Assembly: GCA_903832295.1 (NCBI GenBank)
Contig: CAILAZ010000039.1
Location: 1-64,000 of the forward strand
Length of the DNA: 64,000 bases
Reading direction: 5' to 3'
Source of the DNA: an uncultured Acidobacteriota bacterium
GTDB taxonomy: Bacteria > Acidobacteriota > Terriglobia > Terriglobales > Acidobacteriaceae
The number at the start of each line of letters is the position of its first letter. Positions within the stretch are counted from its first letter, which is position 1. Shown one piece after another: positions 1 to 64,000 of this stretch. A program made the translations under genes and the position numbers. Below the pieces are notes generated by a model. The model did no database searches and was not told where the DNA came from. It saw only the letters and a program-made list of their open reading frames with translations.

Positions 1-2232
1 ATCCGCGTCCTCCACGGCATCCGCGACGGCAGCATCCGCACCCTTGCCGTCGATACCCCGGTCCCCTCGCAGTTCGCCCATGATATTCTCAACGCCAACC
101 CCTACGCCTTCCTCGACGACGCTCCGCTCGAAGAGCGCCGGGCCCGCGCCGTCCAGCTACGCCGCACCCTCCCCGCCTCCATCCTTGAAGAAGCCGGGAA
201 ACTCGACCCCGCCGCCATCGCCCAGGTCCTCGAAGAATCCCGCCCCGACCTCCGCGATCCCGACGACCTCCACGACCTCCTCCAAACCCTCATCCTCTTT
301 CCCCGTCCCGCCGTGAATGATTTGAACCGTCATCCCCACCGCAGCGACGACGCAGTTGCCTTTGATTTGAAGTGTCATCCTGAGCGCGACGAAGCAGTGG
401 GTTTTGATTTGAAGTGTCATCCTGAGCGCAGCGAAGGACCCCAGCACAGCCCAAATATCGACCACCGCCCGGAAGGCTTTCCCTCCACCCTTCCCCACCG
501 CAGCGCCTCTGCCGGGCGCAAAGCCGAAGGTTCACAGCCCGCCCTCCGCTCGCTCTTCCTTCCATCGACACATATCAATCTCTCGGGATGGATGCACCAC
601 CTCGTCCAAACCCGCCGCGCCGTCTTCGCCTTCGTCAACGGCCGCGAGTTTTGGGTCGCCACCGAGAAAATCAATGCCTTCACATCGATATATATCGATG
701 TTTCCTTCTCCCCCGCCCCGCCCGACCTCGCCACACCGGAATCCACTCCGGAAGCCACCCTCGACCGCGCCCTCCTCGGCTGGATGCAGCACCTCGGACC
801 ATTGACTTCCCAGGAACTCATCTCCCTGTTTTTCTCTTACCCGGAAGCCAGTCCTTCCAGACCTGCCTCAACCATTGCCCCAATCGTCAACGCAGCCTTT
901 CCAACGATTACCCAGGACGCCAATCCTTCCCACCCCTCGCTCGCCACCATCGATGCCGCCCTTTTGCGCCTTGAAAGCACCGGTGCCATCCTCCGGGGCC
1001 GCTTCCGCAGCGCCTCCGGAGCACTGGAGTGGTGTGACCGCCGACTCCTCGCCCGCATCCACCGCCTCACCGTTGCCACCCTCCGCCGCCAGATTGAGCC
1101 CGTAACCGCCGCACAATTTATGCACTGGCTCCTCCGCTGGCACCACCTCACCCCCGCCACCGCCCTGCGCGGAGAGCACGGCCTGCTTGAAGCCTTGCGC
1201 CAACTCCAGGGCTTTGAAATCCCCGCCAGCGCCTGGGAGCGCCACGTCCTCGCCCGCCGCATCACCGACTACGACCCCGCCGCACTCGACCGTCTCTGCC
1301 TCATGGGCATCGCCGGATGGGGCCGCCTCTCGCCCCATCCCGCCACCCTCGATGACGCGCTGCCCACGCGCGCCCGCCGCATCGTTCCCACCGCCGTCGC
1401 CCCCATCACCTTCTTCCTCCGCGAAGAGTGCGCGTGGATGCAGCCCCGCGCGCACAGCGTTTCCGAGCCCTGTTTAAGCCCTTCCGCGCAACTCGTCCTC
1501 GACACCCTGCGCCTTCGCGGAGCACTCTTCTTCGCCGATCTCCTCCGCATCAGCGCCCTCGACCGCCTTGAAGTTGAGCGCGGATTATGGGAGCTCGTTG
1601 CCGCCGGATGCGTCACCGCCGATGGCTTCGACAACCTCCGCGGCCTCATCTCCAAATCGCGCCCCGCCGCAATTTCTTCTCGCACCAGGCGTCCGCGAAA
1701 CACCGCGGGCCGCTGGTCTCTTCTGTGGGACATCAACGACAACGCATCTCCCGCCGCCGTCAACGACGCCGCCCTCCCTGCCATTTCGTCCTCTGAATCC
1801 GCGCCCTCCGCCGATGCCCGCATCGAAGCCACCTGCTGGATGCTGCTCCGCCGATATGGCATCGTCTTCCGCGAACTCGTCGTCCGCGAGTCCAATCTCC
1901 CGCGCTGGCGCGAGTTGCAGCTCGCCTTCCGCCGCCTCGAAGATCGCGGAGAAATTCGCGGAGGCCGCTTCGTCTCCGGCTTCGTCGGCGAACAGTTTGC
2001 CATTCCCCTCGCCGTTGAGAGTCTGCGTCACACCCGCAATTTACCTGCCTCCGAAGAGCATGTCACCATCTCCGCCGCCGACCCCTTGAACCTCGTCGGC
2101 ATTCTCGTTCCCGGCGAGCGAGTCTCTGCCATCGGCTCGCGCTCCGTCACCTTCCGCGCCGGAGTCTATCTCCCCGACCTCAACTCTCCTGCTCTCGCCA
2201 TCACCGGAGACGAACGTGAAGCTGCGGTGTAA
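1..2232 (+). CDS. lhr: Lhr-type ATP-dependent helicase, C-terminal part (5' end outside window)
   Basis: The reading frame is open from base 1 to the stop at 2232, so this is the last 743 residues of a longer protein; Lhr proteins are usually about 1400-1550 aa. Lhr is a superfamily 2 DNA helicase linked to repair. The visible part starts in the end of the helicase core: VPSQFAHDIL near residue 21 and DDAPLEERRARAV near residue 39 are typical of Lhr. The winged-helix C-terminal half follows, with WCDRRLLARIHRLT near residue 344 and FMHWLLRWHHL near 370. Two stretches do not look like Lhr: residues about 107-147, which read CHPERSEG, and residues about 282-312. Both coincide with repeat DNA and keep the frame. 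The GTG at 313 could be mistaken for a start but lies inside the gene. Whether the protein is functional with these insertions is unknown. Confidence 0.9.
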   Translation: MRVLHGIRDGSIRTLAVDTPVPSQFAHDILNANPYAFLDDAPLEERRARAVQLRRTLPASILEEAGKLDPAAIAQVLEESRPDLRDPDDLHDLLQTLILFPRPAVNDLNRHPHRSDDAVAFDLKCHPERDEAVGFDLKCHPERSEGPQHSPNIDHRPEGFPSTLPHRSASAGRKAEGSQPALRSLFLPSTHINLSGWMHHLVQTRRAVFAFVNGREFWVATEKINAFTSIYIDVSFSPAPPDLATPESTPEATLDRALLGWMQHLGPLTSQELISLFFSYPEASPSRPASTIAPIVNAAFPTITQDANPSHPSLATIDAALLRLESTGAILRGRFRSASGALEWCDRRLLARIHRLTVATLRRQIEPVTAAQFMHWLLRWHHLTPATALRGEHGLLEALRQLQGFEIPASAWERHVLARRITDYDPAALDRLCLMGIAGWGRLSPHPATLDDALPTRARRIVPTAVAPITFFLREECAWMQPRAHSVSEPCLSPSAQLVLDTLRLRGALFFADLLRISALDRLEVERGLWELVAAGCVTADGFDNLRGLISKSRPAAISSRTRRPRNTAGRWSLLWDINDNASPAAVNDAALPAISSSESAPSADARIEATCWMLLRRYGIVFRELVVRESNLPRWRELQLAFRRLEDRGEIRGGRFVSGFVGEQFAIPLAVESLRHTRNLPASEEHVTISAADPLNLVGILVPGERVSAIGSRSVTFRAGVYLPDLNSPALAITGDEREAAV
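319..441 (+). repeat. CHPERSEG-type tandem repeat inside lhr
   Basis: Three consecutive units each begin GATTTGAA, then a CGTCATCC or TGTCATCC core: 319-363 (45 bp), 364-405 (42 bp) and 406-441 (36 bp or more). The second and third share TGTCATCCTGAGCGC. Unit lengths are multiples of three, so the lhr frame stays open, and the last unit translates as CHPERSEGP. From memory, this peptide recurs as a mistranslated dispersed repeat in acidobacterial genomes. Confidence 0.85.
682..701. repeat. Perfect 20-bp palindrome in lhr
   Basis: ACATCGATAT is followed directly by its exact reverse complement. It is AT-rich against GC-rich flanks and lies between the two repeat insertions in lhr. It could be a regulator or nuclease site, or an insertion footprint. 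No function can be assigned from sequence. Confidence 0.8.
845..934 (+). repeat. Dispersed repeat, copy A (inside lhr)
   Basis: About 90 bp resembling 55238-55328 at roughly 80% identity by eye with one 1-bp indel. Shared blocks include GTCAAC, GCAGCCTTTCCAAC/ACAGCCTTTCCAAC and GCCAATCCTT. Copy A is in coding sequence; the other copy is intergenic. The encoded residues interrupt the usual Lhr sequence. Confidence 0.8.
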
Positions 2233-2241
2233 GCTCATTGC

Positions 2242-2757
2242 ATGCGCACTCGATGGCAGTTCCTCACCCTTCCTGTGCTGCTGGGCGCGCTCGCATCGCC
2301 GCACGCGGCGCAATCTCCATCGCCACCGCTCACGCATGTTGATCGCCTCGTGATTTTCAAGCAGCGCCGCGAACTCCAACTCCTGTCGCAAGGAAGAATT
2401 CTGAAGACCTATAAGGTCGCACTCGGCCCAAACGCCGTCGGTCCCAAGGAACGCGAAGGCGATGGCCGCACGCCGGAAGGCATCTACTCCATCAGCGGCC
2501 GCAATCCAAGGAGCGCGTACCATCTCTCGCTTCGCGTCTCGTACCCCAACGCTGAAGATCGCGCACGCGCCGCGAAGCTCGGCGTCTCTCCAGGCGGAGA
2601 CATCATGATCCACGGTCTTCCGAATGGCTGGGGCTGGGTTGGACACGGCCACACCTCACGGGGCTGGACAGCCGGATGCATCGCCGTCACCAATGATGAG
2701 ATCGAGGAGATCTACCGCGCCGTGCCCGACGGCACCGTGGTCGAGATTCGCGCGTGA
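2242..2757 (+). CDS. L,D-transpeptidase (YkuD family), secreted
   Basis: A 171-aa protein predicted to form or edit 3-3 or protein-peptidoglycan crosslinks in the periplasm. Residues 1-23 form a signal peptide ending ...SPHAA. The YkuD catalytic region is clear: IHG with His124, then HTSRGWTAGC with the nucleophile Cys146. The length fits a single-domain ErfK/YbiS/YkuD enzyme with no added peptidoglycan-binding domain. The gene starts 9 nt after the lhr stop, so the two may be co-transcribed. A TAAGCT hexamer 6 nt before the ATG could also serve as a weak leaderless promoter. The next gene overlaps its stop codon (GTGA). Confidence 0.88.
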   Translation: MRTRWQFLTLPVLLGALASPHAAQSPSPPLTHVDRLVIFKQRRELQLLSQGRILKTYKVALGPNAVGPKEREGDGRTPEGIYSISGRNPRSAYHLSLRVSYPNAEDRARAAKLGVSPGGDIMIHGLPNGWGWVGHGHTSRGWTAGCIAVTNDEIEEIYRAVPDGTVVEIRA

Positions 2758-2947
2758 AGGAAGCCGCGCCTGCCGAATTGATGGAAGGACGCGATTACAC
2801 GCTTGAGGAAAGTGGCCGCATGATCTTCACTTCGCCTGGCTTCTGCAACGCGCAAAATGCTGCGGCAGTGGATGCCGCAATTGTCCCCATCGAGGAAAAC
2901 CGCTTCCCACCCAGCAAACATGCGGGGATCAAGGCAATTTGACTTAA
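2754..2947 (+). pseudogene. DUF5522 family protein, disrupted by a 1-nt frameshift
   Basis: A GTG overlapping the transpeptidase stop opens a frame reading EGRDYTLEESGRMIFT, the normal start of small DUF5522 proteins. The family's cysteine signature, usually like CCGSGCRHCPY, is not in that frame. It appears in another frame at 2858-2890 as CCGSGCRNCPH, preceded by WLLQRAK and running to a TAA at 2945-2947. Adding one base near 2832-2834 would give MIFTSAWLLQRAKCCGSGCRNCPH across the join (11 + 11 residues around the shift), which matches the family. As read, the gene ends at 2942 without the cysteine motif. It is either a recent pseudogene or a single-base sequencing or assembly error. Function of the family is unknown; a metal site is likely from the cysteines. 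Confidence 0.8.
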
Positions 2948-3004
2948 CAGCCCACACTAAGTGAGAATGAAGGAGTCGCAAGTGATTGCGTCCCCAACCA
3001 GAGT

Positions 3005-3080
3005 GGGCCTGTGGCGCAGCTGGGAGCGCGCTTCCATGGCATGGAAGAGGTCGTCGGTTCGATCCCGACCAGGTCCACCA
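3005..3080 (+). tRNA. tRNA-Ala(GGC)
   Basis: A 76-nt cloverleaf. The acceptor stem GGGCCTG pairs with CAGGTCC (one G-U). The D arm is GCGC/GCGC, the anticodon stem CTTCC/GGAAG encloses loop ATGGCAT with anticodon GGC at 3038-3040, and the T arm is GTCGG-TTCGATC-CCGAC. The discriminator A and 3' CCA are encoded (3077-3080). It would read GCC, a favoured codon here. Confidence 0.97.
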
Positions 3081-3221
3081 AATCCTTCAATTAATCAGCA
3101 ATATCTTCCAGTTTTGGCTTCAACCTGAATTCCTGTTGAAACTACCATCGATATCACCCTGCTGCAAGGCCGCGACTGCCCGGAAAAAACGTGATCTTGA
3201 CGCCAGCGATTGACTCGGAGT

Positions 3222-5009
3222 CTACGCTGAACCTGTGGAGTCCACTCCATAGGAGGCCAACACATCTCGCAAAGTCACGGCTCCCTCAAGTCGGTGGATG
3301 TCAGCCCGGTTTACAACAGGCAAGATATCCAGATGGGATTTGCTCATGCGCTCCAACGCCAGATGCAGAGGATGGTCTGGATGCACATGGGGGAACTCAA
3401 GCGAGTCGAAGAGATTCATCAGTTTCTCTTCTGCCTTTCCTTCAGAAAGCGCGCGTTCCAGGCTGGCTTTGTTCAAAACACCAACAATGCTCCCCTCGTC
3501 TTCCACAATCCAGGAGTGGAGTTTGCTTGCTCGCATCCGCTCCGACGCGTACTGAACGCTCAATTGGGACGGTAAAGTCTCAGGAGCGCTCCGCATGATC
3601 TGCTTCACTGTGCGGCGTCCGAGTTCTTCCCGCGTTTTATGGCTCGGAAGGTGAATACCGTCTTGGTGCGCAAGTGCCTCATAGATCGGTTCCTTCTGGA
3701 ACCGCGTGGAGATGAAAAGGCTGGCTAGATTGGCGATCATCAATGGAACAATGACTGTGTAATCGCGTGTCATTTCAAAAATCATCAAAACGGAAGTCAT
3801 GGGCGCGCGAACAATTCCGGCGAATAGCGCACCCATGCCGACCAGTGCGTACGCCCCCGGAGCCGCAGTGTAGGTTGGCAACCATTGATGGGCCACAGTA
3901 CCGATAGCACCTCCCAACATAGCGCCTAGAAAGAGGCTCGGCCCGAATATCCCGCCAGCGTTGCCGGACGCGTAGCTCGTAGTGATCGCAAACAGCTTAA
4001 GAACGATTAACAGGACCATCAGCTTCAATGCCATCGTTCCGTCAAGAGCAAGCCCGACATAGCTGTATCCCACGCCCAGAACTTGAGGAACGCACCAACC
4101 CATCAGACCGACCATCAGGCCACCGACGACGGGATGCCACCAGCGCGTGCTTCTGGGCAGCAGCAGGAAGCGTTTGCGCATCCCCAACAGGAGCCGGGTA
4201 AACGCTACCGACAGAAAGCCGCCCGCGACGCCCAGTACTGCGTAAATGCCAAACTCCAGAGGATGCACCAGTTCGTACTGCGGCACATGAAACAACGGGT
4301 TGTTGCCGAGGAGTAGGCGCAGTACCGCCCAGGAAGTAGCGGAGGCCAGCACTACAGATCCAAGAACAGGGGCGTGAAGGTCTCCGACCACTTCTTCTAA
4401 CGCAAACAGCACAGCCGCCATCGGAGTGTTGAACGCCGCTGCGATGGCTGCAGCCGCCCCCACAGGGATAAGTGCCTTTACCTTTTCCGGACGCAAACCG
4501 AGCCAGCGGCCGAGAACTGAGGCGATGCCGGCTCCTACCTGGACCGACGGTCCCTCGCGCCCTAGCGGAATCCCGCTTGCAAGGGTAGCTGCCGTACAGC
4601 CGAACTTACCTAAGATTGTGCGCAGTGAGATGTTTCCATCGCGTGCATAGAGAGCAGCTTTGGTCTGCGGCACGCCACTGCCTCGGGCATCCGGGAAGTA
4701 GCGATATAGCAGGTAACCCATGACGAGGGAACCGCCTACAGGCATTGCAATGCGCCTCCAGGCAGGACTGCCAACCGGATACAGCCGCATTCCCAGACGC
4801 TCAGTCAACACAATGAACGCAACAACGGTGAGTCCGGCGAGAGCTCCAATCACCAGCGACAGAACGAGAAAGACCTGCTCCTCGCGATATTGGAGGAGTG
4901 ACTGTACACGGGACCACGGAGATGCTTGCGATCTCATGTCGGGTTCGGTCTCACGTCCGGGCTTTGGGGTCATATGTTGATCGTTCGACAGGTTATTCTC
5001 CATTTCCAA
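3222..5009 (-). CDS. ClC family chloride channel / H+:Cl- antiporter with CBS pair
   Basis: A 595-aa inner-membrane protein. Residues about 45-455 form the ClC fold, and the C-terminal 130 residues look like a tandem CBS regulatory pair. Signature segments are present: GSGVPQ near residue 110, GREGPSVQVG with the gating glutamate at residue 152, and GNAGGIFGPSLF in the second half. The gating glutamate suggests proton-coupled exchange, as in ClcA, rather than a pure channel; this is an inference. The start at 5009 gives a 30-residue polar N-terminus with other Met codons at residues 3, 13 and 25, so the exact start is uncertain. It is convergent with the tRNA and divergent from the YdeI-type gene. 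Confidence 0.93.
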   Translation of the reverse strand: MEMENNLSNDQHMTPKPGRETEPDMRSQASPWSRVQSLLQYREEQVFLVLSLVIGALAGLTVVAFIVLTERLGMRLYPVGSPAWRRIAMPVGGSLVMGYLLYRYFPDARGSGVPQTKAALYARDGNISLRTILGKFGCTAATLASGIPLGREGPSVQVGAGIASVLGRWLGLRPEKVKALIPVGAAAAIAAAFNTPMAAVLFALEEVVGDLHAPVLGSVVLASATSWAVLRLLLGNNPLFHVPQYELVHPLEFGIYAVLGVAGGFLSVAFTRLLLGMRKRFLLLPRSTRWWHPVVGGLMVGLMGWCVPQVLGVGYSYVGLALDGTMALKLMVLLIVLKLFAITTSYASGNAGGIFGPSLFLGAMLGGAIGTVAHQWLPTYTAAPGAYALVGMGALFAGIVRAPMTSVLMIFEMTRDYTVIVPLMIANLASLFISTRFQKEPIYEALAHQDGIHLPSHKTREELGRRTVKQIMRSAPETLPSQLSVQYASERMRASKLHSWIVEDEGSIVGVLNKASLERALSEGKAEEKLMNLFDSLEFPHVHPDHPLHLALERMSKSHLDILPVVNRADIHRLEGAVTLRDVLASYGVDSTGSA

Positions 5010-5342
5010 TGCTATTGCTGATTAGTCTGAACTGGAAGAGCGGCTGACTCACTATTGGCCAAGAGACTTCAAGCTTTCCAACTCGGATCAGACTCGCTGA
5101 TAGAAAGGGAACGCCATCCACCTCAAGGCCTGCGACCAAGTCGCGCCGGGCGCCGGCTCGATCGTCGGACGCAACCATCTTCCAGCTTGTCTTGGCCGGT
5201 ATATCCATGCTGATTCTTGATGCTGATTCCCTGAACGGAGGAACGGCCTGTCCCGCTCCTCCGTCCTGCAACCTGCACCTTGGCACCGGGGGCTCTCGGG
5301 CAGACGTTGTACACTGTCTGATCTTGCAGAGGAGCAAGTTCG
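5010..5342. other. Intergenic region between ClC and YdeI-type genes
   Basis: 333 nt between divergent genes that must carry both promoters. No convincing coding sequence was seen on either strand. The end (5331-5342) holds the AGAGGAGCAAG ribosome binding site of the + strand gene. TACACT near 5310 is a possible -10 hexamer for it, without a good -35. Confidence 0.5.
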
Positions 5343-5978
5343 ATGGAACAGCAGCAACTGGACCCCGAAGTGGATGCATACATCGAGAGAGCACAGCCCT
5401 TCGCCAGGCCCATCCTGACTCACCTGCGAAAACTGGTGCATAGCGCCTGTCCCGAAATCCAGGAAGTCATCAAGTGGAGCCGACCTTTCTTTGCATACCG
5501 CGGCGCGATCCTCTGCAACATGTCAGCATTCAAGCAGCATTGCAGCTTCGGCTTTTGGGGAGAGGAGATCGGTCTGGTTCTGCGCGATGCCCAGGCTTTA
5601 CGCGGCGACGCAATGGGGTCATTGGGACGCATCGCAGTCCTCCAGGCTCTCCCTCCAGACAAGTTGATGCTGGATTGGATCAGGCAATCAGCGGGATTCG
5701 TTGCGACCGGGCAGCACACAAGTCCAATCGCAGCACGGCGCAAAGTTGCCAAGGTGCCCAAGCCGGTCCCCGAACTGCCATCGGAACTGGCCGCGGCCCT
5801 GAAGAAGAATAAGAAAGCCGCCGCAGCCTTCGCCGCGTTCAGCCCAAGTTGCAGACGCGAATATGTGGAATGGATTCAAGAAGCTAAGCGCGCGGAGACT
5901 CGGGACAAGCGTATCGCAACCGCCGTGGAGTGGATTGCACAGGGCAAGCAGCGCAATTGGAAGTATCAAAACTGCTAG
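5343..5978 (+). CDS. YdeI/OmpD-associated family protein with DUF1801 domain
   Basis: A 211-aa cytoplasmic protein of unknown biochemical role. Residues about 15-125 match the DUF1801 (YdhG-like) fold, with EVIKWSRPFFAYRG near residue 43. Residues about 140-205 are the YdeI-type tail: PELPSELAAALKKNKKA, then FSPSCRREYVEWIQEAKRAETR, then RIATAVEWIAQGK. Both parts are standard for the family and the length is normal. A strong Shine-Dalgarno (AGAGGAG) sits 8-9 nt before the ATG, which fixes the start. It is monocistronic by spacing, with a 123-nt gap to the helicase gene. Confidence 0.85.
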   Translation: MEQQQLDPEVDAYIERAQPFARPILTHLRKLVHSACPEIQEVIKWSRPFFAYRGAILCNMSAFKQHCSFGFWGEEIGLVLRDAQALRGDAMGSLGRIAVLQALPPDKLMLDWIRQSAGFVATGQHTSPIAARRKVAKVPKPVPELPSELAAALKKNKKAAAAFAAFSPSCRREYVEWIQEAKRAETRDKRIATAVEWIAQGKQRNWKYQNC

Positions 5979-6101
5979 GCCCCTCCGACAAAACCCTCGC
6001 GCGCCGGAGCCAGACTCTACAACACCTCAGGATATTGCGTGGCATGCTGGCAGGTGCTAGGCTAAGCGAATAAAAGGCGAATCCACCACGGAGCAGCTTG
6101 C

Positions 6102-8507
6102 ATGGCGCTTTCCCGCAAAGCCCTGGCACCACGGGCCAGCACAACCCTCGATGTCATTCGGCAGATTCTCGGAACGCTGGCTGCCCGCAACCAGGCAGAG
6201 GACGTGCTGACCTGCGTGCGCCAGATTCCCGCTCGCGAGGCGACATTCCGTCCGATGCCGGAGTGGACGCGCTCCGATCTGCGTGAAGCATATTCGGCGA
6301 AGGGCATTTCGCAGCTTTACTCTCACCAGGCCATCACCGCCGAACTTGTACACCTTGGCAAGAACGTGGTCGTGGTTACGCCAACGGCTTCGGGCAAGAC
6401 ACTCTGCTACAACCTCCCGGTCTTGAACGAGGTGCTGGAGAATCCGGATACCCGAGCCCTGTATCTGTTTCCCACCAAAGCCCTCGCCCAGGATCAACTG
6501 GCGGAACTGCATGATCTGGGTACCCGGCTTGATGACCGCTTTGGTGTGTTCACCTACGATGGCGACACGCCGAGCGACGCGCGCAAGGCGATCCGCGAGC
6601 GTGGGCACATCGTCTTGACAAACCCGGACATGCTGCACGCCGGCATACTTCCGCACCACACCAAGTGGATGCGATTGTTTGAGAACCTGCGCTACATCGT
6701 CATTGATGAGCTACACACTTACCGTGGAGTGTTCGGCAGCCATCTTGCCAACGTGCTGCGCCGGCTCCAGCGCATCGCCCGCTTCTACGGCTCTGACCCT
6801 CAGTTCATCTGCTGCACGGCAACCATTGCAAATCCGGGTGAGTTGGCCTCGCAGCTGATTGAGCAGGAAATCGAAGTTGTCGAGGAAAACGGCGCTCCCT
6901 CAGGGGAGAAGCTTTTCGTTTTCTACAATCCGCCGATGATTGACCGCAACCTTGGGATTCGACGGAGTTACGTAAAAGAAGCAACCCGAATGACCAACGA
7001 GCTACTGGCGCGCAAACTCCAGACCATCGTGTTTGCCAATAGCCGACTCCAGACCGAGGTGATCCTCACCTACCTGCAACAGAGGAATCAGCCCAAGCCA
7101 GGACAGGCAGAGCCAGTCCGCGGCTATCGCGGAGGTTATTTGCCGCGGGAACGACGTGACATCGAGCATGGCTTACGGGAAGGGCGCATTCGCGGTGTGG
7201 TCACAACCAGTGCGCTGGAGTTGGGAATTGACATCGGGTCGCTCGACGCGTGCGTAATGGCTGGCTATGCGGGATCCATTGCTTCAACCTGGCAGAGGGC
7301 CGGACGAGCGGGGCGCCGCACTGGCTCGTCGTGCGCGATCTTCGTCGCCTCATCCGCTCCCCTCGATCAGTTCATCGTGCAGCATCCCGACTACTTCTTT
7401 GGCAGTTCGCCAGAGCACGGACACATCCAGCCCGACAATCTGGAGATTCTGGTGAACCACCTGAAGTGTGCCGCGTTTGAGTTGCCGCTGTCGCCGGATG
7501 AGAAATTCGGAGGCGTGGATCTGCCCGATCTTTGCGAACGGCTTGCCGAGGCAGGGTTCCTTCATCAGAGCGGAAACAACTGGCACTGGGTGCAGGAGAG
7601 CTACCCTGCTGACACAATCAGCTTGCGCTCGGTGACGTCTGACAATTTCATCATCATCGACATCACCGGCGGCGATGCTGGGAAGCCGGAGGTCATCGGA
7701 GAAGTGGATTTCACCTCCGCGCTGACGACCGTGCATGAAAAGGCCATCTACATTCACCAGGGGCAGCAGTACCACGTTGAGCGCCTGGAGTTCGATCACC
7801 GCAAAGCTTACGTCAAGCGCGTGAACGTGGATTATTACACTGACGCCATTCGTTACACGCAGGTGCGCGTTCTTGAGATCGCCGAAGAACTCGCCTGCCC
7901 AGGCCCGTCCGCGCACGCGCATGGAGACGTGCTCGTGCGCTCCCAGGTTGTGGGGTTCAAGAAGATCAAGTTCTTCACCAATGAAAATATTGGCGCAGGC
8001 AAGCTTGAGCTGCCCGAGAATGAAATGCACACAACTTCCTTCTGGGTGACGCTCAACCATGTGCTGCTGCAGAGTCTTCCCTTCCCGCTATCGGATCGGC
8101 AGAGCGGCATCTTTGGCCTGCTCCATGCATTGGCATCCATGGCAACGCTGCTGTTGATGTGCGACCGCGCTGACCTTGGCACGGCAGTCGGCGAGCGGAT
8201 GGCGGGCACAGGTTCTGAGGTGGAGTGGCAGGAGTTCTCCTCCTCTGGCATTGAGAAGGAGTTCTTTGAGCCGAACCTGTATGTCTATGACGCCTATCCC
8301 GGCGGGATCGGGTTCAGCGAGCCTCTCTACCAGGCTTATGGCGAGCTCCTGGTTCAAACTCAGGAGTTGATCGAGGCCTGTCCCTGCGAGAACGGATGCC
8401 CTTCGTGCGTTGGGCCAGCAGGGGAAAAGAGCGAGCGGGCGAAGGAAGTCGCGCTGGCGATCCTTGCGCAGCTCTGTTCCATGGAACTATCCGTGGATCG
8501 ACAATGA
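6102..8507 (+). CDS. mrfA: MrfA-type DEAD/DEAH helicase with C-terminal DUF1998 region
   Basis: An 801-aa superfamily 2 helicase related to Bacillus subtilis MrfA (YprA), which repairs mitomycin-type DNA damage together with an exonuclease, MrfB. Helicase motifs are visible: TPTASGKT at residues 93-100 (motif I), DELH at 203-206 (motif II), CCTATIAN (motif III), and TSALELGIDIG followed by QRAGRAGRR (motifs V and VI). The DUF1998 region near the end contains CPCENGCPSC, matching the four-cysteine metal site of the family. The stop overlaps the ATG of the next gene (ATGA), so the pair is translationally coupled, matching the mrfAB arrangement. The start at 6102 has no strong Shine-Dalgarno; the next in-frame Met is far inside. 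Confidence 0.92.
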   Translation: MALSRKALAPRASTTLDVIRQILGTLAARNQAEDVLTCVRQIPAREATFRPMPEWTRSDLREAYSAKGISQLYSHQAITAELVHLGKNVVVVTPTASGKTLCYNLPVLNEVLENPDTRALYLFPTKALAQDQLAELHDLGTRLDDRFGVFTYDGDTPSDARKAIRERGHIVLTNPDMLHAGILPHHTKWMRLFENLRYIVIDELHTYRGVFGSHLANVLRRLQRIARFYGSDPQFICCTATIANPGELASQLIEQEIEVVEENGAPSGEKLFVFYNPPMIDRNLGIRRSYVKEATRMTNELLARKLQTIVFANSRLQTEVILTYLQQRNQPKPGQAEPVRGYRGGYLPRERRDIEHGLREGRIRGVVTTSALELGIDIGSLDACVMAGYAGSIASTWQRAGRAGRRTGSSCAIFVASSAPLDQFIVQHPDYFFGSSPEHGHIQPDNLEILVNHLKCAAFELPLSPDEKFGGVDLPDLCERLAEAGFLHQSGNNWHWVQESYPADTISLRSVTSDNFIIIDITGGDAGKPEVIGEVDFTSALTTVHEKAIYIHQGQQYHVERLEFDHRKAYVKRVNVDYYTDAIRYTQVRVLEIAEELACPGPSAHAHGDVLVRSQVVGFKKIKFFTNENIGAGKLELPENEMHTTSFWVTLNHVLLQSLPFPLSDRQSGIFGLLHALASMATLLLMCDRADLGTAVGERMAGTGSEVEWQEFSSSGIEKEFFEPNLYVYDAYPGGIGFSEPLYQAYGELLVQTQELIEACPCENGCPSCVGPAGEKSERAKEVALAILAQLCSMELSVDRQ

Positions 8508-9811
8508 GCAGCAATCCAGTGAACCATGTGGCGGATCGGTTTGCGCGATTGAAGGCGTTGCAGCGCCCGGCCAGTGTGGCGCAAACGAAGATGACTGCCG
8601 GCACAATCGAAAGCCAGTGTGAGGCGCCCAGTCGCACTGCCGGCGAGACGGGGGCTGAGAGACTCGCAACGTTGCTGGGCGCAACCGTTTCGCGCACTCC
8701 TCATGGCGAGCACCTGTCACTGCTTTCGATTCACTGCGAACAGGCCCCGTGCATCGCTGATTCCGATGCACTCCATCTGCTGATGCCGAATGCTCCAGAG
8801 GAAGTCGCCGATTCATCGCAATGGCTTTTCCTGGATACAGAGACGACAGGGCTCTCCGGTGGCACAGGGACGTATCCATTCCTGATCGGCCTCTCGTGGT
8901 GGGAAGGCAGCAGACTCAAGATCGAGCAGCTGTTCATGCGCGAATTCAGCGAGGAGCGTTCCATGCTCGCCGCTGTCGCGGAGCGGTTGAGAGAGCGCCC
9001 GGTACTCGTAACCTTCAATGGCAAGTCGTTTGACTGGCCGCTGCTTGAGACCCGCTTCCGCATGGTGCGTGACATTGCGACGCCGCCGCTGCGCGCTCAC
9101 CTGGATTTCCTTCACCCGGCAAGGAACCTCTGGCGTCCGCGGCTTGGATCAGTGAAGCTGTCGCACCTTGAGCGTCATGTTCTGGGGTGGGATCGCGGGG
9201 AAGACATGAGTTCCGGCGATATCCCCAGGATCTATCTTGAATTCGTTCGCGGAGGAGATGCCGAGCCGCTGGTTCCCGTTTTTATGCACAATCAGATGGA
9301 CCTGCGAGGTCTCGCCGGACTCGCGGGCCGCATCCTGTCGATTTTCGGCGACCAGGAAAAGCCACTGGAAGATGGGCTTGAACTTTACGGACTGTCGCGC
9401 ATCTGCGAGCGGCGCGGCCAGGCGGAACGCGCACGAACAACGTACGAGCAGTCAATCGGCGCTTCGCTTCCGGTGGAGACAGATCGCGCTGCGCGCGCTG
9501 CCCTGGCGCAACTCGCGAAGCGCGATCGAGATTTTGATCGCGCTTGCGAACTCTGGGAGAGCCTGCTCGGGAATTCCCGCGAAGGATACGAAGCCTATGA
9601 GCAACTGGCAATCTATTACGAACACGAAGCCCGCAATGCACACCTTGCCCTGGCGATTACCCGTTCGGCGCTCGCGCAGCTGCGTTGCGCCCGCCAGTCA
9701 GCAATGATCAACGCCAGCCAATACCGCGCAAGCAAGCTCGAGTTCGAACATCGGCGCCTGCGGCTCGAGCGCAAGACTCAAGCGATGCCGCCGAGTTTGT
9801 TCAGCTCGTAG
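8504..9811 (+). CDS. mrfB: MrfB-type RNase H-like exonuclease with C-terminal repeats
   Basis: A 435-aa partner of the preceding helicase. The nuclease domain (residues about 105-275) shows DEDD-type acidic motifs: LDTETTG with Asp111, then LVTFNGKSFDWPLL, LDFLHPARNLW, and HNQMD near residue 261. YprB/MrfB proteins carry the same motifs. Residues about 290-420 form helical TPR-like repeats (ELYGLSRICERRGQAERA, then DFDRACELWESLL). The ATG at 8504 overlaps the mrfA stop. The same frame is open back to 8396, but the overlapping start is preferred because it matches coupled translation and the usual N-terminus. In B. subtilis the pair acts on mitomycin C damage independently of UvrABC; the same role here is inferred. 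Confidence 0.9.
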   Translation: MSSNPVNHVADRFARLKALQRPASVAQTKMTAGTIESQCEAPSRTAGETGAERLATLLGATVSRTPHGEHLSLLSIHCEQAPCIADSDALHLLMPNAPEEVADSSQWLFLDTETTGLSGGTGTYPFLIGLSWWEGSRLKIEQLFMREFSEERSMLAAVAERLRERPVLVTFNGKSFDWPLLETRFRMVRDIATPPLRAHLDFLHPARNLWRPRLGSVKLSHLERHVLGWDRGEDMSSGDIPRIYLEFVRGGDAEPLVPVFMHNQMDLRGLAGLAGRILSIFGDQEKPLEDGLELYGLSRICERRGQAERARTTYEQSIGASLPVETDRAARAALAQLAKRDRDFDRACELWESLLGNSREGYEAYEQLAIYYEHEARNAHLALAITRSALAQLRCARQSAMINASQYRASKLEFEHRRLRLERKTQAMPPSLFSS

Positions 9812-9863
9812 AATCATCCTGTACCAAGGTATCTACAAAGCTGCTGCCGCAGTGGCCACCGTA

Positions 9864-10586
9864 TCAGAAGAGGCGCGTCCATAGGTACGACACCGGCATT
9901 GCCAGCGCGAGCGCCGGCAGCATATTCGCAACTGGGAAGGCTTTGATTCCGCACACGCGAAAACCAGTGGCCATCAGGAGGAGTCCGCCAACCGACGAGA
10001 AATCGGCGATCAGTGCAGGAGTGGTGAGCGGCATGATGAATACCGCGCCATATGCGAGTGCCGCCTGCACCAGGAGTTGCGGCAGCGCAATCGCCGCCAC
10101 TGCATAGCCAAGGGTCGTGGCAAAAATGCCCGCAGTAAACAGATCCAGTACTGCCTTGGTCACCAGAATAGAGTCGTCTCCGCTGAAGCCTTCCTTCAGC
10201 GCCCCGAAGATTCCCATGCCGCTCGCACAGAACAGCACGACAATCGCGACAAAGGACTGGAGGTACTTTTCCTCTGAGAGCCCGGCCTCTGCATCCATCC
10301 TTGGCATGAACCGCTCGGCGTAGAGCCGCGCCATGTCGCTCAGCTTGCTGATCCCGCTCTCCAGGTAAATCAGTTCGCCGGTTAACTCACCCAGGATCAC
10401 GGACAGAACCATTGCCTGTAAATGCTTGACCTGACCAATCAGCACAACTCCGAGGCCAATGGAGCAAAGCCCGAACGTGAGTGTGAGGGCCGCCCGCAGG
10501 CGCTCCGGAACTTTATCGCCGAGAGCGGCGCCGGAGAGCCCTCCGACCAGAATGGCGGCGCTGTTTATAAACGGCCCCTTAATCAT
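9864..10586 (-). CDS. DUF554 family membrane protein (YdfK-like)
   Basis: A 240-aa integral membrane protein with about six or seven hydrophobic helices. It opens FINSAAILVGGLSGAALG and continues LTLTFGLCSIGLGVVLIG, typical of the DUF554 family, whose role is unknown. A longer frame reaches 10652, but GAGGAGAAG lies just upstream of the ATG at 10586 and the downstream sequence is the usual family start, so 10586 is chosen. It converges on the mrfAB operon with a 52-nt gap. Confidence 0.86.
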   Translation of the reverse strand: MIKGPFINSAAILVGGLSGAALGDKVPERLRAALTLTFGLCSIGLGVVLIGQVKHLQAMVLSVILGELTGELIYLESGISKLSDMARLYAERFMPRMDAEAGLSEEKYLQSFVAIVVLFCASGMGIFGALKEGFSGDDSILVTKAVLDLFTAGIFATTLGYAVAAIALPQLLVQAALAYGAVFIMPLTTPALIADFSSVGGLLLMATGFRVCGIKAFPVANMLPALALAMPVSYLWTRLF

Positions 10587-11130
10587 CAACTTCTCCTCGA
10601 ACCCTGCACAAGATTGAGAGCCACTGTGCGCGAGTGCTTCATCGTGCGGCACTGTACGCCGACTTCACTCAAGAAGTGCAAATAGCTCTGCCCTAGTATT
10701 CCATGGACGGGCGTCTCGTCCGAAGTTTCCGCGTAAACCAGCCCACAAAGAGGCAGGTGAATGCTATTCATTGACCGGATGCAAGGTATTCATTTGCCTT
10801 TATTCGCGACTCGGAACAAGGTCTTGAAGCCCCCAAACTTCAGGCATCGCTCGCCAAGGGATGGGCGCTTGTCGATCCATATGGTCGATGGCGCATTTTG
10901 AACGACTTCATCAAGGTGCACAGCATTCATCGTTTCATTGATTGAGCACACTCCGTCCGGCGATGGGCAGAGAACAGGTACGGAAGACTCCGTGGCAGCG
11001 GACAACAAGAGCTGACACTGAGTTGAAGAACCCTTAGCTGGAGATTTGCGGTGTACCACCTGGGGCTTGAAGTACTGGAGTGCAGTTAAAGATTAGGGAA
11101 ATTGATCGTCACACTGGGAGGTGTGCGCAC
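10587..11130. other. Intergenic region upstream of the porin, with a LysR-gene relic
   Basis: 544 nt between two divergent genes. An 89-codon frame on the minus strand (10790-11059) shows no recognisable domain and is not called. The notable content is 10766-10796, an almost exact inverted copy of the start of the LysR gene at 24929. The porin ribosome binding site (GGGAGGTG) is at the right end. Confidence 0.6.
10766..10796 (-). repeat. 31-bp inverted repeat, copy A: relic of a LysR gene start
   Basis: On the minus strand this matches 24926-24956 in 29 of 31 positions. It translates as MNTLHPVNE then TAG, where the intact LysR gene has MNTLHPINES; a single C-to-A change explains the stop. 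It lies between the DUF554 gene and the porin, 14 kb from the intact copy and in opposite orientation. Confidence 0.8.
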
Positions 11131-12648
11131 ATGAGGAAGGTTCTCTCACTCATATTGTTGATTGGTACTCTTGCGACCGTCGCGCTCGCCGGCGACAACA
11201 CTGATTCTTCCAGCCCTGCTGGGACACCGAATCCGCCTGAAGCCGCAGCCGCAGTTGCTGCCAAGCCCACAGTAGCCAAGGCCACCGGAACACAGTTGCC
11301 CCACGTGGGCACCTGCTGCATGCCTGGAGCTGGACCGGCTACCGGGGGAACCCTGTTCCAGGGAATTTTCGGCGACGGACTTGCAAAGCGCGGAATCTAC
11401 GTTGAGAACATGCTGCAGCTTGGAGTCGCGATCAATACCGCTTCCGATCCCGCTGGCCGCGCCGTGGGCACCAGCAATTATCCCGTTGCTGGAGTTCCGG
11501 ATCAGGGCTTCAACTTCAACACGCTTTCGCTGCTCACACACAAGGACGTAACGACCGACATCAGCCCGCGTGGCGGCCCCTATCGGGGCGCTGTCCCGAC
11601 CAAGTGGTCATGGGGCTGGTTCACCGAGTGGACCTACGGGCGCAACATGCAGGCCGCAAGAATGTACGGCTGGGAAATGAACTGGGGCATCAATCAGCCG
11701 GGCGCTGGCAATTCAGCACTGGCAGCCCAGAACCGGCAGTCGTTCTTCGCCATGCAGCATGAAGAATTCGAAATCTACATGCCCTTCCTCAAGGGCGTTG
11801 ATATCATCATCGGTCGCTTCGCCCCCTCGATCGGATACGAAATTCCCCCGTCCTATCGCCCCGGTCCAGACTACTTCTACTCGCGCGCCTACGCAGTTCC
11901 ATCCAGTCCTGTGGACACCTTGGGAATGTTGTCGGCATGGAACGTCATGCGTAGCGAAAAGTACGGTTACGTTTCCGCAGAGTTCGGGATCAACACCGGA
12001 TGGATGACGGTCAAGTCGCCAAACGGGCGTCCGAACTACCAACAGTCCCTGCGCTATCGCTCGCCCAACATGACGAGCCGTCTGGACTATGAATCCATGG
12101 TCGGCTGCGGAGAAGTTCAGCCCGGCGCCGAAAGAGCAAAGTATCTCCCCACCTATCGCGTGGCATCGCCCAATTGCCTGATGCGTCAGCATCACTCGAT
12201 CAACGGGACGCAGACCTTTGGAAAATGGCGCGCTGCTCTCGACGTGTATTACGGAAAGATGGAAGGCGACAAGAACGCTGGAACCATCTATCTGCTCAAC
12301 AACACTCATTTCAACGGAGCGTTCTATCAGGGTGAATACGGCCAACTGGTTTATCAGGCCTCCAAAACCCTCTCCTACGGTGCGCGTATTGAGCACTTCC
12401 GCAATCCGAACGGTTATGCCATCGTCCCGGTAAGCAGCGTCAAGAGCAATTTCAACTCCATCACCGTTGGACCTCACTATGATTTCGCAAAGTGGGTCAC
12501 GCTGCGGCCGGAAATGCGCTATGACTTCCAGACCAACAATCATGGATTGAATGCCTTTGGATTGCAGAACACAAAGGTGAATGGCGTAACGAAGGGCACC
12601 GAAAACCACCAGGTAGCATTCCAGATGGACATGCTGCTCTACTTCTAA
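11131..12648 (+). CDS. Outer-membrane beta-barrel porin, OmpL-like (bbp2 family)
   Basis: A 505-aa outer-membrane protein. Residues 1-20 form a signal peptide (MRKVLSLILLIG...ALAG), followed by an Ala/Pro-rich linker to about residue 60. The barrel includes family-typical segments: MYGWEMNWGINQPG, FEIYMPFLKGVDIIIGRFAP, a Tyr/Phe-rich PDYFYSRAY, and a final strand ending in Phe (MDMLLYF), the usual C-terminal residue for barrel assembly. The ATG at 11131 follows GGGAGGTG at good spacing; the frame is open 17 codons further up but without a signal sequence. It faces the catabolic operon tail to tail and may admit its substrate across the outer membrane; that link is inferred from position only. 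Confidence 0.85.
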   Translation: MRKVLSLILLIGTLATVALAGDNTDSSSPAGTPNPPEAAAAVAAKPTVAKATGTQLPHVGTCCMPGAGPATGGTLFQGIFGDGLAKRGIYVENMLQLGVAINTASDPAGRAVGTSNYPVAGVPDQGFNFNTLSLLTHKDVTTDISPRGGPYRGAVPTKWSWGWFTEWTYGRNMQAARMYGWEMNWGINQPGAGNSALAAQNRQSFFAMQHEEFEIYMPFLKGVDIIIGRFAPSIGYEIPPSYRPGPDYFYSRAYAVPSSPVDTLGMLSAWNVMRSEKYGYVSAEFGINTGWMTVKSPNGRPNYQQSLRYRSPNMTSRLDYESMVGCGEVQPGAERAKYLPTYRVASPNCLMRQHHSINGTQTFGKWRAALDVYYGKMEGDKNAGTIYLLNNTHFNGAFYQGEYGQLVYQASKTLSYGARIEHFRNPNGYAIVPVSSVKSNFNSITVGPHYDFAKWVTLRPEMRYDFQTNNHGLNAFGLQNTKVNGVTKGTENHQVAFQMDMLLYF

Positions 12649-12675
12649 TTCGGATTCCCGGAACAGCAATGAAAT

Positions 12676-12724
12676 GCCCGGTTGTATCGTCTGGTTGCAG
12701 ACAATACAACCGGGCAAAGTTTTG
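12676..12724. terminator. Bidirectional terminator between porin and catabolic operon
   Basis: A long near-perfect hairpin: GCCCGGTTGTAT pairs with ATACAACCGGGC, and inside it GTCTG pairs with CAGAC around loop GTTG. It is followed by AAAGTTTT. It sits between convergent genes ending at 12648 (+) and 12734 (-). Confidence 0.85.
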
Positions 12725-12733
12725 TGCTTTCTG

Positions 12734-14833
12734 TCAGTCGGCTTGCAGGCGAAGCACAGCGTCAAGAGCCACCGCGCCGGTAGCATACACGCGTAGAGGA
12801 TTGATCTCCACCTCAAGCACTTCGGGATGTTCCATCAGCAACCGGCCCAGCGACATTGCAACGCTCGCAATAGCAGCGCGATCGCAAGCAGGAAGATTCC
12901 GGAAGCCATCAAGAAGCTTGCGCCCCCGCAGCCCGTTCAGCATCTCTTCCACATCCATCTTCTGCAAAGGCGCCAGCCGGACTGCGGTATCTTCCAGCGC
13001 TTCTGCCAGCACTCCACCCAACCCGATCATTACCACTGGCCCCCAGGAGGAATCCTGCATCCCGCCAACAATCAGCTCTACACCCGCTGGAGCCATCTCC
13101 TCCACCAGCACTTTGCCGGGGCTCCTGGAAGGGATGCGGGCGATCGCATCCAGCGCCGCATCCAACTCCTGCTCATTGCGAATGTTCAGATGCACTCCAC
13201 CAACATCAGTCTTGTGCGCGATGTCCGCCGCGGCAATCTTAACGACCACGGGCTTTTGCATCTGGCCAAAAGCGCCAAGGGCCTCGATACGTGAATGGCA
13301 AAGCACTCGCCGGGGGCTTTGTATTCCATACTGCTCCAGGATCGACTTGGCGCGGTATTCATCGCAATCGCCCACGATCCTCGGTTGCTGGCGAGGCGGG
13401 CACGGATCCTTCGCCTGGCTCACTCTCCAGCTAGCTTTGGAATCCGCCGCCAGCACAACTCCCGCAAGGGCCAACGCTGCCGGACCAGGAACCAGCGGCA
13501 CTCCGCCTTCATGCAAGATGCCGACCATATCGCAGATATCATCGGACGCACCCAGTATCCCAAGAATGAGCGGCTTCCCGGAATTTCTATTGACCGAGAC
13601 CAGTGCCGACGCCGATTCGATCACGACGGTCTCCGCAAGCGAGAATGCCAGCACCATGTCTATTTTCGGATCTGTACACACCGTGCCAACAATCTCCGGA
13701 AAGGCGGGCAGCGGCAATCCGGTATCCACCGGATTATTAACAAAAGTGAGCGGCGGCAACAGCGACCGCACGCGCCGGATTGTGTCCTCCTCCAGTACCG
13801 GCATCGCGATCCCGGCACTCTTCAGCTCACTCATGATGAGCATCCCGGGGCCGGCCTGTCCTGTCACCAGGGCCACGGTTGGATTCTCCCTCGGACCTAG
13901 ACGCACACAGGAGAGGATACAGGCGGCCTGTGCTGCGGATTCGATGGAATCCACCACCACCGCGCCTGCCTGAGCCAGAGCGGCCACAGTGCGCTGGTGC
14001 GACCCCATCAGGTTGCCGGTATGAGACATTGCAAACTCGCGGACGTCAGCACGTCCCGCCGCCAGGACGATCACTGGCTTTCGCGGCGTAACTGCGCGCA
14101 TGGCATCAAACAGCTTGCGCCCTTGCGGAACACCCTCCAGCGCCACAACAATTACCGCCGTATTTGGATCGTCCGCCAAAAACGGAAGGACATCGGCAGA
14201 GCCAACATCGAGGGCATTTCCCAGTCCTACCGCCATGGAAATACCTTCCCCCATGCGGTCAATCATGAAACAGAGGCTGCCGTTCACTCCTCCCGATTGT
14301 GAGACGATCCCTATTCGCCCTTTGCGCATCTGCTCGGCTCTGCGCATAAATGTCGGGAAACAATTGCCCTGCGGATCTAAAAATCCGGCGGTATTCGGGC
14401 CAAGCAGTCGCAGGCTCGACCGCCGGCAGATATCAGCCAGCAGCCCCTGCATCGATGCTCCATTGGCACTCGCCTCGGCGAAACCGCTGGAGATCGTCAA
14501 CAGTCCGCCCACACCAAGTACCGCAGCTTCCTGAGCCACTGCCACGCTGTATCGCGCGGGGATTGCCATCACCGCGAGGTCCACAACCTCCGGCAGCGCT
14601 GCAATGCTTGGAAAACAGTCAATGCCCTGGACCCGCTTCTCACTGGGATGAACCGCAAAGACCCGCCCGGGGAAGGCAGCCAACGCTTTCAAAATGCGTG
14701 ATCCGGCTTTCGTCAGGTCCGACGAAGCTCCCACTACGGCGATCGATTTGGGTTTTAACAGGCGAGAGAGGTTACGACGACGGGCATCTTCGTTCGCGCC
14801 GCTTTCGGCGGCGCCAACAGCGGTTGCATCCAT
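12734..14833 (-). CDS. NDP-forming acyl-CoA synthetase (fused alpha/beta)
   Basis: A 699-aa enzyme joining the two halves of ADP-forming acetate-CoA-ligase-type enzymes, which interconvert acyl-CoA + ADP + Pi with acid + CoA + ATP. The order is: CoA-binding Rossmann domain (IAVVGASSDLTKAGSRIL near residue 35), ligase-CoA domain with the likely phospho-histidine in GNLMGSHQRT, then an ATP-grasp domain (EYRAKSILEQYGI, VVVKIAAADIAHKTDVGGV). The ATG at 14833 follows GGAGG with 9-nt spacing and is preferred over a longer frame to 14929. It is the last gene of the leftward catabolic operon, 151 nt after the enoyl-CoA hydratase. It could activate a product acid or recover ATP from an acyl-CoA. The acyl group is unknown. 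Confidence 0.88.
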   Translation of the reverse strand: MDATAVGAAESGANEDARRRNLSRLLKPKSIAVVGASSDLTKAGSRILKALAAFPGRVFAVHPSEKRVQGIDCFPSIAALPEVVDLAVMAIPARYSVAVAQEAAVLGVGGLLTISSGFAEASANGASMQGLLADICRRSSLRLLGPNTAGFLDPQGNCFPTFMRRAEQMRKGRIGIVSQSGGVNGSLCFMIDRMGEGISMAVGLGNALDVGSADVLPFLADDPNTAVIVVALEGVPQGRKLFDAMRAVTPRKPVIVLAAGRADVREFAMSHTGNLMGSHQRTVAALAQAGAVVVDSIESAAQAACILSCVRLGPRENPTVALVTGQAGPGMLIMSELKSAGIAMPVLEEDTIRRVRSLLPPLTFVNNPVDTGLPLPAFPEIVGTVCTDPKIDMVLAFSLAETVVIESASALVSVNRNSGKPLILGILGASDDICDMVGILHEGGVPLVPGPAALALAGVVLAADSKASWRVSQAKDPCPPRQQPRIVGDCDEYRAKSILEQYGIQSPRRVLCHSRIEALGAFGQMQKPVVVKIAAADIAHKTDVGGVHLNIRNEQELDAALDAIARIPSRSPGKVLVEEMAPAGVELIVGGMQDSSWGPVVMIGLGGVLAEALEDTAVRLAPLQKMDVEEMLNGLRGRKLLDGFRNLPACDRAAIASVAMSLGRLLMEHPEVLEVEINPLRVYATGAVALDAVLRLQAD

Positions 14834-14984
14834 GACGAAATGCCTCCACGAATTCCACCTCTTCCCGCATGCCTGCACAGTGGAGGCGCACTGCGCGGAC
14901 ATACGAGAGGAGGCGGTTCCGCAAAACAATCGAGTTTAAAGAACACGCAGGCCTGCGACTCGTCTCATCAGGGCGAGTTGTGGC

Positions 14985-15815
14985 TTACTTGCTCTCGGCG
15001 GTTACCTTCGCCTGCTGTCTTTCATTCGAGGGAAACTTGGCTGGACGCTTATTCCGAATCCCGTCAATGCCCGCGATCAGGTCATCAGAGAAGAATCCCA
15101 TCATCTCCAGAACCGCGGAGTGATCGAACACGGCACTCTCCTTGAGCAGCCACTGGTTCAGCACGCGCTTGGTAAACTTCACTGCGTCACGCGGGCCGTT
15201 CGCCAGCTTCGTGGCCACATCCATGGCCTTCACCAGCACCTGGTCGTCCGGCACGGCCAGGCTGATCAGGCCGATACGCTCAGCCTCTCTGCCGGTCAAC
15301 ATCTCGCCGGTCATCAGGTAATACTTGGTCTTTGCCATGCCGCACAGCAGCGGCCATAGCATGGCTGCGTGGTCTCCGGCGGCAACGCCCATGCGAATGT
15401 GCCCATCGCCCAGCTTTGCATTCTCCGCCATGATGCTGATATCAGAGAGCAGCGCAACCACAACCCCAGCTCCAACAGCCACGCCATTCACCGCAGCAAT
15501 GATGGGCTTGGAGCAGCGCAGGAGGTTGTACACAATGTCCCGCGTCTCATCGATAATGGCTACGATTTCCTCATAGTTGCCGTGTGCATGCAGAACACGA
15601 TCCAAGTCGCCGCCAGCCGAAAATGCGCGTCCGGCGCCGGTAATCACAACCACGCGCACTGCCGGATCGCGGTCAATCATCGCCCACACTTCAGAGAATG
15701 CCTGGTGCATCGCAGCATCGGCGGCGTTGAGTTTGTCAGGCCGATTCAGTGTCATCAGGAGGACGCCGTCGTCGCTGATTTCAAACTTGATGTCTTTAAA
15801 ACAGGAATAGTCCAT
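14985..15815 (-). CDS. Enoyl-CoA hydratase/isomerase family protein
   Basis: A 276-aa crotonase-fold enzyme. It has the [18 protein letters not shown] substrate-loop segment near residue 22, the first oxyanion-hole region [15 protein letters not shown] near 65, and the second at [18 protein letters not shown] near 110. The usual catalytic glutamate near residue 120-145 cannot be assigned by eye, so hydratase against isomerase or hydrolase is open. ATG 15815 follows CGAGGTT; the longer frame to 15920 adds a sequence that does not fit the family. It sits in the catabolic operon between the mutase and the NDP-forming CoA synthetase. Confidence 0.9.
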
Positions 15816-15936
15816 TACGAACCTCGGTACCTCATGCAAAACGGTCAACGCTCCGGTCAGCAGCTGCGTTACCCGTTGGATTGAGAAGCCGGACATCATC
15901 CCCAGCTTCGTTGTGCACACTTCGCCCGGTGACCGG

Positions 15937-17628
15937 TTAAATCACCTGGCTTGGCTTGTAGGTTCCATATACCCCGCGAAGAGCATCACAGATCTCGCCG
16001 AGGGTCGCATATGCCTTGACCGCATCCACCAGGGGCAGAACCAGGTTCTGGTTAGCCCGTGCTGCAATAATCAGACCGGCCAGTGTCTTCTTCACCATCG
16101 CGGAGTCGCGCGTCGCACGAAGTTCCTTCAGGTGAGCAAGCTGCCGGAGTTCGGATTCAGGATTTGTCCGCGTGACTGGAATCTCCCCAACCTTTTCGCT
16201 CTGGAAGGCATTGAGCCCAACCAGGATGCGGTCCTTGGTCTCAATCTGCCGTTGATAGCGATAAGAAGCCTCACCGAGTTCCCGCTGGTAATAGCCGTTC
16301 TCGATGCAGCGCACCGCGCCGCCCAATGACTCGATCTTGTCCAGGTACTCGAGCACCTTCTGTTCCAGCACATCGGTCAGCGCCTCAATGGCGTAGGAAC
16401 CGCCCAGAAGATCGACCGAACCGGTGACGCCGGCTTCATTCGCCACAATCTGCTGGGTGCGCAAAGCGATGGTAGCCGCTTCTTCCGTGGGAATCGCGAA
16501 CGCTTCGTCGTAAGAGGAGGTAGCAACCGTCTGCACGCCTCCCAATGCGGCCGCCAGCGTCTCAATTGCCACGCGCGCAATATTGTTCAATGGCTGTTGC
16601 GCAATCAAATTGCCGCCGAGCGTGTAGGCAAAAATCTTGAGCTTCATGGAGTCAGGGTTCTTGGCTCCATAGCGCTCTTTCATCAGCCTGGCCCAGATGC
16701 GCCGTCCTGCGCGGAACTTCGCCACCTCTTCCGGCAGGTCGATACCCACCGAGAGGAAGGTCCAGATCTGCGGCGCGAACGAATCAATATCCAGACCGCG
16801 GCGCAGGCATTCATCCACATAGGCCAGTCCGTCGGCAAATGTAAATGCCAGTTCCTGCGCCGCCGTGCTGCCGCTGTCGCGTATGTGGTAGCCGCTCATC
16901 GCAAGGGAGGTCCATCCCGGCAATTCCTTGGCGCAGTACTCCATCACGTCCGCCGAGAGCTTCACTCCAGCTTCCGGTCCAAAGATGTACGCCCCGCGTG
17001 CGACATACTCTTTCAGAATGTCATTCTGAAGGAACATGCGCGTGTTCTTGATGTTCACTCCCTGTTTTTCAAAGCAGGCAATGTACATCGCCAGCGTGAT
17101 CGGACCAATCGCATTGGCAGTGGTCCGGATCTGGCGCACCTTCTCCAGCGGAATGTCCTTGAACAGGCGTTCCATGTCGGCCAGCGAGCCGATATGAACT
17201 CCGGTGACACCCACCTCGCCAACGGCGAAAGGATGATCGGCGTCATAGCCGCACTGCGTGGGCAGATCCAGCGCGATGGAAAAACCCGTCTGTCCGCGCT
17301 CCAGCAACATGCGATAGCGCTCATTCGCCTCTTCCGCAGAGCCGAAGCCGGAGTACATTCCCATTACCCAGAACTGGCTGCGGTACATGGTCGGTGAAAC
17401 GCCGCGCGTGAACGGATACGCTCCGGGATAGCCGATCTTCTCTGCAAGAGGAGCGCCTTTCGGCCAATCTGCTTCGGTATAAACGCGCTCGAGCGGAAGA
17501 CCTGAGATCGTCTTGAACTCAGCTCGCCGTTCAGGGTCAGCCGCCAGTTGCGGAGCGAGAATGTTCTCTTCCCACTCCGCCTGCGGACTGGCAACAGTCT
17601 TTTGCTTGTCAGTAGCTTCTGCGCTCAT
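15937..17628 (-). CDS. Methylmalonyl-CoA mutase-type B12 enzyme, large (catalytic) subunit only
   Basis: A 563-aa acyl-CoA mutase TIM-barrel subunit. It rearranges the carbon skeleton of a CoA ester using adenosylcobalamin. Family segments: PFTRGVSPTMY, GFSIALDLPTQCGYDADHP, FLQNDILKEYVARGAYIF, SGYHIRDSG (with the conserved His). By hand alignment, the residues matching Tyr89 and Arg207 of methylmalonyl-CoA mutase are kept (GMYSGFG; EYVARG), unlike isobutyryl- and 2-hydroxyisobutyryl-CoA mutases. The usual IRQY is GMY here, so the Arg before Tyr is lost. The protein ends without a B12-binding domain, and no partner subunit is encoded in the window. It starts 7 nt after the thiolase stop. The substrate cannot be named. 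Confidence 0.9.
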   Translation of the reverse strand: MSAEATDKQKTVASPQAEWEENILAPQLAADPERRAEFKTISGLPLERVYTEADWPKGAPLAEKIGYPGAYPFTRGVSPTMYRSQFWVMGMYSGFGSAEEANERYRMLLERGQTGFSIALDLPTQCGYDADHPFAVGEVGVTGVHIGSLADMERLFKDIPLEKVRQIRTTANAIGPITLAMYIACFEKQGVNIKNTRMFLQNDILKEYVARGAYIFGPEAGVKLSADVMEYCAKELPGWTSLAMSGYHIRDSGSTAAQELAFTFADGLAYVDECLRRGLDIDSFAPQIWTFLSVGIDLPEEVAKFRAGRRIWARLMKERYGAKNPDSMKLKIFAYTLGGNLIAQQPLNNIARVAIETLAAALGGVQTVATSSYDEAFAIPTEEAATIALRTQQIVANEAGVTGSVDLLGGSYAIEALTDVLEQKVLEYLDKIESLGGAVRCIENGYYQRELGEASYRYQRQIETKDRILVGLNAFQSEKVGEIPVTRTNPESELRQLAHLKELRATRDSAMVKKTLAGLIIAARANQNLVLPLVDAVKAYATLGEICDALRGVYGTYKPSQVI

Positions 17629-17635
17629 GGTTCTG

Positions 17636-18853
17636 TTATCCGACCTTTACCACAACAGATTCGGCTTCACCGACTCCGCCGCAAATTCCAACCACGCCAT
17701 AGAACGGACGCGATCCGCCAGCCAGTTTGTAACGGCGGCGAAGTTCATACATGAGGGTCATGACCAGACGCCCGCCGGTCGCACCCGTTGGGTGGCCCAG
17801 CGCAATCGCGCCGCCGTTGACGTTGACCTTCTCGCGAATCTTCTCGGCACGCTGCTGGTCCTTGCCCGCCAGAATATAGGAGGAGAGCAGCGGAACGGCG
17901 GCAAACGCCTCATTGATTTCGATCAGGTCCACATCATCAATTGTCATCTTTACCTTGTTCAACGCCAGGCGAATCGCTTCCGCCGGAATCGATGCGATGC
18001 GGTCAGGATGGCCGGAGGCCATCGCCCATCCCATCAAAGTCGCCAGCGGCTCTTTTCCGCGACGAGTCGCTTCGGTTCTGGTCATCAGGCACAGGGCCGA
18101 TGCGCCCGTGCTCAGGCCAGGTGCGTTGGCAGCGGTCACCGTCGGGCTGTCATACACGGTCGGCAGCTTTGCAATCTTCGCGTATTCAATGTCAGGACGG
18201 GGCGACTCGTCGTCCACCACCGTGATCTTCTTGCCCTTGCCCTGCGGAACTTCGATGGGCATCAGCTCGTCGTCAAATTTTCCTTCTGCTTTCGCCTTGG
18301 CGAAGTACTGCTGGCTGCGAATCGCCCAACGGTCCTGCTGTTCGCGGGTAATACCGAAATCCACGGCTTCTTCTCCAGCCTGCACGGCGCGGGGCTTGCC
18401 GGTCATGGGACAGGCGATCACAAGCTGATCCTTCAGCCGGACATCGCCAAGCCTTGCACCCCAGCGCAGGTCATAGAGGAAGTACGGCACGCGGCTCATG
18501 TTCTCCACGCCACCCGCCAGGGCAACGCCGGTTTCACCCAGGCGAAGACCACGGCAGGCCATGTTGACCGCCACCATGGACGAGCAGCAGGCACGGTCCA
18601 TGGTGTAGGCAACACTGGATGGGGGAATGCCTGCCTCGATCAATACCTGGCGCGCAATCGAACGGTCTCCGCCCGGCAGGTTCACGCCGGTGGCCACTTC
18701 TTCAACGTCTGCCGGTGTGATTCCGGCGCGACGAATCGCCTCGGAGAAAACAATGCCGCCGAGTTTGGGATGCGTAAAGTCCTTGAGAGCACCGGCAAAT
18801 TTACCGAATGGGCTCCGCACTGCGCTGATTACAACTACTTCTTCTTGCATCAT
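17636..18853 (-). CDS. Thiolase (acetyl-CoA acyltransferase family)
   Basis: A 405-aa thiolase that cleaves or condenses beta-ketoacyl-CoA. All three catalytic elements are visible: the nucleophile in [11 protein letters not shown] (Cys90 by alignment), the histidine of [10 protein letters not shown], and the C-terminal cysteine in [18 protein letters not shown] is also present. Length is normal. The N-terminus ([18 protein letters not shown]) is standard and the ATG at 18853 overlaps no upstream gene; the gap to the CoA-transferase is 79 nt. In this operon it most likely performs the last, thiolytic step, releasing acetyl-CoA or a similar unit. Chain-length preference cannot be read from sequence. 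Confidence 0.93.
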
Positions 18854-18932
18854 CTCTTGTCTCCAAATCAGAACTCTGAGTTAGGGGCTTGGTCAGCCCT
18901 CATCCTTGTTGTCACGCACCGACTCGCTGGCG

Positions 18933-20153
18933 CTACAGGATTCCGTCGGTCTTCAACTTACCGATCTGTTCCTCACTGTAGCCAAGCCATTCGTTTAACA
19001 CCTCGGCATTATGCTGTCCCAGTGCAGGAGCAGGGCGGGCGAGCGGTTCTCCGGCGCCTGACATCTTTGCCACGGGGCCGATCAGCTTCACACTGCCCAG
19101 AATTGGATCTGGCACGTCGATCAAGAGTTTGCGTGCGGCCACGTGAGGATCGTTGTAGATTTCCTCTGCCGTCTGCACCGGGCCGACAGGCAATCCAGCG
19201 GCCAGCAATTTGTTCACTGCCTCCGCCTTCGTGTATTTACTGAACCAGTTGCGGATCACTTCGCCGAGCCAACCGGTCATGTTCGTGGCCCTCTCCGGAC
19301 CCGATGTTGCTCCCTCGTGCCCAACCAGGTCAGGACGCTCGATTGCCTGGCAGAACTTTGCCCAGTCGCCTTCGGTGGCCACAATGATACCCACATAGCC
19401 ATCCTTGCACGCGAACGGTCCCCACGGTGCCATGTACGGCTCGCGTCCGCGCTGGAGCACATGCTTAGTTAATGAGTATGCAGTGATCGAACGTTCCGCC
19501 AGCGCGATGATCGTGTCATACATCGAGACGTCGATGAACTGCCCCAGCCCCGTCTGCTTGCGTTGGTAGAGTGCCAGCAGAATCGCGTTGGCGGCGTTCA
19601 TGCCGGAAACGATATCGCCCAGGGCCACTCCCAGCCAAGTCGGCGGGCCGTCGGCGCTGCCGCAGGTGTTCATCAGCCCGCCCATCGCCTGCGAAATAAT
19701 GTCGTAGGCCGGACGCTTGCTGTATGGCCCCAGGTAGCCTTCCATGCTCCCAAAGCCGGAGATGCAGGCATAGATCAGGCCTGGGTTCTCTTTGCAAAGA
19801 TCCTTGTATCCAAGCCCCATGCTGTCCAGCACGCCGGGGCGGAAGTTCTCCACCACCACGTCACTCTGCGTCGCGAGTTCGCGGAAGACCTTGCGTCCAC
19901 TCTCGTCCTTCAGGTTCAGCGTGACACTGCGCTTGTTGCGATTGAAGCGAAGAAAATATCCGCTTTGAGTTTCGCCTTTGTCGTTCTTGATCTTCGGCGC
20001 ACCGCCACGGGCTGTATCGCCACCTTCTGGGCGCTCGACCTTGATGACGTCAGCACCTTGGTCGGCCAGCATCATCGTGCAGTACGGTCCAGCCACTTGA
20101 ATTTCAAAGGAAAGTACTTTTATACCTTCCAAAGGCCTGCGAAGCGGATTCAT
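18933..20153 (-). CDS. Class III CoA-transferase (CaiB/BaiF/formyl-CoA transferase family)
   Basis: A 406-aa enzyme that moves CoA between carboxylic acids. It opens RRPLEGIKVLSFEIQVAGPYCTMML across its first 35 residues, with ADQGADVIKVERPEGGD next. The conserved catalytic Asp sits in GVALGDIVSGM near residue 170. VENFRPGVLDSMGLGY and PAYDIISQAMGG are family-typical. ATG 20153 follows TTTGGAGAA; a longer frame to 20246 lacks support. It lies in the catabolic operon, 157 nt after the AMP-forming ligase, so the operon holds more than one means of making CoA esters. Donor and acceptor are unknown. Confidence 0.92.
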   Translation of the reverse strand: MNPLRRPLEGIKVLSFEIQVAGPYCTMMLADQGADVIKVERPEGGDTARGGAPKIKNDKGETQSGYFLRFNRNKRSVTLNLKDESGRKVFRELATQSDVVVENFRPGVLDSMGLGYKDLCKENPGLIYACISGFGSMEGYLGPYSKRPAYDIISQAMGGLMNTCGSADGPPTWLGVALGDIVSGMNAANAILLALYQRKQTGLGQFIDVSMYDTIIALAERSITAYSLTKHVLQRGREPYMAPWGPFACKDGYVGIIVATEGDWAKFCQAIERPDLVGHEGATSGPERATNMTGWLGEVIRNWFSKYTKAEAVNKLLAAGLPVGPVQTAEEIYNDPHVAARKLLIDVPDPILGSVKLIGPVAKMSGAGEPLARPAPALGQHNAEVLNEWLGYSEEQIGKLKTDGIL

Positions 20154-20310
20154 AGTTCGTTCTCCAAATACTCTGAAAAATCTGGCAGAACCAGCAGCAA
20201 CCCGCGAATCTTGCAAGCGATTCGCGAGCCGCGCTGGTCCTGCCATTGCTGATTACTTTTCAAACCTGCACCCAAACTTGCCTCCAGCTTACTTGCATCT
20301 GCTATGAGAC

Positions 20311-21984
20311 TTAAACGGTTGCAGCCTTTGCCTCCAGCGCTTCAGCCTCAACCCTGTTCAGGATGTCGGCACGGAGCGCCTTCTTATCAACTTTGCCAGC
20401 TGCGGTAAGCGGGAAGCTGTCCATGAAGACAAACCTCTCCGGGATCCAGATCTTCGACGCGCCCTTCTGTTCCATGAACGCCCTGATTCCCTTGTCATCC
20501 ACCTTCATGTTCGGAACCAGCCGGATGTAGGCGCAAACTCTCTCGCCCAGAATCCTGTCTGGAATGCCGACCACTGCCGCGTCAAGAATGCCGGGTGCCT
20601 GGCAAATCAAGTCTTCTACCACCGAGGGTGTGATGTTCTCACCACCGCGGATGATCATGTCCTTGATTCTGCCTGTGATCTTCACCCGGCCACCAGGAAG
20701 AAGTCGCGCCTGGTCGCCTGTTCTGAAGAAACCGTCTTCCGTGAACTGTCTCGCGTTCACTTCAGGGCTCTTTACATATCCCGGGAAGATACATGCCCCG
20801 CGAATGCAAAGCTCGCCATCCACTCCCGCTGCAACTTCCACGCCGGATTCTGGATTGACGATCTTGACTTCATCCCAAGGACAACACGGCATGCCAACGC
20901 TCTCGCAGATTGTGTCGATTTCATCGTTCAGTTTGCTGCGGCACAGAAGGCCTTCCACCATGCCAAACTCGTTGATGTAGGTGGCGCGTGGAATCTTCTG
21001 CTTCACCTGCCGGATCAGTTCCGGAAGGCTCGGCTCACCGCCCGCCATTACCTTGGTCAACGACGAAATATCGAAGTTCGATACCTCCGACGCCTCGATG
21101 ATCTTCCGCCACAGACTCGGGACGGCAGGCATATACGTCGCCTTGACCTCCTGAATGCGGCGGGCAATATCTTCGGGACGCGTGGAATCCAGCAGCACCA
21201 GCGTGTAGTTAAAGACGAACGTGCCTACAACGTTCAGCAGTGCAAGATTGTGCCCAACCGGAACAACGATCAAACAGACATCCTTGGTCGTCATCTCCCA
21301 GTCGCGCTGGTGCGTCTCCACATTGCACAGATATTGCCCGTGCGTGCGCGGTGCACCCTTCGGCAACCCGGTGGTTCCACCCGACGGAGCCACGTGGCAC
21401 ACATCGGTTGTGACTGGACGTCTGCGCTCAAGCTCTTCCAAATCCTGCGCAGAAAGAGGCGTGCTCATCAGATCCTCAAGCCTGTCTGTGAATCCCGGGG
21501 TCTTCCCGTCTGCCCTCACCGAAATAATGTTCTTCAGTGTCGGACACATCGACACAACTTCTTGCAGCAGCGGAGACAGATCATCTTTGCGGTAGGTCGC
21601 CGGTCCGATATATGCCACTGCTTCGTGCACGTTGCCCAGATGTGCAACTTCAAGCTTCTTGTGTCCGATGTTCAGGAGCACCATCACGCCGCCAACCTTG
21701 TAAATAGCAAGCAGCGCATATACAAACTCCGCCCAGTTGGGCAACTGCAGGAGCACGCAGTCACCCTTCTTGACGCCGATCCGCAACAGGCCCGCGGCAA
21801 GGTTATCAACCTTGCCGCGAAGTTCCCGGTACGTCATTGTTGTCTGGTCATCTATGAGGACGATTTTGTTGGGAAAGTATTCGCTCGACCTGTCAAAAAC
21901 AGCAGAAATATTTGTGGATGGCCACCAGCCCATCCGAACGTACTTATCAACCAGCTCTGGTTTGAACGTAGGAAATTCGATCAT
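20311..21984 (-). CDS. AMP-forming acyl/aryl-CoA ligase (ANL superfamily)
   Basis: A 557-aa adenylate-forming ligase, nearest by eye to the EntE/AliA group that activates aryl or cyclohexane carboxylic acids. Motifs: SGGTTGLPKGAPRTH near residue 190 (ATP P-loop), EFGMVEG, GELCIRG, FFRTGDQARL, ITGRIKDMIIRGGENI, and the catalytic lysine near the end in LTAAGKVDKKAL. The N-terminal RMGWWPSTN is like the EntE-type start. ATG 21984 is preferred over the frame start at 22026 because the N-terminus then matches relatives; the Shine-Dalgarno (AAGG) is modest. It probably activates the imported acid in the catabolic operon. The substrate is inferred, not shown. Confidence 0.9.
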   Translation of the reverse strand: MIEFPTFKPELVDKYVRMGWWPSTNISAVFDRSSEYFPNKIVLIDDQTTMTYRELRGKVDNLAAGLLRIGVKKGDCVLLQLPNWAEFVYALLAIYKVGGVMVLLNIGHKKLEVAHLGNVHEAVAYIGPATYRKDDLSPLLQEVVSMCPTLKNIISVRADGKTPGFTDRLEDLMSTPLSAQDLEELERRRPVTTDVCHVAPSGGTTGLPKGAPRTHGQYLCNVETHQRDWEMTTKDVCLIVVPVGHNLALLNVVGTFVFNYTLVLLDSTRPEDIARRIQEVKATYMPAVPSLWRKIIEASEVSNFDISSLTKVMAGGEPSLPELIRQVKQKIPRATYINEFGMVEGLLCRSKLNDEIDTICESVGMPCCPWDEVKIVNPESGVEVAAGVDGELCIRGACIFPGYVKSPEVNARQFTEDGFFRTGDQARLLPGGRVKITGRIKDMIIRGGENITPSVVEDLICQAPGILDAAVVGIPDRILGERVCAYIRLVPNMKVDDKGIRAFMEQKGASKIWIPERFVFMDSFPLTAAGKVDKKALRADILNRVEAEALEAKAATV

Positions 21985-22043
21985 GGCACCTTGTCCCGTA
22001 ATACGAGCTTTAGTCACGCGACCCAAATGCAGCCGATGTTTCG

Positions 22044-23228
22044 TTAAAGGAGCTTCTTGTCAATTGCCCCTGGACGTGCCTGTGCCGGTCCGAAATTCTC
22101 TGGGCAGGAGAGCAGCCCTTCCGGCCAGCGAACGCAGTTCACCTTTTCATACCGGGCGTCCGCGTCGAAGCACCAGTTGCATGCTGCGCAGCGCACAATG
22201 TCCTTCGTCCGGTCTTCCTTGGCCTTCACGCACCAGTCCGGGTCCGCCAGCAGGGCGCGGCACAGCCCAATCACGTCAGCCTTACCCTGCGCAAGAATCT
22301 TCTCAGCGTGTGCAGGCTCCCGGATCTTTCCGGCAATGATGATCGGAGTCTCGTAGCCGGCCTCGCGGACCGCCTCACGAATGCCTTCTGACAGAAACAC
22401 GTGTGTTCCATCCGGCCACCAGAAGCCAGGGCTCATGCGATGACCGCTATAACCGGACATCGGATCGGGCGGATGACCTTCTGCTGGGGTAACGGCATCT
22501 TCAAAGCTGCTTCCCGCCGATACGCTCACATAGTCTGCGCCGAGTTGGGCAAACTTGATCGCAATCTTCGAGCTCTGGACAAGCGTGTTCCCGTTCAGAT
22601 GGAAGTCTTCGCCGTTGATCCGCACTCCCAGTGGAAAGTTCTCGCCAACCTCTTTCCGGCAGGCTTCAAACACTTCCACTGGCAGCCGCATCCTGTTGGT
22701 CAGGTTGCCGCCATACTGATCAGTGCGCTTGTTGGCCCTGGACAGGAAGGACGCCAGGCAATATGCGTGGGCACAGTGAATTTCAATGAAGTCGAACCCA
22801 GCCTCAACGGCGCGTCTGGCCGCAGCTGCATGGTTGGCTACAATCTGCGGAATCTCTTCCGGCTTGAAGTCCTCAACCCGCTGCCGCCATCCCGAGCGCG
22901 ACAGTTTCAGGAACTGCATGATCTGCAATCCGATTTTTGTTTCTGGGCTTGCCGCCCGGATCGCATTGACCATGGCCTTGAGGCCGGGAACATATTCATC
23001 GCTCGACAGGCGAATGTTGTACGGACTCTTCGACGGAATTACCACCGCTGCTTCGACCACTAGCGCGCCGACGCCGCCCTTTGCTTCGCGGATGTAGCGT
23101 TCGGTAAGAGCTTCGGTTACATTGCCATCTTCCGTGGCTAATCCAGAAGCCATCGAAGTGCGCTGCACCCGGTTTGAAAACTTCACTCCACGCATCGTAA
23201 TCGGTGAAAACAGATGTTCGAACTTCAT
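22044..23228 (-). CDS. Old Yellow Enzyme-type NAD(P)H:flavin oxidoreductase with Fe-S site
   Basis: A 394-aa FMN TIM-barrel reductase of the 2,4-dienoyl-CoA reductase/BaiCD/trimethylamine dehydrogenase branch. The N-terminus is typical (LFSPITMRGVKFSNRV). FIEIHCAHAYCLASFLSR, RTDQYGGNLTNRMR and DVIGLCRALLADP mark the barrel. Cys347, Cys350, Cys353 and Cys365 (CxxCxxCx11C) would bind a 4Fe-4S cluster. The C-terminal FAD/NADPH module of dienoyl-CoA reductase is absent: the protein ends about 30 residues after the last of these cysteines, so an external electron donor is implied. Naphthoyl-CoA reductases belong to the same superfamily. ATG 23228 follows GCGAGGAG. The gap to the MFS gene is 34 nt. 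Confidence 0.9.
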   Translation of the reverse strand: MKFEHLFSPITMRGVKFSNRVQRTSMASGLATEDGNVTEALTERYIREAKGGVGALVVEAAVVIPSKSPYNIRLSSDEYVPGLKAMVNAIRAASPETKIGLQIMQFLKLSRSGWRQRVEDFKPEEIPQIVANHAAAARRAVEAGFDFIEIHCAHAYCLASFLSRANKRTDQYGGNLTNRMRLPVEVFEACRKEVGENFPLGVRINGEDFHLNGNTLVQSSKIAIKFAQLGADYVSVSAGSSFEDAVTPAEGHPPDPMSGYSGHRMSPGFWWPDGTHVFLSEGIREAVREAGYETPIIIAGKIREPAHAEKILAQGKADVIGLCRALLADPDWCVKAKEDRTKDIVRCAACNWCFDADARYEKVNCVRWPEGLLSCPENFGPAQARPGAIDKKLL

Positions 23229-23262
23229 TCTTTTACTCCTCGCTATTGCAACACTCTGAGTT

Positions 23263-24693
23263 CTACTTCCTGGCAGCGGCAGCAGCAGCTCTCCATTCGC
23301 TGAAGGCAATCTGCGCCCGTCCGGTCATGCTCGCTCCAAGGATGGCTGCCGCGGCAATTAACATCGGAATCGCAAACGTCAGATACACCTTGGACAGCGG
23401 CCATTTCCAGGCCAGCAGCAAGCCGCCAATCATCGCAGCAACAACCGATCCGCAACGACCCACGCCCAGTCCCCAGCTCACACCCGTGGAGCGGTTCATC
23501 GTCGGGTAGAAGGCCGCGGTCAGTGCGTTCAATCCAACCTGGCTTCCGCTTGTGCCCATGCCCGCAATCAGAATGCAGACAACGGTGAGCCAAAGCGTGG
23601 AGGTCACATGGCCAATCAGGAAGATCGCGCAACCGCCCATGATCATCGTTGAGATCAGGACCTTATACGGATTGAACTTGTCCATCAGCAGCCCGATCGA
23701 GATGCCGCCCAGGGTGCCGCCCAGCAGATAGACCGACGCAATCACGGACGCTTTGGTAAGCGACATGCCAATGGCGTGGACAATCGTTGGCAGCCACAAC
23801 GTGAAGAAATAGACCACCATAATGTTGATGAAGAACGCGACCCACAGGCACATGGTTCCGCTGGCAAGCCCCTTTGCAAAGAGACCTTTCACCGGGAAAC
23901 CCGTCAGCTTCTGCTCGGCAAGCACGAACTTCGCATTCGTGATGTCCTCGCCCGGAGCAATCTTCTGCAAGTTGCGCGCAATCTTCTCCTGGCTCTTGCC
24001 ATTCACTACCAGGTAGCGAATCGACTCCGGCAGGAGGAAGTACAGAAGAACCGTAATCAGGATCGGTGCGCAGCCGCCCAGAACAAAGACAGAGCGCCAG
24101 CCCCAGATTCCCACCATTCTCGCCGCAAGGATGCCGCCGCCCGCGCCGCCAACCGTGAAGCCGCAGAACATCAGCGTAGTCAGGAACGAACGCTTGCGTT
24201 GCGGGCAGAATTCAGAGGTGATCGTGACCAGGTTCGGCATCGCTCCGCCCAGGCCCATTCCGGTGAAGAACAGAACTCCCATCATCTGGTGAACGTTCTG
24301 CGTAAACGCCGTTGCCAAGCTGAACAGGCCAAATGCAAACACCGACGTCATAATGATGACCTTGCGCCCAAACTTGTCTGCCATTGGGCCAAAGATGAAG
24401 GAACCGATCATCAGGCCGACCAGGATGGTCGAAAAGATCGGCGCCATTGCGCTCGGTGCAAGTTTCCAGTCCGCCCTGATTGCGGGCGCGATGAACCCCA
24501 GCGACTGTGCGCTGTAGCCATCAAGGCAGATCGTCAGGAAGCAGACAGCCACAATCAGCATCTGCGTGCCTGAAATATTGTGCGAATTGATGAAATCCTG
24601 AACGTTGATGATCCGTTGGGTGCCGCTCTGTTTGTCCTGAGCCGATGTCGCGCCGCTCGGCGCCACTGCTGTTGCAGAGATCTCGTTGCTCAT
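23263..24693 (-). CDS. MFS transporter, aromatic acid:H+ symporter (AAHS) type
   Basis: A 476-aa, twelve-helix inner-membrane transporter, first gene of the catabolic operon. It resembles the PcaK/BenK branch of the major facilitator superfamily: LTICLDGYSAQSLGFIAPAI in helix 1, with the conserved Asp, then GPMADKFGRKVII in the loop between helices 2 and 3, and LPESIRYLV before the central loop. The N-terminal 45 residues are polar and cytoplasmic. ATG 24693 follows AGGTGAA. It is divergent from the LysR gene across 235 nt, so both promoters are there. The cargo is probably an aromatic or similar organic acid; this is inferred from family and neighbours. Confidence 0.92.
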   Translation of the reverse strand: MSNEISATAVAPSGATSAQDKQSGTQRIINVQDFINSHNISGTQMLIVAVCFLTICLDGYSAQSLGFIAPAIRADWKLAPSAMAPIFSTILVGLMIGSFIFGPMADKFGRKVIIMTSVFAFGLFSLATAFTQNVHQMMGVLFFTGMGLGGAMPNLVTITSEFCPQRKRSFLTTLMFCGFTVGGAGGGILAARMVGIWGWRSVFVLGGCAPILITVLLYFLLPESIRYLVVNGKSQEKIARNLQKIAPGEDITNAKFVLAEQKLTGFPVKGLFAKGLASGTMCLWVAFFINIMVVYFFTLWLPTIVHAIGMSLTKASVIASVYLLGGTLGGISIGLLMDKFNPYKVLISTMIMGGCAIFLIGHVTSTLWLTVVCILIAGMGTSGSQVGLNALTAAFYPTMNRSTGVSWGLGVGRCGSVVAAMIGGLLLAWKWPLSKVYLTFAIPMLIAAAAILGASMTGRAQIAFSEWRAAAAAARK

Positions 24694-24893
24694 TGCGTTT
24701 CACCTGAAATATTTAGCGTTTATTGCGCTTCTTATCAGAGCCACTACCTTTGTGTCCCCTGGCTCCCAGGCTCGCGAGGCATGCCGGTATCCTCCGCAAA
24801 CCATCAGCCAGTCGCTGTACAGCAAGTCCCTGCCAGTACGCATTGGGGGAAATCCCGCGCCATCCCAGCTGCTGCTCAAGGCTTTGTTTAAGT

Positions 24894-24904
24894 CGAGGTA
24901 TAAT
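24894..24904 (+). promoter_or_regulatory. Putative LysR-gene -10 element
   Basis: TATAAT at 24899-24904, 24 nt before the LysR ATG. No good -35 at 16-18 bp. It sits between CGAG and CTCG half-sites (CGAG-N9-CTCG), which could be part of an autoregulatory LysR site. Confidence 0.4.
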
Positions 24905-24925
24905 GTCTCGCGCCCCGGATTAAGA

Positions 24926-24956
24926 CAAATGAATACCTTGCATCCAATCAATGAAT
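24926..24956 (+). repeat. 31-bp inverted repeat, copy B (start of the LysR gene)
   Basis: Spans the LysR start codon and its first nine codons. It matches the minus strand of 10766-10796 in 29 of 31 positions. The two copies bracket the porin and the whole catabolic operon. Confidence 0.8.
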
Positions 24957-25873
24957 CGCATGCATTATCCCAAGTAAACCTGAATTTATTGGTGGTTCTA
25001 GAGGCGCTTCTCGCCGAACGCCACGTCGGTCGCGCTGCAACCCGCCTCCGCTTGACACAGTCTGCCGTCAGCCATGCCTTGAAGCATCTGCGCGAAGTTT
25101 TCAACGATCCGTTATTTATTCGCACCACCGTGGGGGTGCTGCCTACTCCGCGAGCTTTGGCCCTGGTGGATCCCCTCTCCGAGGCACTCCAGAGCGTGCG
25201 CCGGATACTCCATCCCGACTCACCCTTTGACCCGCGGGTCGCAACCGACTGCATCGTCCTCGGAACTACCGACTACTCCAGCCTTGAACTCATACCTGCG
25301 CTGATTCCATTTCTGCAGCAGAACGCGCCCAATATTCACGTGGTCATGCGAAACCTCTGTCTTGACAACATCGTCTCGGATCTGGATGAACGGGAATACG
25401 ACATCGCCGTCGCGCCCATCAGTGAGCGGCTTCCTAAGCGCCTGGCAACCGTTGCCCTCTTCCAGGACCACATCACCCTGGCCGCAAGGATTGATCACCC
25501 ATTGCTTCGCGACGGCCTTACGCTGGAAGGGTTTGCCCAGTTGCGTCACCTTCTCGTGGTTTCCAGCAGGAGTGAAAACACAGCCGCGCACACGACCCTG
25601 AAGCCTTACGGCCTCGATGAAAGCAATGTCGGGATGGTCATTCCCCACTTCGGCGCCGCTGGGTTCATCGTCGCGCACAGCGATCTCGTCATGCTGGTGC
25701 CATCCCTGCTCGCCAAGCGCTATGAACGCATCGCCGGATTCACCACCCACGAATTGCCGATCCCCAACCGGCCTTCCTTTGAAATGGGACTGGTGTTCAG
25801 CCGTGAGCGCGCTGGAATTGAGCCGGCCCTGGCCTGGTTTATTTCCGCCATCAAGCAGCTGTCGGTCGCTTAA
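24929..25873 (+). CDS. LysR-family transcriptional regulator of the catabolic operon
   Basis: A 314-aa regulator. The N-terminal winged HTH is clear: LNLLVVLEALLAERHVGRAA then LRLTQSAVSHALKHLR at about residues 18-58, then FIRTTVGVLPTPRAL. The C-terminal two-lobe ligand domain (about 95-310) resembles the NodD/NahR/LinR group. The ATG at 24929 matches the normal LysR N-terminal length; the frame is open to 24686 but that would read through the divergent promoter region. It is divergent from the MFS gene and so is the likely activator of the operon, with an aromatic or CoA-related inducer; the inducer is unknown. The start region is duplicated as a relic at 10766-10796. Confidence 0.9.
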   Translation: MNTLHPINESHALSQVNLNLLVVLEALLAERHVGRAATRLRLTQSAVSHALKHLREVFNDPLFIRTTVGVLPTPRALALVDPLSEALQSVRRILHPDSPFDPRVATDCIVLGTTDYSSLELIPALIPFLQQNAPNIHVVMRNLCLDNIVSDLDEREYDIAVAPISERLPKRLATVALFQDHITLAARIDHPLLRDGLTLEGFAQLRHLLVVSSRSENTAAHTTLKPYGLDESNVGMVIPHFGAAGFIVAHSDLVMLVPSLLAKRYERIAGFTTHELPIPNRPSFEMGLVFSRERAGIEPALAWFISAIKQLSVA

Positions 25874-25929
25874 GGCTGTTGGGGCTGCGACCCCTCCGGT
25901 GCTTCCTTCGCTTGTATCGCCCGCCACAG

Positions 25930-25946
25930 GTGCCGCCCCGCGGCAC
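25930..25946. promoter_or_regulatory. Inverted repeat in the crp/fnr-like promoter
   Basis: GTGCCGC and GCGGCAC flank CCC, a perfect 7-bp inverted repeat that ends 5 bp before the TATAAT at 25952. It covers the region where a -35 box would be and could be an operator or a terminator for the LysR gene (no T-run follows). Confidence 0.5.
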
Positions 25947-25951
25947 ACTGC

Positions 25952-25957
25952 TATAAT
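25952..25957 (+). promoter_or_regulatory. -10 hexamer, leaderless start of crp/fnr-like gene
   Basis: TATAAT, with 7 nt between it and the GTG at 25965. Transcription would begin at or next to the start codon. No Shine-Dalgarno is present. Confidence 0.65.
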
Positions 25958-25964
25958 TTGTCGC

Positions 25965-26669
25965 GTGAGTGAGCAGTCAGTCCATCTGGTGACCGTCCTT
26001 CAGCGTACCGCCCTGCTGTCCAGCCTCTCTCCCGCTGAGTTGCAGGCCCTTGCGGAGCGCATCGTTCGCAGGCTGTACCGTCCCGGTGAACTTTTGTTCT
26101 CTGAGGGCGAGCCCTGTAGTGGCCTCAACATCGTCTCTCGCGGCAGCGTACGAATCTTCAAAACCTCCGTCGGCGGAAGAGTGCAGGTGCTCGCCGTAAA
26201 CGGTCCTGGCGAATCCATCGCCGAACTGCCTGTGTTTGATGGAGGTTCTTTTCCCGCCTCTGCCATCGCGATCGAAGAGACGGAGGTTGCCTTCATCTCT
26301 CGTCGCGATATTCGCGCCTATTGCATCGAACATCCCGAGGTTGCCCTCAAGATGCTTGCCGTGGTCGGTGCCCGTCTCCGGCGCCTCGTCGGAATTATCG
26401 AGGAACTGTCGTTCACCACAATCCGGCAGCGGTTGGTATCCACCCTCATCCGCATCGCCCAGAGTAGCGGCACCAAAACCGCCCGCGGCGTCGAATTCCT
26501 CCTGCCCGGAAGTCACCAGGAACTCGCCAATCAGCTTGGGACCGTCCGGGAACTGATCTCCCGCAACCTCACTCGCCTTCAGGCAGAGGGCCTGGTAGAA
26601 GTGGATTCGCGGCAGATCGTCATCAAGGACATGAAGGGGCTCGCCGCTTTACTCGACAGCACGCCCTGA
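25965..26669 (+). CDS. Crp/Fnr-family transcriptional regulator
   Basis: A 234-aa regulator. Residues about 10-125 form the cyclic-nucleotide-like sensor fold (LSPAELQALAERIVRRLYRP near residue 21, GELLFSEGEP, GESIAELPVFDGG). Residues about 150-225 are the HTH_Crp domain, with GSHQELANQLGTVRELISRN as recognition region and LTRLQAEGLVEV after it. No cysteine cluster for an FNR-type Fe-S centre is evident at the N-terminus. The GTG at 25965 directly follows a TATAAT and gives the right N-terminal length; an upstream open frame to 25617 lies inside the LysR gene. Its targets are unknown. It is near the catabolic operon but separated from it by the LysR gene. Confidence 0.87.
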   Translation: MSEQSVHLVTVLQRTALLSSLSPAELQALAERIVRRLYRPGELLFSEGEPCSGLNIVSRGSVRIFKTSVGGRVQVLAVNGPGESIAELPVFDGGSFPASAIAIEETEVAFISRRDIRAYCIEHPEVALKMLAVVGARLRRLVGIIEELSFTTIRQRLVSTLIRIAQSSGTKTARGVEFLLPGSHQELANQLGTVRELISRNLTRLQAEGLVEVDSRQIVIKDMKGLAALLDSTP

Positions 26670-26705
26670 ATCTTCAACGGCCATATCCGCACATCCAGCG
26701 CGTTC

Positions 26706-27365
26706 TCAAATCGCGTTGATATCCGCGCACTCCAGCACTCCACGGCCGCCGGCGCGCCGGGCCACCGCCAGCATCGCTTTCCCCACCTGCTCCGTTGTCG
26801 TCACATATTGCGGGAACCATCGCCGTCCCAGTGTTAACAGCGGACCCGCCACGTCATAGAACAGTTGGTACCACCGCGTCTTTGACCGTATTCCATGCAG
26901 CGGCTGGATTGCCGCGGGCCGGAACATGTAGGCTCCCTTGAACGGCATGCGCAAAAGCGCGTTCTCCGTTGCGCCCTTCACCCGCGCCCACATCACCCGC
27001 CCTTGCTCGCTGCTGTCGCACCCTGCGCCCGTCACATAGACAAACGTCATCGCCGGATTCACCCGCACCAGCGTCTCTGCCACGGCAAGCGTCATCCCGT
27101 AGCTGATCCTGCGGTACTCCGCTTCCTTCATTCCAACCGACGAAACGCCCAGGCAGTAGAAGCACGCATCGTATCCACGCAGCTCATCCTCAATCGCCGT
27201 CAGGTTCATCAGGTCATCGTGCACAATCTCGCGCAGCTTTACGTTCTGCACTCCGGTGGCGCGCCGCCCCAGGGTCAGCACCTGCTCCACCCCCGCATCC
27301 AGCAGGCATTCGCGCAGCACACCCGCGCCCACCATTCCTGTCGCACCAAGCACAATCACTTTCAT
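26706..27365 (-). CDS. NAD(P)H-binding Rossmann-fold protein (atypical SDR)
   Basis: A 219-aa protein of the NAD(P)-binding YbjT/NmrA-like short-chain dehydrogenase group. MKVIVLGATGMVGAGVLREC holds the GxxGxxG dinucleotide motif at residues 7-13. FVYVTGAGCDSSEQ and the later ENALLRMPFKGAYMFRPAAI fit the group that lacks the full YxxxK catalytic set. The ATG at 27365 is the natural start; the frame is open far upstream through the next gene. The 11-nt gap to the glycosyltransferase indicates co-transcription. Its chemistry is not known. Confidence 0.85.
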   Translation of the reverse strand: MKVIVLGATGMVGAGVLRECLLDAGVEQVLTLGRRATGVQNVKLREIVHDDLMNLTAIEDELRGYDACFYCLGVSSVGMKEAEYRRISYGMTLAVAETLVRVNPAMTFVYVTGAGCDSSEQGRVMWARVKGATENALLRMPFKGAYMFRPAAIQPLHGIRSKTRWYQLFYDVAGPLLTLGRRWFPQYVTTTEQVGKAMLAVARRAGGRGVLECADINAI

Positions 27366-27376
27366 CTCGAGCCTTT

Positions 27377-28426
27377 CTATCCGACCAGTTCGCCAATCAG
27401 TTTCTCGTATCCATCCACCATACCCTTCACTGAGTAATCCTGCTCCACGCGCTCGCGGCAATCCTGCGGGCGGATCGCGCTCACCAGGCTGATAGCCGCA
27501 GCCATTTCCTCCACCGTCTGCACCAGCAATCCGGTCTTTCCCGTCACCACTTCCCTCAATGCGCCAACTGCAAACGCAATCACCGGAGTCCCGCTCGCCA
27601 TCGCCTCCAGCGCCACCAGTGATGTCGTCTCCTCCACCTGCGAAGTCACCAGCAGCGCACGAGCCTCCCGCAGCAATCGCGCCTTCTCCGCAAACGGCGG
27701 CACCGCAACCCAGCGCACCCGGTCGCCATCCACCAGCGGACGCAACTCGCGCTCCCAATACTCCTCGTGCCAGCGGAACGGATACACCTGCCCGGCCAGC
27801 ACGATCGGCACCCCAGCCAGCTTGGCTGCCGCAACCGCAAGGTGCGGAGCCTTCTCCGGACACACTCGTCCCAGCCACAGCACGTACTCGCCCCGCCGCC
27901 CGTTCATCGCAAAACGCGCCGCATCAATGCCATTGCGAATCACGCCCGCCGTCTGCATTACATCGCCAAATGCCAATCTCTGCGACTCGCTCACAAAATT
28001 GAAGTGAACATTTTTCCCCAGCCCCTCAAACGCTTCTGCTGGATACAGCGTTCTTGGCAGATGCAGCGTTGCCAGCACTCTCTCTTTCACTCTTCCCGCA
28101 TCGCGAAAATAATGCCCGCTGTGGTCCAGCACAAGATCATAGCGCCCCCTCGCGCAGGCCTCTTCCACCCGCTCCGCAAGCTCCCGCACCTGCTCCCCAA
28201 AACTCTCCTCAGGATGCCCAGGCCCCATCTCCTTCTTGCATTGTTTTGCTCCCACCTCCAGCAGTTCGCCGCTCACCTGCGAACCCGCCCGCGCCACCAC
28301 CGCTGTCTCCCATCCGCGACGCACAAGTTCCCGCTCCAGCGTCCACAGAATCTGCTCCGCTCCGCCCGCGCTCCTCCCACTCACCGGAAGCAGTGGATAC
28401 GCCACCAGCAGCACGCGCCCCTTCAC
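27377..28426 (-). CDS. Glycosyltransferase family 4 (GT-B fold)
   Basis: A 349-aa retaining glycosyltransferase. The N-terminal domain has the SGRSAGGAEQILWTLERELV stretch around residue 17 that binds near the acceptor. The C-terminal domain has LWLGRVCPEKAPHLAVAAA and the EX7E nucleotide-sugar region VEETTSLVALEAMASGTPVI. It looks cytoplasmic. Start GTG 28426 overlaps the PIG-L stop (GTGA), so the pair is translationally coupled. The donor and acceptor cannot be told. It differs from BshA, whose N-terminus has a different Gly-rich sequence, so a bacillithiol role is not supported. Confidence 0.87.
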   Translation of the reverse strand: MKGRVLLVAYPLLPVSGRSAGGAEQILWTLERELVRRGWETAVVARAGSQVSGELLEVGAKQCKKEMGPGHPEESFGEQVRELAERVEEACARGRYDLVLDHSGHYFRDAGRVKERVLATLHLPRTLYPAEAFEGLGKNVHFNFVSESQRLAFGDVMQTAGVIRNGIDAARFAMNGRRGEYVLWLGRVCPEKAPHLAVAAAKLAGVPIVLAGQVYPFRWHEEYWERELRPLVDGDRVRWVAVPPFAEKARLLREARALLVTSQVEETTSLVALEAMASGTPVIAFAVGALREVVTGKTGLLVQTVEEMAAAISLVSAIRPQDCRERVEQDYSVKGMVDGYEKLIGELVG

Positions 28427-29196
28427 CGCGCCGCCTTCACAAACTCCGCAAATTTCGCGCTCACCTCGCGCGCGCTCATCCACCACTGCCATAGCTCGTA
28501 ATTCGTCTTCCCCTCGTGCGGAGCCTCTCCGTACTCATACCTCACCTGCCTCCGCACCACTTCACATTGCGCATCAAACGTCTGCAGGAAATCTCCTTGC
28601 GACGCATACTCCGCGCACATGGCCCGCTTCCGTCCCAGCTCCGCCTCGCTCACCTTGATCGCCACCTCCTCGCCTGTCTCGCACAGGAAACGTTGCAGCC
28701 GCATCTCCCCCGCGCCTCCCCGCGAATATAGGGGAGCCTCCCACACCGGCACTCCAAACCGCTCTCCCAGCCGCCATCCCAGCAAGCTGCAACTGTCGTG
28801 ATCCGGATGCCCGCCCTCATACGCCAGGGTTGCAATCGCCTCCGGCCTTACCCGCTCCGTCAACGCCTCCAGTTGCCGGTACGCCGCTTCCAGATTGAGA
28901 AACAGATGTTGATCCTCCAACCTCCCGTCTGCTTCCGCCAGCAGCACCGGTTCGCGCACTCCGGCTCTCTGCATCGCCCGCCTCCCCTCTTCGGCGCGCA
29001 GTTTGCGGTACGCATCGCGTGAGCCAAACCGCCTCCAGAAATACTCATCCCGCGGCGCGCCATCCGTTGCAATCACCACGCAGGCCTCGCGCATGCGCGT
29101 CAGCAGCGCACCGAAGCCCACGCACTCGTCGTCGGCGTGCGCCACCAGCACCAGCACCCGCCCCGTCAGTTCCAACTTCCAGTCACCCCAGCTCAT
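28423..29196 (-). CDS. PIG-L family N-acetylglucosamine deacetylase-like protein
   Basis: A 257-aa zinc hydrolase. The metal site is visible: LVAHADDE near residue 17 (A-H-x-D-D) and GGHPDHD around 127. Such enzymes remove acetyl groups from GlcNAc moieties of glycolipids or thiol cofactors. ATG 29196 follows TCAGGA and gives the typical short N-terminus; a TTG at 29241 is also possible. It is the first gene of a three-gene leftward cluster with a glycosyltransferase and an NAD(P)-binding protein, suggesting that a GlcNAc-containing conjugate is built and then deacetylated. The product is unknown. BshB proteins have a different N-terminal motif spacing. Confidence 0.85.
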   Translation of the reverse strand: MSWGDWKLELTGRVLVLVAHADDECVGFGALLTRMREACVVIATDGAPRDEYFWRRFGSRDAYRKLRAEEGRRAMQRAGVREPVLLAEADGRLEDQHLFLNLEAAYRQLEALTERVRPEAIATLAYEGGHPDHDSCSLLGWRLGERFGVPVWEAPLYSRGGAGEMRLQRFLCETGEEVAIKVSEAELGRKRAMCAEYASQGDFLQTFDAQCEVVRRQVRYEYGEAPHEGKTNYELWQWWMSAREVSAKFAEFVKAAR

Positions 29197-29391
29197 GAAT
29201 CCTGAGATGCACGCTTTCGCGCCCACCTTTGCTTCACTCAAGCCTTTGTTCTCCCTTGCCGATGAGCCTCACATAACGGGTCTCCCCTATCAACTTGGTT
29301 CGGAGTTCCCCGCAGGAGTCAACATGCGCGTACTTTCGGGTCAGCTCTCCCTCCGCGCCGTCCGGCCTCGCAACCGCGCAGAGGATCGCCT

Positions 29392-30180
29392 ATGACCAGC
29401 GCTCATCTGCCATGCCCTCCCGGCCCCTTTCTGGTCCCCCCACCCATGCCGGAGCCCTCCGCCAGCGAACAGGAGCAGCTCGTCGTCTCCCATCTCGCCG
29501 ACGTCCGGCAGATCGCCCGCTCCATTCTTCGCCGCCTCCCTCCCACCGTGCAGCTCGACGATCTCATCCAGGCTGGCTCCATCGGACTGATCGACGCCGT
29601 CCGGCGCTTCACTCCCGGTGCCACCCTTCCCTTTCGCCAGTACGCCCGCATTCGCATCACCGGCGCTATTTTTGACAGCCTGCGCGAACTCGACTGGGCC
29701 TCGCGATACTTCCGCACCCGCCAGCAAAAGCTCCACAGTGCAACTCGCGCCCTCGAATCCAAGCTCGGACGCACCCCCTCCAGCGACGAAGTCGCCGACC
29801 ACATGGGAATGGACCTCGACACCTTTTACGAGTTCGCTCACGCCATGCAGAATCGCCTGGAGGTGGAGTTTGAGCCGCAGGAGAATAGCGAACACCTCAG
29901 CATCCAGGAGAGTGTCGCCGACGACCCCGAGAAGCGCCCCGACGCGCTCTGCCATCAAAACGAATCTCGCGCGGAACTCCGCAGGTTCATTGCGCGCCTG
30001 CCCGCCCCGGAGGCCAATGTCCTGACCCTCTACTATTTCAAGGAATGGACCATGGCTCGCATCGCGCGCTCCATCGGCAAGACCGAATCCCGCGTCTCCC
30101 AGATTCGCGCCCAGGCCGTGGAGCACCTTCGCGAGCTTCTCGGCGCAAGGGCTCGCGAACTCATTTCCCGGCTGCTCTGA
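29392..30180 (+). CDS. FliA/WhiG-type RNA polymerase sigma factor
   Basis: A 262-aa group 3 sigma factor. Region 2 is QLDDLIQAGSIGLIDAVRRF (near residue 57) with FRQYARIRITGAIFDSLRELDW (written here in parts: FRQYARIRITG, AIFDSLRELDW), the usual sigma-28 core-binding and -10 recognition segment. Region 3 follows (ALESKLGRTPSSDEVADHMG) and region 4 ends the protein (LTLYYFKEWTMARIARSIGK, then TESRVSQIRAQAVEHL). It has a Pro-rich N-terminal extension of about 25 residues. GAGGAT precedes the ATG. No flagellar or chemotaxis gene is visible beside it. It converges on the HPF-sigma fusion gene. Confidence 0.9.
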   Translation: MTSAHLPCPPGPFLVPPPMPEPSASEQEQLVVSHLADVRQIARSILRRLPPTVQLDDLIQAGSIGLIDAVRRFTPGATLPFRQYARIRITGAIFDSLRELDWASRYFRTRQQKLHSATRALESKLGRTPSSDEVADHMGMDLDTFYEFAHAMQNRLEVEFEPQENSEHLSIQESVADDPEKRPDALCHQNESRAELRRFIARLPAPEANVLTLYYFKEWTMARIARSIGKTESRVSQIRAQAVEHLRELLGARARELISRLL

Positions 30181-30192
30181 TTCAACAAAAAC

Positions 30193-30226
30193 GCCGCGGC
30201 TGCAAGGGCGCAGCCACGGCAATTCT
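30193..30226. terminator. Terminator between two sigma-type genes
   Basis: GCCGCGGCTGC pairs with GCAGCCACGGC (one mismatch), loop AAGGGC, then AATTCTT. Located in the 60-nt gap between convergent genes. Confidence 0.65.
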
Positions 30227-30240
30227 TCACAGGTGAGTAA

Positions 30241-31299
30241 TCACGCACTTCGAGGATGAGAAGAGGTTCGGTTCGATACCAGCTTTTGTCTGCGCTCCCC
30301 GGCTGCCACCAGTGAACGCCGCAGGTGTTCTCGCGCCGCGCTCACGTCGGCCTGCACCTGCTCTGTCGTACGCTCTGTGATCGCGGCAATCTCCGCCAGC
30401 CGGAAGCCTTCGAGCGTGAACAGCAGAAACGCTTCGCGCTGATGCACATTCGCTCCCCGCAGAGCGCGCTCCACCATCGCCATCAGTTCTTCGCGGGACG
30501 CATCGTCCTCCGGAGTGCTGCCTCGCCTGTCCGCAATCAGGCTCTCATTCGTCACCCTCTCGTCCGGATGGTAGAACTCCAGCAGTTCCTCGTGGTCCAC
30601 GTCAGCCTCCGAGTGCGCCTCCTCATCATCCAACCGCACGGAACGCGCCGCCGAGTTGAGCTGGTTCCCCAGCCTGTCCATCGCCGAGCGCGACAGCCTG
30701 TACAACCATGGCTCCAGCGCGATCTTCTCCGGCCTCGGCCCGTGCTCGTCCAGTGCGTTGGCAATCGCCTCGTCAATCACCTCTTCAATGCTTATTTCCT
30801 CCAGCCTTCGCTGTCCGCTGTCACGCCGGAAGCGCAGTTCGCGCTCCACGTAACGCCGAAGACGCTCCAGGTTGGCATTCACAAATCCGGCCACGTCCGT
30901 GCTGGAAACCTTCTCCGGCTTCACCACGGCCACCGTAGTCTCAAATTCAACAGTCGGTTCCACCCGCTGCCGCTCCACCCCGCGCACCCGCGGAAAGCGG
31001 TATTGGCTGCGCAGGTGCTCCTTGTGTTTGCGCAACTGCTCCGTCATGTCATCGAAAGCAATCCGGATGGCAGCGTGCAGTGTCTCTGCGCTCGCGCGCG
31101 CCGCCATCTGTCCGGCAGGCAACCGCAGATTCAGCGCCACCACAAAGCCTGACTTCGGCGCCGCCTCAAACAACCCTCGCAGCGAGACCATGTCCGGGTT
31201 GAATACATGCAACCTCGGTCCCAGTTTGTCTATTTGTGTTTGGAGGTACTGCTCAGTCGAAGGAGATTTATCCAGCTTGTACGTAAAATGGACGTTCAT
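30241..31299 (-). CDS. HPF/RaiA domain fused to sigma-factor-like regions 2 and 4
   Basis: A 352-aa two-part protein. Residues 1-100 are an S30AE (HPF/RaiA) ribosome-hibernation domain: MNVHFTYKLDKSPSTEQYLQ, LRLPAGQMAARASAETLHAA, then a basic KHKEHLRSQYRF. Residues about 136-215 resemble sigma region 2 (LRRYVERELRFRR, ISIEEVIDEAIANAL, PWLYRLSRSAMDRL). An acidic linker (221-270) follows. Residues 272-331 match sigma region 4 (HQREAFLLFTLEGFRLAEIA at 286-305, then a helix ending AAREHLRRSL). The length exceeds both HPF (about 100 or 180 aa) and ECF sigma factors (about 190 aa). The S30AE start is the natural N-terminus. It may link ribosome state to transcription; no function is known to me. 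Confidence 0.8.
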   Translation of the reverse strand: MNVHFTYKLDKSPSTEQYLQTQIDKLGPRLHVFNPDMVSLRGLFEAAPKSGFVVALNLRLPAGQMAARASAETLHAAIRIAFDDMTEQLRKHKEHLRSQYRFPRVRGVERQRVEPTVEFETTVAVVKPEKVSSTDVAGFVNANLERLRRYVERELRFRRDSGQRRLEEISIEEVIDEAIANALDEHGPRPEKIALEPWLYRLSRSAMDRLGNQLNSAARSVRLDDEEAHSEADVDHEELLEFYHPDERVTNESLIADRRGSTPEDDASREELMAMVERALRGANVHQREAFLLFTLEGFRLAEIAAITERTTEQVQADVSAAREHLRRSLVAAGERRQKLVSNRTSSHPRSA

Positions 31300-31501
31300 C
31301 TGCTAGCCTCGTTAGATCGATGCCTTATTGCAGGTACGGTCCTGGACTGGTGGAATGTATCACTCCTGTGAAAAGAGGCAAGCAAAATAATCGTGGTTGC
31401 ACGTCTAAGGTAATTCGCCGGACCGCCCCGGGAATTTTCTACCCACTCCGCCGCAACAAAAAGGCCGCCACCTCGAAAGGCAGCGGCCCTCGAATTCCCT
31501 C
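31300..31501. other. Intergenic region between mqnE and the HPF-sigma gene
   Basis: About 200 nt. It holds the promoter of the leftward HPF-sigma gene is not expected here only in part: the gene starts at 31299, so its promoter must lie in this segment. No coding sequence was recognised. The left gene's terminator is at 31455-31490 on the minus strand... see that entry. Confidence 0.45.
31455..31490 (-). terminator. Terminator downstream of mqnE
   Basis: On the minus strand GGCCGC pairs with GCGGCC (31463-31468 with 31483-31488) and is followed by a T-rich run (CTTTTTGTTG). It lies just after the mqnE stop. Confidence 0.65.
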
Positions 31502-32656
31502 TTACACTGCCACGGTCACTGAGTTCTCCGTTCGTGTCACCGCGCGGTACAGCGTATCCCGTTCCACCGGAACCCGCCCTGCAGCCTCAATCAACCGGAT
31601 CAGGTCCTGGCGGCTCAACCCCTGCGGAGTTGTCGCCCCGGCGTCGTGGTAGATCTTCTCCTCCACCACCGTGCCGTCAATGTCATCGGCCCCAAAGCGC
31701 AGCGCAATCTGCGCGATCTTCGGAGTCAGCATCTGCCAGTACGCCTTGATGTGCGGGAAATTATCCAGCATCAGCCGCGCCACCGCAATCTGTTTCAGGT
31801 CCAGCACTCCCGTCGTCCACGGCAGGTGTTGCAGCACCGTATGATCCGGATGGAACGACAATCCGATGAACGTCTGGAATCCCTTGGTCTCATCCTGCAG
31901 CGCTCTCAGCTTCAGCAGGTGATCCACCCGGTCCTCGTCGCCCTCAATGTGTCCGTACAGCATCGTTGCGTTGGACTTGATCCCCAGCAGGTGCGCCTCG
32001 CGCGCCACCTCCAGCCACTCGCTGCCGTCGATCTTGTGGTCGCATATGATTGCCCGCACGCGCTCGGAGAAAATCTCCGCCCCGCCGCCCGGCATCGAAT
32101 CCAGCCCCGCCTCTTTCAGCTTCAGCAGAACCTCGCGGATCGTCATCTTGTTCAGCTTGGCGAAGAAGGAAATCTCCACCATCGTGAAGCCCTTGAGGTG
32201 CACCTGCGGAAACCGCTGCTTCAGCCCGCTCAGCATGTCCAGAAAATATTGCAGCGGCAGATCCGGATGCAGCCCGCCAACGATGTGAAACTCCGTCACC
32301 GCCTCCGTATATCCCGAGGCCGACGATTCGAACACCTCTTCGAGCGCCATCGTGTATGCGCCCTCGGTGCCCTTCTTCCGTCCAAACGCGCATAGCCTGC
32401 ACGCCGCCACGCAAACGTTTGTATGGTTAATGTGGCGGTTCACGTTGAAGTACGCCACGTTGCCATGCATCCGCTCGCGGACGTAGTTCGCCAGCCACCC
32501 CAGCGCCAGCATGTCCGCCGTGCGATAGAGTGCCAGCCCGTCGCTCTCGTCGAGCCGTTCTCCGGCAATTACTTTCTCGTGAATTCGCTTGAGCCGCGCA
32601 TCATCCGTAAAAAACTCGTGACGCGCCGCCGTGATGGGAAACTGAACGTCCGGCAT
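31502..32656 (-). CDS. mqnE: Aminofutalosine synthase MqnE (radical SAM)
   Basis: A 384-aa radical SAM enzyme of the futalosine menaquinone pathway; it converts 3-(1-carboxyvinyloxy)benzoate and SAM to aminofutalosine. NRHINHTNVC leads into the CVAACRLCAFG site (CX3CX2C) near residue 73. EFHIVGGLHP, LKGFTMVEISFFAK, LDSMPGGGAEIF and SNATMLYGHIE are characteristic of MqnE and separate it from MqnC. The ATG at 32656 has a TATCAT hexamer 6 nt upstream on its strand, so it is probably leaderless; a TTG 6 codons upstream is less likely. A UbiA-type prenyltransferase for the same pathway lies at 33755 on the other strand. Confidence 0.93.
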   Translation of the reverse strand: MPDVQFPITAARHEFFTDDARLKRIHEKVIAGERLDESDGLALYRTADMLALGWLANYVRERMHGNVAYFNVNRHINHTNVCVAACRLCAFGRKKGTEGAYTMALEEVFESSASGYTEAVTEFHIVGGLHPDLPLQYFLDMLSGLKQRFPQVHLKGFTMVEISFFAKLNKMTIREVLLKLKEAGLDSMPGGGAEIFSERVRAIICDHKIDGSEWLEVAREAHLLGIKSNATMLYGHIEGDEDRVDHLLKLRALQDETKGFQTFIGLSFHPDHTVLQHLPWTTGVLDLKQIAVARLMLDNFPHIKAYWQMLTPKIAQIALRFGADDIDGTVVEEKIYHDAGATTPQGLSRQDLIRLIEAAGRVPVERDTLYRAVTRTENSVTVAV

Positions 32657-32662
32657 GCTTCC

Positions 32663-32668
32663 ATGATA
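32663..32668 (-). promoter_or_regulatory. -10 hexamer, leaderless start of mqnE
   Basis: TATCAT on the minus strand, 6 nt before the ATG at 32656. No Shine-Dalgarno. Confidence 0.55.
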
Positions 32669-32710
32669 TCGCAACCCGCGCCACCGAACCGTCCCGCCTC
32701 CCTTATTGTT

Positions 32711-33682
32711 CTACGCCGCCACGGTCTCCGCGCTTGCCTGGTTCAGCCGCTCCACCGCCTCCGCTGGGAGCTCCAGCCTCGTCGCCACCACCAGCTCGCG
32801 CAACTGTTCCACCTTCGTCGCGCTCGCAATCGGAGCCACAATCCCCGGCCGTGTCATCATCCACGCCAGCGCCACCTGTGCCGGGGTCGCATTCAGCTCC
32901 CGCGCCGACTCCTCCAGCGCCGCCAGCACCCGCAACCCGCGCTCGTTGAAATATTTCTTCAGCATCCCGGCCCTGGGCACCTTCGCCGCCTCTTCTGCCG
33001 AGTGATACTTCCCGCTCAAAAATCCGCTCGCCAGTGAGAAGTAAGGAATCACTCCCAGCCCGTTCTTCACGCACACGCCTTCCAGGACCGTCTCATATCC
33101 GCTTCGGTCGTACAGGTTGTACTCCGGTTGCAGAGTCTCATACCTCGGCAGGTTGTGCTTGCGGCTCTCCTCCAGGGCCGACGTCAATCTCTCCGCCGTA
33201 AAGTTCGAAGCCCCAATCGCCCGCACCTTTCCTTCCTTCATCAGCTCCGCATACGCCTCCAGCGTCTCCGCCTGCGGCGTGCTCTCATCGTCCCTGTGCG
33301 ACTGGTACAGGTCGATGTAATCCGTCTGCAAACGCTTCAGTGAATCCTCCACCGCCGCCCGAATATATTTCTTCGCCAGTCCCTTCTTCCCCTCGCCCAT
33401 CGGCGAGCCCACCTTCGTCGCCAGGATCACCTTGCTCCGGTTTCCCCGCGCCGCAAACCACTTGCCCAGAATCGTCTCCGACTCGCCCCCATGGTTTCCC
33501 GGAGCCCACGCCGAGTACACATCTGCCGTGTCCACAAAGTTCAGCCCGCTCTCCAGCAGCGCATCCAGCAGCTCAAAGCTGCGCCCCTCGTCCGCCGTCC
33601 AGCCAAACACGTTTCCGCCAAAGCACAGTACCGGCACATCAATTCCAGAGTGACCGAGTTGCCGCTTATTCATGATTTCCAT
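32711..33682 (-). CDS. Aldo/keto reductase
   Basis: A 323-aa NADPH-dependent oxidoreductase of the YajO/Tas-like AKR group. The catalytic tetrad is recognisable: Asp and Tyr in FVDTADVYSAW, Lys in ILATKVG, His in YQSHRDD. The cofactor-site segment GVIPYFSLASGFLSGKY and the C-terminal IVAPIASATKVEQLRE are typical. ATG 33682 follows AAAGGG at 6 nt; ATG 33673 is a possible alternative. It lies 54 nt beyond the mqnE start on the same strand, but mqnE appears to have its own promoter. The substrate is unknown. Confidence 0.92.
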   Translation of the reverse strand: MEIMNKRQLGHSGIDVPVLCFGGNVFGWTADEGRSFELLDALLESGLNFVDTADVYSAWAPGNHGGESETILGKWFAARGNRSKVILATKVGSPMGEGKKGLAKKYIRAAVEDSLKRLQTDYIDLYQSHRDDESTPQAETLEAYAELMKEGKVRAIGASNFTAERLTSALEESRKHNLPRYETLQPEYNLYDRSGYETVLEGVCVKNGLGVIPYFSLASGFLSGKYHSAEEAAKVPRAGMLKKYFNERGLRVLAALEESARELNATPAQVALAWMMTRPGIVAPIASATKVEQLRELVVATRLELPAEAVERLNQASAETVAA

Positions 33683-33742
33683 CCTTATCCCTTTAAGATG
33701 TCGCCCCAAAACTCACAGGTGCATAACTTTCCAGCCACCGGA

Positions 33743-33748
33743 TACAAT
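33743..33748 (+). promoter_or_regulatory. -10 hexamer, leaderless start of the prenyltransferase
   Basis: TACAAT, 6 nt before the GTG at 33755. No Shine-Dalgarno; this also decides the start. Confidence 0.6.
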
Positions 33749-33754
33749 AAACCC

Positions 33755-34615
33755 GTGTCTCTCTTCCGTAATATTCGCGTAACCCTTGAGATGATCAAGT
33801 GGGAGCACTCGTTCCTCACGCTCCCCTTCGGACTCACCGGAGCCGTCATCGCCGCCAACGGAATCCCGCCCCTCCGCACTCTTGGCTGGATCTGTGTTGC
33901 CATGGTCGCCGCCCGCTCTGCCGCCATGGCCTTCAACCGCCTCGTCGATGCCGACATCGACGCCCTCAATCCCCGCACCTCCGTCCGCGCCATCCCCGCC
34001 GGATTGCTCTCGCGCGGCTTTGTCCTCTGGTTCACCATCGCCGCCTCCCTGCTGCTCTTTTTCGCCGCCTACATGCTCAACCCGCTGGCCTTCTACCTTT
34101 CGCCGCTGGCTCTCATCATCGTCTGCGCTTACTCCTACACCAAGCGCTTCACCCGCTGGGCGCATCTCTTTCTCGGATTCGCCATGGGCATCGCTCCTGC
34201 CGCCGCCTGGGTCGCCGTCCGCGGCTCGCTTGATCCCCGCGTCCTCATCGTCACCGCCGCCGTCATGTTCTGGGGCGGAGGCTTTGACATTCTCTACAGC
34301 TGTCAGGATCATCAGTACGATGTTGCCGCCGGACTCTACTCTGTCCCCCGCGCCTTTGGCATCGCCGGAGCCCTTCGCCTCGCCCGCCTCTGCCACCTCG
34401 TCGCCTTCGCCTTCTTCGCCTGGATGCTCTTCAGCTTCGGCCTCGGCCATTTCGCAATCGCCGGAGTCGCCATCACTGGCTGTGCTCTGCTCTACGAGCA
34501 CACTCTCGTCAAGGCCAACGACCTCAGCCGCCTCAACGCCGCTTTCTTCACCACCAACGGATTCATCTCCATGCTCATCCTCTTCGCCGTCACCGCTGAC
34601 CGCATCCTACGCTGA
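33755..34615 (+). CDS. UbiA-family polyprenyltransferase, probably MqnP of the menaquinone pathway
   Basis: A 286-aa integral membrane prenyltransferase with about eight or nine helices. Both Asp-rich prenyl-diphosphate/Mg sites are present: NRLVDADIDALNPRT near residue 64, and YSCQDHQYD near 190. The protein belongs with the 4-hydroxybenzoate-octaprenyltransferase-like group found in futalosine-pathway bacteria, and mqnE is 1.1 kb away, so MqnP is the likely role; ubiquinone synthesis is not excluded. The start is taken as GTG 33755 because of the adjacent TACAAT and the normal N-terminus; an upstream frame to 33491 overlaps the reductase gene. The cyclase-like CYTH gene follows after 33 nt. 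Confidence 0.87.
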   Translation: MSLFRNIRVTLEMIKWEHSFLTLPFGLTGAVIAANGIPPLRTLGWICVAMVAARSAAMAFNRLVDADIDALNPRTSVRAIPAGLLSRGFVLWFTIAASLLLFFAAYMLNPLAFYLSPLALIIVCAYSYTKRFTRWAHLFLGFAMGIAPAAAWVAVRGSLDPRVLIVTAAVMFWGGGFDILYSCQDHQYDVAAGLYSVPRAFGIAGALRLARLCHLVAFAFFAWMLFSFGLGHFAIAGVAITGCALLYEHTLVKANDLSRLNAAFFTTNGFISMLILFAVTADRILR

Positions 34616-34648
34616 GGTTTCGACGATTCGAGTACACTGGACTTCCCC

Positions 34649-35227
34649 ATGACCGCACACCAAGACAGCGAAGTCGAAATCAAGTTTCTTGTCCGCGACC
34701 TCGATGCCCTCGTCCTCGCCCTGCGCTCTGCCGGATTCCACGAGCAAACCCCCTCCACCTTTGAGTCCAACACCCTCTATGACAATCCCTCTGGCGATCT
34801 CCGCCGCGCCAGTGAAGTCCTCCGCCTCCGCCAATACGGAGACCGCTGGCGTATCACCCACAAATCCAAAGGTACGACCACCCTCCACAAAACCCGCACC
34901 GAGCACGAAACCGCCGTCGCCGACGGCCCCCAGATGCACGCCATCCTCACCGCCCTCGGCTATCGTCCTTCGTTCCGTTATGAGAAGTTCCGCGCTGAGT
35001 GGACCGACGGCCAGGGCGAGGTCGTAATCGATCGCACCCCCATCGGCGACCTCGCCGAAATCGAAGGCGCGCCCGCTTGGATCGACCGCATCGCCTCCCA
35101 GCTTGGCATCGCACAATCCGACTACATCACTGACTCCTACGCCGCACTCTTCTTCGCCTGGAAGGCGCGCACTCAAAGCCCCGCCCTCAACATGACCTTC
35201 GACGAGTGCAACACGCCCCGCCCCTGA
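34649..35227 (+). CDS. CYTH-domain protein (class IV adenylate cyclase / triphosphatase-like)
   Basis: A 192-aa CYTH tunnel-fold protein. The signature ExExK is at the N-terminus (SEVEIKFLV, Glu8-Glu10-Lys12). Basic and acidic residues follow on alternating strands (SEVLRLRQYGDRWRITHKSK, KTRTEHETAV, FRYEKFRAEW, GEVVIDRTPIGDLAEIEG). Members act as adenylate cyclase CyaB or as thiamine-triphosphate or tripolyphosphate hydrolases; which applies here cannot be seen. TACACT lies 10 nt before the ATG. The gene follows the prenyltransferase closely and may be co-transcribed. Confidence 0.87.
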   Translation: MTAHQDSEVEIKFLVRDLDALVLALRSAGFHEQTPSTFESNTLYDNPSGDLRRASEVLRLRQYGDRWRITHKSKGTTTLHKTRTEHETAVADGPQMHAILTALGYRPSFRYEKFRAEWTDGQGEVVIDRTPIGDLAEIEGAPAWIDRIASQLGIAQSDYITDSYAALFFAWKARTQSPALNMTFDECNTPRP

Positions 35228-35314
35228 CCCGCCACCCGCCGCTCATCCCGTCCCCCTCTTGTCGTATCCGCTCTCTTTCTGCAAGAATTCCCTGTCAGGA
35301 ATCGCAAGGTCCTT

Positions 35315-36859
35315 ATGTCCACTCGCGCCCCCCACAAATACGATTCGGCCTTCCTCCCGGCGCCGACCGCCGTCTGGTTTATCTCCGCCGCCGTTTTCGC
35401 GCTCCTCATGTGGATCGCCCCCCGCTACGGATACTTCCGCGACGAACTCTACTACCTTGCCTGTGCCGAGCATCCTGCCTGGGGCTACGTCGATCAGCCT
35501 CCCCTCATCGCGTGGATTGCCTGGCTGCTCCGTCAAACCGTCGGAACGTCGCTCTACGCGCTGCGCTTTTTTCCCGCTCTCGCCGCCTCGCTCACCGTCT
35601 GGCTTACCGCGCGCCTTGCCCGGGAGTTCGGCGGCTCCTCCCAGGCGGAAATCCTCGCCGCCCTCTTCGCCGCCGTCATGCCTGTCCTTCTCGGTATGGC
35701 TCACCTCTTCACCATGAACGTCTTTGACTTCGTCTTCTGGCTCACCCTCGTCCTGCTTCTCGTCCGCCTTCAGAACACCTCCGATCCGCAGCTCTGGCTT
35801 GCCTTCGGGGCCGTTGCCGGGCTGGCCGTCCTCAACAAGTACGGCGTCCTCTTCTTTCTCGCCGCCCTTTTCGCCGGAACCCTATTCACCCCCTGGCGCA
35901 AGTGGCTCGCCAACTCATGGTTCTGGACCGGCACTCTCCTCGCCGTATTCATCACTCTCAACAATTTCCTGTGGCAGCAGCAGCGCAATTATCCATTCCT
36001 CCAGCTCATGCACAACATCCGCCATAACGGTCGCGACGTCGCGTTGCCCCCGCTCGGCTTCTTCCTCCAGCAGGTGCAGATCGTCAATCCCTTCTGCATG
36101 ATCGTCGCCATCGCCGGACTCGTCTGGCTCTTTCGCAGCCCCCGCTTCCGTGCTCTCGGCATCGCCTTCGCCCTCTTCTACCTCGCGCTCATGCTGCTGA
36201 AGGCCAAGAACTACTACCTCGCGCCTGTCTATCCCCTCCTCTTCGCTGCCGGAGCCGTCGCCCTCGTCCAGTGGACCGATCGCGCGAACTTCCGCTGGAT
36301 TCCCGCTGCAATCGCCATCCTCTCCATCCTCGTCACCGCCCTCATGCTCCCCGCCCTCATTCCCGTCCTTGACGTGCCTGACTTCCAGCTCTACGCCCAG
36401 CTCACTCATCTAAAGCTTCCCGAGTTTGAGCATCACAAGCAGAGCGCCCTCCCCCAGCTCTACGCCGATATGTTCGGCTGGCCTGAGATGGTCCAGAAAG
36501 CCGCCGCCTTCTACAACACCCTCACCCCCGAGCAGAAGCGCCGCACCGCCATCTATGGAGACAACTACGGCGTCGCCTCAGCCATTGATTTCTTCGGCCC
36601 GCAATACGGCTTGCCCAAAGCCATCAGCGGACATCAGAGCTACTTCTTCTGGGGAGCCCACGACTATCACCACGTCGATGTCATCAACCTCGGCTCGCAC
36701 GATGACCTCACCCTTCGCCGCGAGTGCGACTCCGTCCGTGTCGTCGGACAGGCCAACCACCCGCTCTCCCGTCCCGAGGAGCACTTCGATATCTACTACT
36801 GCCAGGGTCTCCGCTTCGATGCCACCGAGATCTGGCCCAAGACACGCCGCTGGGATTAG
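35315..36859 (+). CDS. Glycosyltransferase family 39 (ArnT/PMT-like) membrane protein
   Basis: A 514-aa protein with about ten membrane helices that transfers a sugar from a polyprenyl-phosphate donor outside the cytoplasmic membrane. The first periplasmic loop has the acidic motif FRDELYYLACAEHPAW (Asp-Glu) followed by YVDQPPLIAWIAWL, as in GT39 and ArnT enzymes. LNKYGVLFFLAALF and AKNYYLAPVYPLL are family-typical. The C-terminal 150 residues are soluble (DMFGWPEMVQKAA ... YGDNYGVASAIDFFG). AAGG is close to the ATG. Acceptor (lipid A, protein or other) is unknown. Confidence 0.87.
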   Translation: MSTRAPHKYDSAFLPAPTAVWFISAAVFALLMWIAPRYGYFRDELYYLACAEHPAWGYVDQPPLIAWIAWLLRQTVGTSLYALRFFPALAASLTVWLTARLAREFGGSSQAEILAALFAAVMPVLLGMAHLFTMNVFDFVFWLTLVLLLVRLQNTSDPQLWLAFGAVAGLAVLNKYGVLFFLAALFAGTLFTPWRKWLANSWFWTGTLLAVFITLNNFLWQQQRNYPFLQLMHNIRHNGRDVALPPLGFFLQQVQIVNPFCMIVAIAGLVWLFRSPRFRALGIAFALFYLALMLLKAKNYYLAPVYPLLFAAGAVALVQWTDRANFRWIPAAIAILSILVTALMLPALIPVLDVPDFQLYAQLTHLKLPEFEHHKQSALPQLYADMFGWPEMVQKAAAFYNTLTPEQKRRTAIYGDNYGVASAIDFFGPQYGLPKAISGHQSYFFWGAHDYHHVDVINLGSHDDLTLRRECDSVRVVGQANHPLSRPEEHFDIYYCQGLRFDATEIWPKTRRWD

Positions 36860-36871
36860 GCGCAAACAAAA

Positions 36872-36900
36872 GCGGGCCCGTCTCCGGACCCGCCCTTTCT
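36872..36900 (+). terminator. Terminator after GT39 gene
   Basis: GCGGGCCCG pairs with CGGACCCGC (one mismatch), loop TCTC, followed by CCTTTCT. It lies between convergent genes. Confidence 0.7.
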
Positions 36901-36917
36901 CTTGACTTCCAACTTCC

Positions 36918-39359
36918 CTACTTCTTGTCCTTCTCCTTGCTGTCTTTGTTATCTTTCGCCGGAGGAGGATTGTGGTGTTGCGCCGGCGGAGCCGGAGTCG
37001 CACTGTGCGGCGGAGCCGGAGTCGCACTGTGCGCCGGAGGCGCCGGTGCAGGCGCATTGTGTGTCGGCGCTGACTCAGGCATCGAGCGCGTCGGTGCTGC
37101 CGGCGCAGGCACATTGCGTGTCGGCGCTGATTCAGGCATCGAGCGCGCCGGTGCGGGCGGCGCAGGCACATTGCGTGTCGGCGCTGACTCAGGCATCGAG
37201 CGCGTCGGTGCTGCCGGCGCGGGCACATTGCGTGTCGGCGCTGACTCAGGCATCGAGCGCGCCGGTGCTGGCGGCGCCGTGTGCGTCGGTGCCACCGGGG
37301 CAATCGGCTGTGCCGGAGTAATGTGGCTCTGCGGCACCGGGCTCTGTCCGCCCTGGTTTCCGCGTGGAGTCTCCACCACTGGTCCCCGTGGAGCCGGATT
37401 CATCGTTCCCGGCGTGCGCTGCCCATTGTTCGCACCACCGTAGGGCGTATTCGGACCGCCGTTGGTCGTGTTCGTACCTCCCGATTGCGGAGGCCGTGGC
37501 ACATTATGTCCCGGCGTGGTTGCGCTCTCCGGAGGCTGCGTGCTGCCCGTTGGCATCCGTCCCGGCGTCGGCTGTCCGTTCACATTGCCTGCGCCCGGAG
37601 TCCCCGCACCCGGAGTCGTTGTCCCGCGCTGCGGTGCTCCCGGAACATTCGCCGCCGGAGAGCGTCCGAAGGGCTGATTTCCACCCTGCTGCTGTCCACC
37701 CTGCGGATTCGCGGCCGGCACTCTTCCGCCCGTCGGGTTTCCTCCCGGCCCCGGCATGTATGGTCTCTGGCCTACCTGGTTCCCCGCCGGAGCGCGGTTT
37801 CCCGGTGCGGGATTCGACGCCGGGATCTTCGCCCTTACCTCGGGACTCAGCGGCACCCCGTTGTTCTTCTCCAGCAGCGGACGCTGCTGTTCAAAGCTCG
37901 CCTGCCGCGCTGGCGGAGCCACTCTGGAAACCACCTCGCGAGGTGCAATCATATGTTGCGGCGCCGCCGCCGGAGTTCGTCCACCCAGCACCGCCGCCTT
38001 CGTCGGAGCAACCGTCGCAGTCGTCATCAGTGTCCTCTGGTTCACCGCTCCCGGAGGCACAATCACCGAATTCCGTCCCACTGGCTGCCCGGACTGGAAC
38101 GTATTCCGCGAAACTCCCGTCACCGCGCCGCGCACGGTCGTGTTCTCGTACCGGATATTGTTGACCGTTGTATTCCGCACGTTCACATTCGTAGTGCTGT
38201 AGTAGTTGTTCACCACCGTCACGTTTACCACGCGAGAATTCGAGATATTCACCTCTCGCGCATACCGCGGACTCACCCGGTATGCCGGAAGATACGGATC
38301 GTGCCAGCCCAGCGGGAACCAGCCCACGCCGCCGCCGATCCCGATCGAAACTCCAAAGCCTGCGCCGCCAACCCAGCCCACCAGCGCGGGAGCGTACACC
38401 GGTCGAACTCCCACCGGTCCCGGAACCCAGCCCCAGCGGTCGCCAACCGAAACCCATCGTCCGTAGTGGAACGGCGCAAAGCCCCAAGGCGCGTCATCCA
38501 CCCAGGTCCAGCCCCACGGCTCCACCCATGCCCAGTGTCCTTCTCTGTAAGGAGCCCAGCCCGCGTGAACCCGCGGATACCAAACCGTTCCATAGGTCGG
38601 CGACGGTTCCCAGTATCCATTGTCGTCCAGATCTTCGTACCCCACAGTTCCTGCCGCAACATAGCTAGCGGAAGCCGAAGTCGTCTCTCGCCGCTCCCGC
38701 ACCGCGCACCAGTCGTCAAATCCATCGCGCTCTGGAGCACGCGAGTAGGTATGGGACAGCGATTGTCCCGCGCTGAAGCGGAACTGCTGGTTGTTCCTCA
38801 CGCGCACTGCGTTGCCCTGTCCGGTAGCCTCGCCATCGCCGTGCCAAACCGTGATCCAGCTCTCATCCTGATCCGGCAGCACGTCAAAGCGGTACTCGCC
38901 CGGCCTGTTGATCGTGTAGGCAAAGTTCGGCGTGTCCACTTCCACAATTTCGCCCGCATTCAGGAAACGAACCGACAGATTCAGCACGCCCTGGTCCAGT
39001 TCGATCTGTGCCGTGTTGTCGTCCAGATTCGTCAGCGTAACGCTTGTCTCAGCACCCATGCGCAGCGCCGCTGATGCCATGGTCAGTTCCGCGCGGGCAT
39101 CGCGATCCGTCCAGATCCGGTCCGCCGTCGTCAGCGGACGGTTCAAGGTCGCGGGAACCCAGTCGTCCACGCCGCCCGGCTGTAGTGACACGTCACCATC
39201 CATGTATTGCAGCCGTGCCACGCGGCTCGGCGGATCGCCTGCGGGACCGCCGTTTCCCGGCTGGTCTCCATTGAACGGCTCATTTTGAGCCAGGGCCAAT
39301 CCGCTCAGCGCCAGCACTCCTACCGCAATTGCACCTCTGTACCGCGACCATAAACTCAT
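36918..39359 (-). CDS. Secreted FecR-like / DUF6600 protein with Pro-rich repeat tail
   Basis: An 813-aa exported protein. Residues 1-24 are a signal peptide (GVLALSGLALAQ). Residues about 45-200 look like a FecR-type beta domain (ARLQYMDGDVSLQ, GVLNLSVRFL, RPGEYRFDVLPDQ). Residues about 255-370 carry the Trp/Gly-rich DUF6600 signature (GTVWYPRVHAGWAPYREGHW, WAWVEPWGWTWVDDAPWGFA, DRWGWVPG). The rest is low complexity: Asn-rich, then Gly/Pro-rich, then four 19-residue repeats (RSMPESAPTRNVPAP), ending in a charged lysine tail. AAGAGGAGA precedes the ATG. Such proteins are common in acidobacteria and probably sit at the cell surface; function is unknown. Confidence 0.85.
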   Translation of the reverse strand: MSLWSRYRGAIAVGVLALSGLALAQNEPFNGDQPGNGGPAGDPPSRVARLQYMDGDVSLQPGGVDDWVPATLNRPLTTADRIWTDRDARAELTMASAALRMGAETSVTLTNLDDNTAQIELDQGVLNLSVRFLNAGEIVEVDTPNFAYTINRPGEYRFDVLPDQDESWITVWHGDGEATGQGNAVRVRNNQQFRFSAGQSLSHTYSRAPERDGFDDWCAVRERRETTSASASYVAAGTVGYEDLDDNGYWEPSPTYGTVWYPRVHAGWAPYREGHWAWVEPWGWTWVDDAPWGFAPFHYGRWVSVGDRWGWVPGPVGVRPVYAPALVGWVGGAGFGVSIGIGGGVGWFPLGWHDPYLPAYRVSPRYAREVNISNSRVVNVTVVNNYYSTTNVNVRNTTVNNIRYENTTVRGAVTGVSRNTFQSGQPVGRNSVIVPPGAVNQRTLMTTATVAPTKAAVLGGRTPAAAPQHMIAPREVVSRVAPPARQASFEQQRPLLEKNNGVPLSPEVRAKIPASNPAPGNRAPAGNQVGQRPYMPGPGGNPTGGRVPAANPQGGQQQGGNQPFGRSPAANVPGAPQRGTTTPGAGTPGAGNVNGQPTPGRMPTGSTQPPESATTPGHNVPRPPQSGGTNTTNGGPNTPYGGANNGQRTPGTMNPAPRGPVVETPRGNQGGQSPVPQSHITPAQPIAPVAPTHTAPPAPARSMPESAPTRNVPAPAAPTRSMPESAPTRNVPAPPAPARSMPESAPTRNVPAPAAPTRSMPESAPTHNAPAPAPPAHSATPAPPHSATPAPPAQHHNPPPAKDNKDSKEKDKK
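37045..37270 (-). repeat. 57-bp tandem repeat, four copies, in the DUF6600 gene
   Basis: The block TCGGCGCTGA (+ strand) recurs with starts at 37064, 37121, 37178 and 37235, a period of exactly 57 bp or 19 codons. The copies are almost identical, so the array is young or homogenised and could vary in copy number. Confidence 0.9.
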
Positions 39360-39536
39360 GTTTCTCTCCTCTTGCGTTTGAAGGCAATAACTCGATAAAC
39401 GAAGATCCTATACCTTGCTCCGTTGCATATAAACCCGGACTATTCAAACTCGTTTCGGCTCTGTCGCAACAAACTGCGTGCTCCTCAACCTGCTCGCAGC
39501 AGCCCATCCAGCAAGCCTTTGCCCTGCCATGCGCCG

Positions 39537-40403
39537 TTACTCTTCGTTCTTCGCCCCCTGCCAGTGCCTCTCCATCTCTTCCAGCGAAGTCTCTCCCAGC
39601 TCCTTGCCCTCTTCCCGCAGCCCTGCCTCCACGCGCCCGAACCTTCTTCGGAATTTCCTGTTTGTCTGCCGCAGCGCCAACTCCGGATCCACTTCCAGGT
39701 AGCGCGCCAGGTTCACTACCGTAAACAGCAGATCCCCCACCTCGTCCTGCAATCTCGCCTGCAACTCTGCGGGAACCGCACTCCCCCTGGCTCCAGCCAC
39801 TCCCCGCCCCACTGGCTGCGGACCCGGTGCAGGAATCTTCTCCACCTCGCGCTTCAGCTCTTCTGCCTCTTCCTCCAGCTTCTCAAACAGCCCTTCAATC
39901 GAAGGCCAGTCGAACCCCACGTGTGCCGCCTTGTTGGAGAGCTTCAACCCCTCCAGCAGTGCTGGCATCGCCGTCGAGACCGAAGCCAGCAGCGGTTTCT
40001 TCTCCTCCGCCGCCCCCGCCTTCTGCGCCCGCTCCTGTACCTTGATCGCCTCCCAGTTGCGCAGCACCGCCGCCGGAGTCTCCGCCTCCGCATCGCCAAA
40101 CACATGCGGATGCCGCCGCACCAGCTTCTCGCTCAGCGTATCCAGCACCTCGCCAATCGAAAAGTGTCCTTCCTCCTCAGCCATCTCCGCGTAGAACAGC
40201 ACCTGCAGCAGAAGGTCGCCCAGCTCTCCCGGAAGTTCTTTCCAATCCCGGTTCTCAATTGCCTCCAGCACCTCGTAGGTCTCTTCCACCGTGTATTTCG
40301 TAATGCTGTCGAAGGTCTGTTCGCGATCCCACGGGCATCCTCCCGGAGCGCGCAGCCGGTGCATGATCTCTACCGCTCGTTCAAATCGCTGGCCGTTTGT
40401 CAT
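39537..40403 (-). CDS. mazG: Nucleoside triphosphate pyrophosphohydrolase MazG
   Basis: A 288-aa two-domain all-alpha NTP pyrophosphatase that hydrolyses (d)NTPs to monophosphates and PPi. The first domain has the family start MHRLRAPGGCPWDREQTFDS and metal-binding ExxE sets in YTVEETYEVLEAI and ELGDLLLQVLFYAEMAEEEG. The second domain repeats the pattern (KLEEEAEELKREV, EVGDLLFTVVNLAR). ATG 40403 gives the standard N-terminus; GGAGG is unusually close (1 nt). The frame is open to 40505. The gene is divergent from glycerol-3-phosphate dehydrogenase. Confidence 0.92.
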   Translation of the reverse strand: MTNGQRFERAVEIMHRLRAPGGCPWDREQTFDSITKYTVEETYEVLEAIENRDWKELPGELGDLLLQVLFYAEMAEEEGHFSIGEVLDTLSEKLVRRHPHVFGDAEAETPAAVLRNWEAIKVQERAQKAGAAEEKKPLLASVSTAMPALLEGLKLSNKAAHVGFDWPSIEGLFEKLEEEAEELKREVEKIPAPGPQPVGRGVAGARGSAVPAELQARLQDEVGDLLFTVVNLARYLEVDPELALRQTNRKFRRRFGRVEAGLREEGKELGETSLEEMERHWQGAKNEE

Positions 40404-40518
40404 GCCTCCAGTTTCCACGCCGCGCCCTCCAACTGGCAAGCCCGCCACCGTCCAATCGTCCGGAGTTCCTCGTCTTGTGGCCGACCCGCTTCCTCCCCCG
40501 CGCATCTAATCTGCTCGT

Positions 40519-42159
40519 ATGCGCAGTTTTCTCGGACGTGGCCCGCTGCCGGAGCGTGTGGAAGTGATCGTCCTCGGCGGCGGAATCAATGGCGTGGCGC
40601 TCGCGCGACAGTGTGCGCATGCCGGAAAGTCCGTGCTCCTCGTCGAGCGGGATGACTTCGCCTCCGGCACCACCAGCCGCTCCAGCCGCATCGTCATGGG
40701 AGGACTCCAGCATCTTGAGCAGGGTGAGTTCGCGGTCCTCCGCGAGTGCCTTCGCGGCCGTCAGTCGCTTCTCCGCGAGCAGCCTCACCTCGTTCGTCCT
40801 CTTGAGTTCGTTCTCGCCGCCGGCTCCCGCTCCCGTTACTCTTCCTTGGGGATTCGTACCGCGCTCTGGCTCTACCGCCGCCTCGGGAGCTTCCCGCCCG
40901 GCGACTCCACGGCCCTCAATCTCCTGCGCTTGGAACTCGCTCCCAATCACCGCAGCCAGCTCTATCCATTTCTGGACGCCCAGTGCGAATTCCCCGAGCG
41001 CCTGGTGGCCGACTGGCTTGTCGAAGCCTGTGCCGCCGGAGCCATCGCCCGCAATCACGCCTCCGTCCTGGCCATCCGTACCGCCCAGGGACGCGTCCAC
41101 GGCGTCCTGCTCCGTGACCGCTTCACCGGAAAAGACTCCTACGTCGAGAGCGAGTGGGTCATCAACGCCACCGGGCCCTGGGCTGACCTCATGCGAGACA
41201 CCACCGGACTTCCCGCCCGCGCCCGTCTTGTCTCCGGACTTCGCGGCTCGCACATCATGCTTCGCCCCTGGCCCAATGCGCCCACCGTCGGCATCCGCGC
41301 CGCCACTCGACGGGGCCACTCCATCTTCATCGCCCCATGGAACGGAATGTTGCAGGTAGGCGCCGCAGAGTCCAGCTACTCCGGCGATCCCTCGCTCGCC
41401 GCACCCAGCCCCGCCGAGGTTCGCTTCCTCCTCGACGCTGTCTCCGCTCTCTTCCCCAAGGTCCGCCTCACCACCGCGGACATCGCGTTCAGCTACTCCG
41501 GTGTCCGTCCAATTCCCTACCGCAGGCATGCGTCCAATCTTCCAAACTCTGAATTGCTTGCCTGCCGCCACGTCCTCCACAATCACGCTGACGAAGGCGC
41601 GCTTGGCATGCTCTCCGTCTTTGGAGGCTCCCTGGCCACCGCCTCCGCCCTCGCTCGCCGCACCGCCCTCACCATGGGACTCCATGTCTCGCGTCCCCCC
41701 AGCCCTCAGGTCGCAGTAGGAAACGCGAGCGGAACCGAGAGCACACTTCAGCACTGGGCGCGCGCCGTCAATCAATCCACTGGAATCCCCATCGAATCTG
41801 CCGAAGCCATCGCCCGCTGGCACGGACGCCATGCCATGTGCGTCGTTCAGACCGCCATGCATGACCCCGTCATGCGCCAACCCATCCTCGACCACCAGCC
41901 GCAGCTCGTCGCCCAGGCCGTCGAAGCCGTCGCTTACGAGCACGCCGTCACCCTCGCGGATATCCTCCTCCGCCGTGTCCCCATGGCTTTAGATCAGAAT
42001 TGGAACCTGGAATCCACCACTCAGGCCGCCGTGCGAATCGCCCCGGCCCTCCGCTGGAGCGAGCGCCGTATCAAGGAAGAAATCGAGGCCTTTGAAGAGG
42101 AGCGTAGCCGCTTCCTCCACAAGCCACTCTCCCTCAAGCCCAACCACGTAGCCGCCTGA
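40519..42159 (+). CDS. glpD: FAD-dependent glycerol-3-phosphate dehydrogenase/oxidase
   Basis: A 546-aa peripheral membrane flavoenzyme that oxidises glycerol-3-phosphate to dihydroxyacetone phosphate and feeds the quinone pool. The FAD site VIVLGGGINGVALARQCA is at residues 16-33, with SVLLVERDDFASGTTSRSSR next and GGLQHLE. INATGPWADLM, GSHIMLRP and VRPIPYRR fit the GlpD/GlpA fold. The C-terminal 120 residues form the helical cap seen in GlpD. The start ATG 40519 is 8 nt after TCTAAT, possibly leaderless. Menaquinone genes nearby fit the likely electron acceptor. Confidence 0.88.
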   Translation: MRSFLGRGPLPERVEVIVLGGGINGVALARQCAHAGKSVLLVERDDFASGTTSRSSRIVMGGLQHLEQGEFAVLRECLRGRQSLLREQPHLVRPLEFVLAAGSRSRYSSLGIRTALWLYRRLGSFPPGDSTALNLLRLELAPNHRSQLYPFLDAQCEFPERLVADWLVEACAAGAIARNHASVLAIRTAQGRVHGVLLRDRFTGKDSYVESEWVINATGPWADLMRDTTGLPARARLVSGLRGSHIMLRPWPNAPTVGIRAATRRGHSIFIAPWNGMLQVGAAESSYSGDPSLAAPSPAEVRFLLDAVSALFPKVRLTTADIAFSYSGVRPIPYRRHASNLPNSELLACRHVLHNHADEGALGMLSVFGGSLATASALARRTALTMGLHVSRPPSPQVAVGNASGTESTLQHWARAVNQSTGIPIESAEAIARWHGRHAMCVVQTAMHDPVMRQPILDHQPQLVAQAVEAVAYEHAVTLADILLRRVPMALDQNWNLESTTQAAVRIAPALRWSERRIKEEIEAFEEERSRFLHKPLSLKPNHVAA

Positions 42160-42354
42160 CTACCGCGCTGCTGCCACCGCCGCAGCCACTCCCAGCGCCA
42201 GCAGCACCACCACCGGCAACAGGCATCCCATCGCCGCCCCCATCTTCCTCTGCCTTCCAGACCTCGTCAGTGGAATCCCAATCTGCCGCGAGAGCCTCGA
42301 TTTCGCCGCTGAAATTCCCAGCAGCCGGTTCCATGAAAACCCGCCTCGGTTCAT
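42160..42354 (-). CDS. Small conserved membrane protein
   Basis: A 64-aa protein. The first 40 residues are basic (RGGFSWNRLLGISAAKSRLS then RQIGIPLTRSGRQRK) and the rest is one membrane helix (CLLPVVVLLALGVAAAVAAA). Similar short proteins with a GGFSWKR...SRKxGIP...GRQRK pattern occur in distant bacteria, from memory, so the gene is likely real. ATG 42354 follows AAGGAGAA at ideal spacing; nine further codons upstream are unsupported. It converges on glpD with no gap. Function is unknown. Confidence 0.75.
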   Translation of the reverse strand: MNRGGFSWNRLLGISAAKSRLSRQIGIPLTRSGRQRKMGAAMGCLLPVVVLLALGVAAAVAAAR

Positions 42355-42539
42355 TGAATTCTCCTTAGTTCTTTTCGGCAATTCTAATCCTTCGCGCGAC
42401 TTGCAACGCCCGCGAGTACTTCCTGCGCATAGGTTTTGCGGGGGAAAACACGCCGTTCATCCTCGCCTGCGACCGATCATCCATTCGGCGACTGCGCGAC
42501 GCCCGGTGCCTGCTAGTCTTACCCCTGAGGAGAACAGAG

Positions 42540-43421
42540 ATGGCGAAGAGACTGATATTGGTGTTGATGCTGGCGGCGTTGGGATGCGTGGCGCAGGCGC
42601 AGTCAAAGGGTGTGGCGCGCGCTTTTGCGGTGAAAGTGGTGGGGCAGGGCGCTCCCATGATCCTGATTCCCGGGTTGAGCTCGGACGGAGCGGTATGGGA
42701 TGACACGGTTGCTCATTACAAGGATCATTACCAGTGCCACGTGCTGACCTTGGCTGGGTTCGCGGGACAACCGGCGATGGATGGGCCTTTCCTGGCCAGC
42801 GTGCGCGACCAACTTGTAAGCTACATCGGCGAAAAGCACCTCGACCATCCAATGATCGTCGGGCACAGCCTGGGAGGACTGATCGCCTTGTGGCTCGCCA
42901 CCCAGCATCCTGAACTGCCGGGAAGGCTCATCATTGTGGATTCACTGCCCGCGCTGGGCGCAACCATGAACCCGGCGATCAGCCAGGAGCAGCTAACCGC
43001 GGGCGCGGCACGGGTGCGCGACAGCATGTTGAATGTTCCTGAGGCGCAGCGGTTGCAGTATCAGAAGGCGTCGATCGAGACCATGGTCACCAGGCCGGCA
43101 GACATAGACCGCATCTATGGATGGGCCGAAAAGTCGGACGCGAAGGCGGTGGCGTATGCGATGTATGATGTGATGGCTACGGACCTGCGCGGCGACCTGG
43201 CGAAAATCACCGCGCCCACCCTGGTGCTCGGAACGTGGATTGCCTACGAAAAATACGCTACCCAGGAGCAGATACTGGGGACCTTCCAGTTGCAGTATAA
43301 AAACCTGAAAGGGGCGCGCATTGAAATGGCTCCGACCGCGCGGCACTTTATCATGTACGACCAACCGGAATGGATGCAGGCGAAAATTGACTCCTTCCTG
43401 GCACCCGCGGCGAGACAATAA
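42540..43421 (+). CDS. Secreted alpha/beta hydrolase
   Basis: A 293-aa alpha/beta-fold hydrolase with a signal peptide (MAKRLILVLMLAALGCVAQA). The oxyanion region is MILIPGLSSDGAVWDD and the nucleophile elbow GHSLGG holds Ser110. The catalytic His lies in ARHFIMYDQP near the C-terminus; the Asp is probably in the loop near residue 235. Substrate is unknown. GAGGAGAA precedes the ATG. The histidine kinase gene begins 9 nt after its stop, so the three genes to 45165 are probably one operon and the hydrolase may act on or produce the signal. Codons end in G more often than in flanking + strand genes. Confidence 0.87.
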   Translation: MAKRLILVLMLAALGCVAQAQSKGVARAFAVKVVGQGAPMILIPGLSSDGAVWDDTVAHYKDHYQCHVLTLAGFAGQPAMDGPFLASVRDQLVSYIGEKHLDHPMIVGHSLGGLIALWLATQHPELPGRLIIVDSLPALGATMNPAISQEQLTAGAARVRDSMLNVPEAQRLQYQKASIETMVTRPADIDRIYGWAEKSDAKAVAYAMYDVMATDLRGDLAKITAPTLVLGTWIAYEKYATQEQILGTFQLQYKNLKGARIEMAPTARHFIMYDQPEWMQAKIDSFLAPAARQ

Positions 43422-43430
43422 TCCAAGCCC

Positions 43431-44483
43431 ATGAAAGATAGCCGCGCATATTGGGTGTGCCAGATCGCAGGGTGGGGTTCGCAGGCGATTGCGAACCTCG
43501 CTCTGGCCGCGGCCTTTTCCCCACGGCTGGCGTTCGGCGTGGTTGGGGTGTACCTGAGCTCGGCAGTCTCCGGCATTGCAATTACACATGTTTACCGTAA
43601 GCTGCTGCATCGGTACCACTGGCTTGACATGGCTCCTTTGCGGAGCGGGTTCATCGCATGCGTGGCCAGCGTTGTAATGGCCCTGGTGCAGACGCTGTGC
43701 GTCACCGTTGCGTATGCCGTGGCGCGGGTTCCAGGATCGTTTCATGGCTGGCAGTGGATTCCGGCAGCGGTTGCAATCTGGGTGGTAACCCTGCTGCTGT
43801 GGCATGCAATCTACGCAGCCGTACACTACCTGAGGCGCACCCGGCGGGCCGAGTTGCAAAACCTTCAACTGGACATCGCCGCCAAGAGCGCCGAGTTGCG
43901 CGCGCTGCAGGCGCAAATCAACCCTCATTTTCTGTTCAACAGCCTGAACAGCCTGCGCGCGCTGATTCACGAGGACCCGCCGCGGGCGGAGAAAATGGTG
44001 ACCGAACTGGCCTCGGTGCTGCGCTATGCCCTGCAATCCGGCAAGGTGAGAACGATCTCACTGCAATCGGAATTAGAGGCGGTGTCGGCGTACCTCGCCG
44101 TGGAGTCGATACGTTTCGAGGAGCGGCTGCGCGTCCGCATGGAAACCGAGGGCGCGGTGCACAAGGCCTCGGTCCCTCCAATGCTGGTTCAGTTGTTGGT
44201 TGAAAATGCAATCAAGCACGGCGTGGAGAGGCAGAGCAACCCGGGGGAGGTTCTGATTCGTGTGAAATGCAATGGTGCCAGCGTCCAGGTGGAGGTGCGC
44301 AACCCCGGGAAGATCGAAGCATCGCGGCCGGGTAACCGCGTGGGCCTGGAGAACGCGCGGAAGCGACTGCAGTTGCTTTTCGGAAACGACGCCCGCCTGA
44401 AGCTGAGCGAGTCGAAGGGATCGGTGACCGCCCTGGCATATTGGAGGGAGAAGGAAGGCGCAAATGCGGGCACTGATTGTTGA
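43431..44483 (+). CDS. LytS/YehU-type sensor histidine kinase
   Basis: A 350-aa membrane histidine kinase. Four hydrophobic helices fill residues about 8-130 without a large extracellular domain. A coiled linker (RAELQNLQLDIAAKSAELRA) leads to the His_kinase signature AQINPHFLFNSLNSL with phospho-acceptor His166. The ATP-binding domain has LLVENAIKHGVE (N box) and GNRVGLENARKRL (G box). This class pairs with LytTR regulators, and the next gene is one, overlapping by 20 bp. The signal is probably sensed in or near the membrane. Confidence 0.9.
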   Translation: MKDSRAYWVCQIAGWGSQAIANLALAAAFSPRLAFGVVGVYLSSAVSGIAITHVYRKLLHRYHWLDMAPLRSGFIACVASVVMALVQTLCVTVAYAVARVPGSFHGWQWIPAAVAIWVVTLLLWHAIYAAVHYLRRTRRAELQNLQLDIAAKSAELRALQAQINPHFLFNSLNSLRALIHEDPPRAEKMVTELASVLRYALQSGKVRTISLQSELEAVSAYLAVESIRFEERLRVRMETEGAVHKASVPPMLVQLLVENAIKHGVERQSNPGEVLIRVKCNGASVQVEVRNPGKIEASRPGNRVGLENARKRLQLLFGNDARLKLSESKGSVTALAYWREKEGANAGTDC

Positions 44484-45165
44484 CGACGAGCGGTTGGCAC
44501 GGAACGAACTGAGACGTTTGCTGCGCGCCCATCCGGAAGTGGAGATTGCTGGCGAGGCTCGCGATTTCGACGAGGCTCTGCGCGAGACCGAAAGGCTGCG
44601 GCCGGAGTTGCTCTTCCTTGACATTCAATTGCCCGGCGGCAGCGGCTTCGATCTCCTGGAGCGCCTGGAGCAAGTGCCGCTGGTGATCTTTACCACTGCG
44701 TTTGACGAGCACGCCCTGCTCGCGTTCAAAGTAAACGCGCTCGATTACCTGCTCAAGCCGGTTGTCCCCGAACGTCTGGCCGATGCAGTGGCCCGCGCCA
44801 CGCGCGAGTTGCGCGAGAAGTCGGGGGCAATTGCGGGCGATGAGAACATCTTTGTGAAAGACAGTGAACGCTGCTGGTTTGTTCCCTTGAAGACGGTGGT
44901 CCTGTTCGAGTCCGAGGGCAACTACACGCGCCTCTACTTCCAGTCGAACCGCCCGCTGGTGTTGCGAACGCTCAACTCAATTGAGGAGCGGTTGGATGCC
45001 AGGTCCTTCTATCGCGCCAGCCGGCGCCACATCGTGAACCTGCGGGCAATCACTGCGGTGCAGCCATCAGACGGCGGAGGCCTGCTGCTCACGCTGGAAG
45101 ACAAGCTCAAGGTTGAAATGTCGCGCCGCCGCGCCGCCCGCTTCCGCGAACTGATGAGCCTGTAA
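44464..45165 (+). CDS. LytTR-family response regulator
   Basis: A 233-aa response regulator. The receiver domain (1-120) has the acidic pair VDDER, phospho-acceptor Asp53 in FLDIQLPGGSG, the Thr in FTTAFDEHALLAF and Lys in LLKPVV. The LytTR DNA-binding domain (about 130-232) shows NYTRLYFQ, LNSIEERLDARSFYRASRRH near the recognition region, and IVNLRAI. The ATG lies inside the end of the kinase gene, so the pair is translationally coupled. Its targets could include the hydrolase operon itself; this is not shown. Confidence 0.92.
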   Translation: MRALIVDDERLARNELRRLLRAHPEVEIAGEARDFDEALRETERLRPELLFLDIQLPGGSGFDLLERLEQVPLVIFTTAFDEHALLAFKVNALDYLLKPVVPERLADAVARATRELREKSGAIAGDENIFVKDSERCWFVPLKTVVLFESEGNYTRLYFQSNRPLVLRTLNSIEERLDARSFYRASRRHIVNLRAITAVQPSDGGGLLLTLEDKLKVEMSRRRAARFRELMSL

Positions 45166-45245
45166 ACCGGCTAAGCAGCCAGACGGCAGACTAAGAAAGG
45201 TCGCCCTCGCCGCGCTGCGCCAGGCCGCCCCACGCCACCGCGATT

Positions 45246-45251
45246 TATAAT
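45246..45251 (+). promoter_or_regulatory. -10 hexamer, leaderless start of the LOG gene
   Basis: TATAAT, 6 nt before the ATG at 45258. No Shine-Dalgarno. Confidence 0.65.
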
Positions 45252-45257
45252 CCACCA

Positions 45258-45842
45258 ATGTTCCAGCGACTTTGCGTCTTCTGCGGCTCCAGTTCCGGAA
45301 GCAGTCCCGCCTACGCCCACGCCGCCCACGCCGTCGGCCAGCTTCTCGCCCATCGCGGCATCGAACTGGTCTATGGCGGCGGCAACGTCGGACTCATGGG
45401 CATCATGGCAGACGCCTGCCTCCAGCACGGTGGCCGCGTCATCGGAGTCATTCCCCAGGGGCTCGTGGATCGCGAGGTCGCACACGCCGGCCTCACAGAG
45501 CTGCGCATCGTGGCTACCATGCATGAGCGCAAGGCTCTCATGGCAGACCTCGCCGGAGCCTTCCTCGCTCTCCCCGGAGGCTACGGCACCTGGGACGAAT
45601 TCTGCGAAATCCTCACCTGGGCTCAGCTCGGAATCCACCGCAAGCCCTGCGCCATCCTCAATGTCAATGGATACTACGACTCGCTCCTGCAAATGGCCGA
45701 TCACGCCCTTCAGGAGGGCTTTCTCCACGCCGCCAATCGCAACCTGATTCTCTCCGGCTCCGATCCCGCCGACCTGCTCGACCGCATGGCCGCCTATGAC
45801 GTCCCCGTCACTGACAAGTGGATCGGCCGCTCAACCCGCTGA
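45258..45842 (+). CDS. LOG-family protein (TIGR00730; nucleotide phosphoribohydrolase)
   Basis: A 194-aa Rossmann-like enzyme of the LOG/YvdD type. Homologues release the base from (cytokinin) nucleoside 5'-monophosphates. The signature PGGYGTWDEFCEILTWAQLG is at about residues 111-130, and the family start FCGSSSGSSPAYAHAAHAVG is at residues 8-27. YGGGNVGLMGIMADA is also present. A bacterial role in nucleotide recycling or signalling is likely but not shown. It overlaps the GDPD gene tail to tail by 12 bp. Confidence 0.92.
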   Translation: MFQRLCVFCGSSSGSSPAYAHAAHAVGQLLAHRGIELVYGGGNVGLMGIMADACLQHGGRVIGVIPQGLVDREVAHAGLTELRIVATMHERKALMADLAGAFLALPGGYGTWDEFCEILTWAQLGIHRKPCAILNVNGYYDSLLQMADHALQEGFLHAANRNLILSGSDPADLLDRMAAYDVPVTDKWIGRSTR

Positions 45843-46514
45843 CCCTGCGCCGTTCTCCGCCAGCCACGCCGGATCGTCGCCAATCATCCCGTCCACCCCC
45901 GCCTCGCTCATCCGCCGGGCCGTCGCCGGGTAATTCACCGTCCACGTCAGCACCTTCAGCCCCGCCCCATGGAATTCCCGCACCCGCGCCGCCGTCACCA
46001 GTCGCGCGCTCGGCTTCACAAATTCTATGGGGAGTTCCTTCCAGCTTCGCTCGCCCGGCATCCGGTCAAAGATGTAGCCCAGCGGCAGTCCCGCATCAAC
46101 TCTGTGCACTTCCCGCAGCATCGCCGGGCGGAACGACGACACCACGAATCCCTTTGCCGGCCTGTATCGCCGCAGCAACCCTGCCACCAGCGTCTCCAGC
46201 CCGCGCACCTTCAGCTCCACGTCAATCCACGCCACCTGCCGGTAGCGCGCCAGCACCGCTTCCAGCTCGCAGAGCTCAACCGCTCCGCTCCGCCTTCCTG
46301 CCACCGCGCAGCGCTCCCGCAGCCCCGCAAAGCTCTGCCTGGACACAAATCGTCCGCGCAACCGCGCGTCGTGCCAAATCACCGGAACCCCATCTGCCGT
46401 CAGCCGCACGTCCAGCTCAAAGCCGTCGCAGCCGCTCTCCAGCGCATGGTCAAAGGCCGCAAACGTGTTCTCCGTGAACTCGCCCCGGCAGCCTCTGTGT
46501 CCCAGCAGCAGCAT
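45831..46514 (-). CDS. Glycerophosphodiester phosphodiesterase (GDPD)
   Basis: A 227-aa TIM-barrel phosphodiesterase that splits glycerophosphodiesters into sn-glycerol-3-phosphate and an alcohol. The active site is conserved: GHRGCRGEFTENT (His6, Arg7, Glu), FELDVRLTADGVPVIWHD with Glu-x-Asp and His. No signal peptide is visible, so it is probably cytoplasmic. The ATG shares one base with the stop of the upstream zinc-finger gene (TGATG). Its product would feed the glycerol-3-phosphate dehydrogenase 4 kb away. Confidence 0.9.
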   Translation of the reverse strand: MLLLGHRGCRGEFTENTFAAFDHALESGCDGFELDVRLTADGVPVIWHDARLRGRFVSRQSFAGLRERCAVAGRRSGAVELCELEAVLARYRQVAWIDVELKVRGLETLVAGLLRRYRPAKGFVVSSFRPAMLREVHRVDAGLPLGYIFDRMPGERSWKELPIEFVKPSARLVTAARVREFHGAGLKVLTWTVNYPATARRMSEAGVDGMIGDDPAWLAENGAGSAG

Positions 46515-46843
46515 CAGTCCAGGTCAAAGTCGCGCAGGAAAGGTTTGGACATATCCGGCGCTTCCTTCGCCTTCTTCACTGCCTCGGCAAACTTCTTGTC
46601 CATCAGGTCGGCCTTGTTGCGCTCCGCCTCCACCGACTGCCGGAAGATCGACTCCTTGCGCACATCGCCCTCGCGCATCGCGCGCGCCGCCGCTTCCATA
46701 TCGGCAAACGTGCGCGCCACCGGTTTCGGCGTATGGCTGATCACCGCGCGCGTCACCGGGTCCACCCGCAGCGACGCCTCGCAGCACGGACACATCACTT
46801 CAAATCCAATTTCAGGCTCGGAATTCTTATGCTTCTTTGACAT
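46514..46843 (-). CDS. Small zinc-finger protein, unknown function
   Basis: A 109-aa cytoplasmic protein. VMCPCCEASLRVDPVTRAVI near residue 16 carries a CxxC-type motif (CPCC) that could bind zinc, possibly by dimerisation. The rest is charged and helical (FADMEAAARAMREGDVRKES, AEAVKKAKEA) and likely coiled. GGGAG precedes the ATG, and TAACAT is 9 nt before the start. It is translationally coupled to the GDPD gene. No function is known to me. Confidence 0.75.
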   Translation of the reverse strand: MSKKHKNSEPEIGFEVMCPCCEASLRVDPVTRAVISHTPKPVARTFADMEAAARAMREGDVRKESIFRQSVEAERNKADLMDKKFAEAVKKAKEAPDMSKPFLRDFDLD

Positions 46844-46922
46844 AGCGCTCCCATGTTAGCACCTCCCTCGCCTCCCCTGAAAAATCCCCAGCCGCGCCCT
46901 TACATCTCTCCCCGCCTCGCGC

Positions 46923-46928
46923 TAATAT
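46923..46928 (+). promoter_or_regulatory. -10 hexamer, leaderless start of SRPBCC gene
   Basis: TAATAT, 7 nt before the ATG at 46936. No Shine-Dalgarno. Confidence 0.5.
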
Positions 46929-46935
46929 CCAACCC

Positions 46936-47430
46936 ATGGCCAACGATCGCATCGAGAAACAGGTACTCCTCCACGCCTCCCGCCCGCGCATCTGGCAGGC
47001 CCTCGCGGACTCCACTGAGTTCGGCCTCTGGTTTGGCATGAAGTTCGACGCGCCGTTCACTCCCGGTGCCAGCCTCCGCGGAATCATCGTCCCCACCGCC
47101 GTCAACGCCGAGGTCGCCGCCTCACAGAAGCCCTACGAAGGCACTCCCGTGCAGATGATCATCCAGCAGATGGAACCCGACCGCATCTTCTCCTACCGCT
47201 GGCATCCCGGAGCCGTCGATCCCGCCCTCGACTATTCCGTCGAGCCCACAACCCTCGTCGTCTTCGCCCTTGAGGACGCCACCGGCGGCGTCCTGCTCAC
47301 CATCACCGAATCCGGCTTTGACCAGCTCCCCATTTCGCGACGCGACAAGGCCCTCACCCAGAACGAGGCTGGCTGGAGCATGGTCGTCAAATTGATCGGG
47401 GAATATCTGGTTCAGGTTCAGGCCAGGTAA
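46936..47430 (+). CDS. SRPBCC / AHSA1-like domain protein
   Basis: A 164-aa START-fold protein with a hydrophobic cavity. The family start RIEKQVLLHASRPRIWQALA is at residues 5-24, FGLWFGMKFDAPFTPG follows, then PDRIFSYRWHPGAVDP and a helical C-terminus (EAGWSMVVKLIGEYLVQ). Members bind small hydrophobic ligands or act with ArsR regulators, but no ArsR gene is adjacent here. Role unknown. It converges on bshC. Confidence 0.88.
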   Translation: MANDRIEKQVLLHASRPRIWQALADSTEFGLWFGMKFDAPFTPGASLRGIIVPTAVNAEVAASQKPYEGTPVQMIIQQMEPDRIFSYRWHPGAVDPALDYSVEPTTLVVFALEDATGGVLLTITESGFDQLPISRRDKALTQNEAGWSMVVKLIGEYLVQVQAR

Positions 47431-47440
47431 CGCAACATCA

Positions 47441-47470
47441 GCGGGGAGTGACGGCCCGCGTCACTCCCGC
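47441..47470. terminator. Hairpin between SRPBCC and bshC
   Basis: GCGGGGAGTGACG pairs with CGTCACTCCCGC with one bulged G. It sits in the 47-nt gap between convergent genes; no strong T-run. Confidence 0.6.
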
Positions 47471-47477
47471 CCCAAAC

Positions 47478-49076
47478 TCACAGCCGTATGATCTGGTGTC
47501 CCGGGCACTGTGGTTTCGCCGCCGTCTTCAGTTCAGCCAGCAGCCCTCGCCCGTATTGCGCCAAAAAGTAAATCCCCGGCAGCACCCGCTCCTGCAATTC
47601 CTTGTGCGGAAACAGCTCCGTCAGCACATGATGCGCGTCCTTCGTCAGAGCCTCATTCTGCCGCAGCTCTGCCCGGGCCGCCTTGCTCCCGATCTTGGAG
47701 AGCTGATACAGCATCTTCTTCTCGCTCTTCGCCGCCGAATCCACCAGCGTCGGGTCCAGCCCCTTCAGCTCCGCCCGCAGCTCTTCCAGATGCTCTTTCA
47801 GCGCGTCTTTCGTCTTGTGCAGCGCATCCCGCAGCCCCGGAGCCAGCGCCCGCGAAGCCAGCAGTTCGCAAACCTTCTCGCTCCCGTGGAACAGGTCGCT
47901 GAAGCTCAGCCGGTAGCGCTTCATCAGGTCGTCCATCGCCGGGCTGATAATCGTCGCCGACAGTCGCGGCATCACTGGCGTCGTCCTCCCCAGCAGCTTT
48001 TCATACACCACCGCCGCCTGCGCAAAATACGCAATCTCCGCCGGACCGCCAAAGTACACCGCCGTCGGAAACAGGTAATCCTGCACCACCGGACGCAGCA
48101 GCACGTTGGCGCTGAACTGCTCCGGATGCTCCGCAATCTTCGCCAGCACCTCGCCCCGCGCCACCCGCTGCGCGCCCAGCATAAAGCCGTCGCCCGCCAG
48201 GTGCAGCACCGTGCGCCGGTTGCCTTCCAGTGAAAACAGCAGCGTTGACTCCGGCGTCACCCGCACCTGTTCGTGATACCCCGCCTTGTGCAGCGCCTTG
48301 CCCCGCTCCAGCAGCGCCTCATCCAATTCTTCCGCCCGCTCTGCCGCCGCCGTAAACAGCGGCTGCGCAATCGCGTGCAGCTCATCATCCAGCGGATCCA
48401 CCAGCACCATGCCGGTCCCCGCCAGTATCCGCGTAAACAGCCGTGCAAAGGCCGAGCCATAGCTCTCGCCCGCCCGGTAGCTTTCCTTCAGCGCTTCGCT
48501 CACCCATCCCGGACCCAGCAATGCCGTCGCCCGTTCCACCAGCGCATCAATCTTCGGATCCAGCAGCACCCTGCCCACCGGGGCGTCTGATCCTGTCTGC
48601 TCCGTTGAGCTCAACTTCTCCAGCTCGCAGCCGCTCGGCAGCGTCGCGCTCGCAATCTCCGCCAGGTCGTGATCCTCGGTCGCCAGCCAGAACACCGGAA
48701 TCGCCGCAATCCCCTGCCCGCTCAGCTCCTCCGCCATCTGGATCGCCGAGACCGCCTTCAGCACCGAGTAGAATGGCCCGCCCAGCAATCCCACCTGCTG
48801 TCCGCTGATGCAAGCCACCGCTCCCTGCCGGAACTTCTCAATCGACGCCAGTGCCGCCTCGGACGCACCCCACCCGCGGTTCTGCTTCTCCAGCACCTCG
48901 GCCACCCGAGCCCGCCGCTCTGCCGGAAACTTCAACCCCCGCGCGTGCTCCAGCACTGCCTGTCCATTCGGACGGTGAGCGTAGAAGCTCTCCACCTTTT
49001 CGAAATCGAACAGAAAATCCACAAACAGTCGCGAGTTGTGCGGGATCGCCGTAAACGGCATACACTCGGTCTTCAA
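47478..49076 (-). CDS. bshC: Bacillithiol biosynthesis cysteine-adding enzyme BshC
   Basis: A 532-aa enzyme thought to add cysteine to GlcN-malate, the last step of bacillithiol synthesis. Family segments: ECMPFTAIPHNSRLFVDFLF at the N-terminus, CISGQQVGLLGGPFYSVLKA near residue 100, PVFWLATEDHDLAEI near 130, and a C-terminal coiled region before DALKEHLEELRAELKGLDP. The Rossmann-like core and the coiled coil match BshC length. The start is placed at TTG 49076, giving MKTECMPFTAIPH, because GGAGAT lies 6 nt upstream; GTG 49112 and ATG 49061 are alternatives. No bshA or bshB is recognised in the window. Confidence 0.9.
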   Translation of the reverse strand: MKTECMPFTAIPHNSRLFVDFLFDFEKVESFYAHRPNGQAVLEHARGLKFPAERRARVAEVLEKQNRGWGASEAALASIEKFRQGAVACISGQQVGLLGGPFYSVLKAVSAIQMAEELSGQGIAAIPVFWLATEDHDLAEIASATLPSGCELEKLSSTEQTGSDAPVGRVLLDPKIDALVERATALLGPGWVSEALKESYRAGESYGSAFARLFTRILAGTGMVLVDPLDDELHAIAQPLFTAAAERAEELDEALLERGKALHKAGYHEQVRVTPESTLLFSLEGNRRTVLHLAGDGFMLGAQRVARGEVLAKIAEHPEQFSANVLLRPVVQDYLFPTAVYFGGPAEIAYFAQAAVVYEKLLGRTTPVMPRLSATIISPAMDDLMKRYRLSFSDLFHGSEKVCELLASRALAPGLRDALHKTKDALKEHLEELRAELKGLDPTLVDSAAKSEKKMLYQLSKIGSKAARAELRQNEALTKDAHHVLTELFPHKELQERVLPGIYFLAQYGRGLLAELKTAAKPQCPGHQIIRL

Positions 49077-49329
49077 CGGGACATCTCCGTACACAGCTCC
49101 ATCGGTCGCCACTCTCTCCGTAATCGCGGTTCTTTCAATTGGATGTTTCAGCCCGCCGCACGATGCACCAGTCCAGCCACGCCACTCTCTTCGATTGTAT
49201 CCAATATCCAGTCGCAGAAATCAGCGCGCGCCGCCCATCGTCCTCGCGGACTGCAAACAGGAATTGTGAATTATCGTAACTTCCCGCCGGAAGCGCGTCG
49301 CCAAGCTCCCCCGGCGACTCTAATTCATC

Positions 49330-49977
49330 ATGGTGCTCCTTGCTGCCACCTTCTCTCACTCCCTCTGGCTCGTGGTGCGCCGCTTCGGAGCCTTCGTCTT
49401 CTTCCCCCTCGGACTTCTCGACATGTCCGTCGTTCCCGCCCCCGGCAGCTTTGACGCCCTCCTCATCATTCTCACCGCCTCGCATCGCGAGCTCTGGTGG
49501 TACTACGCGCTCATGGCCACCGCCGGCTCCGTCCTTGGCACCTGGCCCAGCTTCCAGCTCGGACGCAAGGGCGGCGAGGAAGCCCTCGAAAAACGCCTCG
49601 GCCAGCGCCGCTCCAGGAAAATCTTCTCCGCCTTCCAGCGCTGGGGCTTCTGGTCCATGTTCATCGGAGCCATCGCCCCGCCCCCCATGCCCGCCTCTGC
49701 CTTCGTCCTCTCCGCCGGAGCACTCAACTATCCGCTGCCCCGCTTCCTCGCCTCGTGGACACTCGGACGCCTTCTCCGCTTCGGTCTCCTCGGCTGGATC
49801 ACCGCCCGCTACGGCAGCCACATCTTCCACTGGCTGCGCGGCTACTACCGCCCCGCCCTCTGGACCCTCGCCATCCTCGGCCTCATCGCCGGAGCCATCG
49901 CCCTCTGGTTCTACCTCCGCGAGCGCCGCCGCCGAACTCACGAGACCCGCTCCCAGCCCAGCCGCCGGGCAGCATAG
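49330..49977 (+). CDS. VTT/DedA-like membrane protein (YqaA type)
   Basis: A 215-aa integral membrane protein. LDMSVVPAPGSFDALLIILT near residue 30 is the family's membrane-reentrant segment. GTWPSFQLGRKGGEEAL, FIGAIAPPPMPASAFVLSAG and the C-terminal helix ALWTLAILGLIAGAIALWFY fit VTT-domain proteins, which are linked to lipid (undecaprenyl phosphate or phosphatidylethanolamine) transport. The C-terminus is strongly basic. TCTAAT is 5 nt before ATCATG, so the transcript leader is very short. Divergent from bshC. Confidence 0.82.
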   Translation: MVLLAATFSHSLWLVVRRFGAFVFFPLGLLDMSVVPAPGSFDALLIILTASHRELWWYYALMATAGSVLGTWPSFQLGRKGGEEALEKRLGQRRSRKIFSAFQRWGFWSMFIGAIAPPPMPASAFVLSAGALNYPLPRFLASWTLGRLLRFGLLGWITARYGSHIFHWLRGYYRPALWTLAILGLIAGAIALWFYLRERRRRTHETRSQPSRRAA

Positions 49978-50023
49978 CCCTCTTTCCCCTCATCTCAATG
50001 GAAGCCGCTTCTAGGAGACCATC

Positions 50024-50425
50024 ATGAAGAAACTGCTCACAATCCTCTTTGCCTTCGCGCTTGCCGCCCTTCCCGCTGCCGCGCAAACCGCAACCCAGAC
50101 CCAGGGCGACCAGTCTAAGAGCGCCATGCACAGCGCCGGCACTGCCACCAAGGACGCCGCCAAGGACGTAGGGTCGGCCACCAAGAAAGGCACCCTCGCC
50201 GCCACCGACAAGGTCACCGGAAAAATCGACATCAACAGCGCCAGCCGTGACCAGCTTCTCGGCATCGTCGGTATCGGAGACGCCACCGCCGACAAGATCA
50301 TTGCCGCCCGCCCCTACAAAACCAAGCGCGACCTGCTCACCCGCAAGATCGTCAACCAGGCCACCTACGCCAAGATCACTGACAAAATCGTCGCCCACGC
50401 CTCCAAGTCCGACGCCGCCAAGTAG
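50024..50425 (+). CDS. Secreted helix-hairpin-helix (ComEA-like) protein
   Basis: A 133-aa exported protein. Residues 1-21 are a signal peptide (MKKLLTILFAFALAALPAAA). Residues about 22-65 are low complexity (Thr/Ala/Lys). Residues about 66-128 form the HhH DNA-binding unit typical of ComEA: IDINSASRDQLLGIVGIGDA then TADKIIAARPYKTKRDLLTR. ComEA binds transforming DNA in the periplasm; many short ComEA-like proteins have other or unknown roles. TAGGAGA precedes the ATG at good spacing. A hairpin follows the stop. Confidence 0.87.
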   Translation: MKKLLTILFAFALAALPAAAQTATQTQGDQSKSAMHSAGTATKDAAKDVGSATKKGTLAATDKVTGKIDINSASRDQLLGIVGIGDATADKIIAARPYKTKRDLLTRKIVNQATYAKITDKIVAHASKSDAAK

Positions 50426-50436
50426 CTCCTCCCCAC

Positions 50437-50468
50437 GGGCACCCAACCTCATGGGTGCCCTGCCTTGA
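50437..50468 (+). terminator. Terminator-like hairpin after the HhH gene
   Basis: GGGCACCC pairs with GGGTGCCC around loop AACCTCAT, followed by TGCCTTG. The T-run is weak. Confidence 0.55.
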
Positions 50469-50554
50469 CGGATAAGCATCAATCCAACACCATCAAAGCC
50501 CATTCGTTGGGAAGAAGGGAATGGCAGCGGCACTCTCCCCGGCCTTCCCCTTCC

Positions 50555-51910
50555 CTACTCTTCCTCCGCCTCTTCCTTCCCCGGAATCTTCCTCGCCGTC
50601 GGATCCGCCACCCTCGTCGGCTCTCCCACCTGCTGCGCCGCAATCGCCAAAAAATACGCATGCCAGAACGGATCCTCGATCCCGTTCAACTGCGTCGCAA
50701 TCGTCATCGGAGCCGCCAGCGCGCTCAGCGAAATCAGTGCCCATGACTGTGCATCCGGCGACGCGCAATCCCCGCACGCTCCCGCCTTGTACTTCGCGTT
50801 CACCACCTGCAACCCGCGCGCAATCACCTCGTGCACCGCGTCCACGCTCCGCTTTTCCCGCATCGCCTCCGCCACCTCGCGGAAAGCCGTTTGCAGTCCC
50901 GCATCCACCTTCGGAACCTCCACCTTCACCCGCACCGTCTCCACCCGCACCGTAAACAGCTCCGGAGCCGTCTTCCTTGCCTCTTCATACGCCTTCGGAG
51001 CCGCCGCCCGCACATCCGCCAGTGCCGTCACTACCATTCCCTTCTGCTCCGCCGTCAGCGCAATATCCGGATCCACCACCCACTTCCGCAACTGGTTCAC
51101 AATCGCCTGTCCCGCCTCTTCGGCGGAATCCTCTGTGATCGCCTCCAGCACCGCCGCCTGTTCCAGCAGCCCAGCAAAGTCTCTCACCCCGTACAGTCCT
51201 TCTCGTCCGCGCTTGAACATCCCCAGCGCCTGCCGGAAGAAATCCTCCGCCGCGTCCTCGTTCGTCCGCAGCTTCGCCAGCGCCGTCGCGCTCGCCGAAT
51301 AAGGAAACTCGCCCTTCTCCCCCCACTTCTTCGCATGTGCCAGCACCGTCGCCGCTCCTTCGCTCGGATGCCGTCTCATATACGCCGCAAACACCAGCCT
51401 TGCCGCCATCGTCCGCGCGTCCTCATGGCTTCCCCTCTGCGGAGCCAGCGTATCCAGCAGTTCCAGCGCCCGCTCCGGATCGTAAACCGCCAGCCGTGCC
51501 GCCGCCGTCGCAATCGCCGCGTTGCGCTGGCTGTCCACCTCCACCACTTCGTTCCGCGGAAGTTCCTGCGCCAGCCCAAACAGTTCCTCGGCCCACTCCT
51601 TCTTCTCCGCCGCCATCACCTCGGGACGCATCGTGTACAGCAGCCTCGTCATCAGCGCCACCCGCCGCTTCGCCTCCAGCGTTCGTCCCAGCTCATACGC
51701 GTTCCGCACCATCTTCTGTGACAGTTCAATCCGCGCCCGCGTCATCACCGGCCCGGCCGCGGCCTTCTTCTTCGCCGCCGCCTTCCTGGCCGCCACCGCC
51801 CGCTGCCCTGCCACTAACCGCTGTCCCGCGCTCGTCTGCGCCGCGCCCGGCCACGCCATCGCCATCACCAGCACTGCCACCGCCCACTTCCATTGCCGCG
51901 TCATTCCCAT
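50555..51910 (-). CDS. Secreted helical-repeat protein, unknown function
   Basis: A 451-aa exported protein. The N-terminus has a signal peptide (WKWAVAVLVMAMAWPGAAQ). A basic Ala/Lys linker (AARKAAAKKKAAAGP) follows. The rest is alpha-helical and Ala/Glu-rich, like TPR or other solenoid repeats (AIATAAARLAVYDPERALEL, ARTMAARLVFAAYMRRHP, EDAAEDFFRQALGMFKRGRE). A CGDC pair appears near residue 410 (GACGDCASPDAQSWALIS). No catalytic motif was recognised. ATG 51910 follows AAGGAG with long spacing; ATG 51904 is possible. Divergent from kdsC. Confidence 0.75.
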   Translation of the reverse strand: MGMTRQWKWAVAVLVMAMAWPGAAQTSAGQRLVAGQRAVAARKAAAKKKAAAGPVMTRARIELSQKMVRNAYELGRTLEAKRRVALMTRLLYTMRPEVMAAEKKEWAEELFGLAQELPRNEVVEVDSQRNAAIATAAARLAVYDPERALELLDTLAPQRGSHEDARTMAARLVFAAYMRRHPSEGAATVLAHAKKWGEKGEFPYSASATALAKLRTNEDAAEDFFRQALGMFKRGREGLYGVRDFAGLLEQAAVLEAITEDSAEEAGQAIVNQLRKWVVDPDIALTAEQKGMVVTALADVRAAAPKAYEEARKTAPELFTVRVETVRVKVEVPKVDAGLQTAFREVAEAMREKRSVDAVHEVIARGLQVVNAKYKAGACGDCASPDAQSWALISLSALAAPMTIATQLNGIEDPFWHAYFLAIAAQQVGEPTRVADPTARKIPGKEEAEEE

Positions 51911-51936
51911 CACAAGAACTGCTCTCCTTCGGGTGG

Positions 51937-51942
51937 TACAAT
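51937..51942 (+). promoter_or_regulatory. -10 hexamer, leaderless start of kdsC
   Basis: TACAAT, 6 nt before the ATG at 51949. No Shine-Dalgarno at that distance; CTCCTTC upstream belongs to the divergent gene. Confidence 0.6.
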
Positions 51943-51948
51943 CCCGCC

Positions 51949-52563
51949 ATGTCAAAGGCTCGTGCAAAGAAGATAAAGCTCCTGCTGCTGGATGTCGATG
52001 GCGTCATGACCGATGGCAAGCTTTTCCTCATCCCCGTTCCCGGCGCCCTCGCTCCCGGACAGGTCAAAACCGACTCCGCCGGAGTCGCACTCACCAGTGC
52101 CGGAACCATCGAAGCCAAGGGCTTCCACGCTCATGACGGCACCGGCTTCTCCCTCGCCCGCCTCGGAGGCATCAAGACCGGGCTCATCACCAAGCGCATC
52201 TCTGAGACCGTCCGTCTCCGCGCCCGCGACCTCAAAATCGAGCACGTCTCCCAGGGCGCAGCCGACAAGCTCACCGCCTTCCGTGAAATCCTCGCCAAGG
52301 AAAACCTCAAGCCCGAGCAGGCCGCCTTCGTCGGAGACGACATCATCGATCTCCCCGTCATGCGCAACTGCGGACTCGCCTTCGCCGTCGCCAACGCCCG
52401 CGAAGATGTCAAAGACGAAGCCCACGTCATCACCGACCACCGTGGCGGAGAGGGCGCCGTCCGCGACGCCGTCGAATACATCCTCAAGGCCCAGGGCTCC
52501 CTCGCCCGCTGCGTTGAAGCCTACATCGCAGACTCCACCCCCGCCGAGGACAAGCACCAGTAA
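51949..52563 (+). CDS. kdsC: 3-deoxy-D-manno-octulosonate-8-phosphate phosphatase (KdsC, HAD family)
   Basis: A 204-aa HAD phosphatase of LPS Kdo synthesis. Motif I is LLLLDVDGVMTDGKLFL (nucleophile Asp). GIKTGLITKRIS holds motif II, and motifs III and IV are ADKLTAFREIL and FVGDDIIDLPVMRNCGLAFA, the last continuing AVANAREDVK. HRGGEGAVRDAVEYIL is the KdsC C-terminal tail. Residues about 24-55 form a longer insertion than in E. coli KdsC (PVPGALAPGQVKTDSAGVAL). The start is fixed by TACAAT 6 nt upstream and the standard N-terminus. The related cytidylyl/acyl-neuraminate HAD enzymes are an alternative. Confidence 0.88.
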   Translation: MSKARAKKIKLLLLDVDGVMTDGKLFLIPVPGALAPGQVKTDSAGVALTSAGTIEAKGFHAHDGTGFSLARLGGIKTGLITKRISETVRLRARDLKIEHVSQGAADKLTAFREILAKENLKPEQAAFVGDDIIDLPVMRNCGLAFAVANAREDVKDEAHVITDHRGGEGAVRDAVEYILKAQGSLARCVEAYIADSTPAEDKHQ

Positions 52564-52567
52564 GCAA

Positions 52568-52608
52568 AAAAAATCCCACCGGCCTATTCAGCCGGTGGGT
52601 CACCGTTT
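52568..52608. terminator. Bidirectional terminator between kdsC and the SDF symporter
   Basis: CCCACCGGC (52575-52583) pairs with GCCGGTGGG (52591-52599), loop CTATTCA. An A-run lies to the left (T-run on the minus strand), TCACCGTTTCC to the right. Between convergent genes. Confidence 0.8.
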
Positions 52609-52702
52609 CCCCTGAGAACGTGTCCGTTTCAGGAGGCTCTGCAACACTTAGACACATTTCCCTGAAAAAAGTTGTCCGTCTTAAAAATATTTCGCCGTAA
52701 CC

Positions 52703-53968
52703 CTAAAATTCACCCTCCCACCGGGCTACCACCACCGTCGCCAGGCAGTTCCCCAGCACGTTCACTCCCGTCCGCCCCATATCCATCAGCTGGTCAATTC
52801 CCAGCAGGATGAACACCGGCTCCACCGGAAGTCCGAAGCTGCTCACCGTCCCCAGCAAAATCACCAGCGAAGCTCTTGAAACCCCTGCCACCCCTTTGCT
52901 CGTCAGCATCAGCGTCAGCATCAGCAGCAACTGCTGCCCCAGCCCCATGTGCAGCCCCGCCGCCTGCACCACGAACATCGCGGCCAGCGCCAGGTACAGT
53001 GTGCTCCCGTCCAGGTTAAAGCTGTACCCCGTCGGCATCACGAACGCCACTATCTGCCTTGGCACCCCCAACTCTTCCATCCGTTCCATCGCCACCGGCA
53101 GTGCCGCCTCGCTGCTCGATGTCGCAAATGCAATCGACACCGGCTCTACCACCGCCCGCACAAACCGCCGCAGCGGAACCCGCGCCGCCACCGCCACCGG
53201 CAGCAGCACTCCCAGCACAAACACCGCCAGCGCCGCATACAGCGTCGCCAGCAGCCGCGCCAGGTTCCCCAGCACTCCCAATCCCGTTGAAGCCACCGTG
53301 TACGCCAGCGCCGCTCCCGCCCCCAGCGGAGCCGCCAGCATCACGATCTTCGTGAACTTGAACATCACCTCCGCCAGTGACTCCACCACCGCCAGCATCG
53401 GCTTCCGTCGCTCCTCCCCCACCATCGCCAGCGCAATCCCAAACAGCACCGCGAACACCACCACCTGCAGCACCTGTCCCTCGGCCACGCTCTTCGCAAT
53501 GTTCTCAGGAAACACGTGCAGCACCGTCTCCGCAAGCGTCAGCTTCTGCGTCGGCAGCGGATCCATCGCCCCCGCTCCCGCCACCAGCCGAATCCCCGCC
53601 CCTGCCTGGGACAGGTGAATCGCTCCCAGCCCAATCGCCAGCGCAAACGTCGTCACCACCTCGAAATAGACAATCGCCTTCACCCCCATCCGCCCCACCT
53701 GCCGCAGATTGGCGTGTCCCGCAATCCCGCTCACCAGCGTCGCAAACAGCAGCGGCGCAATAATCGTCTTGATCAGCCGCAGGAACACCAGGCTCACCAC
53801 CCGCAGATTCAGTGCCACCGCCGGGAAGTCATACCCCAGTTCCGCCCCCGCCACCATGCACACAAAAATCCACGTTGTCAGCGACCGCCGCCTTACCCCG
53901 TACACCCCCAGCGCCGCCACCACCGCCCAGCGCACCCCTACCGCAACCGCCCCCATCGAGATGCTCAT
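52703..53968 (-). CDS. Dicarboxylate/amino acid:cation symporter (SDF/DAACS family)
   Basis: A 421-aa inner-membrane transporter of the GltP/DctA family. Core features are seen: LRLIKTIIAPLLFATLVSGI in helix 2-3, the serine-rich hairpin FATSSSEAALPVA (HP1), the NMDGT-like motif as FNLDGSTLY in TM7, the second hairpin around SKGVAGVSRASLVILLG, and VLGNCLATVVVARWEG with the conserved Asn in TM8 region. This suggests Na+- or H+-coupled uptake of C4-dicarboxylates or glutamate/aspartate. GGGGGA precedes the ATG. Regulation is not evident. Confidence 0.92.
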   Translation of the reverse strand: MSISMGAVAVGVRWAVVAALGVYGVRRRSLTTWIFVCMVAGAELGYDFPAVALNLRVVSLVFLRLIKTIIAPLLFATLVSGIAGHANLRQVGRMGVKAIVYFEVVTTFALAIGLGAIHLSQAGAGIRLVAGAGAMDPLPTQKLTLAETVLHVFPENIAKSVAEGQVLQVVVFAVLFGIALAMVGEERRKPMLAVVESLAEVMFKFTKIVMLAAPLGAGAALAYTVASTGLGVLGNLARLLATLYAALAVFVLGVLLPVAVAARVPLRRFVRAVVEPVSIAFATSSSEAALPVAMERMEELGVPRQIVAFVMPTGYSFNLDGSTLYLALAAMFVVQAAGLHMGLGQQLLLMLTLMLTSKGVAGVSRASLVILLGTVSSFGLPVEPVFILLGIDQLMDMGRTGVNVLGNCLATVVVARWEGEF

Positions 53969-54132
53969 TCCCCCGTATCTCCCCTGACGTTGCTCTTGTT
54001 CTTTGTAGTGTCACTTTGTAGCGTTACGCTCGTGCAGCCGCTTCACGACTAGTCTCTGTCAGGCAGCGTCCGGCAACATCGCCTGGCGTTGAATACACCG
54101 GCGTTCTTGGTCCTGCGGCGATCGTTTTTCCG

Positions 54133-54468
54133 TCAAAAGAGGCGCGCAATCAGGGCGCGCAACCGGCCCAGTCTGGAACGAGCCGTGCGCGCTTCAGCTT
54201 CACAGGATTCCGGGGCAGAATCGCGACCGTTGGCCGATGCAAGATCGATCTTCTCCGCTTCGTCTCTCTCCCGCCCGTTGGACAGAATCTGCCACAAAGC
54301 CTCACCCTGGTCCTCCCAATCGCAGTGGCCGCACTTCGAGCACTCGTATTCGCGAATGTCGCGTCCGGAAGAAGTATCTTTTCCTGCTGGCTTCATTTCT
54401 GCACCGCAGCGCTGGCATATCATCAGAAGTTCCGTTCTCGAGTCTGAATCGTCCCGATTCTGTGGCAT
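54133..54468 (-). CDS. Small zinc-ribbon protein, unknown function
   Basis: A 111-aa protein. MICQRCGAEMKP and YECSKCGHCDWEDQGE supply two CxxC knuckles 25-30 residues apart, a zinc ribbon. The C-terminal half is charged and helical (AEAEARTARSRLGRLRALIA without clear function). Two starts are possible: ATG 54468 as given, or ATG 54423, which begins exactly at the zinc ribbon. Neither has a good Shine-Dalgarno. No domain of known function. Confidence 0.65.
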   Translation of the reverse strand: MPQNRDDSDSRTELLMICQRCGAEMKPAGKDTSSGRDIREYECSKCGHCDWEDQGEALWQILSNGRERDEAEKIDLASANGRDSAPESCEAEARTARSRLGRLRALIARLF

Positions 54469-54568
54469 TCAAACGATCTGCGATGCCCAACCAGCAGACC
54501 CTGAAATCTTGCTGGCGTCAGAGTATCTCAACGTTTGGCGGATCATACCGCGATCGGTTGACAGGTGA

Positions 54569-54651
54569 CCCAGAGTTGGCTCTTTCCAACTCTGGGAACT
54601 CCGCCTCACCCCAAGCGGGTGTCCCGTCCTAGCTTCTTTTGCTAGGGCGGG
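54569..54651. repeat. Cluster of adjacent stem-loops
   Basis: Stem 1 is CCCAGAGTTGG (54569-54579) with CCAACTCTGGG (54585-54595), perfect, loop CTCTT. Stem 2 is CCCGTCCTAGC (54623-54633) with GCTAGGGCGGG (54641-54651), one G-U. Between them CACCCCAAGCGGGTG can form a small hairpin. They lie between a gene starting at 54468 (-) and one ending at 54733 (-), so one may act as a terminator. Their grouping suggests a REP-like or MITE-like intergenic element. Confidence 0.6.
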
Positions 54652-54732
54652 GTAGTTGCTTTTGGTCTTGCCTTCGCCCTTGATCCTGAACCAGGTCGAA
54701 CCAGCAATCCATGTCCCATCGCATTATCACCC

Positions 54733-55104
54733 TTACAGAATTCCGAAACCCACTACTCCAAAATCGATTCCGCTGGTGTCTTCTCCATAGCAGTACCCTT
54801 CGAGGCAATCTGCGTACCCCTCCTCCAGCCAGAGAACGAATCCCATCCCGTGCTCCAACCCGTCTATCTTCGCCTCCCCGGGTCCCTGCCTCAAGCGCTC
54901 GCCCCCAATGGCCGGAGTGGCCGTTCGATCGACAGCGAAGTCCGTAAAGAAGCCATGCCCCGTGTTTTCGCGGCTCAGGACAGCGCCCGTGGCCAACTGA
55001 TTCTCCAGCGCTTCCCTGTCATGCGGGTGCGTCTCGCATATCGTGCGAAACACCGCCCGCTCCAGCGGCGTAAATCCTGAACTATTGGGAGACATAAATT
55101 GCAT
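54733..55104 (-). CDS. Hypothetical protein (FTPLERAVF-type), unknown function
   Basis: A 123-aa cytoplasmic protein. It reads SGFTPLERAVFRTICETHPH early, then LSRENTGHGFFTDFAVDR, GGERLRQGPGEAKIDGLEHG and GFVLWLEEGYADCLEGYCYG. I recall short hypothetical proteins with this pattern in several bacterial phyla but no assigned role. The start ATG 55104 follows AGGG at 6-7 nt; the frame is open to 55203. Acidic, no membrane helix. It could be a small enzyme inhibitor or immunity-type protein, but nothing supports a specific role. Confidence 0.7.
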   Translation of the reverse strand: MQFMSPNSSGFTPLERAVFRTICETHPHDREALENQLATGAVLSRENTGHGFFTDFAVDRTATPAIGGERLRQGPGEAKIDGLEHGMGFVLWLEEGYADCLEGYCYGEDTSGIDFGVVGFGIL

Positions 55105-55575
55105 CGTAACCCTAAATCCCCTCACCCAGCCCCCAATAAATCTGTGGATTTCCCATTCCTGCCCACCCCCTCCACCCTGTGCAAAACTCATCCATGTACC
55201 CATCCGCCACCCATCCCTCCTTTTTCATATCCACTAAAAGTCAATCCTTCCGGACCTCCCTGAACCATTGCCCGAATCCGTCAACACAGCCTTTCCAACC
55301 ATTGCCCACCTCGCCAATCCTTTCCCCGTTTTTGCACCACCCCCGGTGCAAAATCCCGCACCTCCGCCGCACCGACCAATTCTCCAGCAAAGTTGTCAAC
55401 CCCCTCTATTTCGCAACTCCTTCATTCCAAACCAAATCCAGTCTTTTTCCGGTGAGGGGATCACCCCCTCCAACTTGGTATTCTGAATATAGAGGGATGC
55501 AGCCGTAACAAGCGTCTCCCCTGCATCAACACTGAATGCGGGCGTGTCCGTACTTGACAATCGAATCGCGCAAAA
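55105..55575. other. Intergenic region with a dispersed repeat and no recognised gene
   Basis: About 470 nt of C-rich, A/T-patchy DNA. It carries copy B of the repeat shared with lhr at 55238-55328. CACCCCCGGTG near 55339 is a small palindrome. The short open frames here lack domains or ribosome binding sites and are not called. Confidence 0.6.
55238..55328 (+). repeat. Dispersed repeat, copy B (intergenic)
   Basis: Matches 845-934 inside lhr at roughly 80% identity by eye with one 1-bp indel. Because this copy is intergenic, the lhr copy is best read as an insertion into the gene, not the reverse. Confidence 0.8.
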
Positions 55576-55607
55576 AGCCCCGGAGCATCGCTCCGGGGCT
55601 CATTTTT
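55576..55607. terminator. Strong terminator, best on the minus strand
   Basis: AGCCCCGGAGC (55576-55586) pairs perfectly with GCTCCGGGGCT (55590-55600), loop ATC. CAAAAA lies to the left, giving a T-run on the minus strand, and CATTTTTCC to the right. It ends the dehydrogenase gene. Confidence 0.88.
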
Positions 55608-55623
55608 CCTGCCTCAAACCCAC

Positions 55624-56472
55624 TTACAATCCGCGCACCGTCTCCACCGTCGAGGCAAAGTCGTCGTCCGCGTGACCCGCCGCCACCGCCTTCTGGTACA
55701 CCTTTTCAATCTCCGTCAGCGCCGGCAGTTTCACCCCTTCATCCTTGGCCGTATCCAGCATCAGGTGAATGTCTTTCAGCATCAGCCGCAGTGGGAAATT
55801 CGCGCTCCAGTCCTGCTTCAAAACGAACTTCGACTTGTAGTCCGTAACCCCGCTCCGGATCATCGAATTCTCAATCAGCTCCACCAATATCTCCGGCTTC
55901 ACGCCCAGCTTTCCGGTCAGTGCCAGGGCCTCTGCAAAGCCCTCGAAGATCGATGCGATCATCAAATTCATTCCGATCTTCGCGCTCTCTCCCGCCCCGG
56001 TTTCCCCCACGCGAATCACCTTCTTGCCCAGTGCCCGGAACAGCGGATCCAGCGCCTCAACTGTCTTCTCCGGCCCACCCACGATGAACAGCAACTGCGC
56101 GTTTTCCGCGCCTACTTTCGAGCCCGTCACCGGCGCATCCACAAACTCCGCGCCCTTCGCCCGCACTCGTTTTGCAAACTCCACCGTGGCCTTCGGAGCG
56201 ATCGTGCTGGAGTCAATCACCGTCACTCCCGGACGCAGCACGCTCTCCACTCCGCCTGCTCCAAACAGCACCGTCTCCACCGCTTTCGTATCCGCCACGC
56301 ACATCCACACAACCTCGGCATCCTTGGCCGCCTCTGCCGGCGTCGCCGCTGTTTTCGCGCCTTCCACGCTCTTCGCCGTGCGGTTCCAAACTGTCACCTC
56401 GTGCCCGGCCTTCACCAGGTTCACCGCCATCGGACGCCCCATGATCCCCAATCCCAAGTATGCAATCTTCAC
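55624..56472 (-). CDS. Beta-hydroxyacid dehydrogenase (3-hydroxyisobutyrate / tartronate semialdehyde reductase family)
   Basis: A 282-aa NAD(P)-dependent enzyme. The Rossmann start is VKIAYLGLGIMGRPMAVNLV with GxGxxG at residues 7-12. The substrate-site segment is DAPVTGSKVGAENAQLLFIVG without gaps in two pieces (DAPVTGS, GAENAQLLFIV), and the catalytic Lys is in ESAKIGMNLM near residue 170. GTG 56472 is chosen because GGGAGGAAG lies at ideal distance; the frame extends to 56616. With glycerate 2-kinase 1 kb away, a tartronate-semialdehyde reductase role is plausible. A glyoxylate/succinic semialdehyde reductase is equally possible. Confidence 0.87.
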   Translation of the reverse strand: MKIAYLGLGIMGRPMAVNLVKAGHEVTVWNRTAKSVEGAKTAATPAEAAKDAEVVWMCVADTKAVETVLFGAGGVESVLRPGVTVIDSSTIAPKATVEFAKRVRAKGAEFVDAPVTGSKVGAENAQLLFIVGGPEKTVEALDPLFRALGKKVIRVGETGAGESAKIGMNLMIASIFEGFAEALALTGKLGVKPEILVELIENSMIRSGVTDYKSKFVLKQDWSANFPLRLMLKDIHLMLDTAKDEGVKLPALTEIEKVYQKAVAAGHADDDFASTVETVRGL

Positions 56473-56543
56473 CAGACTTCCTCCCTTTCGTAAAGAATGA
56501 TTAAATGCCAGCCGAGCCTGTGTTGCAAGCCTCCGCGCCGCGG

Positions 56544-56549
56544 TACGAT
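56544..56549 (+). promoter_or_regulatory. -10 hexamer, leaderless start of MBL hydrolase
   Basis: TACGAT, 8 nt before the GTG at 56558. No Shine-Dalgarno. Confidence 0.5.
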
Positions 56550-56557
56550 ATGGAATC

Positions 56558-57472
56558 GTGGACGCCCTCTCCGGCGTCCAATGGAGTGGGATGCTCAACA
56601 TCAACATCAGTACCAAGGCTGGTCAACTCAGTCGCCTCGTACAACACTCGACCATGACTCGCCGCACCGGACGCACCTATCGTCCCGTCCTCGCCTCACC
56701 CGGTCAACTCGGCGTCACCTTCATCGGACACTCTTCCTTCTTCCTCCAACTCGGCGGCATCAGCGTGGTGGTCGATCCAATCTTCGCTCCCTGGCTCTTC
56801 GTCCTCAAGCGTCTCCGCCGTCCTGGCCTGCGTATTCAGGACCTCCCGCCGCTCGATGCGGTGCTGGTCACTCACGCGCACTTCGATCATCTGCATCGTC
56901 CCTCGCTCCGCGCCCTTGCCCGCGCCAGCCGCATCAATCACGGACGCGCGCCGCTGCTCATCGTTCCATCCAACGTCACCGACCTCGTCTTCGATCTCGG
57001 CTTTGAGCGCGTTGTGGAATTGAAATGGTGGGAGGAATTTCAGCTCGGCAAAACCCGCATCACCGCCACTCCCGCCAGGCACTGGGGAGCCCGCGTCATT
57101 CATGACATGCATCGCGGCTACGGCGGATACGTCCTCAACGGCGGAGGCCATTCCATCTATCACTCGGGAGACACCGCCTACTTCGACGGCTTCACCGAAA
57201 TTGGCGAACGGCTTCATCCCGAGGTCGCGCTTCTCCCCGTCGGCGCCTATCACCCTGAGAGCTTCCGTGCCGTGCACACCAGCCCGGAAGATGCCCTCCG
57301 CGCTTTCATCGACCTGCGCGCCGCGCACATGATCCCAATGCACTTCGGAACTTTCAAACTGTCGCAGGAACCGCTCGACGAGCCCATCCAGCGCCTCGTC
57401 GCCGGAGCCCGCCGCCTCGGCATTGAAGATCGCGTTCACGTCCTCGAAGAAGGCGTCGCCCGCTTCTTCTAG
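56558..57472 (+). CDS. MBL-fold metal-dependent hydrolase (UlaG/NAPE-PLD-like)
   Basis: A 304-aa metallo-beta-lactamase-fold hydrolase. The metal site is THAHFDHLH at residues about 106-114, followed by a His in ATPARHWGARV, the Asp in YHSGDTAYFDGF, and His in MIPMHFGTFKL. The start of the fold, GVTFIGHSSFFLQLGGISVV at about residues 52-71, is typical of the UlaG/YfiL/NAPE-PLD group. About 50 N-terminal residues precede it; the start at GTG 56558 is supported by TACGAT upstream, but later Met codons at residues 12 and 33 are possible. Substrate unknown. Confidence 0.87.
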   Translation: MDALSGVQWSGMLNINISTKAGQLSRLVQHSTMTRRTGRTYRPVLASPGQLGVTFIGHSSFFLQLGGISVVVDPIFAPWLFVLKRLRRPGLRIQDLPPLDAVLVTHAHFDHLHRPSLRALARASRINHGRAPLLIVPSNVTDLVFDLGFERVVELKWWEEFQLGKTRITATPARHWGARVIHDMHRGYGGYVLNGGGHSIYHSGDTAYFDGFTEIGERLHPEVALLPVGAYHPESFRAVHTSPEDALRAFIDLRAAHMIPMHFGTFKLSQEPLDEPIQRLVAGARRLGIEDRVHVLEEGVARFF

Positions 57473-57490
57473 CGCGCGGCTCTTCGCGCA

Positions 57491-58837
57491 CTACCAGGCC
57501 AGCAGCACGCGCACATCGCGTACGTTTGTTCCCGTGTAGCCGGTCATGATCGTGTCGTCCAGCGCATCGAAAAACGGATACGCATCAAAGCCCTTCAGCG
57601 CTGCCTCGGCGCTCAGGCCTTTCTCCGTCGCCCGTGCAATCGTCGTCCCGTCCGCCACCGAGCCAGCAGCCGGACTGTTGCCGTCGATGCCGTCCGTCCC
57701 CGCGCTCAGCACCGCAATGTTCTCTCCCTGGATGCGCTCCGCGCAGTACAGCGCAAATTGCTGATTGCGTCCGCCCGCGCCGGGAGTGCCTTCCACCTTC
57801 ACCGTCACTTCGCCCCCTGAAATCAGGCACACGCGAGAGACACCCTTGCGCAGCTCGCGCACCTTGGCAAGCAGGTAATCCGCGGCCTTGCGGTAGTCCC
57901 AGTCATCGCAGCTGTTGTCAATCTGCACCGCAAAGCCGTGCATCGCCGCGCGCTCCACCGCCGCCTTCTGCGCGGAAATATTCGACAGCACCGGCCACCA
58001 GCGCGCCCGCTCAAATAGCGGGTCGCCCTGCTTCGGAGTCTCCTCCAGCCCGCGCGTCTCAAACAGTGTGCGCACGCTCGGCGGCAACTTCGGCAGCAAT
58101 TCGTAGCGCTTCACAATGTCGTAGCACTGCTCCACCGTGCTGCTGTCCGGCATCGTCGCTCCGCTCGCCAGCGAGTCCAGCGCGTTGTCCGGCACGTCGG
58201 AGATCATGATCGAGAGCTGGTGTGCCGGAGAAGCCGCCACCGCAAGCCGTCCGCCCTTCACCGCCGAAAGATGTTTGCGCACCGCGTTGATCTGCGCAAT
58301 CGGCGCACCCGAGTGCACCAGCACCCGGTAGGTCTGCACCAGGTCGTCAAATGAAATCTCGTCGCTGATGGGCTTTTCGACAATCGCCGAACCGCCGCCG
58401 CTGATGAGGTAGATGACCAGCGAGCGCGCACTCAGCGCTTCCAGCGCGCGAAGAATCGCCGTCGCCGCCGTCACCGATTCGTGGTTCGGCATCGGGTGTC
58501 CGCCCTCAAAGTAGCGGAAGCCGAAGACCTGTGCCGCTGGCCGCGTGGGCGCGCAGACGATTCCTGTTGCACCGGTGCCAGCCCCCAGCCGCGACATCAG
58601 CGCCTCCAGCGTGCTGTGCGCCGCCTTGCCAAAGGAGACCACAAACACGCGCGAGAAGCTGCTGAGGTCAAACAGGTCGTCTCCCACTCGCAGAATTCCA
58701 CGTTCGTAATGGATGTTGCGGCTGAAGCCGCGCTCGATGCCGCTCTCCTCCAGCGCGTGCTGAAACACCTCTCGCGCAATCGAGCGCATCTCAACCGTGC
58801 CGCACGAGCTGCTGGAAATATCGCCGGGCGTATTCAT
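57491..58837 (-). CDS. Glycerate 2-kinase (GckA, DUF4147/MOFRL family)
   Basis: A 448-aa kinase that phosphorylates D-glycerate to 2-phosphoglycerate. It has SFGKAAHSTLEALMSRLG near residue 70, GGHPMPNHESVTAA near 112, LISGGGSAIVEKP near 145, and the C-terminal MOFRL domain (CLISGGEVTVKVEGTPGAGG, GRNQQFALY, LSAGTDGIDGNSPAAG). Length is normal. TATAAT sits 7 nt before the ATG within the end of the upstream hydrolase gene, so it has its own leaderless promoter as well as operon transcription. Together with the dehydrogenase at 55624 it suggests a tartronate semialdehyde-glycerate route. Confidence 0.92.
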   Translation of the reverse strand: MNTPGDISSSSCGTVEMRSIAREVFQHALEESGIERGFSRNIHYERGILRVGDDLFDLSSFSRVFVVSFGKAAHSTLEALMSRLGAGTGATGIVCAPTRPAAQVFGFRYFEGGHPMPNHESVTAATAILRALEALSARSLVIYLISGGGSAIVEKPISDEISFDDLVQTYRVLVHSGAPIAQINAVRKHLSAVKGGRLAVAASPAHQLSIMISDVPDNALDSLASGATMPDSSTVEQCYDIVKRYELLPKLPPSVRTLFETRGLEETPKQGDPLFERARWWPVLSNISAQKAAVERAAMHGFAVQIDNSCDDWDYRKAADYLLAKVRELRKGVSRVCLISGGEVTVKVEGTPGAGGRNQQFALYCAERIQGENIAVLSAGTDGIDGNSPAAGSVADGTTIARATEKGLSAEAALKGFDAYPFFDALDDTIMTGYTGTNVRDVRVLLAW

Positions 58838-58844
58838 GCGCGAG

Positions 58845-58850
58845 ATTATA
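58845..58850 (-). promoter_or_regulatory. -10 hexamer, leaderless start of glycerate kinase
   Basis: TATAAT on the minus strand, 7 nt before the ATG at 58837. It overlaps the stop codon of the upstream gene. Confidence 0.65.
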
Positions 58851-59520
58851 CGACGGGAGTTGCCGCTGGCCCCACAATTTCGCGCACCCAGTCCCTAATC
58901 GCCGCACGCATCTCATCCACGTGCCCCGCAAAGAAGTGGTCGGCACCGGGTATCATCACCAGCCGTTTGGGTTCGGCTGCGCCGTCAAATACTTCTTCCA
59001 ACTGTGCCGGAGTTGCAAACTCATCCGCCGCGCCAGAGATCAGAAGTTTCGGCTTGCTGCTCTCCGCCAGCAGTTCGTAGGTGTACTTGCGCCCTTCGGC
59101 ATTCAACGGAGTGCCAATCGAAATCAGAGCTTCCACCTTCGGATGCTGAACCGCCGCCCGTAGGCCGATCGCCGCGCCAAACGAGAAGCCCGCAAAAATA
59201 ACCGGCAGCGCGAATCGCTCCGCCAGCCAGTCGAGCGCGACCTGCACGTCGGCGATTTCTCCCTGCCCGTTATCGTGCACTCCCGCGCTTGTTCCCACAC
59301 CGCGAAAGTTGAAGCGCAGCACGGGAAAGCCAAACGCATTGAGCGCCTTCATCGTATGGAAGACAACCTTGTTGTGCATGGTTCCGCCGTAGAGCGGATG
59401 CGGATGGCAGACCAGGCACGCATACTGCGCGCCTGGCACTCCGAGGTTCAGCAGTGCTTCCAGCCTTCCGGCCTGGCCCTCAAGAAAGAACGACTCGATG
59501 CTGCCGTGCCGCAAACTCAC
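58846..59520 (-). CDS. Alpha/beta hydrolase (YfhR/YtfK-like, dienelactone-hydrolase group)
   Basis: A 224-aa cytoplasmic alpha/beta hydrolase. It has CHPHPLYGGTMHNKVVFH near residue 38, FNFRGVGTSAGVHDNGQGE, the nucleophile elbow GFSFGA with Ser near 112, Asp in SGAADEFATP and His in GADHFFAGH. Members often act on small esters or thioesters; the substrate is unknown. GTG 59520 overlaps the stop of the upstream gene (GTGA), so the two are coupled. Confidence 0.88.
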   Translation of the reverse strand: MSLRHGSIESFFLEGQAGRLEALLNLGVPGAQYACLVCHPHPLYGGTMHNKVVFHTMKALNAFGFPVLRFNFRGVGTSAGVHDNGQGEIADVQVALDWLAERFALPVIFAGFSFGAAIGLRAAVQHPKVEALISIGTPLNAEGRKYTYELLAESSKPKLLISGAADEFATPAQLEEVFDGAAEPKRLVMIPGADHFFAGHVDEMRAAIRDWVREIVGPAATPVV

Positions 59521-60062
59521 CCCTTCGCCTTCAGCTTGATCGAGTCCAGCACCGCAACGCCGGTCTTGCCTTCGCGCGATGTCAGAGGACGATTCGAGTG
59601 GCAGGTTGCCAGCAGCAGCGTCTGGCCGTTGGAGATGAAGCGCACAAACCAGTTGTCGCCCTCTTCATCGCGAAAGCGCGCGCTGGCCTGCCCCTTGGTG
59701 CTCTCGCCGGTCTGCAAGCGCCCGGCGACCGGGGCCGTGTCCAGAAAGTGTTTCAGATAATCACGCGCATCCAGCATCTTCACGCCTTCATTGCGCTGGT
59801 AGGCGGACACAATGACCGTGGTCTCGCTGGCCTCGGACTCCACCTGCACATCGTCATTGGTCTGCCGCAGGCTCCAGAAGGTAGGCACCGCGATGCTCAC
59901 ATGTCCGCGCGGCACAATGTAGGTTCCGGGATGGAAGCCGTTGCTCGCGGCCTTGGTGGTTGTGCTCTTGGCGGGGGACTTGGCCGGTGACTTGGTGGAG
60001 GTCTTCTTCGCCGCTTTTTTTGTTGCCGCGGTCTTCTTTGCTTTCTTTACGGTTGTGGGCAT
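59517..60062 (-). CDS. Protein with histone H1-like basic tail, unknown function
   Basis: A 181-aa protein of two parts. Residues 1-40 are Lys/Ala/Thr-rich with SPAK repeats (KKAKKTAATKKAAKKTSTK, SPAKSPAKS), like histone H1 tails of bacterial nucleoid proteins. Residues 45-178 form a compact alpha/beta domain (PRGHVSIAVPTFWSLRQTND, MLDARDYLKHFLDTAP, GDNWFVRFISNGQTLLLATC) of unknown family. No signal peptide. TAGAGT is 6 nt before the ATG, suggesting a leaderless transcript. It is coupled to the downstream hydrolase. Confidence 0.75.
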   Translation of the reverse strand: MPTTVKKAKKTAATKKAAKKTSTKSPAKSPAKSTTTKAASNGFHPGTYIVPRGHVSIAVPTFWSLRQTNDDVQVESEASETTVIVSAYQRNEGVKMLDARDYLKHFLDTAPVAGRLQTGESTKGQASARFRDEEGDNWFVRFISNGQTLLLATCHSNRPLTSREGKTGVAVLDSIKLKAKG

Positions 60063-60068
60063 GTTCTC

Positions 60069-60074
60069 ACTCTA
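60069..60074 (-). promoter_or_regulatory. -10 hexamer, possible leaderless start of the basic-tailed protein
   Basis: TAGAGT on the minus strand, 6 nt before the ATG at 60062. Weaker match to TATAAT than the others. Confidence 0.4.
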
Positions 60075-60136
60075 GCGCGAAGCTGCGCTGCTGGTCGAAT
60101 TTCAGGACGGTGTTCGTGGTGCATTGCGCCTGCCTC

Positions 60137-62269
60137 TCAGCCGTTCTGCGACAGCGCGCTCCGTAGCGCACGCCGCAAATCAGCCGCCGCATGGATGGGC
60201 GGCTGGCAGGAAAAGTTGTTGCAGAGCATAGCAAGTGCGCGGCCTTCGTGCAATCCCGGAAGCGAAGAAAGAACTTCCACAAGCGCAGGAGGCAGCGATT
60301 CATGCAGTGTGGCTGCGTCTTTCACTCGCAGCACAATCTTGTTGATCGCAAACGGAGCCAGCGCCTCGGCGTATAACTCATCCGCCTCGGGCCCTGAACC
60401 TACAACTACGATCTGCGTGTGCGGGTGCGCCATCCACACGGACGCAACTCCATAAGTGCCCGCATAGATCCCAAACTGCTCGGCAACTCCGGCAAACACT
60501 TCAAGCGTCCCCTTTGCGAGCGCGAGCAATTCCGCGTCGCCGCTGAGCGCGTGCAATCGCAGCAGCGCGATTGCCGCCGCCGAATCGCCCGCTGGAGTTG
60601 GTGAATCCTGGAAAGGTTTGCGCCGCGTCGTCAGCGCTCCCACCGAATCCACCACAGACGCGTTGTCGAGATCGAAGAATCCGCCGCCCGCCTCATCGTG
60701 AAAGTCAGAGATCATCAGCGCAGCAAACGCTCCGCCGTGCGCATAGTAGCGCAGGTCGCTGGTGGCCTCGTATGCGTCCAGGCAGGCCAGCACGGTGAAC
60801 GCATAATCGTCGAGCACTCCCGCGGGCCTCCGGCTGGCCCCACCTTCCGCGTAGGCAATCACGTGCAACAATCCACGCTCAGGCATATAAGCCTGGGCGA
60901 TCAGGCGGTCCAACGAGCGCAGTGCAAACCGCAGTTCCTCCTCTTCGCCAAGCAGGCGCGCAGCCTGCAAGGTGGCGGAGATGCAGAGCGCGTTCCAGTT
61001 GGTGTAAAGCGTGCGGTCGATGAAGGGCATGGGCCGCAGCAGGCGTGCGGCATACATCTTCCGCTTCGCCGAGGCCAGCAGCTCGCGCACCGCTTCCGGA
61101 GTTCGATTCTGGCTGGCGGCGATCTGCTCCACCGTCTCGCTTACCCAGAGCACGTTGCGCGCGGGGTCGTGCGGCATCTCGCCGCGTTCCCCAATGTCAT
61201 AATGCGCGGCGGCCACATCGAGTTCATCGGCACTGAGAACGGCGCGCGCCTCTGCCAGCGTCCACGTGAAATACCCGCCATCGTCCTGCAGATCGATGTC
61301 GGCATCCTGCGAGCCGTAGTACCCGCCGCGTTCGCGGTCGCTGAGCCACTCGCGCATCCAGCGCAGAATGTCGCGCGCAACGTCGGCGAAGAACTCGTTC
61401 CCCGTAGCCTGCCAGGCGTGCACGTAGTTCTTCAACAGCTCGGAATTGTCATAAGCCATCTTCTCGAAGTGGGGCACGCACCAGCGCTCATCCACCGAGT
61501 AGCGATGGAAGCCTCCGGCAAGCTGGTCGCACACTCCGCCGCGCGCCATCTTCTCCAGCGTGGTGGTCACCACCTTGCCCACCTGTTCTTCCCCTGTGCG
61601 CGCGTACCAGTCCAGCAGAAGGTCGATCACCGGCGGATGCGGAAACTTGGGAGCGTGGCTGAAGCCGCCGTTATCACGGTCGAATGCGCCGAGCGCGGCC
61701 TGCACCATCTGCGGCACGATCTTCGGTGAGAACTCGCCGCCGTGTCCCTGCATTCCTTCCGAGTGCGCCAGTGCGTGCATCAGTCCGTCGCTCTCGCTTT
61801 CGACCTCGTCGCGGCGCTCGCGAAAGGCCTGTGAGATGGCCTGCAAAATGCGCTGAAAGCTGGGGCGCCCGTAGGCGTCCTGCGGAGGAAAGTAAGTACC
61901 TCCGAAAAACGGTTTGCCTTCGGGAGTGAGAAAGACGGTGAGCGGCCAGCCGCCCTGTCCGCTGATGGCGGCCACCGCCACCTGGTAGCGCGCATCCACG
62001 TCGGGGCGCTCATCGCGGTCCACCTTCACGGCGATGAAGTTGGCGTTCAACATCTCCGCGATTTCAGCGGACTCGTAAGACTCGCGGTCCATTACGTGGC
62101 ACCAGTGGCACCACACCGCGCCGATGTCGAGCAGGATGGGTTTGTCCTCGGCCCTGGCGCGCGCAAATGCCTCCGCGCCCCACTCATTCCACTGTGTGGG
62201 CTGGTGCATTGCAGATCGCAGGTAGGCGGAAGACGCGTGGACGAGAGCGTTGGGCTGGCTCGTACTCAT
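60137..62269 (-). CDS. Thioredoxin-domain protein, YyaL/SSP411 (DUF255) family
   Basis: A 710-aa protein of the spermatogenesis-associated protein 20 type. Residues about 15-175 are a thioredoxin-like domain (DUF255) with WCHWCHVMDRESYE near residue 53, NFIAVKVDRDERPD and GGWPLTVFLTPEGKPFFGGT. The remaining 530 residues form an (alpha/alpha)6 barrel like N-acylglucosamine epimerases (GGVCDQLAGGFHRYSVDERW, PHFEKMAYDNSELLKNY). Its biochemical role is unknown. TACACT is 7 nt before the ATG. It is first in a leftward run of four genes. Confidence 0.92.
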   Translation of the reverse strand: MSTSQPNALVHASSAYLRSAMHQPTQWNEWGAEAFARARAEDKPILLDIGAVWCHWCHVMDRESYESAEIAEMLNANFIAVKVDRDERPDVDARYQVAVAAISGQGGWPLTVFLTPEGKPFFGGTYFPPQDAYGRPSFQRILQAISQAFRERRDEVESESDGLMHALAHSEGMQGHGGEFSPKIVPQMVQAALGAFDRDNGGFSHAPKFPHPPVIDLLLDWYARTGEEQVGKVVTTTLEKMARGGVCDQLAGGFHRYSVDERWCVPHFEKMAYDNSELLKNYVHAWQATGNEFFADVARDILRWMREWLSDRERGGYYGSQDADIDLQDDGGYFTWTLAEARAVLSADELDVAAAHYDIGERGEMPHDPARNVLWVSETVEQIAASQNRTPEAVRELLASAKRKMYAARLLRPMPFIDRTLYTNWNALCISATLQAARLLGEEEELRFALRSLDRLIAQAYMPERGLLHVIAYAEGGASRRPAGVLDDYAFTVLACLDAYEATSDLRYYAHGGAFAALMISDFHDEAGGGFFDLDNASVVDSVGALTTRRKPFQDSPTPAGDSAAAIALLRLHALSGDAELLALAKGTLEVFAGVAEQFGIYAGTYGVASVWMAHPHTQIVVVGSGPEADELYAEALAPFAINKIVLRVKDAATLHESLPPALVEVLSSLPGLHEGRALAMLCNNFSCQPPIHAAADLRRALRSALSQNG

Positions 62270-62276
62270 GCCGACA

Positions 62277-62282
62277 AGTGTA
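62277..62282 (-). promoter_or_regulatory. -10 hexamer, leaderless start of the YyaL-type gene
   Basis: TACACT on the minus strand, 7 nt before the ATG at 62269. No Shine-Dalgarno. Confidence 0.55.
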
Positions 62283-62315
62283 ACGCGAAGCGCGCCACTT
62301 TCCGCGCCCGGGCGC

Positions 62316-63311
62316 TCAGCTCAGTAGAAAGTTTCCAATCTGCACGTAGAGATCGATGGCCTGCATCAGCTCTGCCTTGGCGAGAAACTCGCGCTCCGTG
62401 TGCGCCACCAGGATGGAGCCCGGCCCGAGCAGCACAGGCTGGCCCCATGCCGAGAGCTGCGGGATGTCGGTGGTGAACGACGCAGTCATCGTGGGAATTC
62501 CTGGCACGGTAACAAAGCGCATGTAAGGGATATTGAGGACGAATGCGACTTCTGCGAGCGCGCCAACGGCGGAGACGATCTGCGCACGGAGTTCCTCCGA
62601 TGGGCCGACGAGGCGGTAGAGCAGTTGAGCCTTGGCGAAATCAGGAATCACGTTGGTGGCGCGGCCGCCCTCGATGATGCCGATGTTGACCGTGCTCGGC
62701 CCAATCTCAGGATTGTGCGGCAGCTGCATTGCGCGCAGCGCTTGCAGGGCGTCCAGCAGTTTGTCGATTGCGGACTCGCCGAGCTCAGGATACGCCGAGT
62801 GGGCCATGCGTCCGCGGGCCGTTACCTCCACACGCAGCGCGCCCTTGGAGGCCAGCGCGATGCGGTTGTCCGTGGGCTCTCCGTTCACCAGGAAGCGCGA
62901 GCCACGCGGGTTCCGGTTGGCCACCGACGCACCCAGCGAATCGCGCTCCTCGCCGACGACAAAGAGCAACCCGGCGGACTTGCCGCTCTTGCGCAGTTGC
63001 TCGCAGGCCGCCACCTGCGCGGCAATGATTCCCTTGGCATCACAGGCGCCGCGCCCGTAAATGTTGTCCGCGTCCTCGCTGGATGGCAGGAAGGGAGGCA
63101 CGGTGTCAATGTGGGTTGAGAAAACCAGGGCGGGCTTCTCGATCTCCGCAGGGCGGGCATAGACGTTGAAGCGCTCGCCCTCCACCGGCATGCGCTCCAC
63201 AACGTAGCCGAGTTCTTCCAGATGGCTCGCAAGAATGCCGGCGGCGGCACCCTCTCTGCCGGTGATGGATTCGATGTCGATAAGCTGGCGGGTGAGCGCA
63301 ACAGGATTCAT
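62316..63311 (-). CDS. M20-family metallopeptidase (ArgE/DapE-like)
   Basis: A 331-aa dizinc amidohydrolase. Metal and catalytic segments are visible: FSTHIDTVPP (His, Asp) near residue 70, YGRGACDAKGIIAAQ (Asp) near 90, FVVGEERDS (Glu-Glu) near 120, and a C-terminal LVAHTEREFL (His). ARGRMAHSAYPELGESAID is the dimerisation-domain signature. It resembles acetylornithine deacetylase or succinyl-diaminopimelate desuccinylase; the exact substrate is open. The ATG at 63311 has TATTCT 6 nt upstream; the frame is open further to 63461 but lacks family sequence. Confidence 0.9.
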   Translation of the reverse strand: MNPVALTRQLIDIESITGREGAAAGILASHLEELGYVVERMPVEGERFNVYARPAEIEKPALVFSTHIDTVPPFLPSSEDADNIYGRGACDAKGIIAAQVAACEQLRKSGKSAGLLFVVGEERDSLGASVANRNPRGSRFLVNGEPTDNRIALASKGALRVEVTARGRMAHSAYPELGESAIDKLLDALQALRAMQLPHNPEIGPSTVNIGIIEGGRATNVIPDFAKAQLLYRLVGPSEELRAQIVSAVGALAEVAFVLNIPYMRFVTVPGIPTMTASFTTDIPQLSAWGQPVLLGPGSILVAHTEREFLAKAELMQAIDLYVQIGNFLLS

Positions 63312-63317
63312 GGCAAC

Positions 63318-63323
63318 AGAATA
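63318..63323 (-). promoter_or_regulatory. -10 hexamer, leaderless start of the M20 peptidase
   Basis: TATTCT on the minus strand, 6 nt before the ATG at 63311. No Shine-Dalgarno. Confidence 0.5.
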
Positions 63324-63331
63324 GCAGGACA

Positions 63332-63365
63332 GCCGGAAACAGAAACGCCACCCCGGAGGGTGGCG
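63332..63365 (-). terminator. Terminator of the pyrophosphatase gene
   Basis: CGCCACCC (63346-63353) pairs with GGGTGGCG (63358-63365), loop CGGA. On the minus strand it is followed by TTTCTGTTT. It lies only about 10 bp from the M20 -10 hexamer, so termination and initiation abut. Confidence 0.75.
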
Positions 63366-63388
63366 CTCCCGGTTAATGGAGTTGCAGG

Positions 63389-64000
<612 letters not shown>

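Follow-up and report, generated by a model that had tools for sequence, protein, structure and literature searches.

A single-domain Old Yellow Enzyme with a predicted [4Fe-4S] cluster encoded beside an aryl-acid CoA ligase in an uncultured Acidobacteriota bacterium

Results

The gene and its operon

The window analysed here, a stretch of 64,000 nucleotides from an uncultured Acidobacteriota bacterium (contig CAILAZ010000039.1), contains a tight run of eight minus-strand genes, with gaps of 7-79 bp as their starts were called, of which the second encodes an Old Yellow Enzyme (OYE; Table 1). The operon appears to be degradative, with a CoA-linked acid as its substrate. In its mutase, Tyr92 and Arg211 were found by alignment at the methylmalonyl-CoA-mutase-type specificity positions, which we take to be those holding the substrate carboxylate in methylmalonyl-CoA mutase, and these residues suggest a branched dicarboxyl-CoA intermediate in the pathway. 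No mutase small subunit was found in the operon, and no relative of the mutase in the other OYE neighbourhoods searched; a free-standing B12-binding protein is encoded on contig C50 of the same genome.

Table 1. Features of the operon and of the OYE gene, in positions of the window
Feature	Position	Strand	Remarks
Single-domain FMN/[4Fe-4S] Old Yellow Enzyme, 394 aa	22044..23228	-	PF00724 only; ribosome-binding site and ATG; cofactors predicted
4Fe-4S ligand motif C347-C350-C353-C365 (CxxCxxCx11C)	22134..22190	-	Read in translation; clade alignment
Active-site H151, H154, Y156	22761..22778	-	Alignment to 6qkg (2-naphthoyl-CoA reductase, NCR); Y156 aligns with NCR proton donor Y197
R203, FMN pyrimidine-ring arginine	22620..22622	-	Aligns with NCR R245
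MFS transporter, aromatic acid/H+ symporter type (PcaK-like, below cut-off)	23263..24693	-	
AMP-forming aryl-acid CoA ligase, EntE/DhbE/salicylate type	20311..22026	-	H259-N260 corresponds to EntE H234-N235
CaiB/BaiF (family III) CoA-transferase	18933..20246	-	
Thiolase (acetyl-CoA C-acyltransferase)	17636..18853	-	
Methylmalonyl-CoA-mutase-type large subunit	15937..17628	-	Nearest solved structure 2-hydroxyisobutyryl-CoA mutase
Enoyl-CoA hydratase/isomerase (crotonase family)	14985..15920	-	
ADP-forming acyl-CoA synthetase-like protein	12734..14929	-	
LysR-type regulator, divergent	24686..25873	+	Probable operon regulator, from its position

The OYE gene starts with the ATG at 23228, preceded by GCGAGGAGT, and its stop codon ends at 22044; the plus-strand frame across the interval is interrupted by stops, and the gene lies on the minus strand. 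The FMN barrel PF00724 was the sole Pfam domain in the product (173.9 bits against a cut-off of 27). An initial annotation had described a CxxCxxCx11C motif at Cys347-Cys350-Cys353-Cys365 and a chain that stops about 30 residues later, without the FAD/NADPH module of 2,4-dienoyl-CoA reductase. Both points were borne out by the translation, in which the motif stands exactly as claimed and the chain ends 29 residues past C365 with no C-terminal FAD/NAD(P)H module. As the next open reading frame, its start called as TTG, begins 17 bp after the OYE stop, there is no room downstream for a decayed FAD module.

Two MAGs titled Deltaproteobacteria (G061 and G062) were found to hold relatives, L035 (74% identical) and L036 (71%). 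The length, tail and Cys motif of the window OYE recur in L035, down to the same final residue, and at this level of identity the recurrence indicates that the architecture is more than chance. Differences between the two genes were distributed 83/52/224 over the three codon positions, and of the differing codons 154 are synonymous and 103 non-synonymous, a pattern that fits purifying selection on the protein. L036 contains a stop and a frameshift, yet it matches the window OYE through residue 394. Truncation by frameshift or mis-assembly was therefore rejected, since the tail is conserved across independent genomes and no remnant lies downstream; the gene at 22044-23228 is complete, not broken.

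In a 395-genome sample of the phylum of those two MAGs, relatives of 47-74% identity were found in 10 genomes as 11 genes, G061 and G062 included. Within the window's own phylum, relatives 45-49% identical over nearly the whole length were present in 5 of 396 genomes (its own excluded), and 16 further genomes of the 396 gave partial, more distant relatives at E 1e-55; none of the three same-genus genomes searched held a close relative. The window together with the 11 genes of the G061/G062 group (L035, L036, L073-L080 and L082) provided 12 loci for comparison. Ten encode intact single-domain proteins, L036 is broken, and in L077 (genome G278; 8063-10660; 56% identical) the barrel and Cys motif continue into Fer4_20 (PF14691, 2.3e-25) and Pyr_redox_2 (PF07992, 6.2e-34) domains. 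This fused module is of the GltD/NfnB/PreT-type NAD(P)H:Fe-S kind, unlike that of dienoyl-CoA reductase, and the fusion gene has one in-frame TAA in its barrel part.

Placement among Fe-S Old Yellow Enzymes

The description of the protein as an Fe-S OYE agreed with its phylogenetic position. In a tree of 52 rows, a hand-picked subset of the fetched sequences in which FadH and others are long-branched, the window OYE fell within a clade of 17 rows (support 100/100) nested among Fe-S OYEs, and five NamA/XenA-type OYEs were set apart from the remaining 47 rows by a 100/100 branch. The eight-row outgroup does not form one side of a branch, three of its rows falling on the wrong side, and four rows lacking the motif (L038, L042, L089b and L092b) lie on the Fe-S side, long-branched or beside FadH. 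Outside the tree are the duplicates L060, L062, L063, L065 and L068, the partial L110, L036 and L077 with their stops, and L104. Rooted at the NamA/XenA-type OYEs, the short proteins nest among full-length Fe-S OYEs, so that the FAD module was probably lost in the window OYE clade. The placement gave no support to a non-Fe-S OYE that had gained cysteines. A neighbouring clade (93/86) comprises a second group of short OYEs, 12 rows of 371-383 aa with a CxxxCxxCx11C motif; a single common origin of both short Fe-S groups gave an AU p of 0.051 with the odd row L088 included in the named group. No published account of a single-domain Fe-S OYE clade was found in the open-access literature searched.

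C347, C353 and C365 are present in all 14 rows of a clade alignment and C350 in 11 of them, while all seven rows of the window OYE's own subclade keep the four cysteines. Occupancy by a [4Fe-4S] cluster and by FMN is predicted from sequence. The AlphaFold model of the protein (pLDDT 78.6, pTM 0.83) loses confidence at residues 240-265, across the Cys motif and onward from 369; blocks within 341-370 reached 71, 52 and 50, and the cluster site was not confirmed by it.

Active site and comparison with known enzymes

According to parts of PMC6502838, the FMN pyrimidine ring of standard OYEs is surrounded by one arginine and a pair of histidines, of which 2-naphthoyl-CoA reductase (NCR) retains the arginine (R245) alone; in NCR, E341 offsets the arginine charge and, together with the loss of the histidines, lowers the FMN potential, and Y197 is the proton donor. 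Counted along the alignment, C192, V195 and E341 of NCR are replaced in the window OYE by H151, H154 and G321, respectively, so the protein has a standard OYE site without either NCR feature. The HxxH pair (H151 and H154), the tyrosine donor (Y156) and the FMN arginine (R203) are all invariant in the 14-row alignment. At an ordinary OYE site, NAD(P)H reduces FMN directly. Given such a site, and the loss of one cysteine in 3 of the 14 rows, the initial annotation's view that the enzyme needs another electron donor is not established.

Among the structural matches of the AlphaFold model, NCR was first (Z 41.0), followed by DCR (38.7), TMADH (38.6) and single-domain OYEs (about 37). NCR (PDB 6qkg/6qkr), a type III aryl-CoA reductase, was matched with an rmsd of 3.0/2.6 over 350/347 residues at 29-30% identity. 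It shares with the window OYE the FMN/4Fe-4S barrel (cofactors predicted in the latter) as well as the aligned tyrosine donor and FMN arginine; unlike NCR, the window OYE has no FAD domain, keeps both OYE histidines and lacks Glu341. Type III aryl-CoA reductases are characterised by FMN, FAD and [4Fe-4S] in about 73 kDa and by the low-potential FMN site of NCR, whereas here 394 aa without an FAD domain, and H151, H154 and G321, were found. Fold and cofactor tuning disagree, and the tuning was given more weight on the question of potential. The earlier suggestion of an aryl-CoA reductase thus survived in part: the top structural match and the CoA-dependent aromatic-type clusters of relatives speak for it, but the low-potential features of NCR are absent. 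In the portions of the literature that cover them, FAD is carried by NCR and all four phenanthroyl-CoA-series reductases, and these enzymes, DCR and the bile-acid enzymes are one-piece proteins, some 70 kDa in size, that combine two flavins with a cluster. The 2,4-dienoyl-CoA reductase FadH (PDB 1ps9) has the barrel fold and 4Fe-4S cysteines in common with the window OYE, but differs in its 672 aa, its own FAD/NADPH module and the lack of an HxxH pair.

An OYE acting on ortho-substituted benzoyl-CoA is found in 2-aminobenzoyl-CoA monooxygenase/reductase and salicylyl-CoA 5-hydroxylase (NF006101), whose OYE half is of the non-Fe-S type. The NF006101-like OYE of the window's genome (contig C205) has no Cys motif, and no NF006101-type FAD monooxygenase partner was found in that genome at E 1e-30 (assembly about 95% complete), where NF006101 positions 3-144 gave only a 22-bit match. 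At the same threshold the monooxygenase was present in 9 of 37 genomes, namely 8 of the 12 window-phylum relatives (not G718, G789, G791 or G672), 1 of the 10 in the G061/G062 group (G061) and none of the 14 same-family controls. An ACMR-type monooxygenase was therefore rejected as the partner of the window OYE, since with no match in its genome the window would go unexplained.

Gene neighbourhoods of relatives

The relatives behind the gene-context evidence are 44-74% identical and mostly of another phylum, and the counts are uncorrected for kinship; part of the neighbour genes was run through Pfam/NCBIfam, and some labels are BLAST groupings with one annotated member. In 8 of the 12 loci, an EntE-type ligase lies no more than 1.4 kb from the OYE (the window, L036 as fragments, L073, L074, L076, L078, L079 and L080); the contig of L082 ends first, and L035, L075 and L077 are without it. 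Among the 13 best solved relatives of the window ligase, 12 are named as 2,3-DHB- or salicylate-activating and one as a 'peptide arylation enzyme'. The EntE His234-Asn235 pair is kept in all seven ligases aligned (the window's and six relatives) and absent, by alignment, from the ligase of the tryptophan-type cluster L102 described below. In DhbE, Asn235 and Ser240 bind the substrate hydroxyls, as stated in part of PMC10296737. As the stretch bearing Ser240 is altered in most of the aligned ligases, the simplest guess for the substrate would be an ortho-hydroxy acid without a 3-hydroxyl.

L075 has two UbiD-family genes (one just under the TIGR00148 cut-off) and a gene nearest 4-hydroxybenzoyl-CoA reductase alpha, below its cut-off, while phenylphosphate-synthase-like neighbours were seen in L079 (PPDK_N) and L074 (PEP-utilizer). 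Aldehyde:ferredoxin oxidoreductase (AOR) adjoins the OYE in L074 and L082, molybdopterin oxidoreductases lie near it in 4 of the 12 loci (L073 and L082 by annotation, two by BLAST grouping), and L077 has caprolactamase/acetophenone-carboxylase-like genes, below cut-off. The 10-kb contig of L035, the nearest relative, has none of the operon's other genes and no aromatic-type context. At L082:25-8177, the OYE lies with AOR, Amidohydro_2, molybdopterin oxidoreductase and UPF0261 genes in an arrangement matched to no known pathway.

Of the 10 clade genomes in the G061/G062 group, 8 had a match above cut-off to BamA (TIGR03200), which we take to be a marker of anaerobic benzoyl-CoA degradation; among 10 comparators, 2 had such a match and a third narrowly missed it (Fisher p 0.023, uncorrected for kinship). 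These comparators are genomes listed without an OYE match rather than a random draw. As no BamA over cut-off was found in the window's genome, the aromatic context of the relatives need not carry over to the window.

In the window's phylum, the L102 OYE has as neighbours genes nearest kynureninase and tryptophan 2,3-dioxygenase (both under their equivalog cut-offs), together with an acyl-CoA dehydrogenase, a crotonase and a member of the benzoate-CoA-ligase family that scores above its cut-off; the arrangement resembles a layout for converting tryptophan to anthraniloyl-CoA. Similar kynureninase- or dioxygenase-like genes were recognised by eye in L103, L105, L106 and L109, and in L109, a distant clade member, a free-standing NF006101-type monooxygenase half adjoins the OYE. 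C350 is lost in three of the four aligned OYEs from these tryptophan-type clusters, so the Fe-S cluster can be dispensable in the clade. All four (L102:8474-9892, L103:9158-10600, L105:8050-9498 and L106:8841-10277) are extended at the C-terminus by about 90 residues; by eye the extension recalls a fibronectin-type domain, and Pfam gave nothing for it in L102 at E 1e-5.

The electron donor

No donor gene was found in the window operon. The possibility of a fixed NADPH partner encoded elsewhere, raised in the initial annotation as evidence against its reading, was addressed by a crude regex motif scan of 20 neighbourhoods for GxGPAG or a Rossmann start plus ferredoxin motifs, which revealed no fixed NAD(P)H partner gene apart from the single GltD-type fusion; besides that fusion, in G278, the scan picked up the L109 monooxygenase and three genes taken as unrelated. 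The fusion suggests that the cluster may serve as an electron port for an exchangeable donor. It is also the clearest clue to the nature of that donor, giving the order NAD(P)H, FAD, Fe-S, Fe-S, FMN. A search with its GltD-type module gave matches in 24 of 25 genomes (the miss being G718), including all 10 comparators, again genomes listed without an OYE match and not a random draw; the window's genome had five matches on four contigs. Being so widespread, the module is a general part, and indicates a class of donor rather than a partner gene. Dihydropyrimidine dehydrogenase also combines an NAD(P)H-FAD module, Fe-S and an FMN barrel, the types of part found in the G278 fusion; its barrel is DHODH-type where that studied here is OYE-type, and the window OYE has no attached module. 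Isoprene reductase was considered as a precedent and set aside, since the relevant part of PMC10134865 places it with NfnB-type proteins rather than with the OYEs.

Discussion

Proposed function

The reading that we prefer, tentatively and with slightly less than even confidence, is that the window OYE is an ene-reductase for the CoA thioesters of ring acids, supplied through its [4Fe-4S] cluster with electrons from a separate, exchangeable donor. It builds on the observed domain make-up, Cys motif, clade and ligase linkage and on one natural GltD-type fusion; from these we infer the direction, donor and substrate. The adjacent EntE-type ligase would make the CoA thioester from a ring acid, probably ortho-substituted (salicylate-like). 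A separate low-potential protein, either a GltD/NfnB-type NAD(P)H:Fe-S flavoprotein or a ferredoxin, would deliver electrons singly to the cluster, which lies close to the C-terminus; they would pass from cluster to FMN and on as hydride, so that H2 is added across a C=C bond of the thioester, with Y156 supplying the proton and H151/H154 holding the carbonyl. The exchangeable outside donor would thus replace the covalent FAD/NADPH module of dienoyl-CoA reductase. The window pathway would proceed from uptake through CoA ligation to ene-reduction, possibly of a ring tautomer, and later through crotonase hydration or ring opening to thiolysis. Across the loci, the common thread is a CoA-linked ring acid, perhaps bearing an ortho hydroxyl or amino group, met by a standard barrel with an exchangeable electron supply.

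Alternative readings

The alternative that survives best, unlikely as we judge it, is an ordinary ene-reductase of the YqjM/XenA type, in which FMN takes its electrons from NAD(P)H without an intermediary and the Fe-S cluster is either a structural element or a vestige. The standard set H151, H154, Y156 and R203, invariant throughout the clade alignment, is what such an enzyme would have; single-domain OYEs of similar size are among the top PDB matches, and the 3 of 14 aligned relatives without C350 keep the gene nonetheless. Retention of all four cysteines in the seven rows of the window's own subclade argues against it, as do the fusion of one relative to an Fe-S NAD(P)H module and the 100/100 separation from the five NamA/XenA-type OYEs.

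An enzyme running in reverse, as a dehydrogenase, was also considered, and is more doubtful. Here a CoA-linked ring substrate would be oxidised and electrons would pass from FMN through the cluster to ETF, as in trimethylamine dehydrogenase (TMADH), a route on which an FAD module is needless. The clusters of TMADH and histamine dehydrogenase do hand electrons straight to ETF, and both enzymes bind ADP in the place of FAD, according to parts of PMC6502838. They share the Fe-S OYE barrel with the window OYE (Z 37.0-38.6, TMADH at 38.6 being among the best structural matches), but their ADP-binding C-terminal part is missing from it and their substrates are amines. The best NCBIfam match of the window OYE was likewise to an enzyme that makes a double bond, BaiCD (NF041087), at 224.4 bits, far under the 825-bit cut-off, and with a model of 642 positions against 394 aa; BaiCD desaturates a 3-oxo bile-acid CoA ester, as stated in part of PMC8044976. 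Mycofactocin-system FadH/OYE genes, moreover, adjoin an ETF alpha gene. Against oxidation, the partner in the G278 fusion is an NAD(P)H oxidoreductase, the AOR neighbours suggest incoming reducing power, and no ETF was found beside clade members among the annotated neighbours, which are part of all neighbours.

An NCR-like reductase of very low potential is very improbable: NCR entries are the top structural matches (other listed entries reach at most 38.7), Y156 matches the proton donor Y197 and relatives lie in aromatic-type gene clusters, but both low-potential features are missing (H151, H154 and Gly321 stand in place of the lost histidines and Glu341), NCR and the four phenanthroyl-CoA-series reductases all bear FAD in the source parts cited for them, and 8 of the 10 G061/G062-group clade genomes already have BamA, the marker of the classic benzoyl-CoA route.

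Implications

Under the preferred reading of an ene-reductase with a separate donor, a clade that keeps the barrel and cluster motif, drops FAD and has once gained a GltD-type module suggests that the cluster can be a docking port. The window OYE would then offer a compact system, open to experiment, in which to study the entry of electrons into ring-reducing flavoenzymes, and is a candidate for the reductive step in poorly understood CoA-dependent pathways of phenolic and amino-aromatic acids. If single rings were reduced, it would constitute an ATP-free bypass of benzoyl-CoA reductase. A bolder and rather improbable extension is that the clade adds a fourth and modular type to the ring-reducing enzymes: single-domain FMN/[4Fe-4S] proteins, independent of ATP, that would dearomatise single-ring ortho-hydroxy- or ortho-amino-benzoyl-CoA by way of the keto or imine tautomer with exchangeable Fe-S donors. 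Were this so, salicylate- and anthranilate-type acids would have a shortcut to 2-oxocyclohexane-carboxyl-CoA without benzoyl-CoA reductase or an oxygenase.

The window's own genome encodes a second single-domain OYE (C253/L043:17473-18588), which has the CxxxCxxCx11C motif of the neighbouring short clade; roughly 2 kb from it is a B12-binding open reading frame of about 216 aa. Short OYEs also occur as tandem pairs at L089:9345-11858 and L092:9431-11706, in each of which the first has the cluster cysteines and the second does not.

Follow-up and report, generated by a model that had tools for sequence, protein, structure and literature searches.

A recurrent fusion of an S30AE ribosome-hibernation domain with a degenerate sigma-factor-like module, with Orf11 of the tLST/LHR heat-resistance island as a member

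What might a single protein do that begins as a ribosome hibernation factor and ends as a sigma factor? The question is raised by a gene in a 64,000-nucleotide stretch of DNA (the window) from an uncultured member of the Acidobacteriaceae (contig CAILAZ010000039.1). In a first-pass annotation, the gene was described as an HPF/RaiA-type S30AE domain fused to regions resembling sigma regions 2 and 4. We find a single unbroken open reading frame of 352 amino acids (31299-30241, reverse strand), and the features of the locus are as follows.

30241..31299, reverse strand: whole gene for an S30AE (HPF/RaiA) domain plus an ECF-sigma-like module, 352 aa, one open reading frame also in relatives
31003..31299, reverse strand: S30AE ribosome-hibernation domain, residues 1-99 (Pfam PF02482, 1.7e-10; predicted model compared with 4hei)
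30916..31002, reverse strand: flexible, slightly basic linker, residues 100-128 (net charge +2 in the window protein; pLDDT about 41-49)
30625..30915, reverse strand: sigma region 2-like helices, residues 129-225, region 2.2 Gln replaced by Asp (TIGR02937, model, residue counts)
30514..30624, reverse strand: acidic disordered linker, residues 226-262 (net charge -9; pLDDT mostly about or below 50)
30541..30576, reverse strand: FYHPDERVTNES, residues 242-253, local form of the family signature FYQPDExLxxED (37-protein alignment)
30262..30513, reverse strand: sigma region 4-like helix-turn-helix, residues 263-346, with fewer basic residues (Pfam r4_2 and PhyR_sigma-like; model helices)
30192..30221, reverse strand: terminator-like hairpin from a scan, 20 nt 3' of the stop codon, with a 13-pair stem and a T-run; suggestive only as a terminator, since chance alone would yield 1.2 hits in the scanned region, where 2 were obtained
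31502..32674, reverse strand: upstream mqnC-like gene on the same strand (name from sequence reading), close to the fusion in most of the family relatives read, by synteny

Profile searches recover both halves of the protein. The proposed N-terminal S30AE domain is matched by Pfam Ribosomal_S30AE over residues 9-96 (E 1.7e-10; 41.9 bits against a cut-off of 23.7). At the other end, Pfam reports Sigma70_r4_2 over residues 286-326 (26.6 bits, cut-off 25.7) and PhyR_sigma-like over residues 287-324 (28.4 bits, cut-off 27), and NCBIfam TIGR02937 (sigma70-ECF) matches residues 137-329 (46.2 bits, cut-off 42.9). Because the latter match spans this whole interval, the region 2 part is covered as well, and the sigma region 2/4 likeness claimed for residues 130-335 is confirmed. 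The window protein thus shares its S30AE domain and fold with HPF and RaiA (YfiA), whereas ordinary HPF has no sigma-like tail and long HPF carries a dimerizing C-terminal domain instead. Neither this long-HPF C-terminal domain nor a response-regulator receiver domain appears among the Pfam matches of the window protein up to E 1. A frameshift or chimeric assembly, which the annotation had named as grounds for discarding the fusion, is ruled out because relatives at 25-75% identity encode the same fusion in one open reading frame. A chance match to sigma factors is likewise ruled out by TIGR02937, the fold and the conservation.

The fusion recurs widely. Among 41 neighborhood genomes, the window genome included, 33 have some match and 28 encode the fusion, 15 of them in the window's family (f1) and 13 in a sister family (f2); the remaining matches are ordinary sigma factors. 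An even sample of the Acidobacteriota, which takes in G193 (CP070717.1) and G411 (JALSQX), gave a long match at E <1e-23 in 23 of 396 genomes, with weaker matches again representing ordinary sigma factors. We also ran a DNA pattern for the linker core, YQPDExLxxED, against one genome per species. It returned 117 stretches, 75 of which encode an S30AE domain with a sigma-like module in at least six phyla (Alpha-, Gamma- and deltaproteobacterial records, Acidobacteriota, Nitrospirota, Myxococcota, Tectomicrobia and a Caldisericaceae MAG). This breadth is a lower bound, since members that spell the motif differently escape the pattern, as the window's own FYHPDERVTNES does. Another 22 pattern hits lie in other genes (e.g., methionine synthase and amylase, by sequence reading) and were reused as neighborhood controls. 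Viral contigs yielded one hit, without the fusion. When the sigma-like parts are placed on a tree, the window protein falls in a supported clade of its own family, beside f2 and other Acidobacteriota. Current databases name the members sigma factor, FliA or hypothetical, names under which the S30AE half is overlooked, and our search of the literature, confined to open-licence papers, found no description of an S30AE-sigma fusion.

Two side observations concern the relatives of these proteins. Ten sequences with the same QPDE linker and no S30AE domain (L067, L069, L074, L098, L129, L139, L155, L156, L171 and L180), mainly from Alphaproteobacteria, form one clade in the tree of the sigma-like part. 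The Blastocatellia genome JALSQX encodes two distant fusion paralogues (L073, L082), one adjoining an Hsp20 gene and the other adjoining FtsH and baeRF10 genes.

If the C-terminal half were an ordinary sigma factor, the residues that contact the core enzyme and the promoter should resemble those of true ECF sigma factors. We aligned 61 family members with eight true ECFs, a small set that is the only yardstick for the residue losses and charges given here. The region 2.2 glutamine of the core-binding helix is present in 8/8 ECFs and in 0/61 family members, which have Asp (56), Asn (3) or Gly (2) at this position. Basic residues of the recognition helix are also depleted: the first column falls from 100% in ECFs to 39% in the family, the one after it from 88% to 16%. 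The module averages a net charge of -18.7, compared with -0.1 in the ECFs. These values lend no support to the original suggestion of ordinary binding of the sigma part to -35 DNA or to RNA polymerase. The structural residues of the module are retained in the same alignment, and the sigma2-linker-sigma4 order and core residues are preserved across very distant members. In the 37-protein alignment, the most invariant columns are Y243, P245, D246, E247 and E252. As judged from sequence, the family has a sigma-like module without the residues for promoter contact and normal core-enzyme contact, its fold being kept.

To compare folds, we used AlphaFold models of two proteins, the window protein and an alphaproteobacterial member 23% identical to it; both models derive from one shared alignment. 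The window protein is modeled mostly at pLDDT >90, with an S30AE fold at residues 1-99, sigma2-like helices within 133-225 (133-160, 171-184 and 195-225) and sigma4-like helices within 263-346. Its S30AE elements follow the order beta-alpha-beta-beta-beta-alpha (E2-7, H13-30, E39-47, E51-60, E63-71, H74-99) and superimpose on Vibrio cholerae HPF (4hei) with a Z of 15.4 and an rmsd of 1.2 over 90 residues. Both models have a canonical S30AE fold, with Z of about 15 to HPF, and a compact sigma2-sigma4 arrangement, although AlphaFold might pack free sigma domains tightly whatever their function. The best matches of the sigma module in the two models are to EcfG-NepR (5uxx; Z 14.4 and 14.8), with Z of 12.2 and 12.9 to SigW-RsiW and of 11.3 and 11.0 to PhyR-NepR (4qic). 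Overall, the predicted module most resembles compact ECFs bound to an anti-sigma (EcfG-NepR, SigW-RsiW and CnrH-CnrY) and PhyR, whereas the sigmas of open initiation complexes fit the whole module only at 20-30 A rmsd. PhyR is a close parallel in kind: it uses a degenerate sigma2-sigma4 module for protein binding, and both its profile and its fold match the fusion. It differs in having a receiver domain, which the fusion lacks, and in its partner NepR, which is absent from the relatives. A search of 41 relatives for NepR found none (0/41) with a positive Caulobacter control, and we dropped NepR as a candidate partner in Acidobacteriota.

A plasmid protein search with an alphaproteobacterial family member as the query led to mobile stress islands. 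In Paracoccus, and in shorter islands of Roseomonas, the matches lie among genes for Hsp20, YfdX, FtsH, a ClpK-like ATPase, HdeD, a Clp protease, thioredoxin and a Kef antiporter. The same search reached the tLST/LHR heat-resistance islands of Escherichia coli, Pseudomonas fragi and Acinetobacter; there, the match is a hypothetical gene after hdeD, standing before trx in E. coli and P. fragi. This gene product, Orf11, matches the family profile A2 over its full length with 262.5 and 264.7 bits (E about 1e-77); its halves are significant separately (54 bits for the S30AE part and 172 bits for the sigma-like part), and none of the shuffled controls reached the list. On the tree, Orf11 lies inside a gammaproteobacterial fusion clade. 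From its sequence, we assign Orf11 of tLST to the S30AE-sigma family as a full-length homologue of the window protein, a new identification. It gives a domain identity to an uncharacterized gene of a mobile island relevant to the clinic and to food, matched in 152 of 5,426 complete E. coli genomes.

Previous reports describe Orf11 as <30% identical to anything known (PMC8290217) or list it, under the name ORF10, as hypothetical (PMC7685784). Deletion of orf11 is absent from the deletions reported to lower heat or chlorine survival (PMC8407380), and LHR2 carries a disrupted copy (PMC5383660). Proteomics detected one hypothetical LHR protein (PMC7010813), which we infer to be Orf11. Orf11 and the window gene differ in context: the former sits on a mobile island after hdeD, whereas the latter has a chromosomal-type context with no such island, and no tLST-type neighbors occur in the window or in the fetched f1 and f2 loci.

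Relatives of Hsp20, ClpK, FtsH or DnaK lie within ~4 kb of the fusion in 12 of 36 non-redundant loci, compared with 0 of the 22 control loci, which are pattern hits without the fusion (p 0.0014). In Burkholderia and Paraburkholderia, the fusion stands between Hsp20 genes and groES-groEL-dnaK. Pfam scans of the neighbors in several gammaproteobacterial and acidobacterial loci found no common partner gene. A gene for baeRF10 (baeRF_family10), from the superfamily to which the hibernation factor Balon belongs, follows immediately on the fusion in 13 of the 19 f1 genomes that encode the fusion. Across 25 f1 genomes, 10 have both genes, 5 the fusion only, 1 baeRF10 only and 9 neither, an association with a Fisher p of 0.012, uncorrected for kinship. 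baeRF10 was first seen beside an unfused relative in Prosthecomicrobium; the unfused sigma-like relatives that it adjoins are L155, L098 and L156, and it adjoins the fusion itself in Acidobacteriota loci, Blastocatellia (G411) included, and in Nitrospinota (L135). The window genome has no baeRF10 match, and in the window's genus the gene is not adjacent to the fusion. In a Calditrichota locus (L131, 1706-2548), we observed a sigma-like QPDE protein with no detectable S30AE domain, flanked by baeRF10 and by rhomboid, Clp-protease-like and Hsp20-like genes.

In line with these neighborhoods, Burroughs and Aravind found baeRF-1 genes in persistent operons with HPF genes (PMC6514570), and the genes for Balon have Hsp20, DnaK, HdeD, RaiA and “alternative sigma70 factors” as neighbors (PMC10901736), company that the fusion shares. 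Balon/baeRF-1 proteins are a separate family with no homology to the fusion; as operon-like neighbors, they are presumably its partners. Part of the sigma70 genes beside Balon could belong to the S30AE-sigma family, which suggests that some of these “alternative sigma70 factors” may be hibernation factors themselves.

The S30AE complement of the genomes bears on the function of the N-terminal half. An S30AE domain is encoded in 13 of 14 f2 genomes and always lies within the fusion (13/13, with two copies in one genome); no ordinary HPF was found in these 13 genomes. The fusion replaces ordinary HPF in this family, and its standing as the sole S30AE protein found there argues that a lineage can rely on the S30AE half as its only factor of this kind. 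In the window's family, by contrast with f2, an ordinary long HPF coexists with the fusion. In one f2 genus (g23; L025, L027 and L028), the QPDE linker motif is lost, and the fusion is still the only S30AE protein found.

We propose that the fusion is a stress hibernation factor of the HPF/RaiA family whose degenerate, PhyR-like C-terminal sigma module docks a regulator of transcription, a reading that we consider just on the probable side. By analogy with its families, the intact S30AE domain is expected to bind the 30S decoding channel, so that under stress it would sit in the decoding/mRNA region of the small subunit; in many lineages, it would act jointly with the Balon-type baeRF10 protein from the next gene. 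The sigma-like module would meanwhile dock either an anti-sigma factor or an RNA polymerase site, and ribosome idling and transcription would be adjusted together. Since residues for promoter and core contact are lost and the fold is kept, the sigma-like module is most likely protein-binding. Counting against the proposal are the failure to find NepR in any of the 41 relatives, the lack of a baeRF10 match in the window genome and of an adjacent baeRF10 in its genus, and the absence of orf11 from the deletions reported to lower heat or chlorine resistance. The archaeal HPF/RaiA-CBS protein HibA likewise joins S30AE to a regulatory-type module, but its module is a CBS domain that binds the large subunit, whereas that of the fusion is sigma-like (PMC13324472). 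A module with no role in transcription, acting as a second ribosome-docking or dimerizing domain in place of the long-HPF C-terminal domain, seems to us rather unlikely. Such a role would fit the acidic module poor in DNA-contact residues, the translation and chaperone genes nearby and the lack of a Pfam match to the long-HPF C-terminal domain. Furthermore, because the f2 fusion is the only S30AE protein, its new tail stands at the position of the long-HPF tail. However, the sigma2-linker-sigma4 order and core residues kept in distant members exceed the needs of a bare spacer, and the same linker motif also occurs in a clade of unfused proteins.

A working alternative sigma factor, held or released by idle ribosomes through its S30AE domain and then directing RNA polymerase to stress promoters, is improbable in our view. 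The TIGR02937 score above cut-off, the NCBI annotation of relatives as sigma-70 family sigma factors, the linkage with stress genes and the PE and L.D elements of its linker, which resemble those of true ECFs, all favor it; yet the region 2.2 glutamine is missing in 61/61 members, the recognition helix is depleted of basic residues, the module is strongly acidic, and we identified no promoter or regulon. A further alternative is a dual hibernation factor, one chain that would park both the ribosome and core RNA polymerase, with its invariant acidic linker in an RNA-binding channel, and so silence the two machines or hold them together. No part of the family is more invariant than the linker motif, and its position corresponds to that of the sigma linker, which in ECF structures lies in the polymerase cleft. 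Rsd and RMF put transcription and translation to rest jointly in E. coli (PMC6904343). Nevertheless, the core-binding region 2.2 residue is changed in all members and some f2 members have a degenerate linker motif, and we regard this dual role as improbable as well. Together with the part of our preferred reading in which RNA polymerase or a sigma regulator is the partner, the dual role makes up the case for a single-chain coupler, in which S30AE would sit on the ribosome and the sigma module on either polymerase or a regulator of sigma; mobile stress islands would have spread it, and Balon-type factors would be its co-workers. This case is doubtful, though a serious possibility, and if true it would physically link ribosome hibernation to transcription control. 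The fusion makes the joint resting of transcription and translation testable on one protein.

Several local features of the window gene complete the description. The annotation had pointed to a FliA-type sigma gene converging on the fusion across 60 nt. This gene is real (FliA/WhiG-type, 29392-30180, forward strand; TIGR02479, 194.9 bits against a cut-off of 189.6), but synteny places it at that spot in the same genus only, and we dropped it as conserved context and as a partner. Stronger links exist with baeRF10/Balon-type genes, chaperone islands and tLST Orf11. The interval that separates the mqnC-like gene from the fusion (31300-31501, reverse strand) contains a GC-rich hairpin with a T-run, visible by eye and absent from the scan list; because the scan omitted it, the limits of the transcription unit are unsure. 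Elsewhere in the window genome, a long-HPF-like S30AE gene follows an rpoN-like gene (L031, 1492-2085, contig C117), and a short S30AE gene lies between aldolase-like and PPK2-like genes (L032, 1414-1851, contig C35), with the names of these neighbors assigned by reading.
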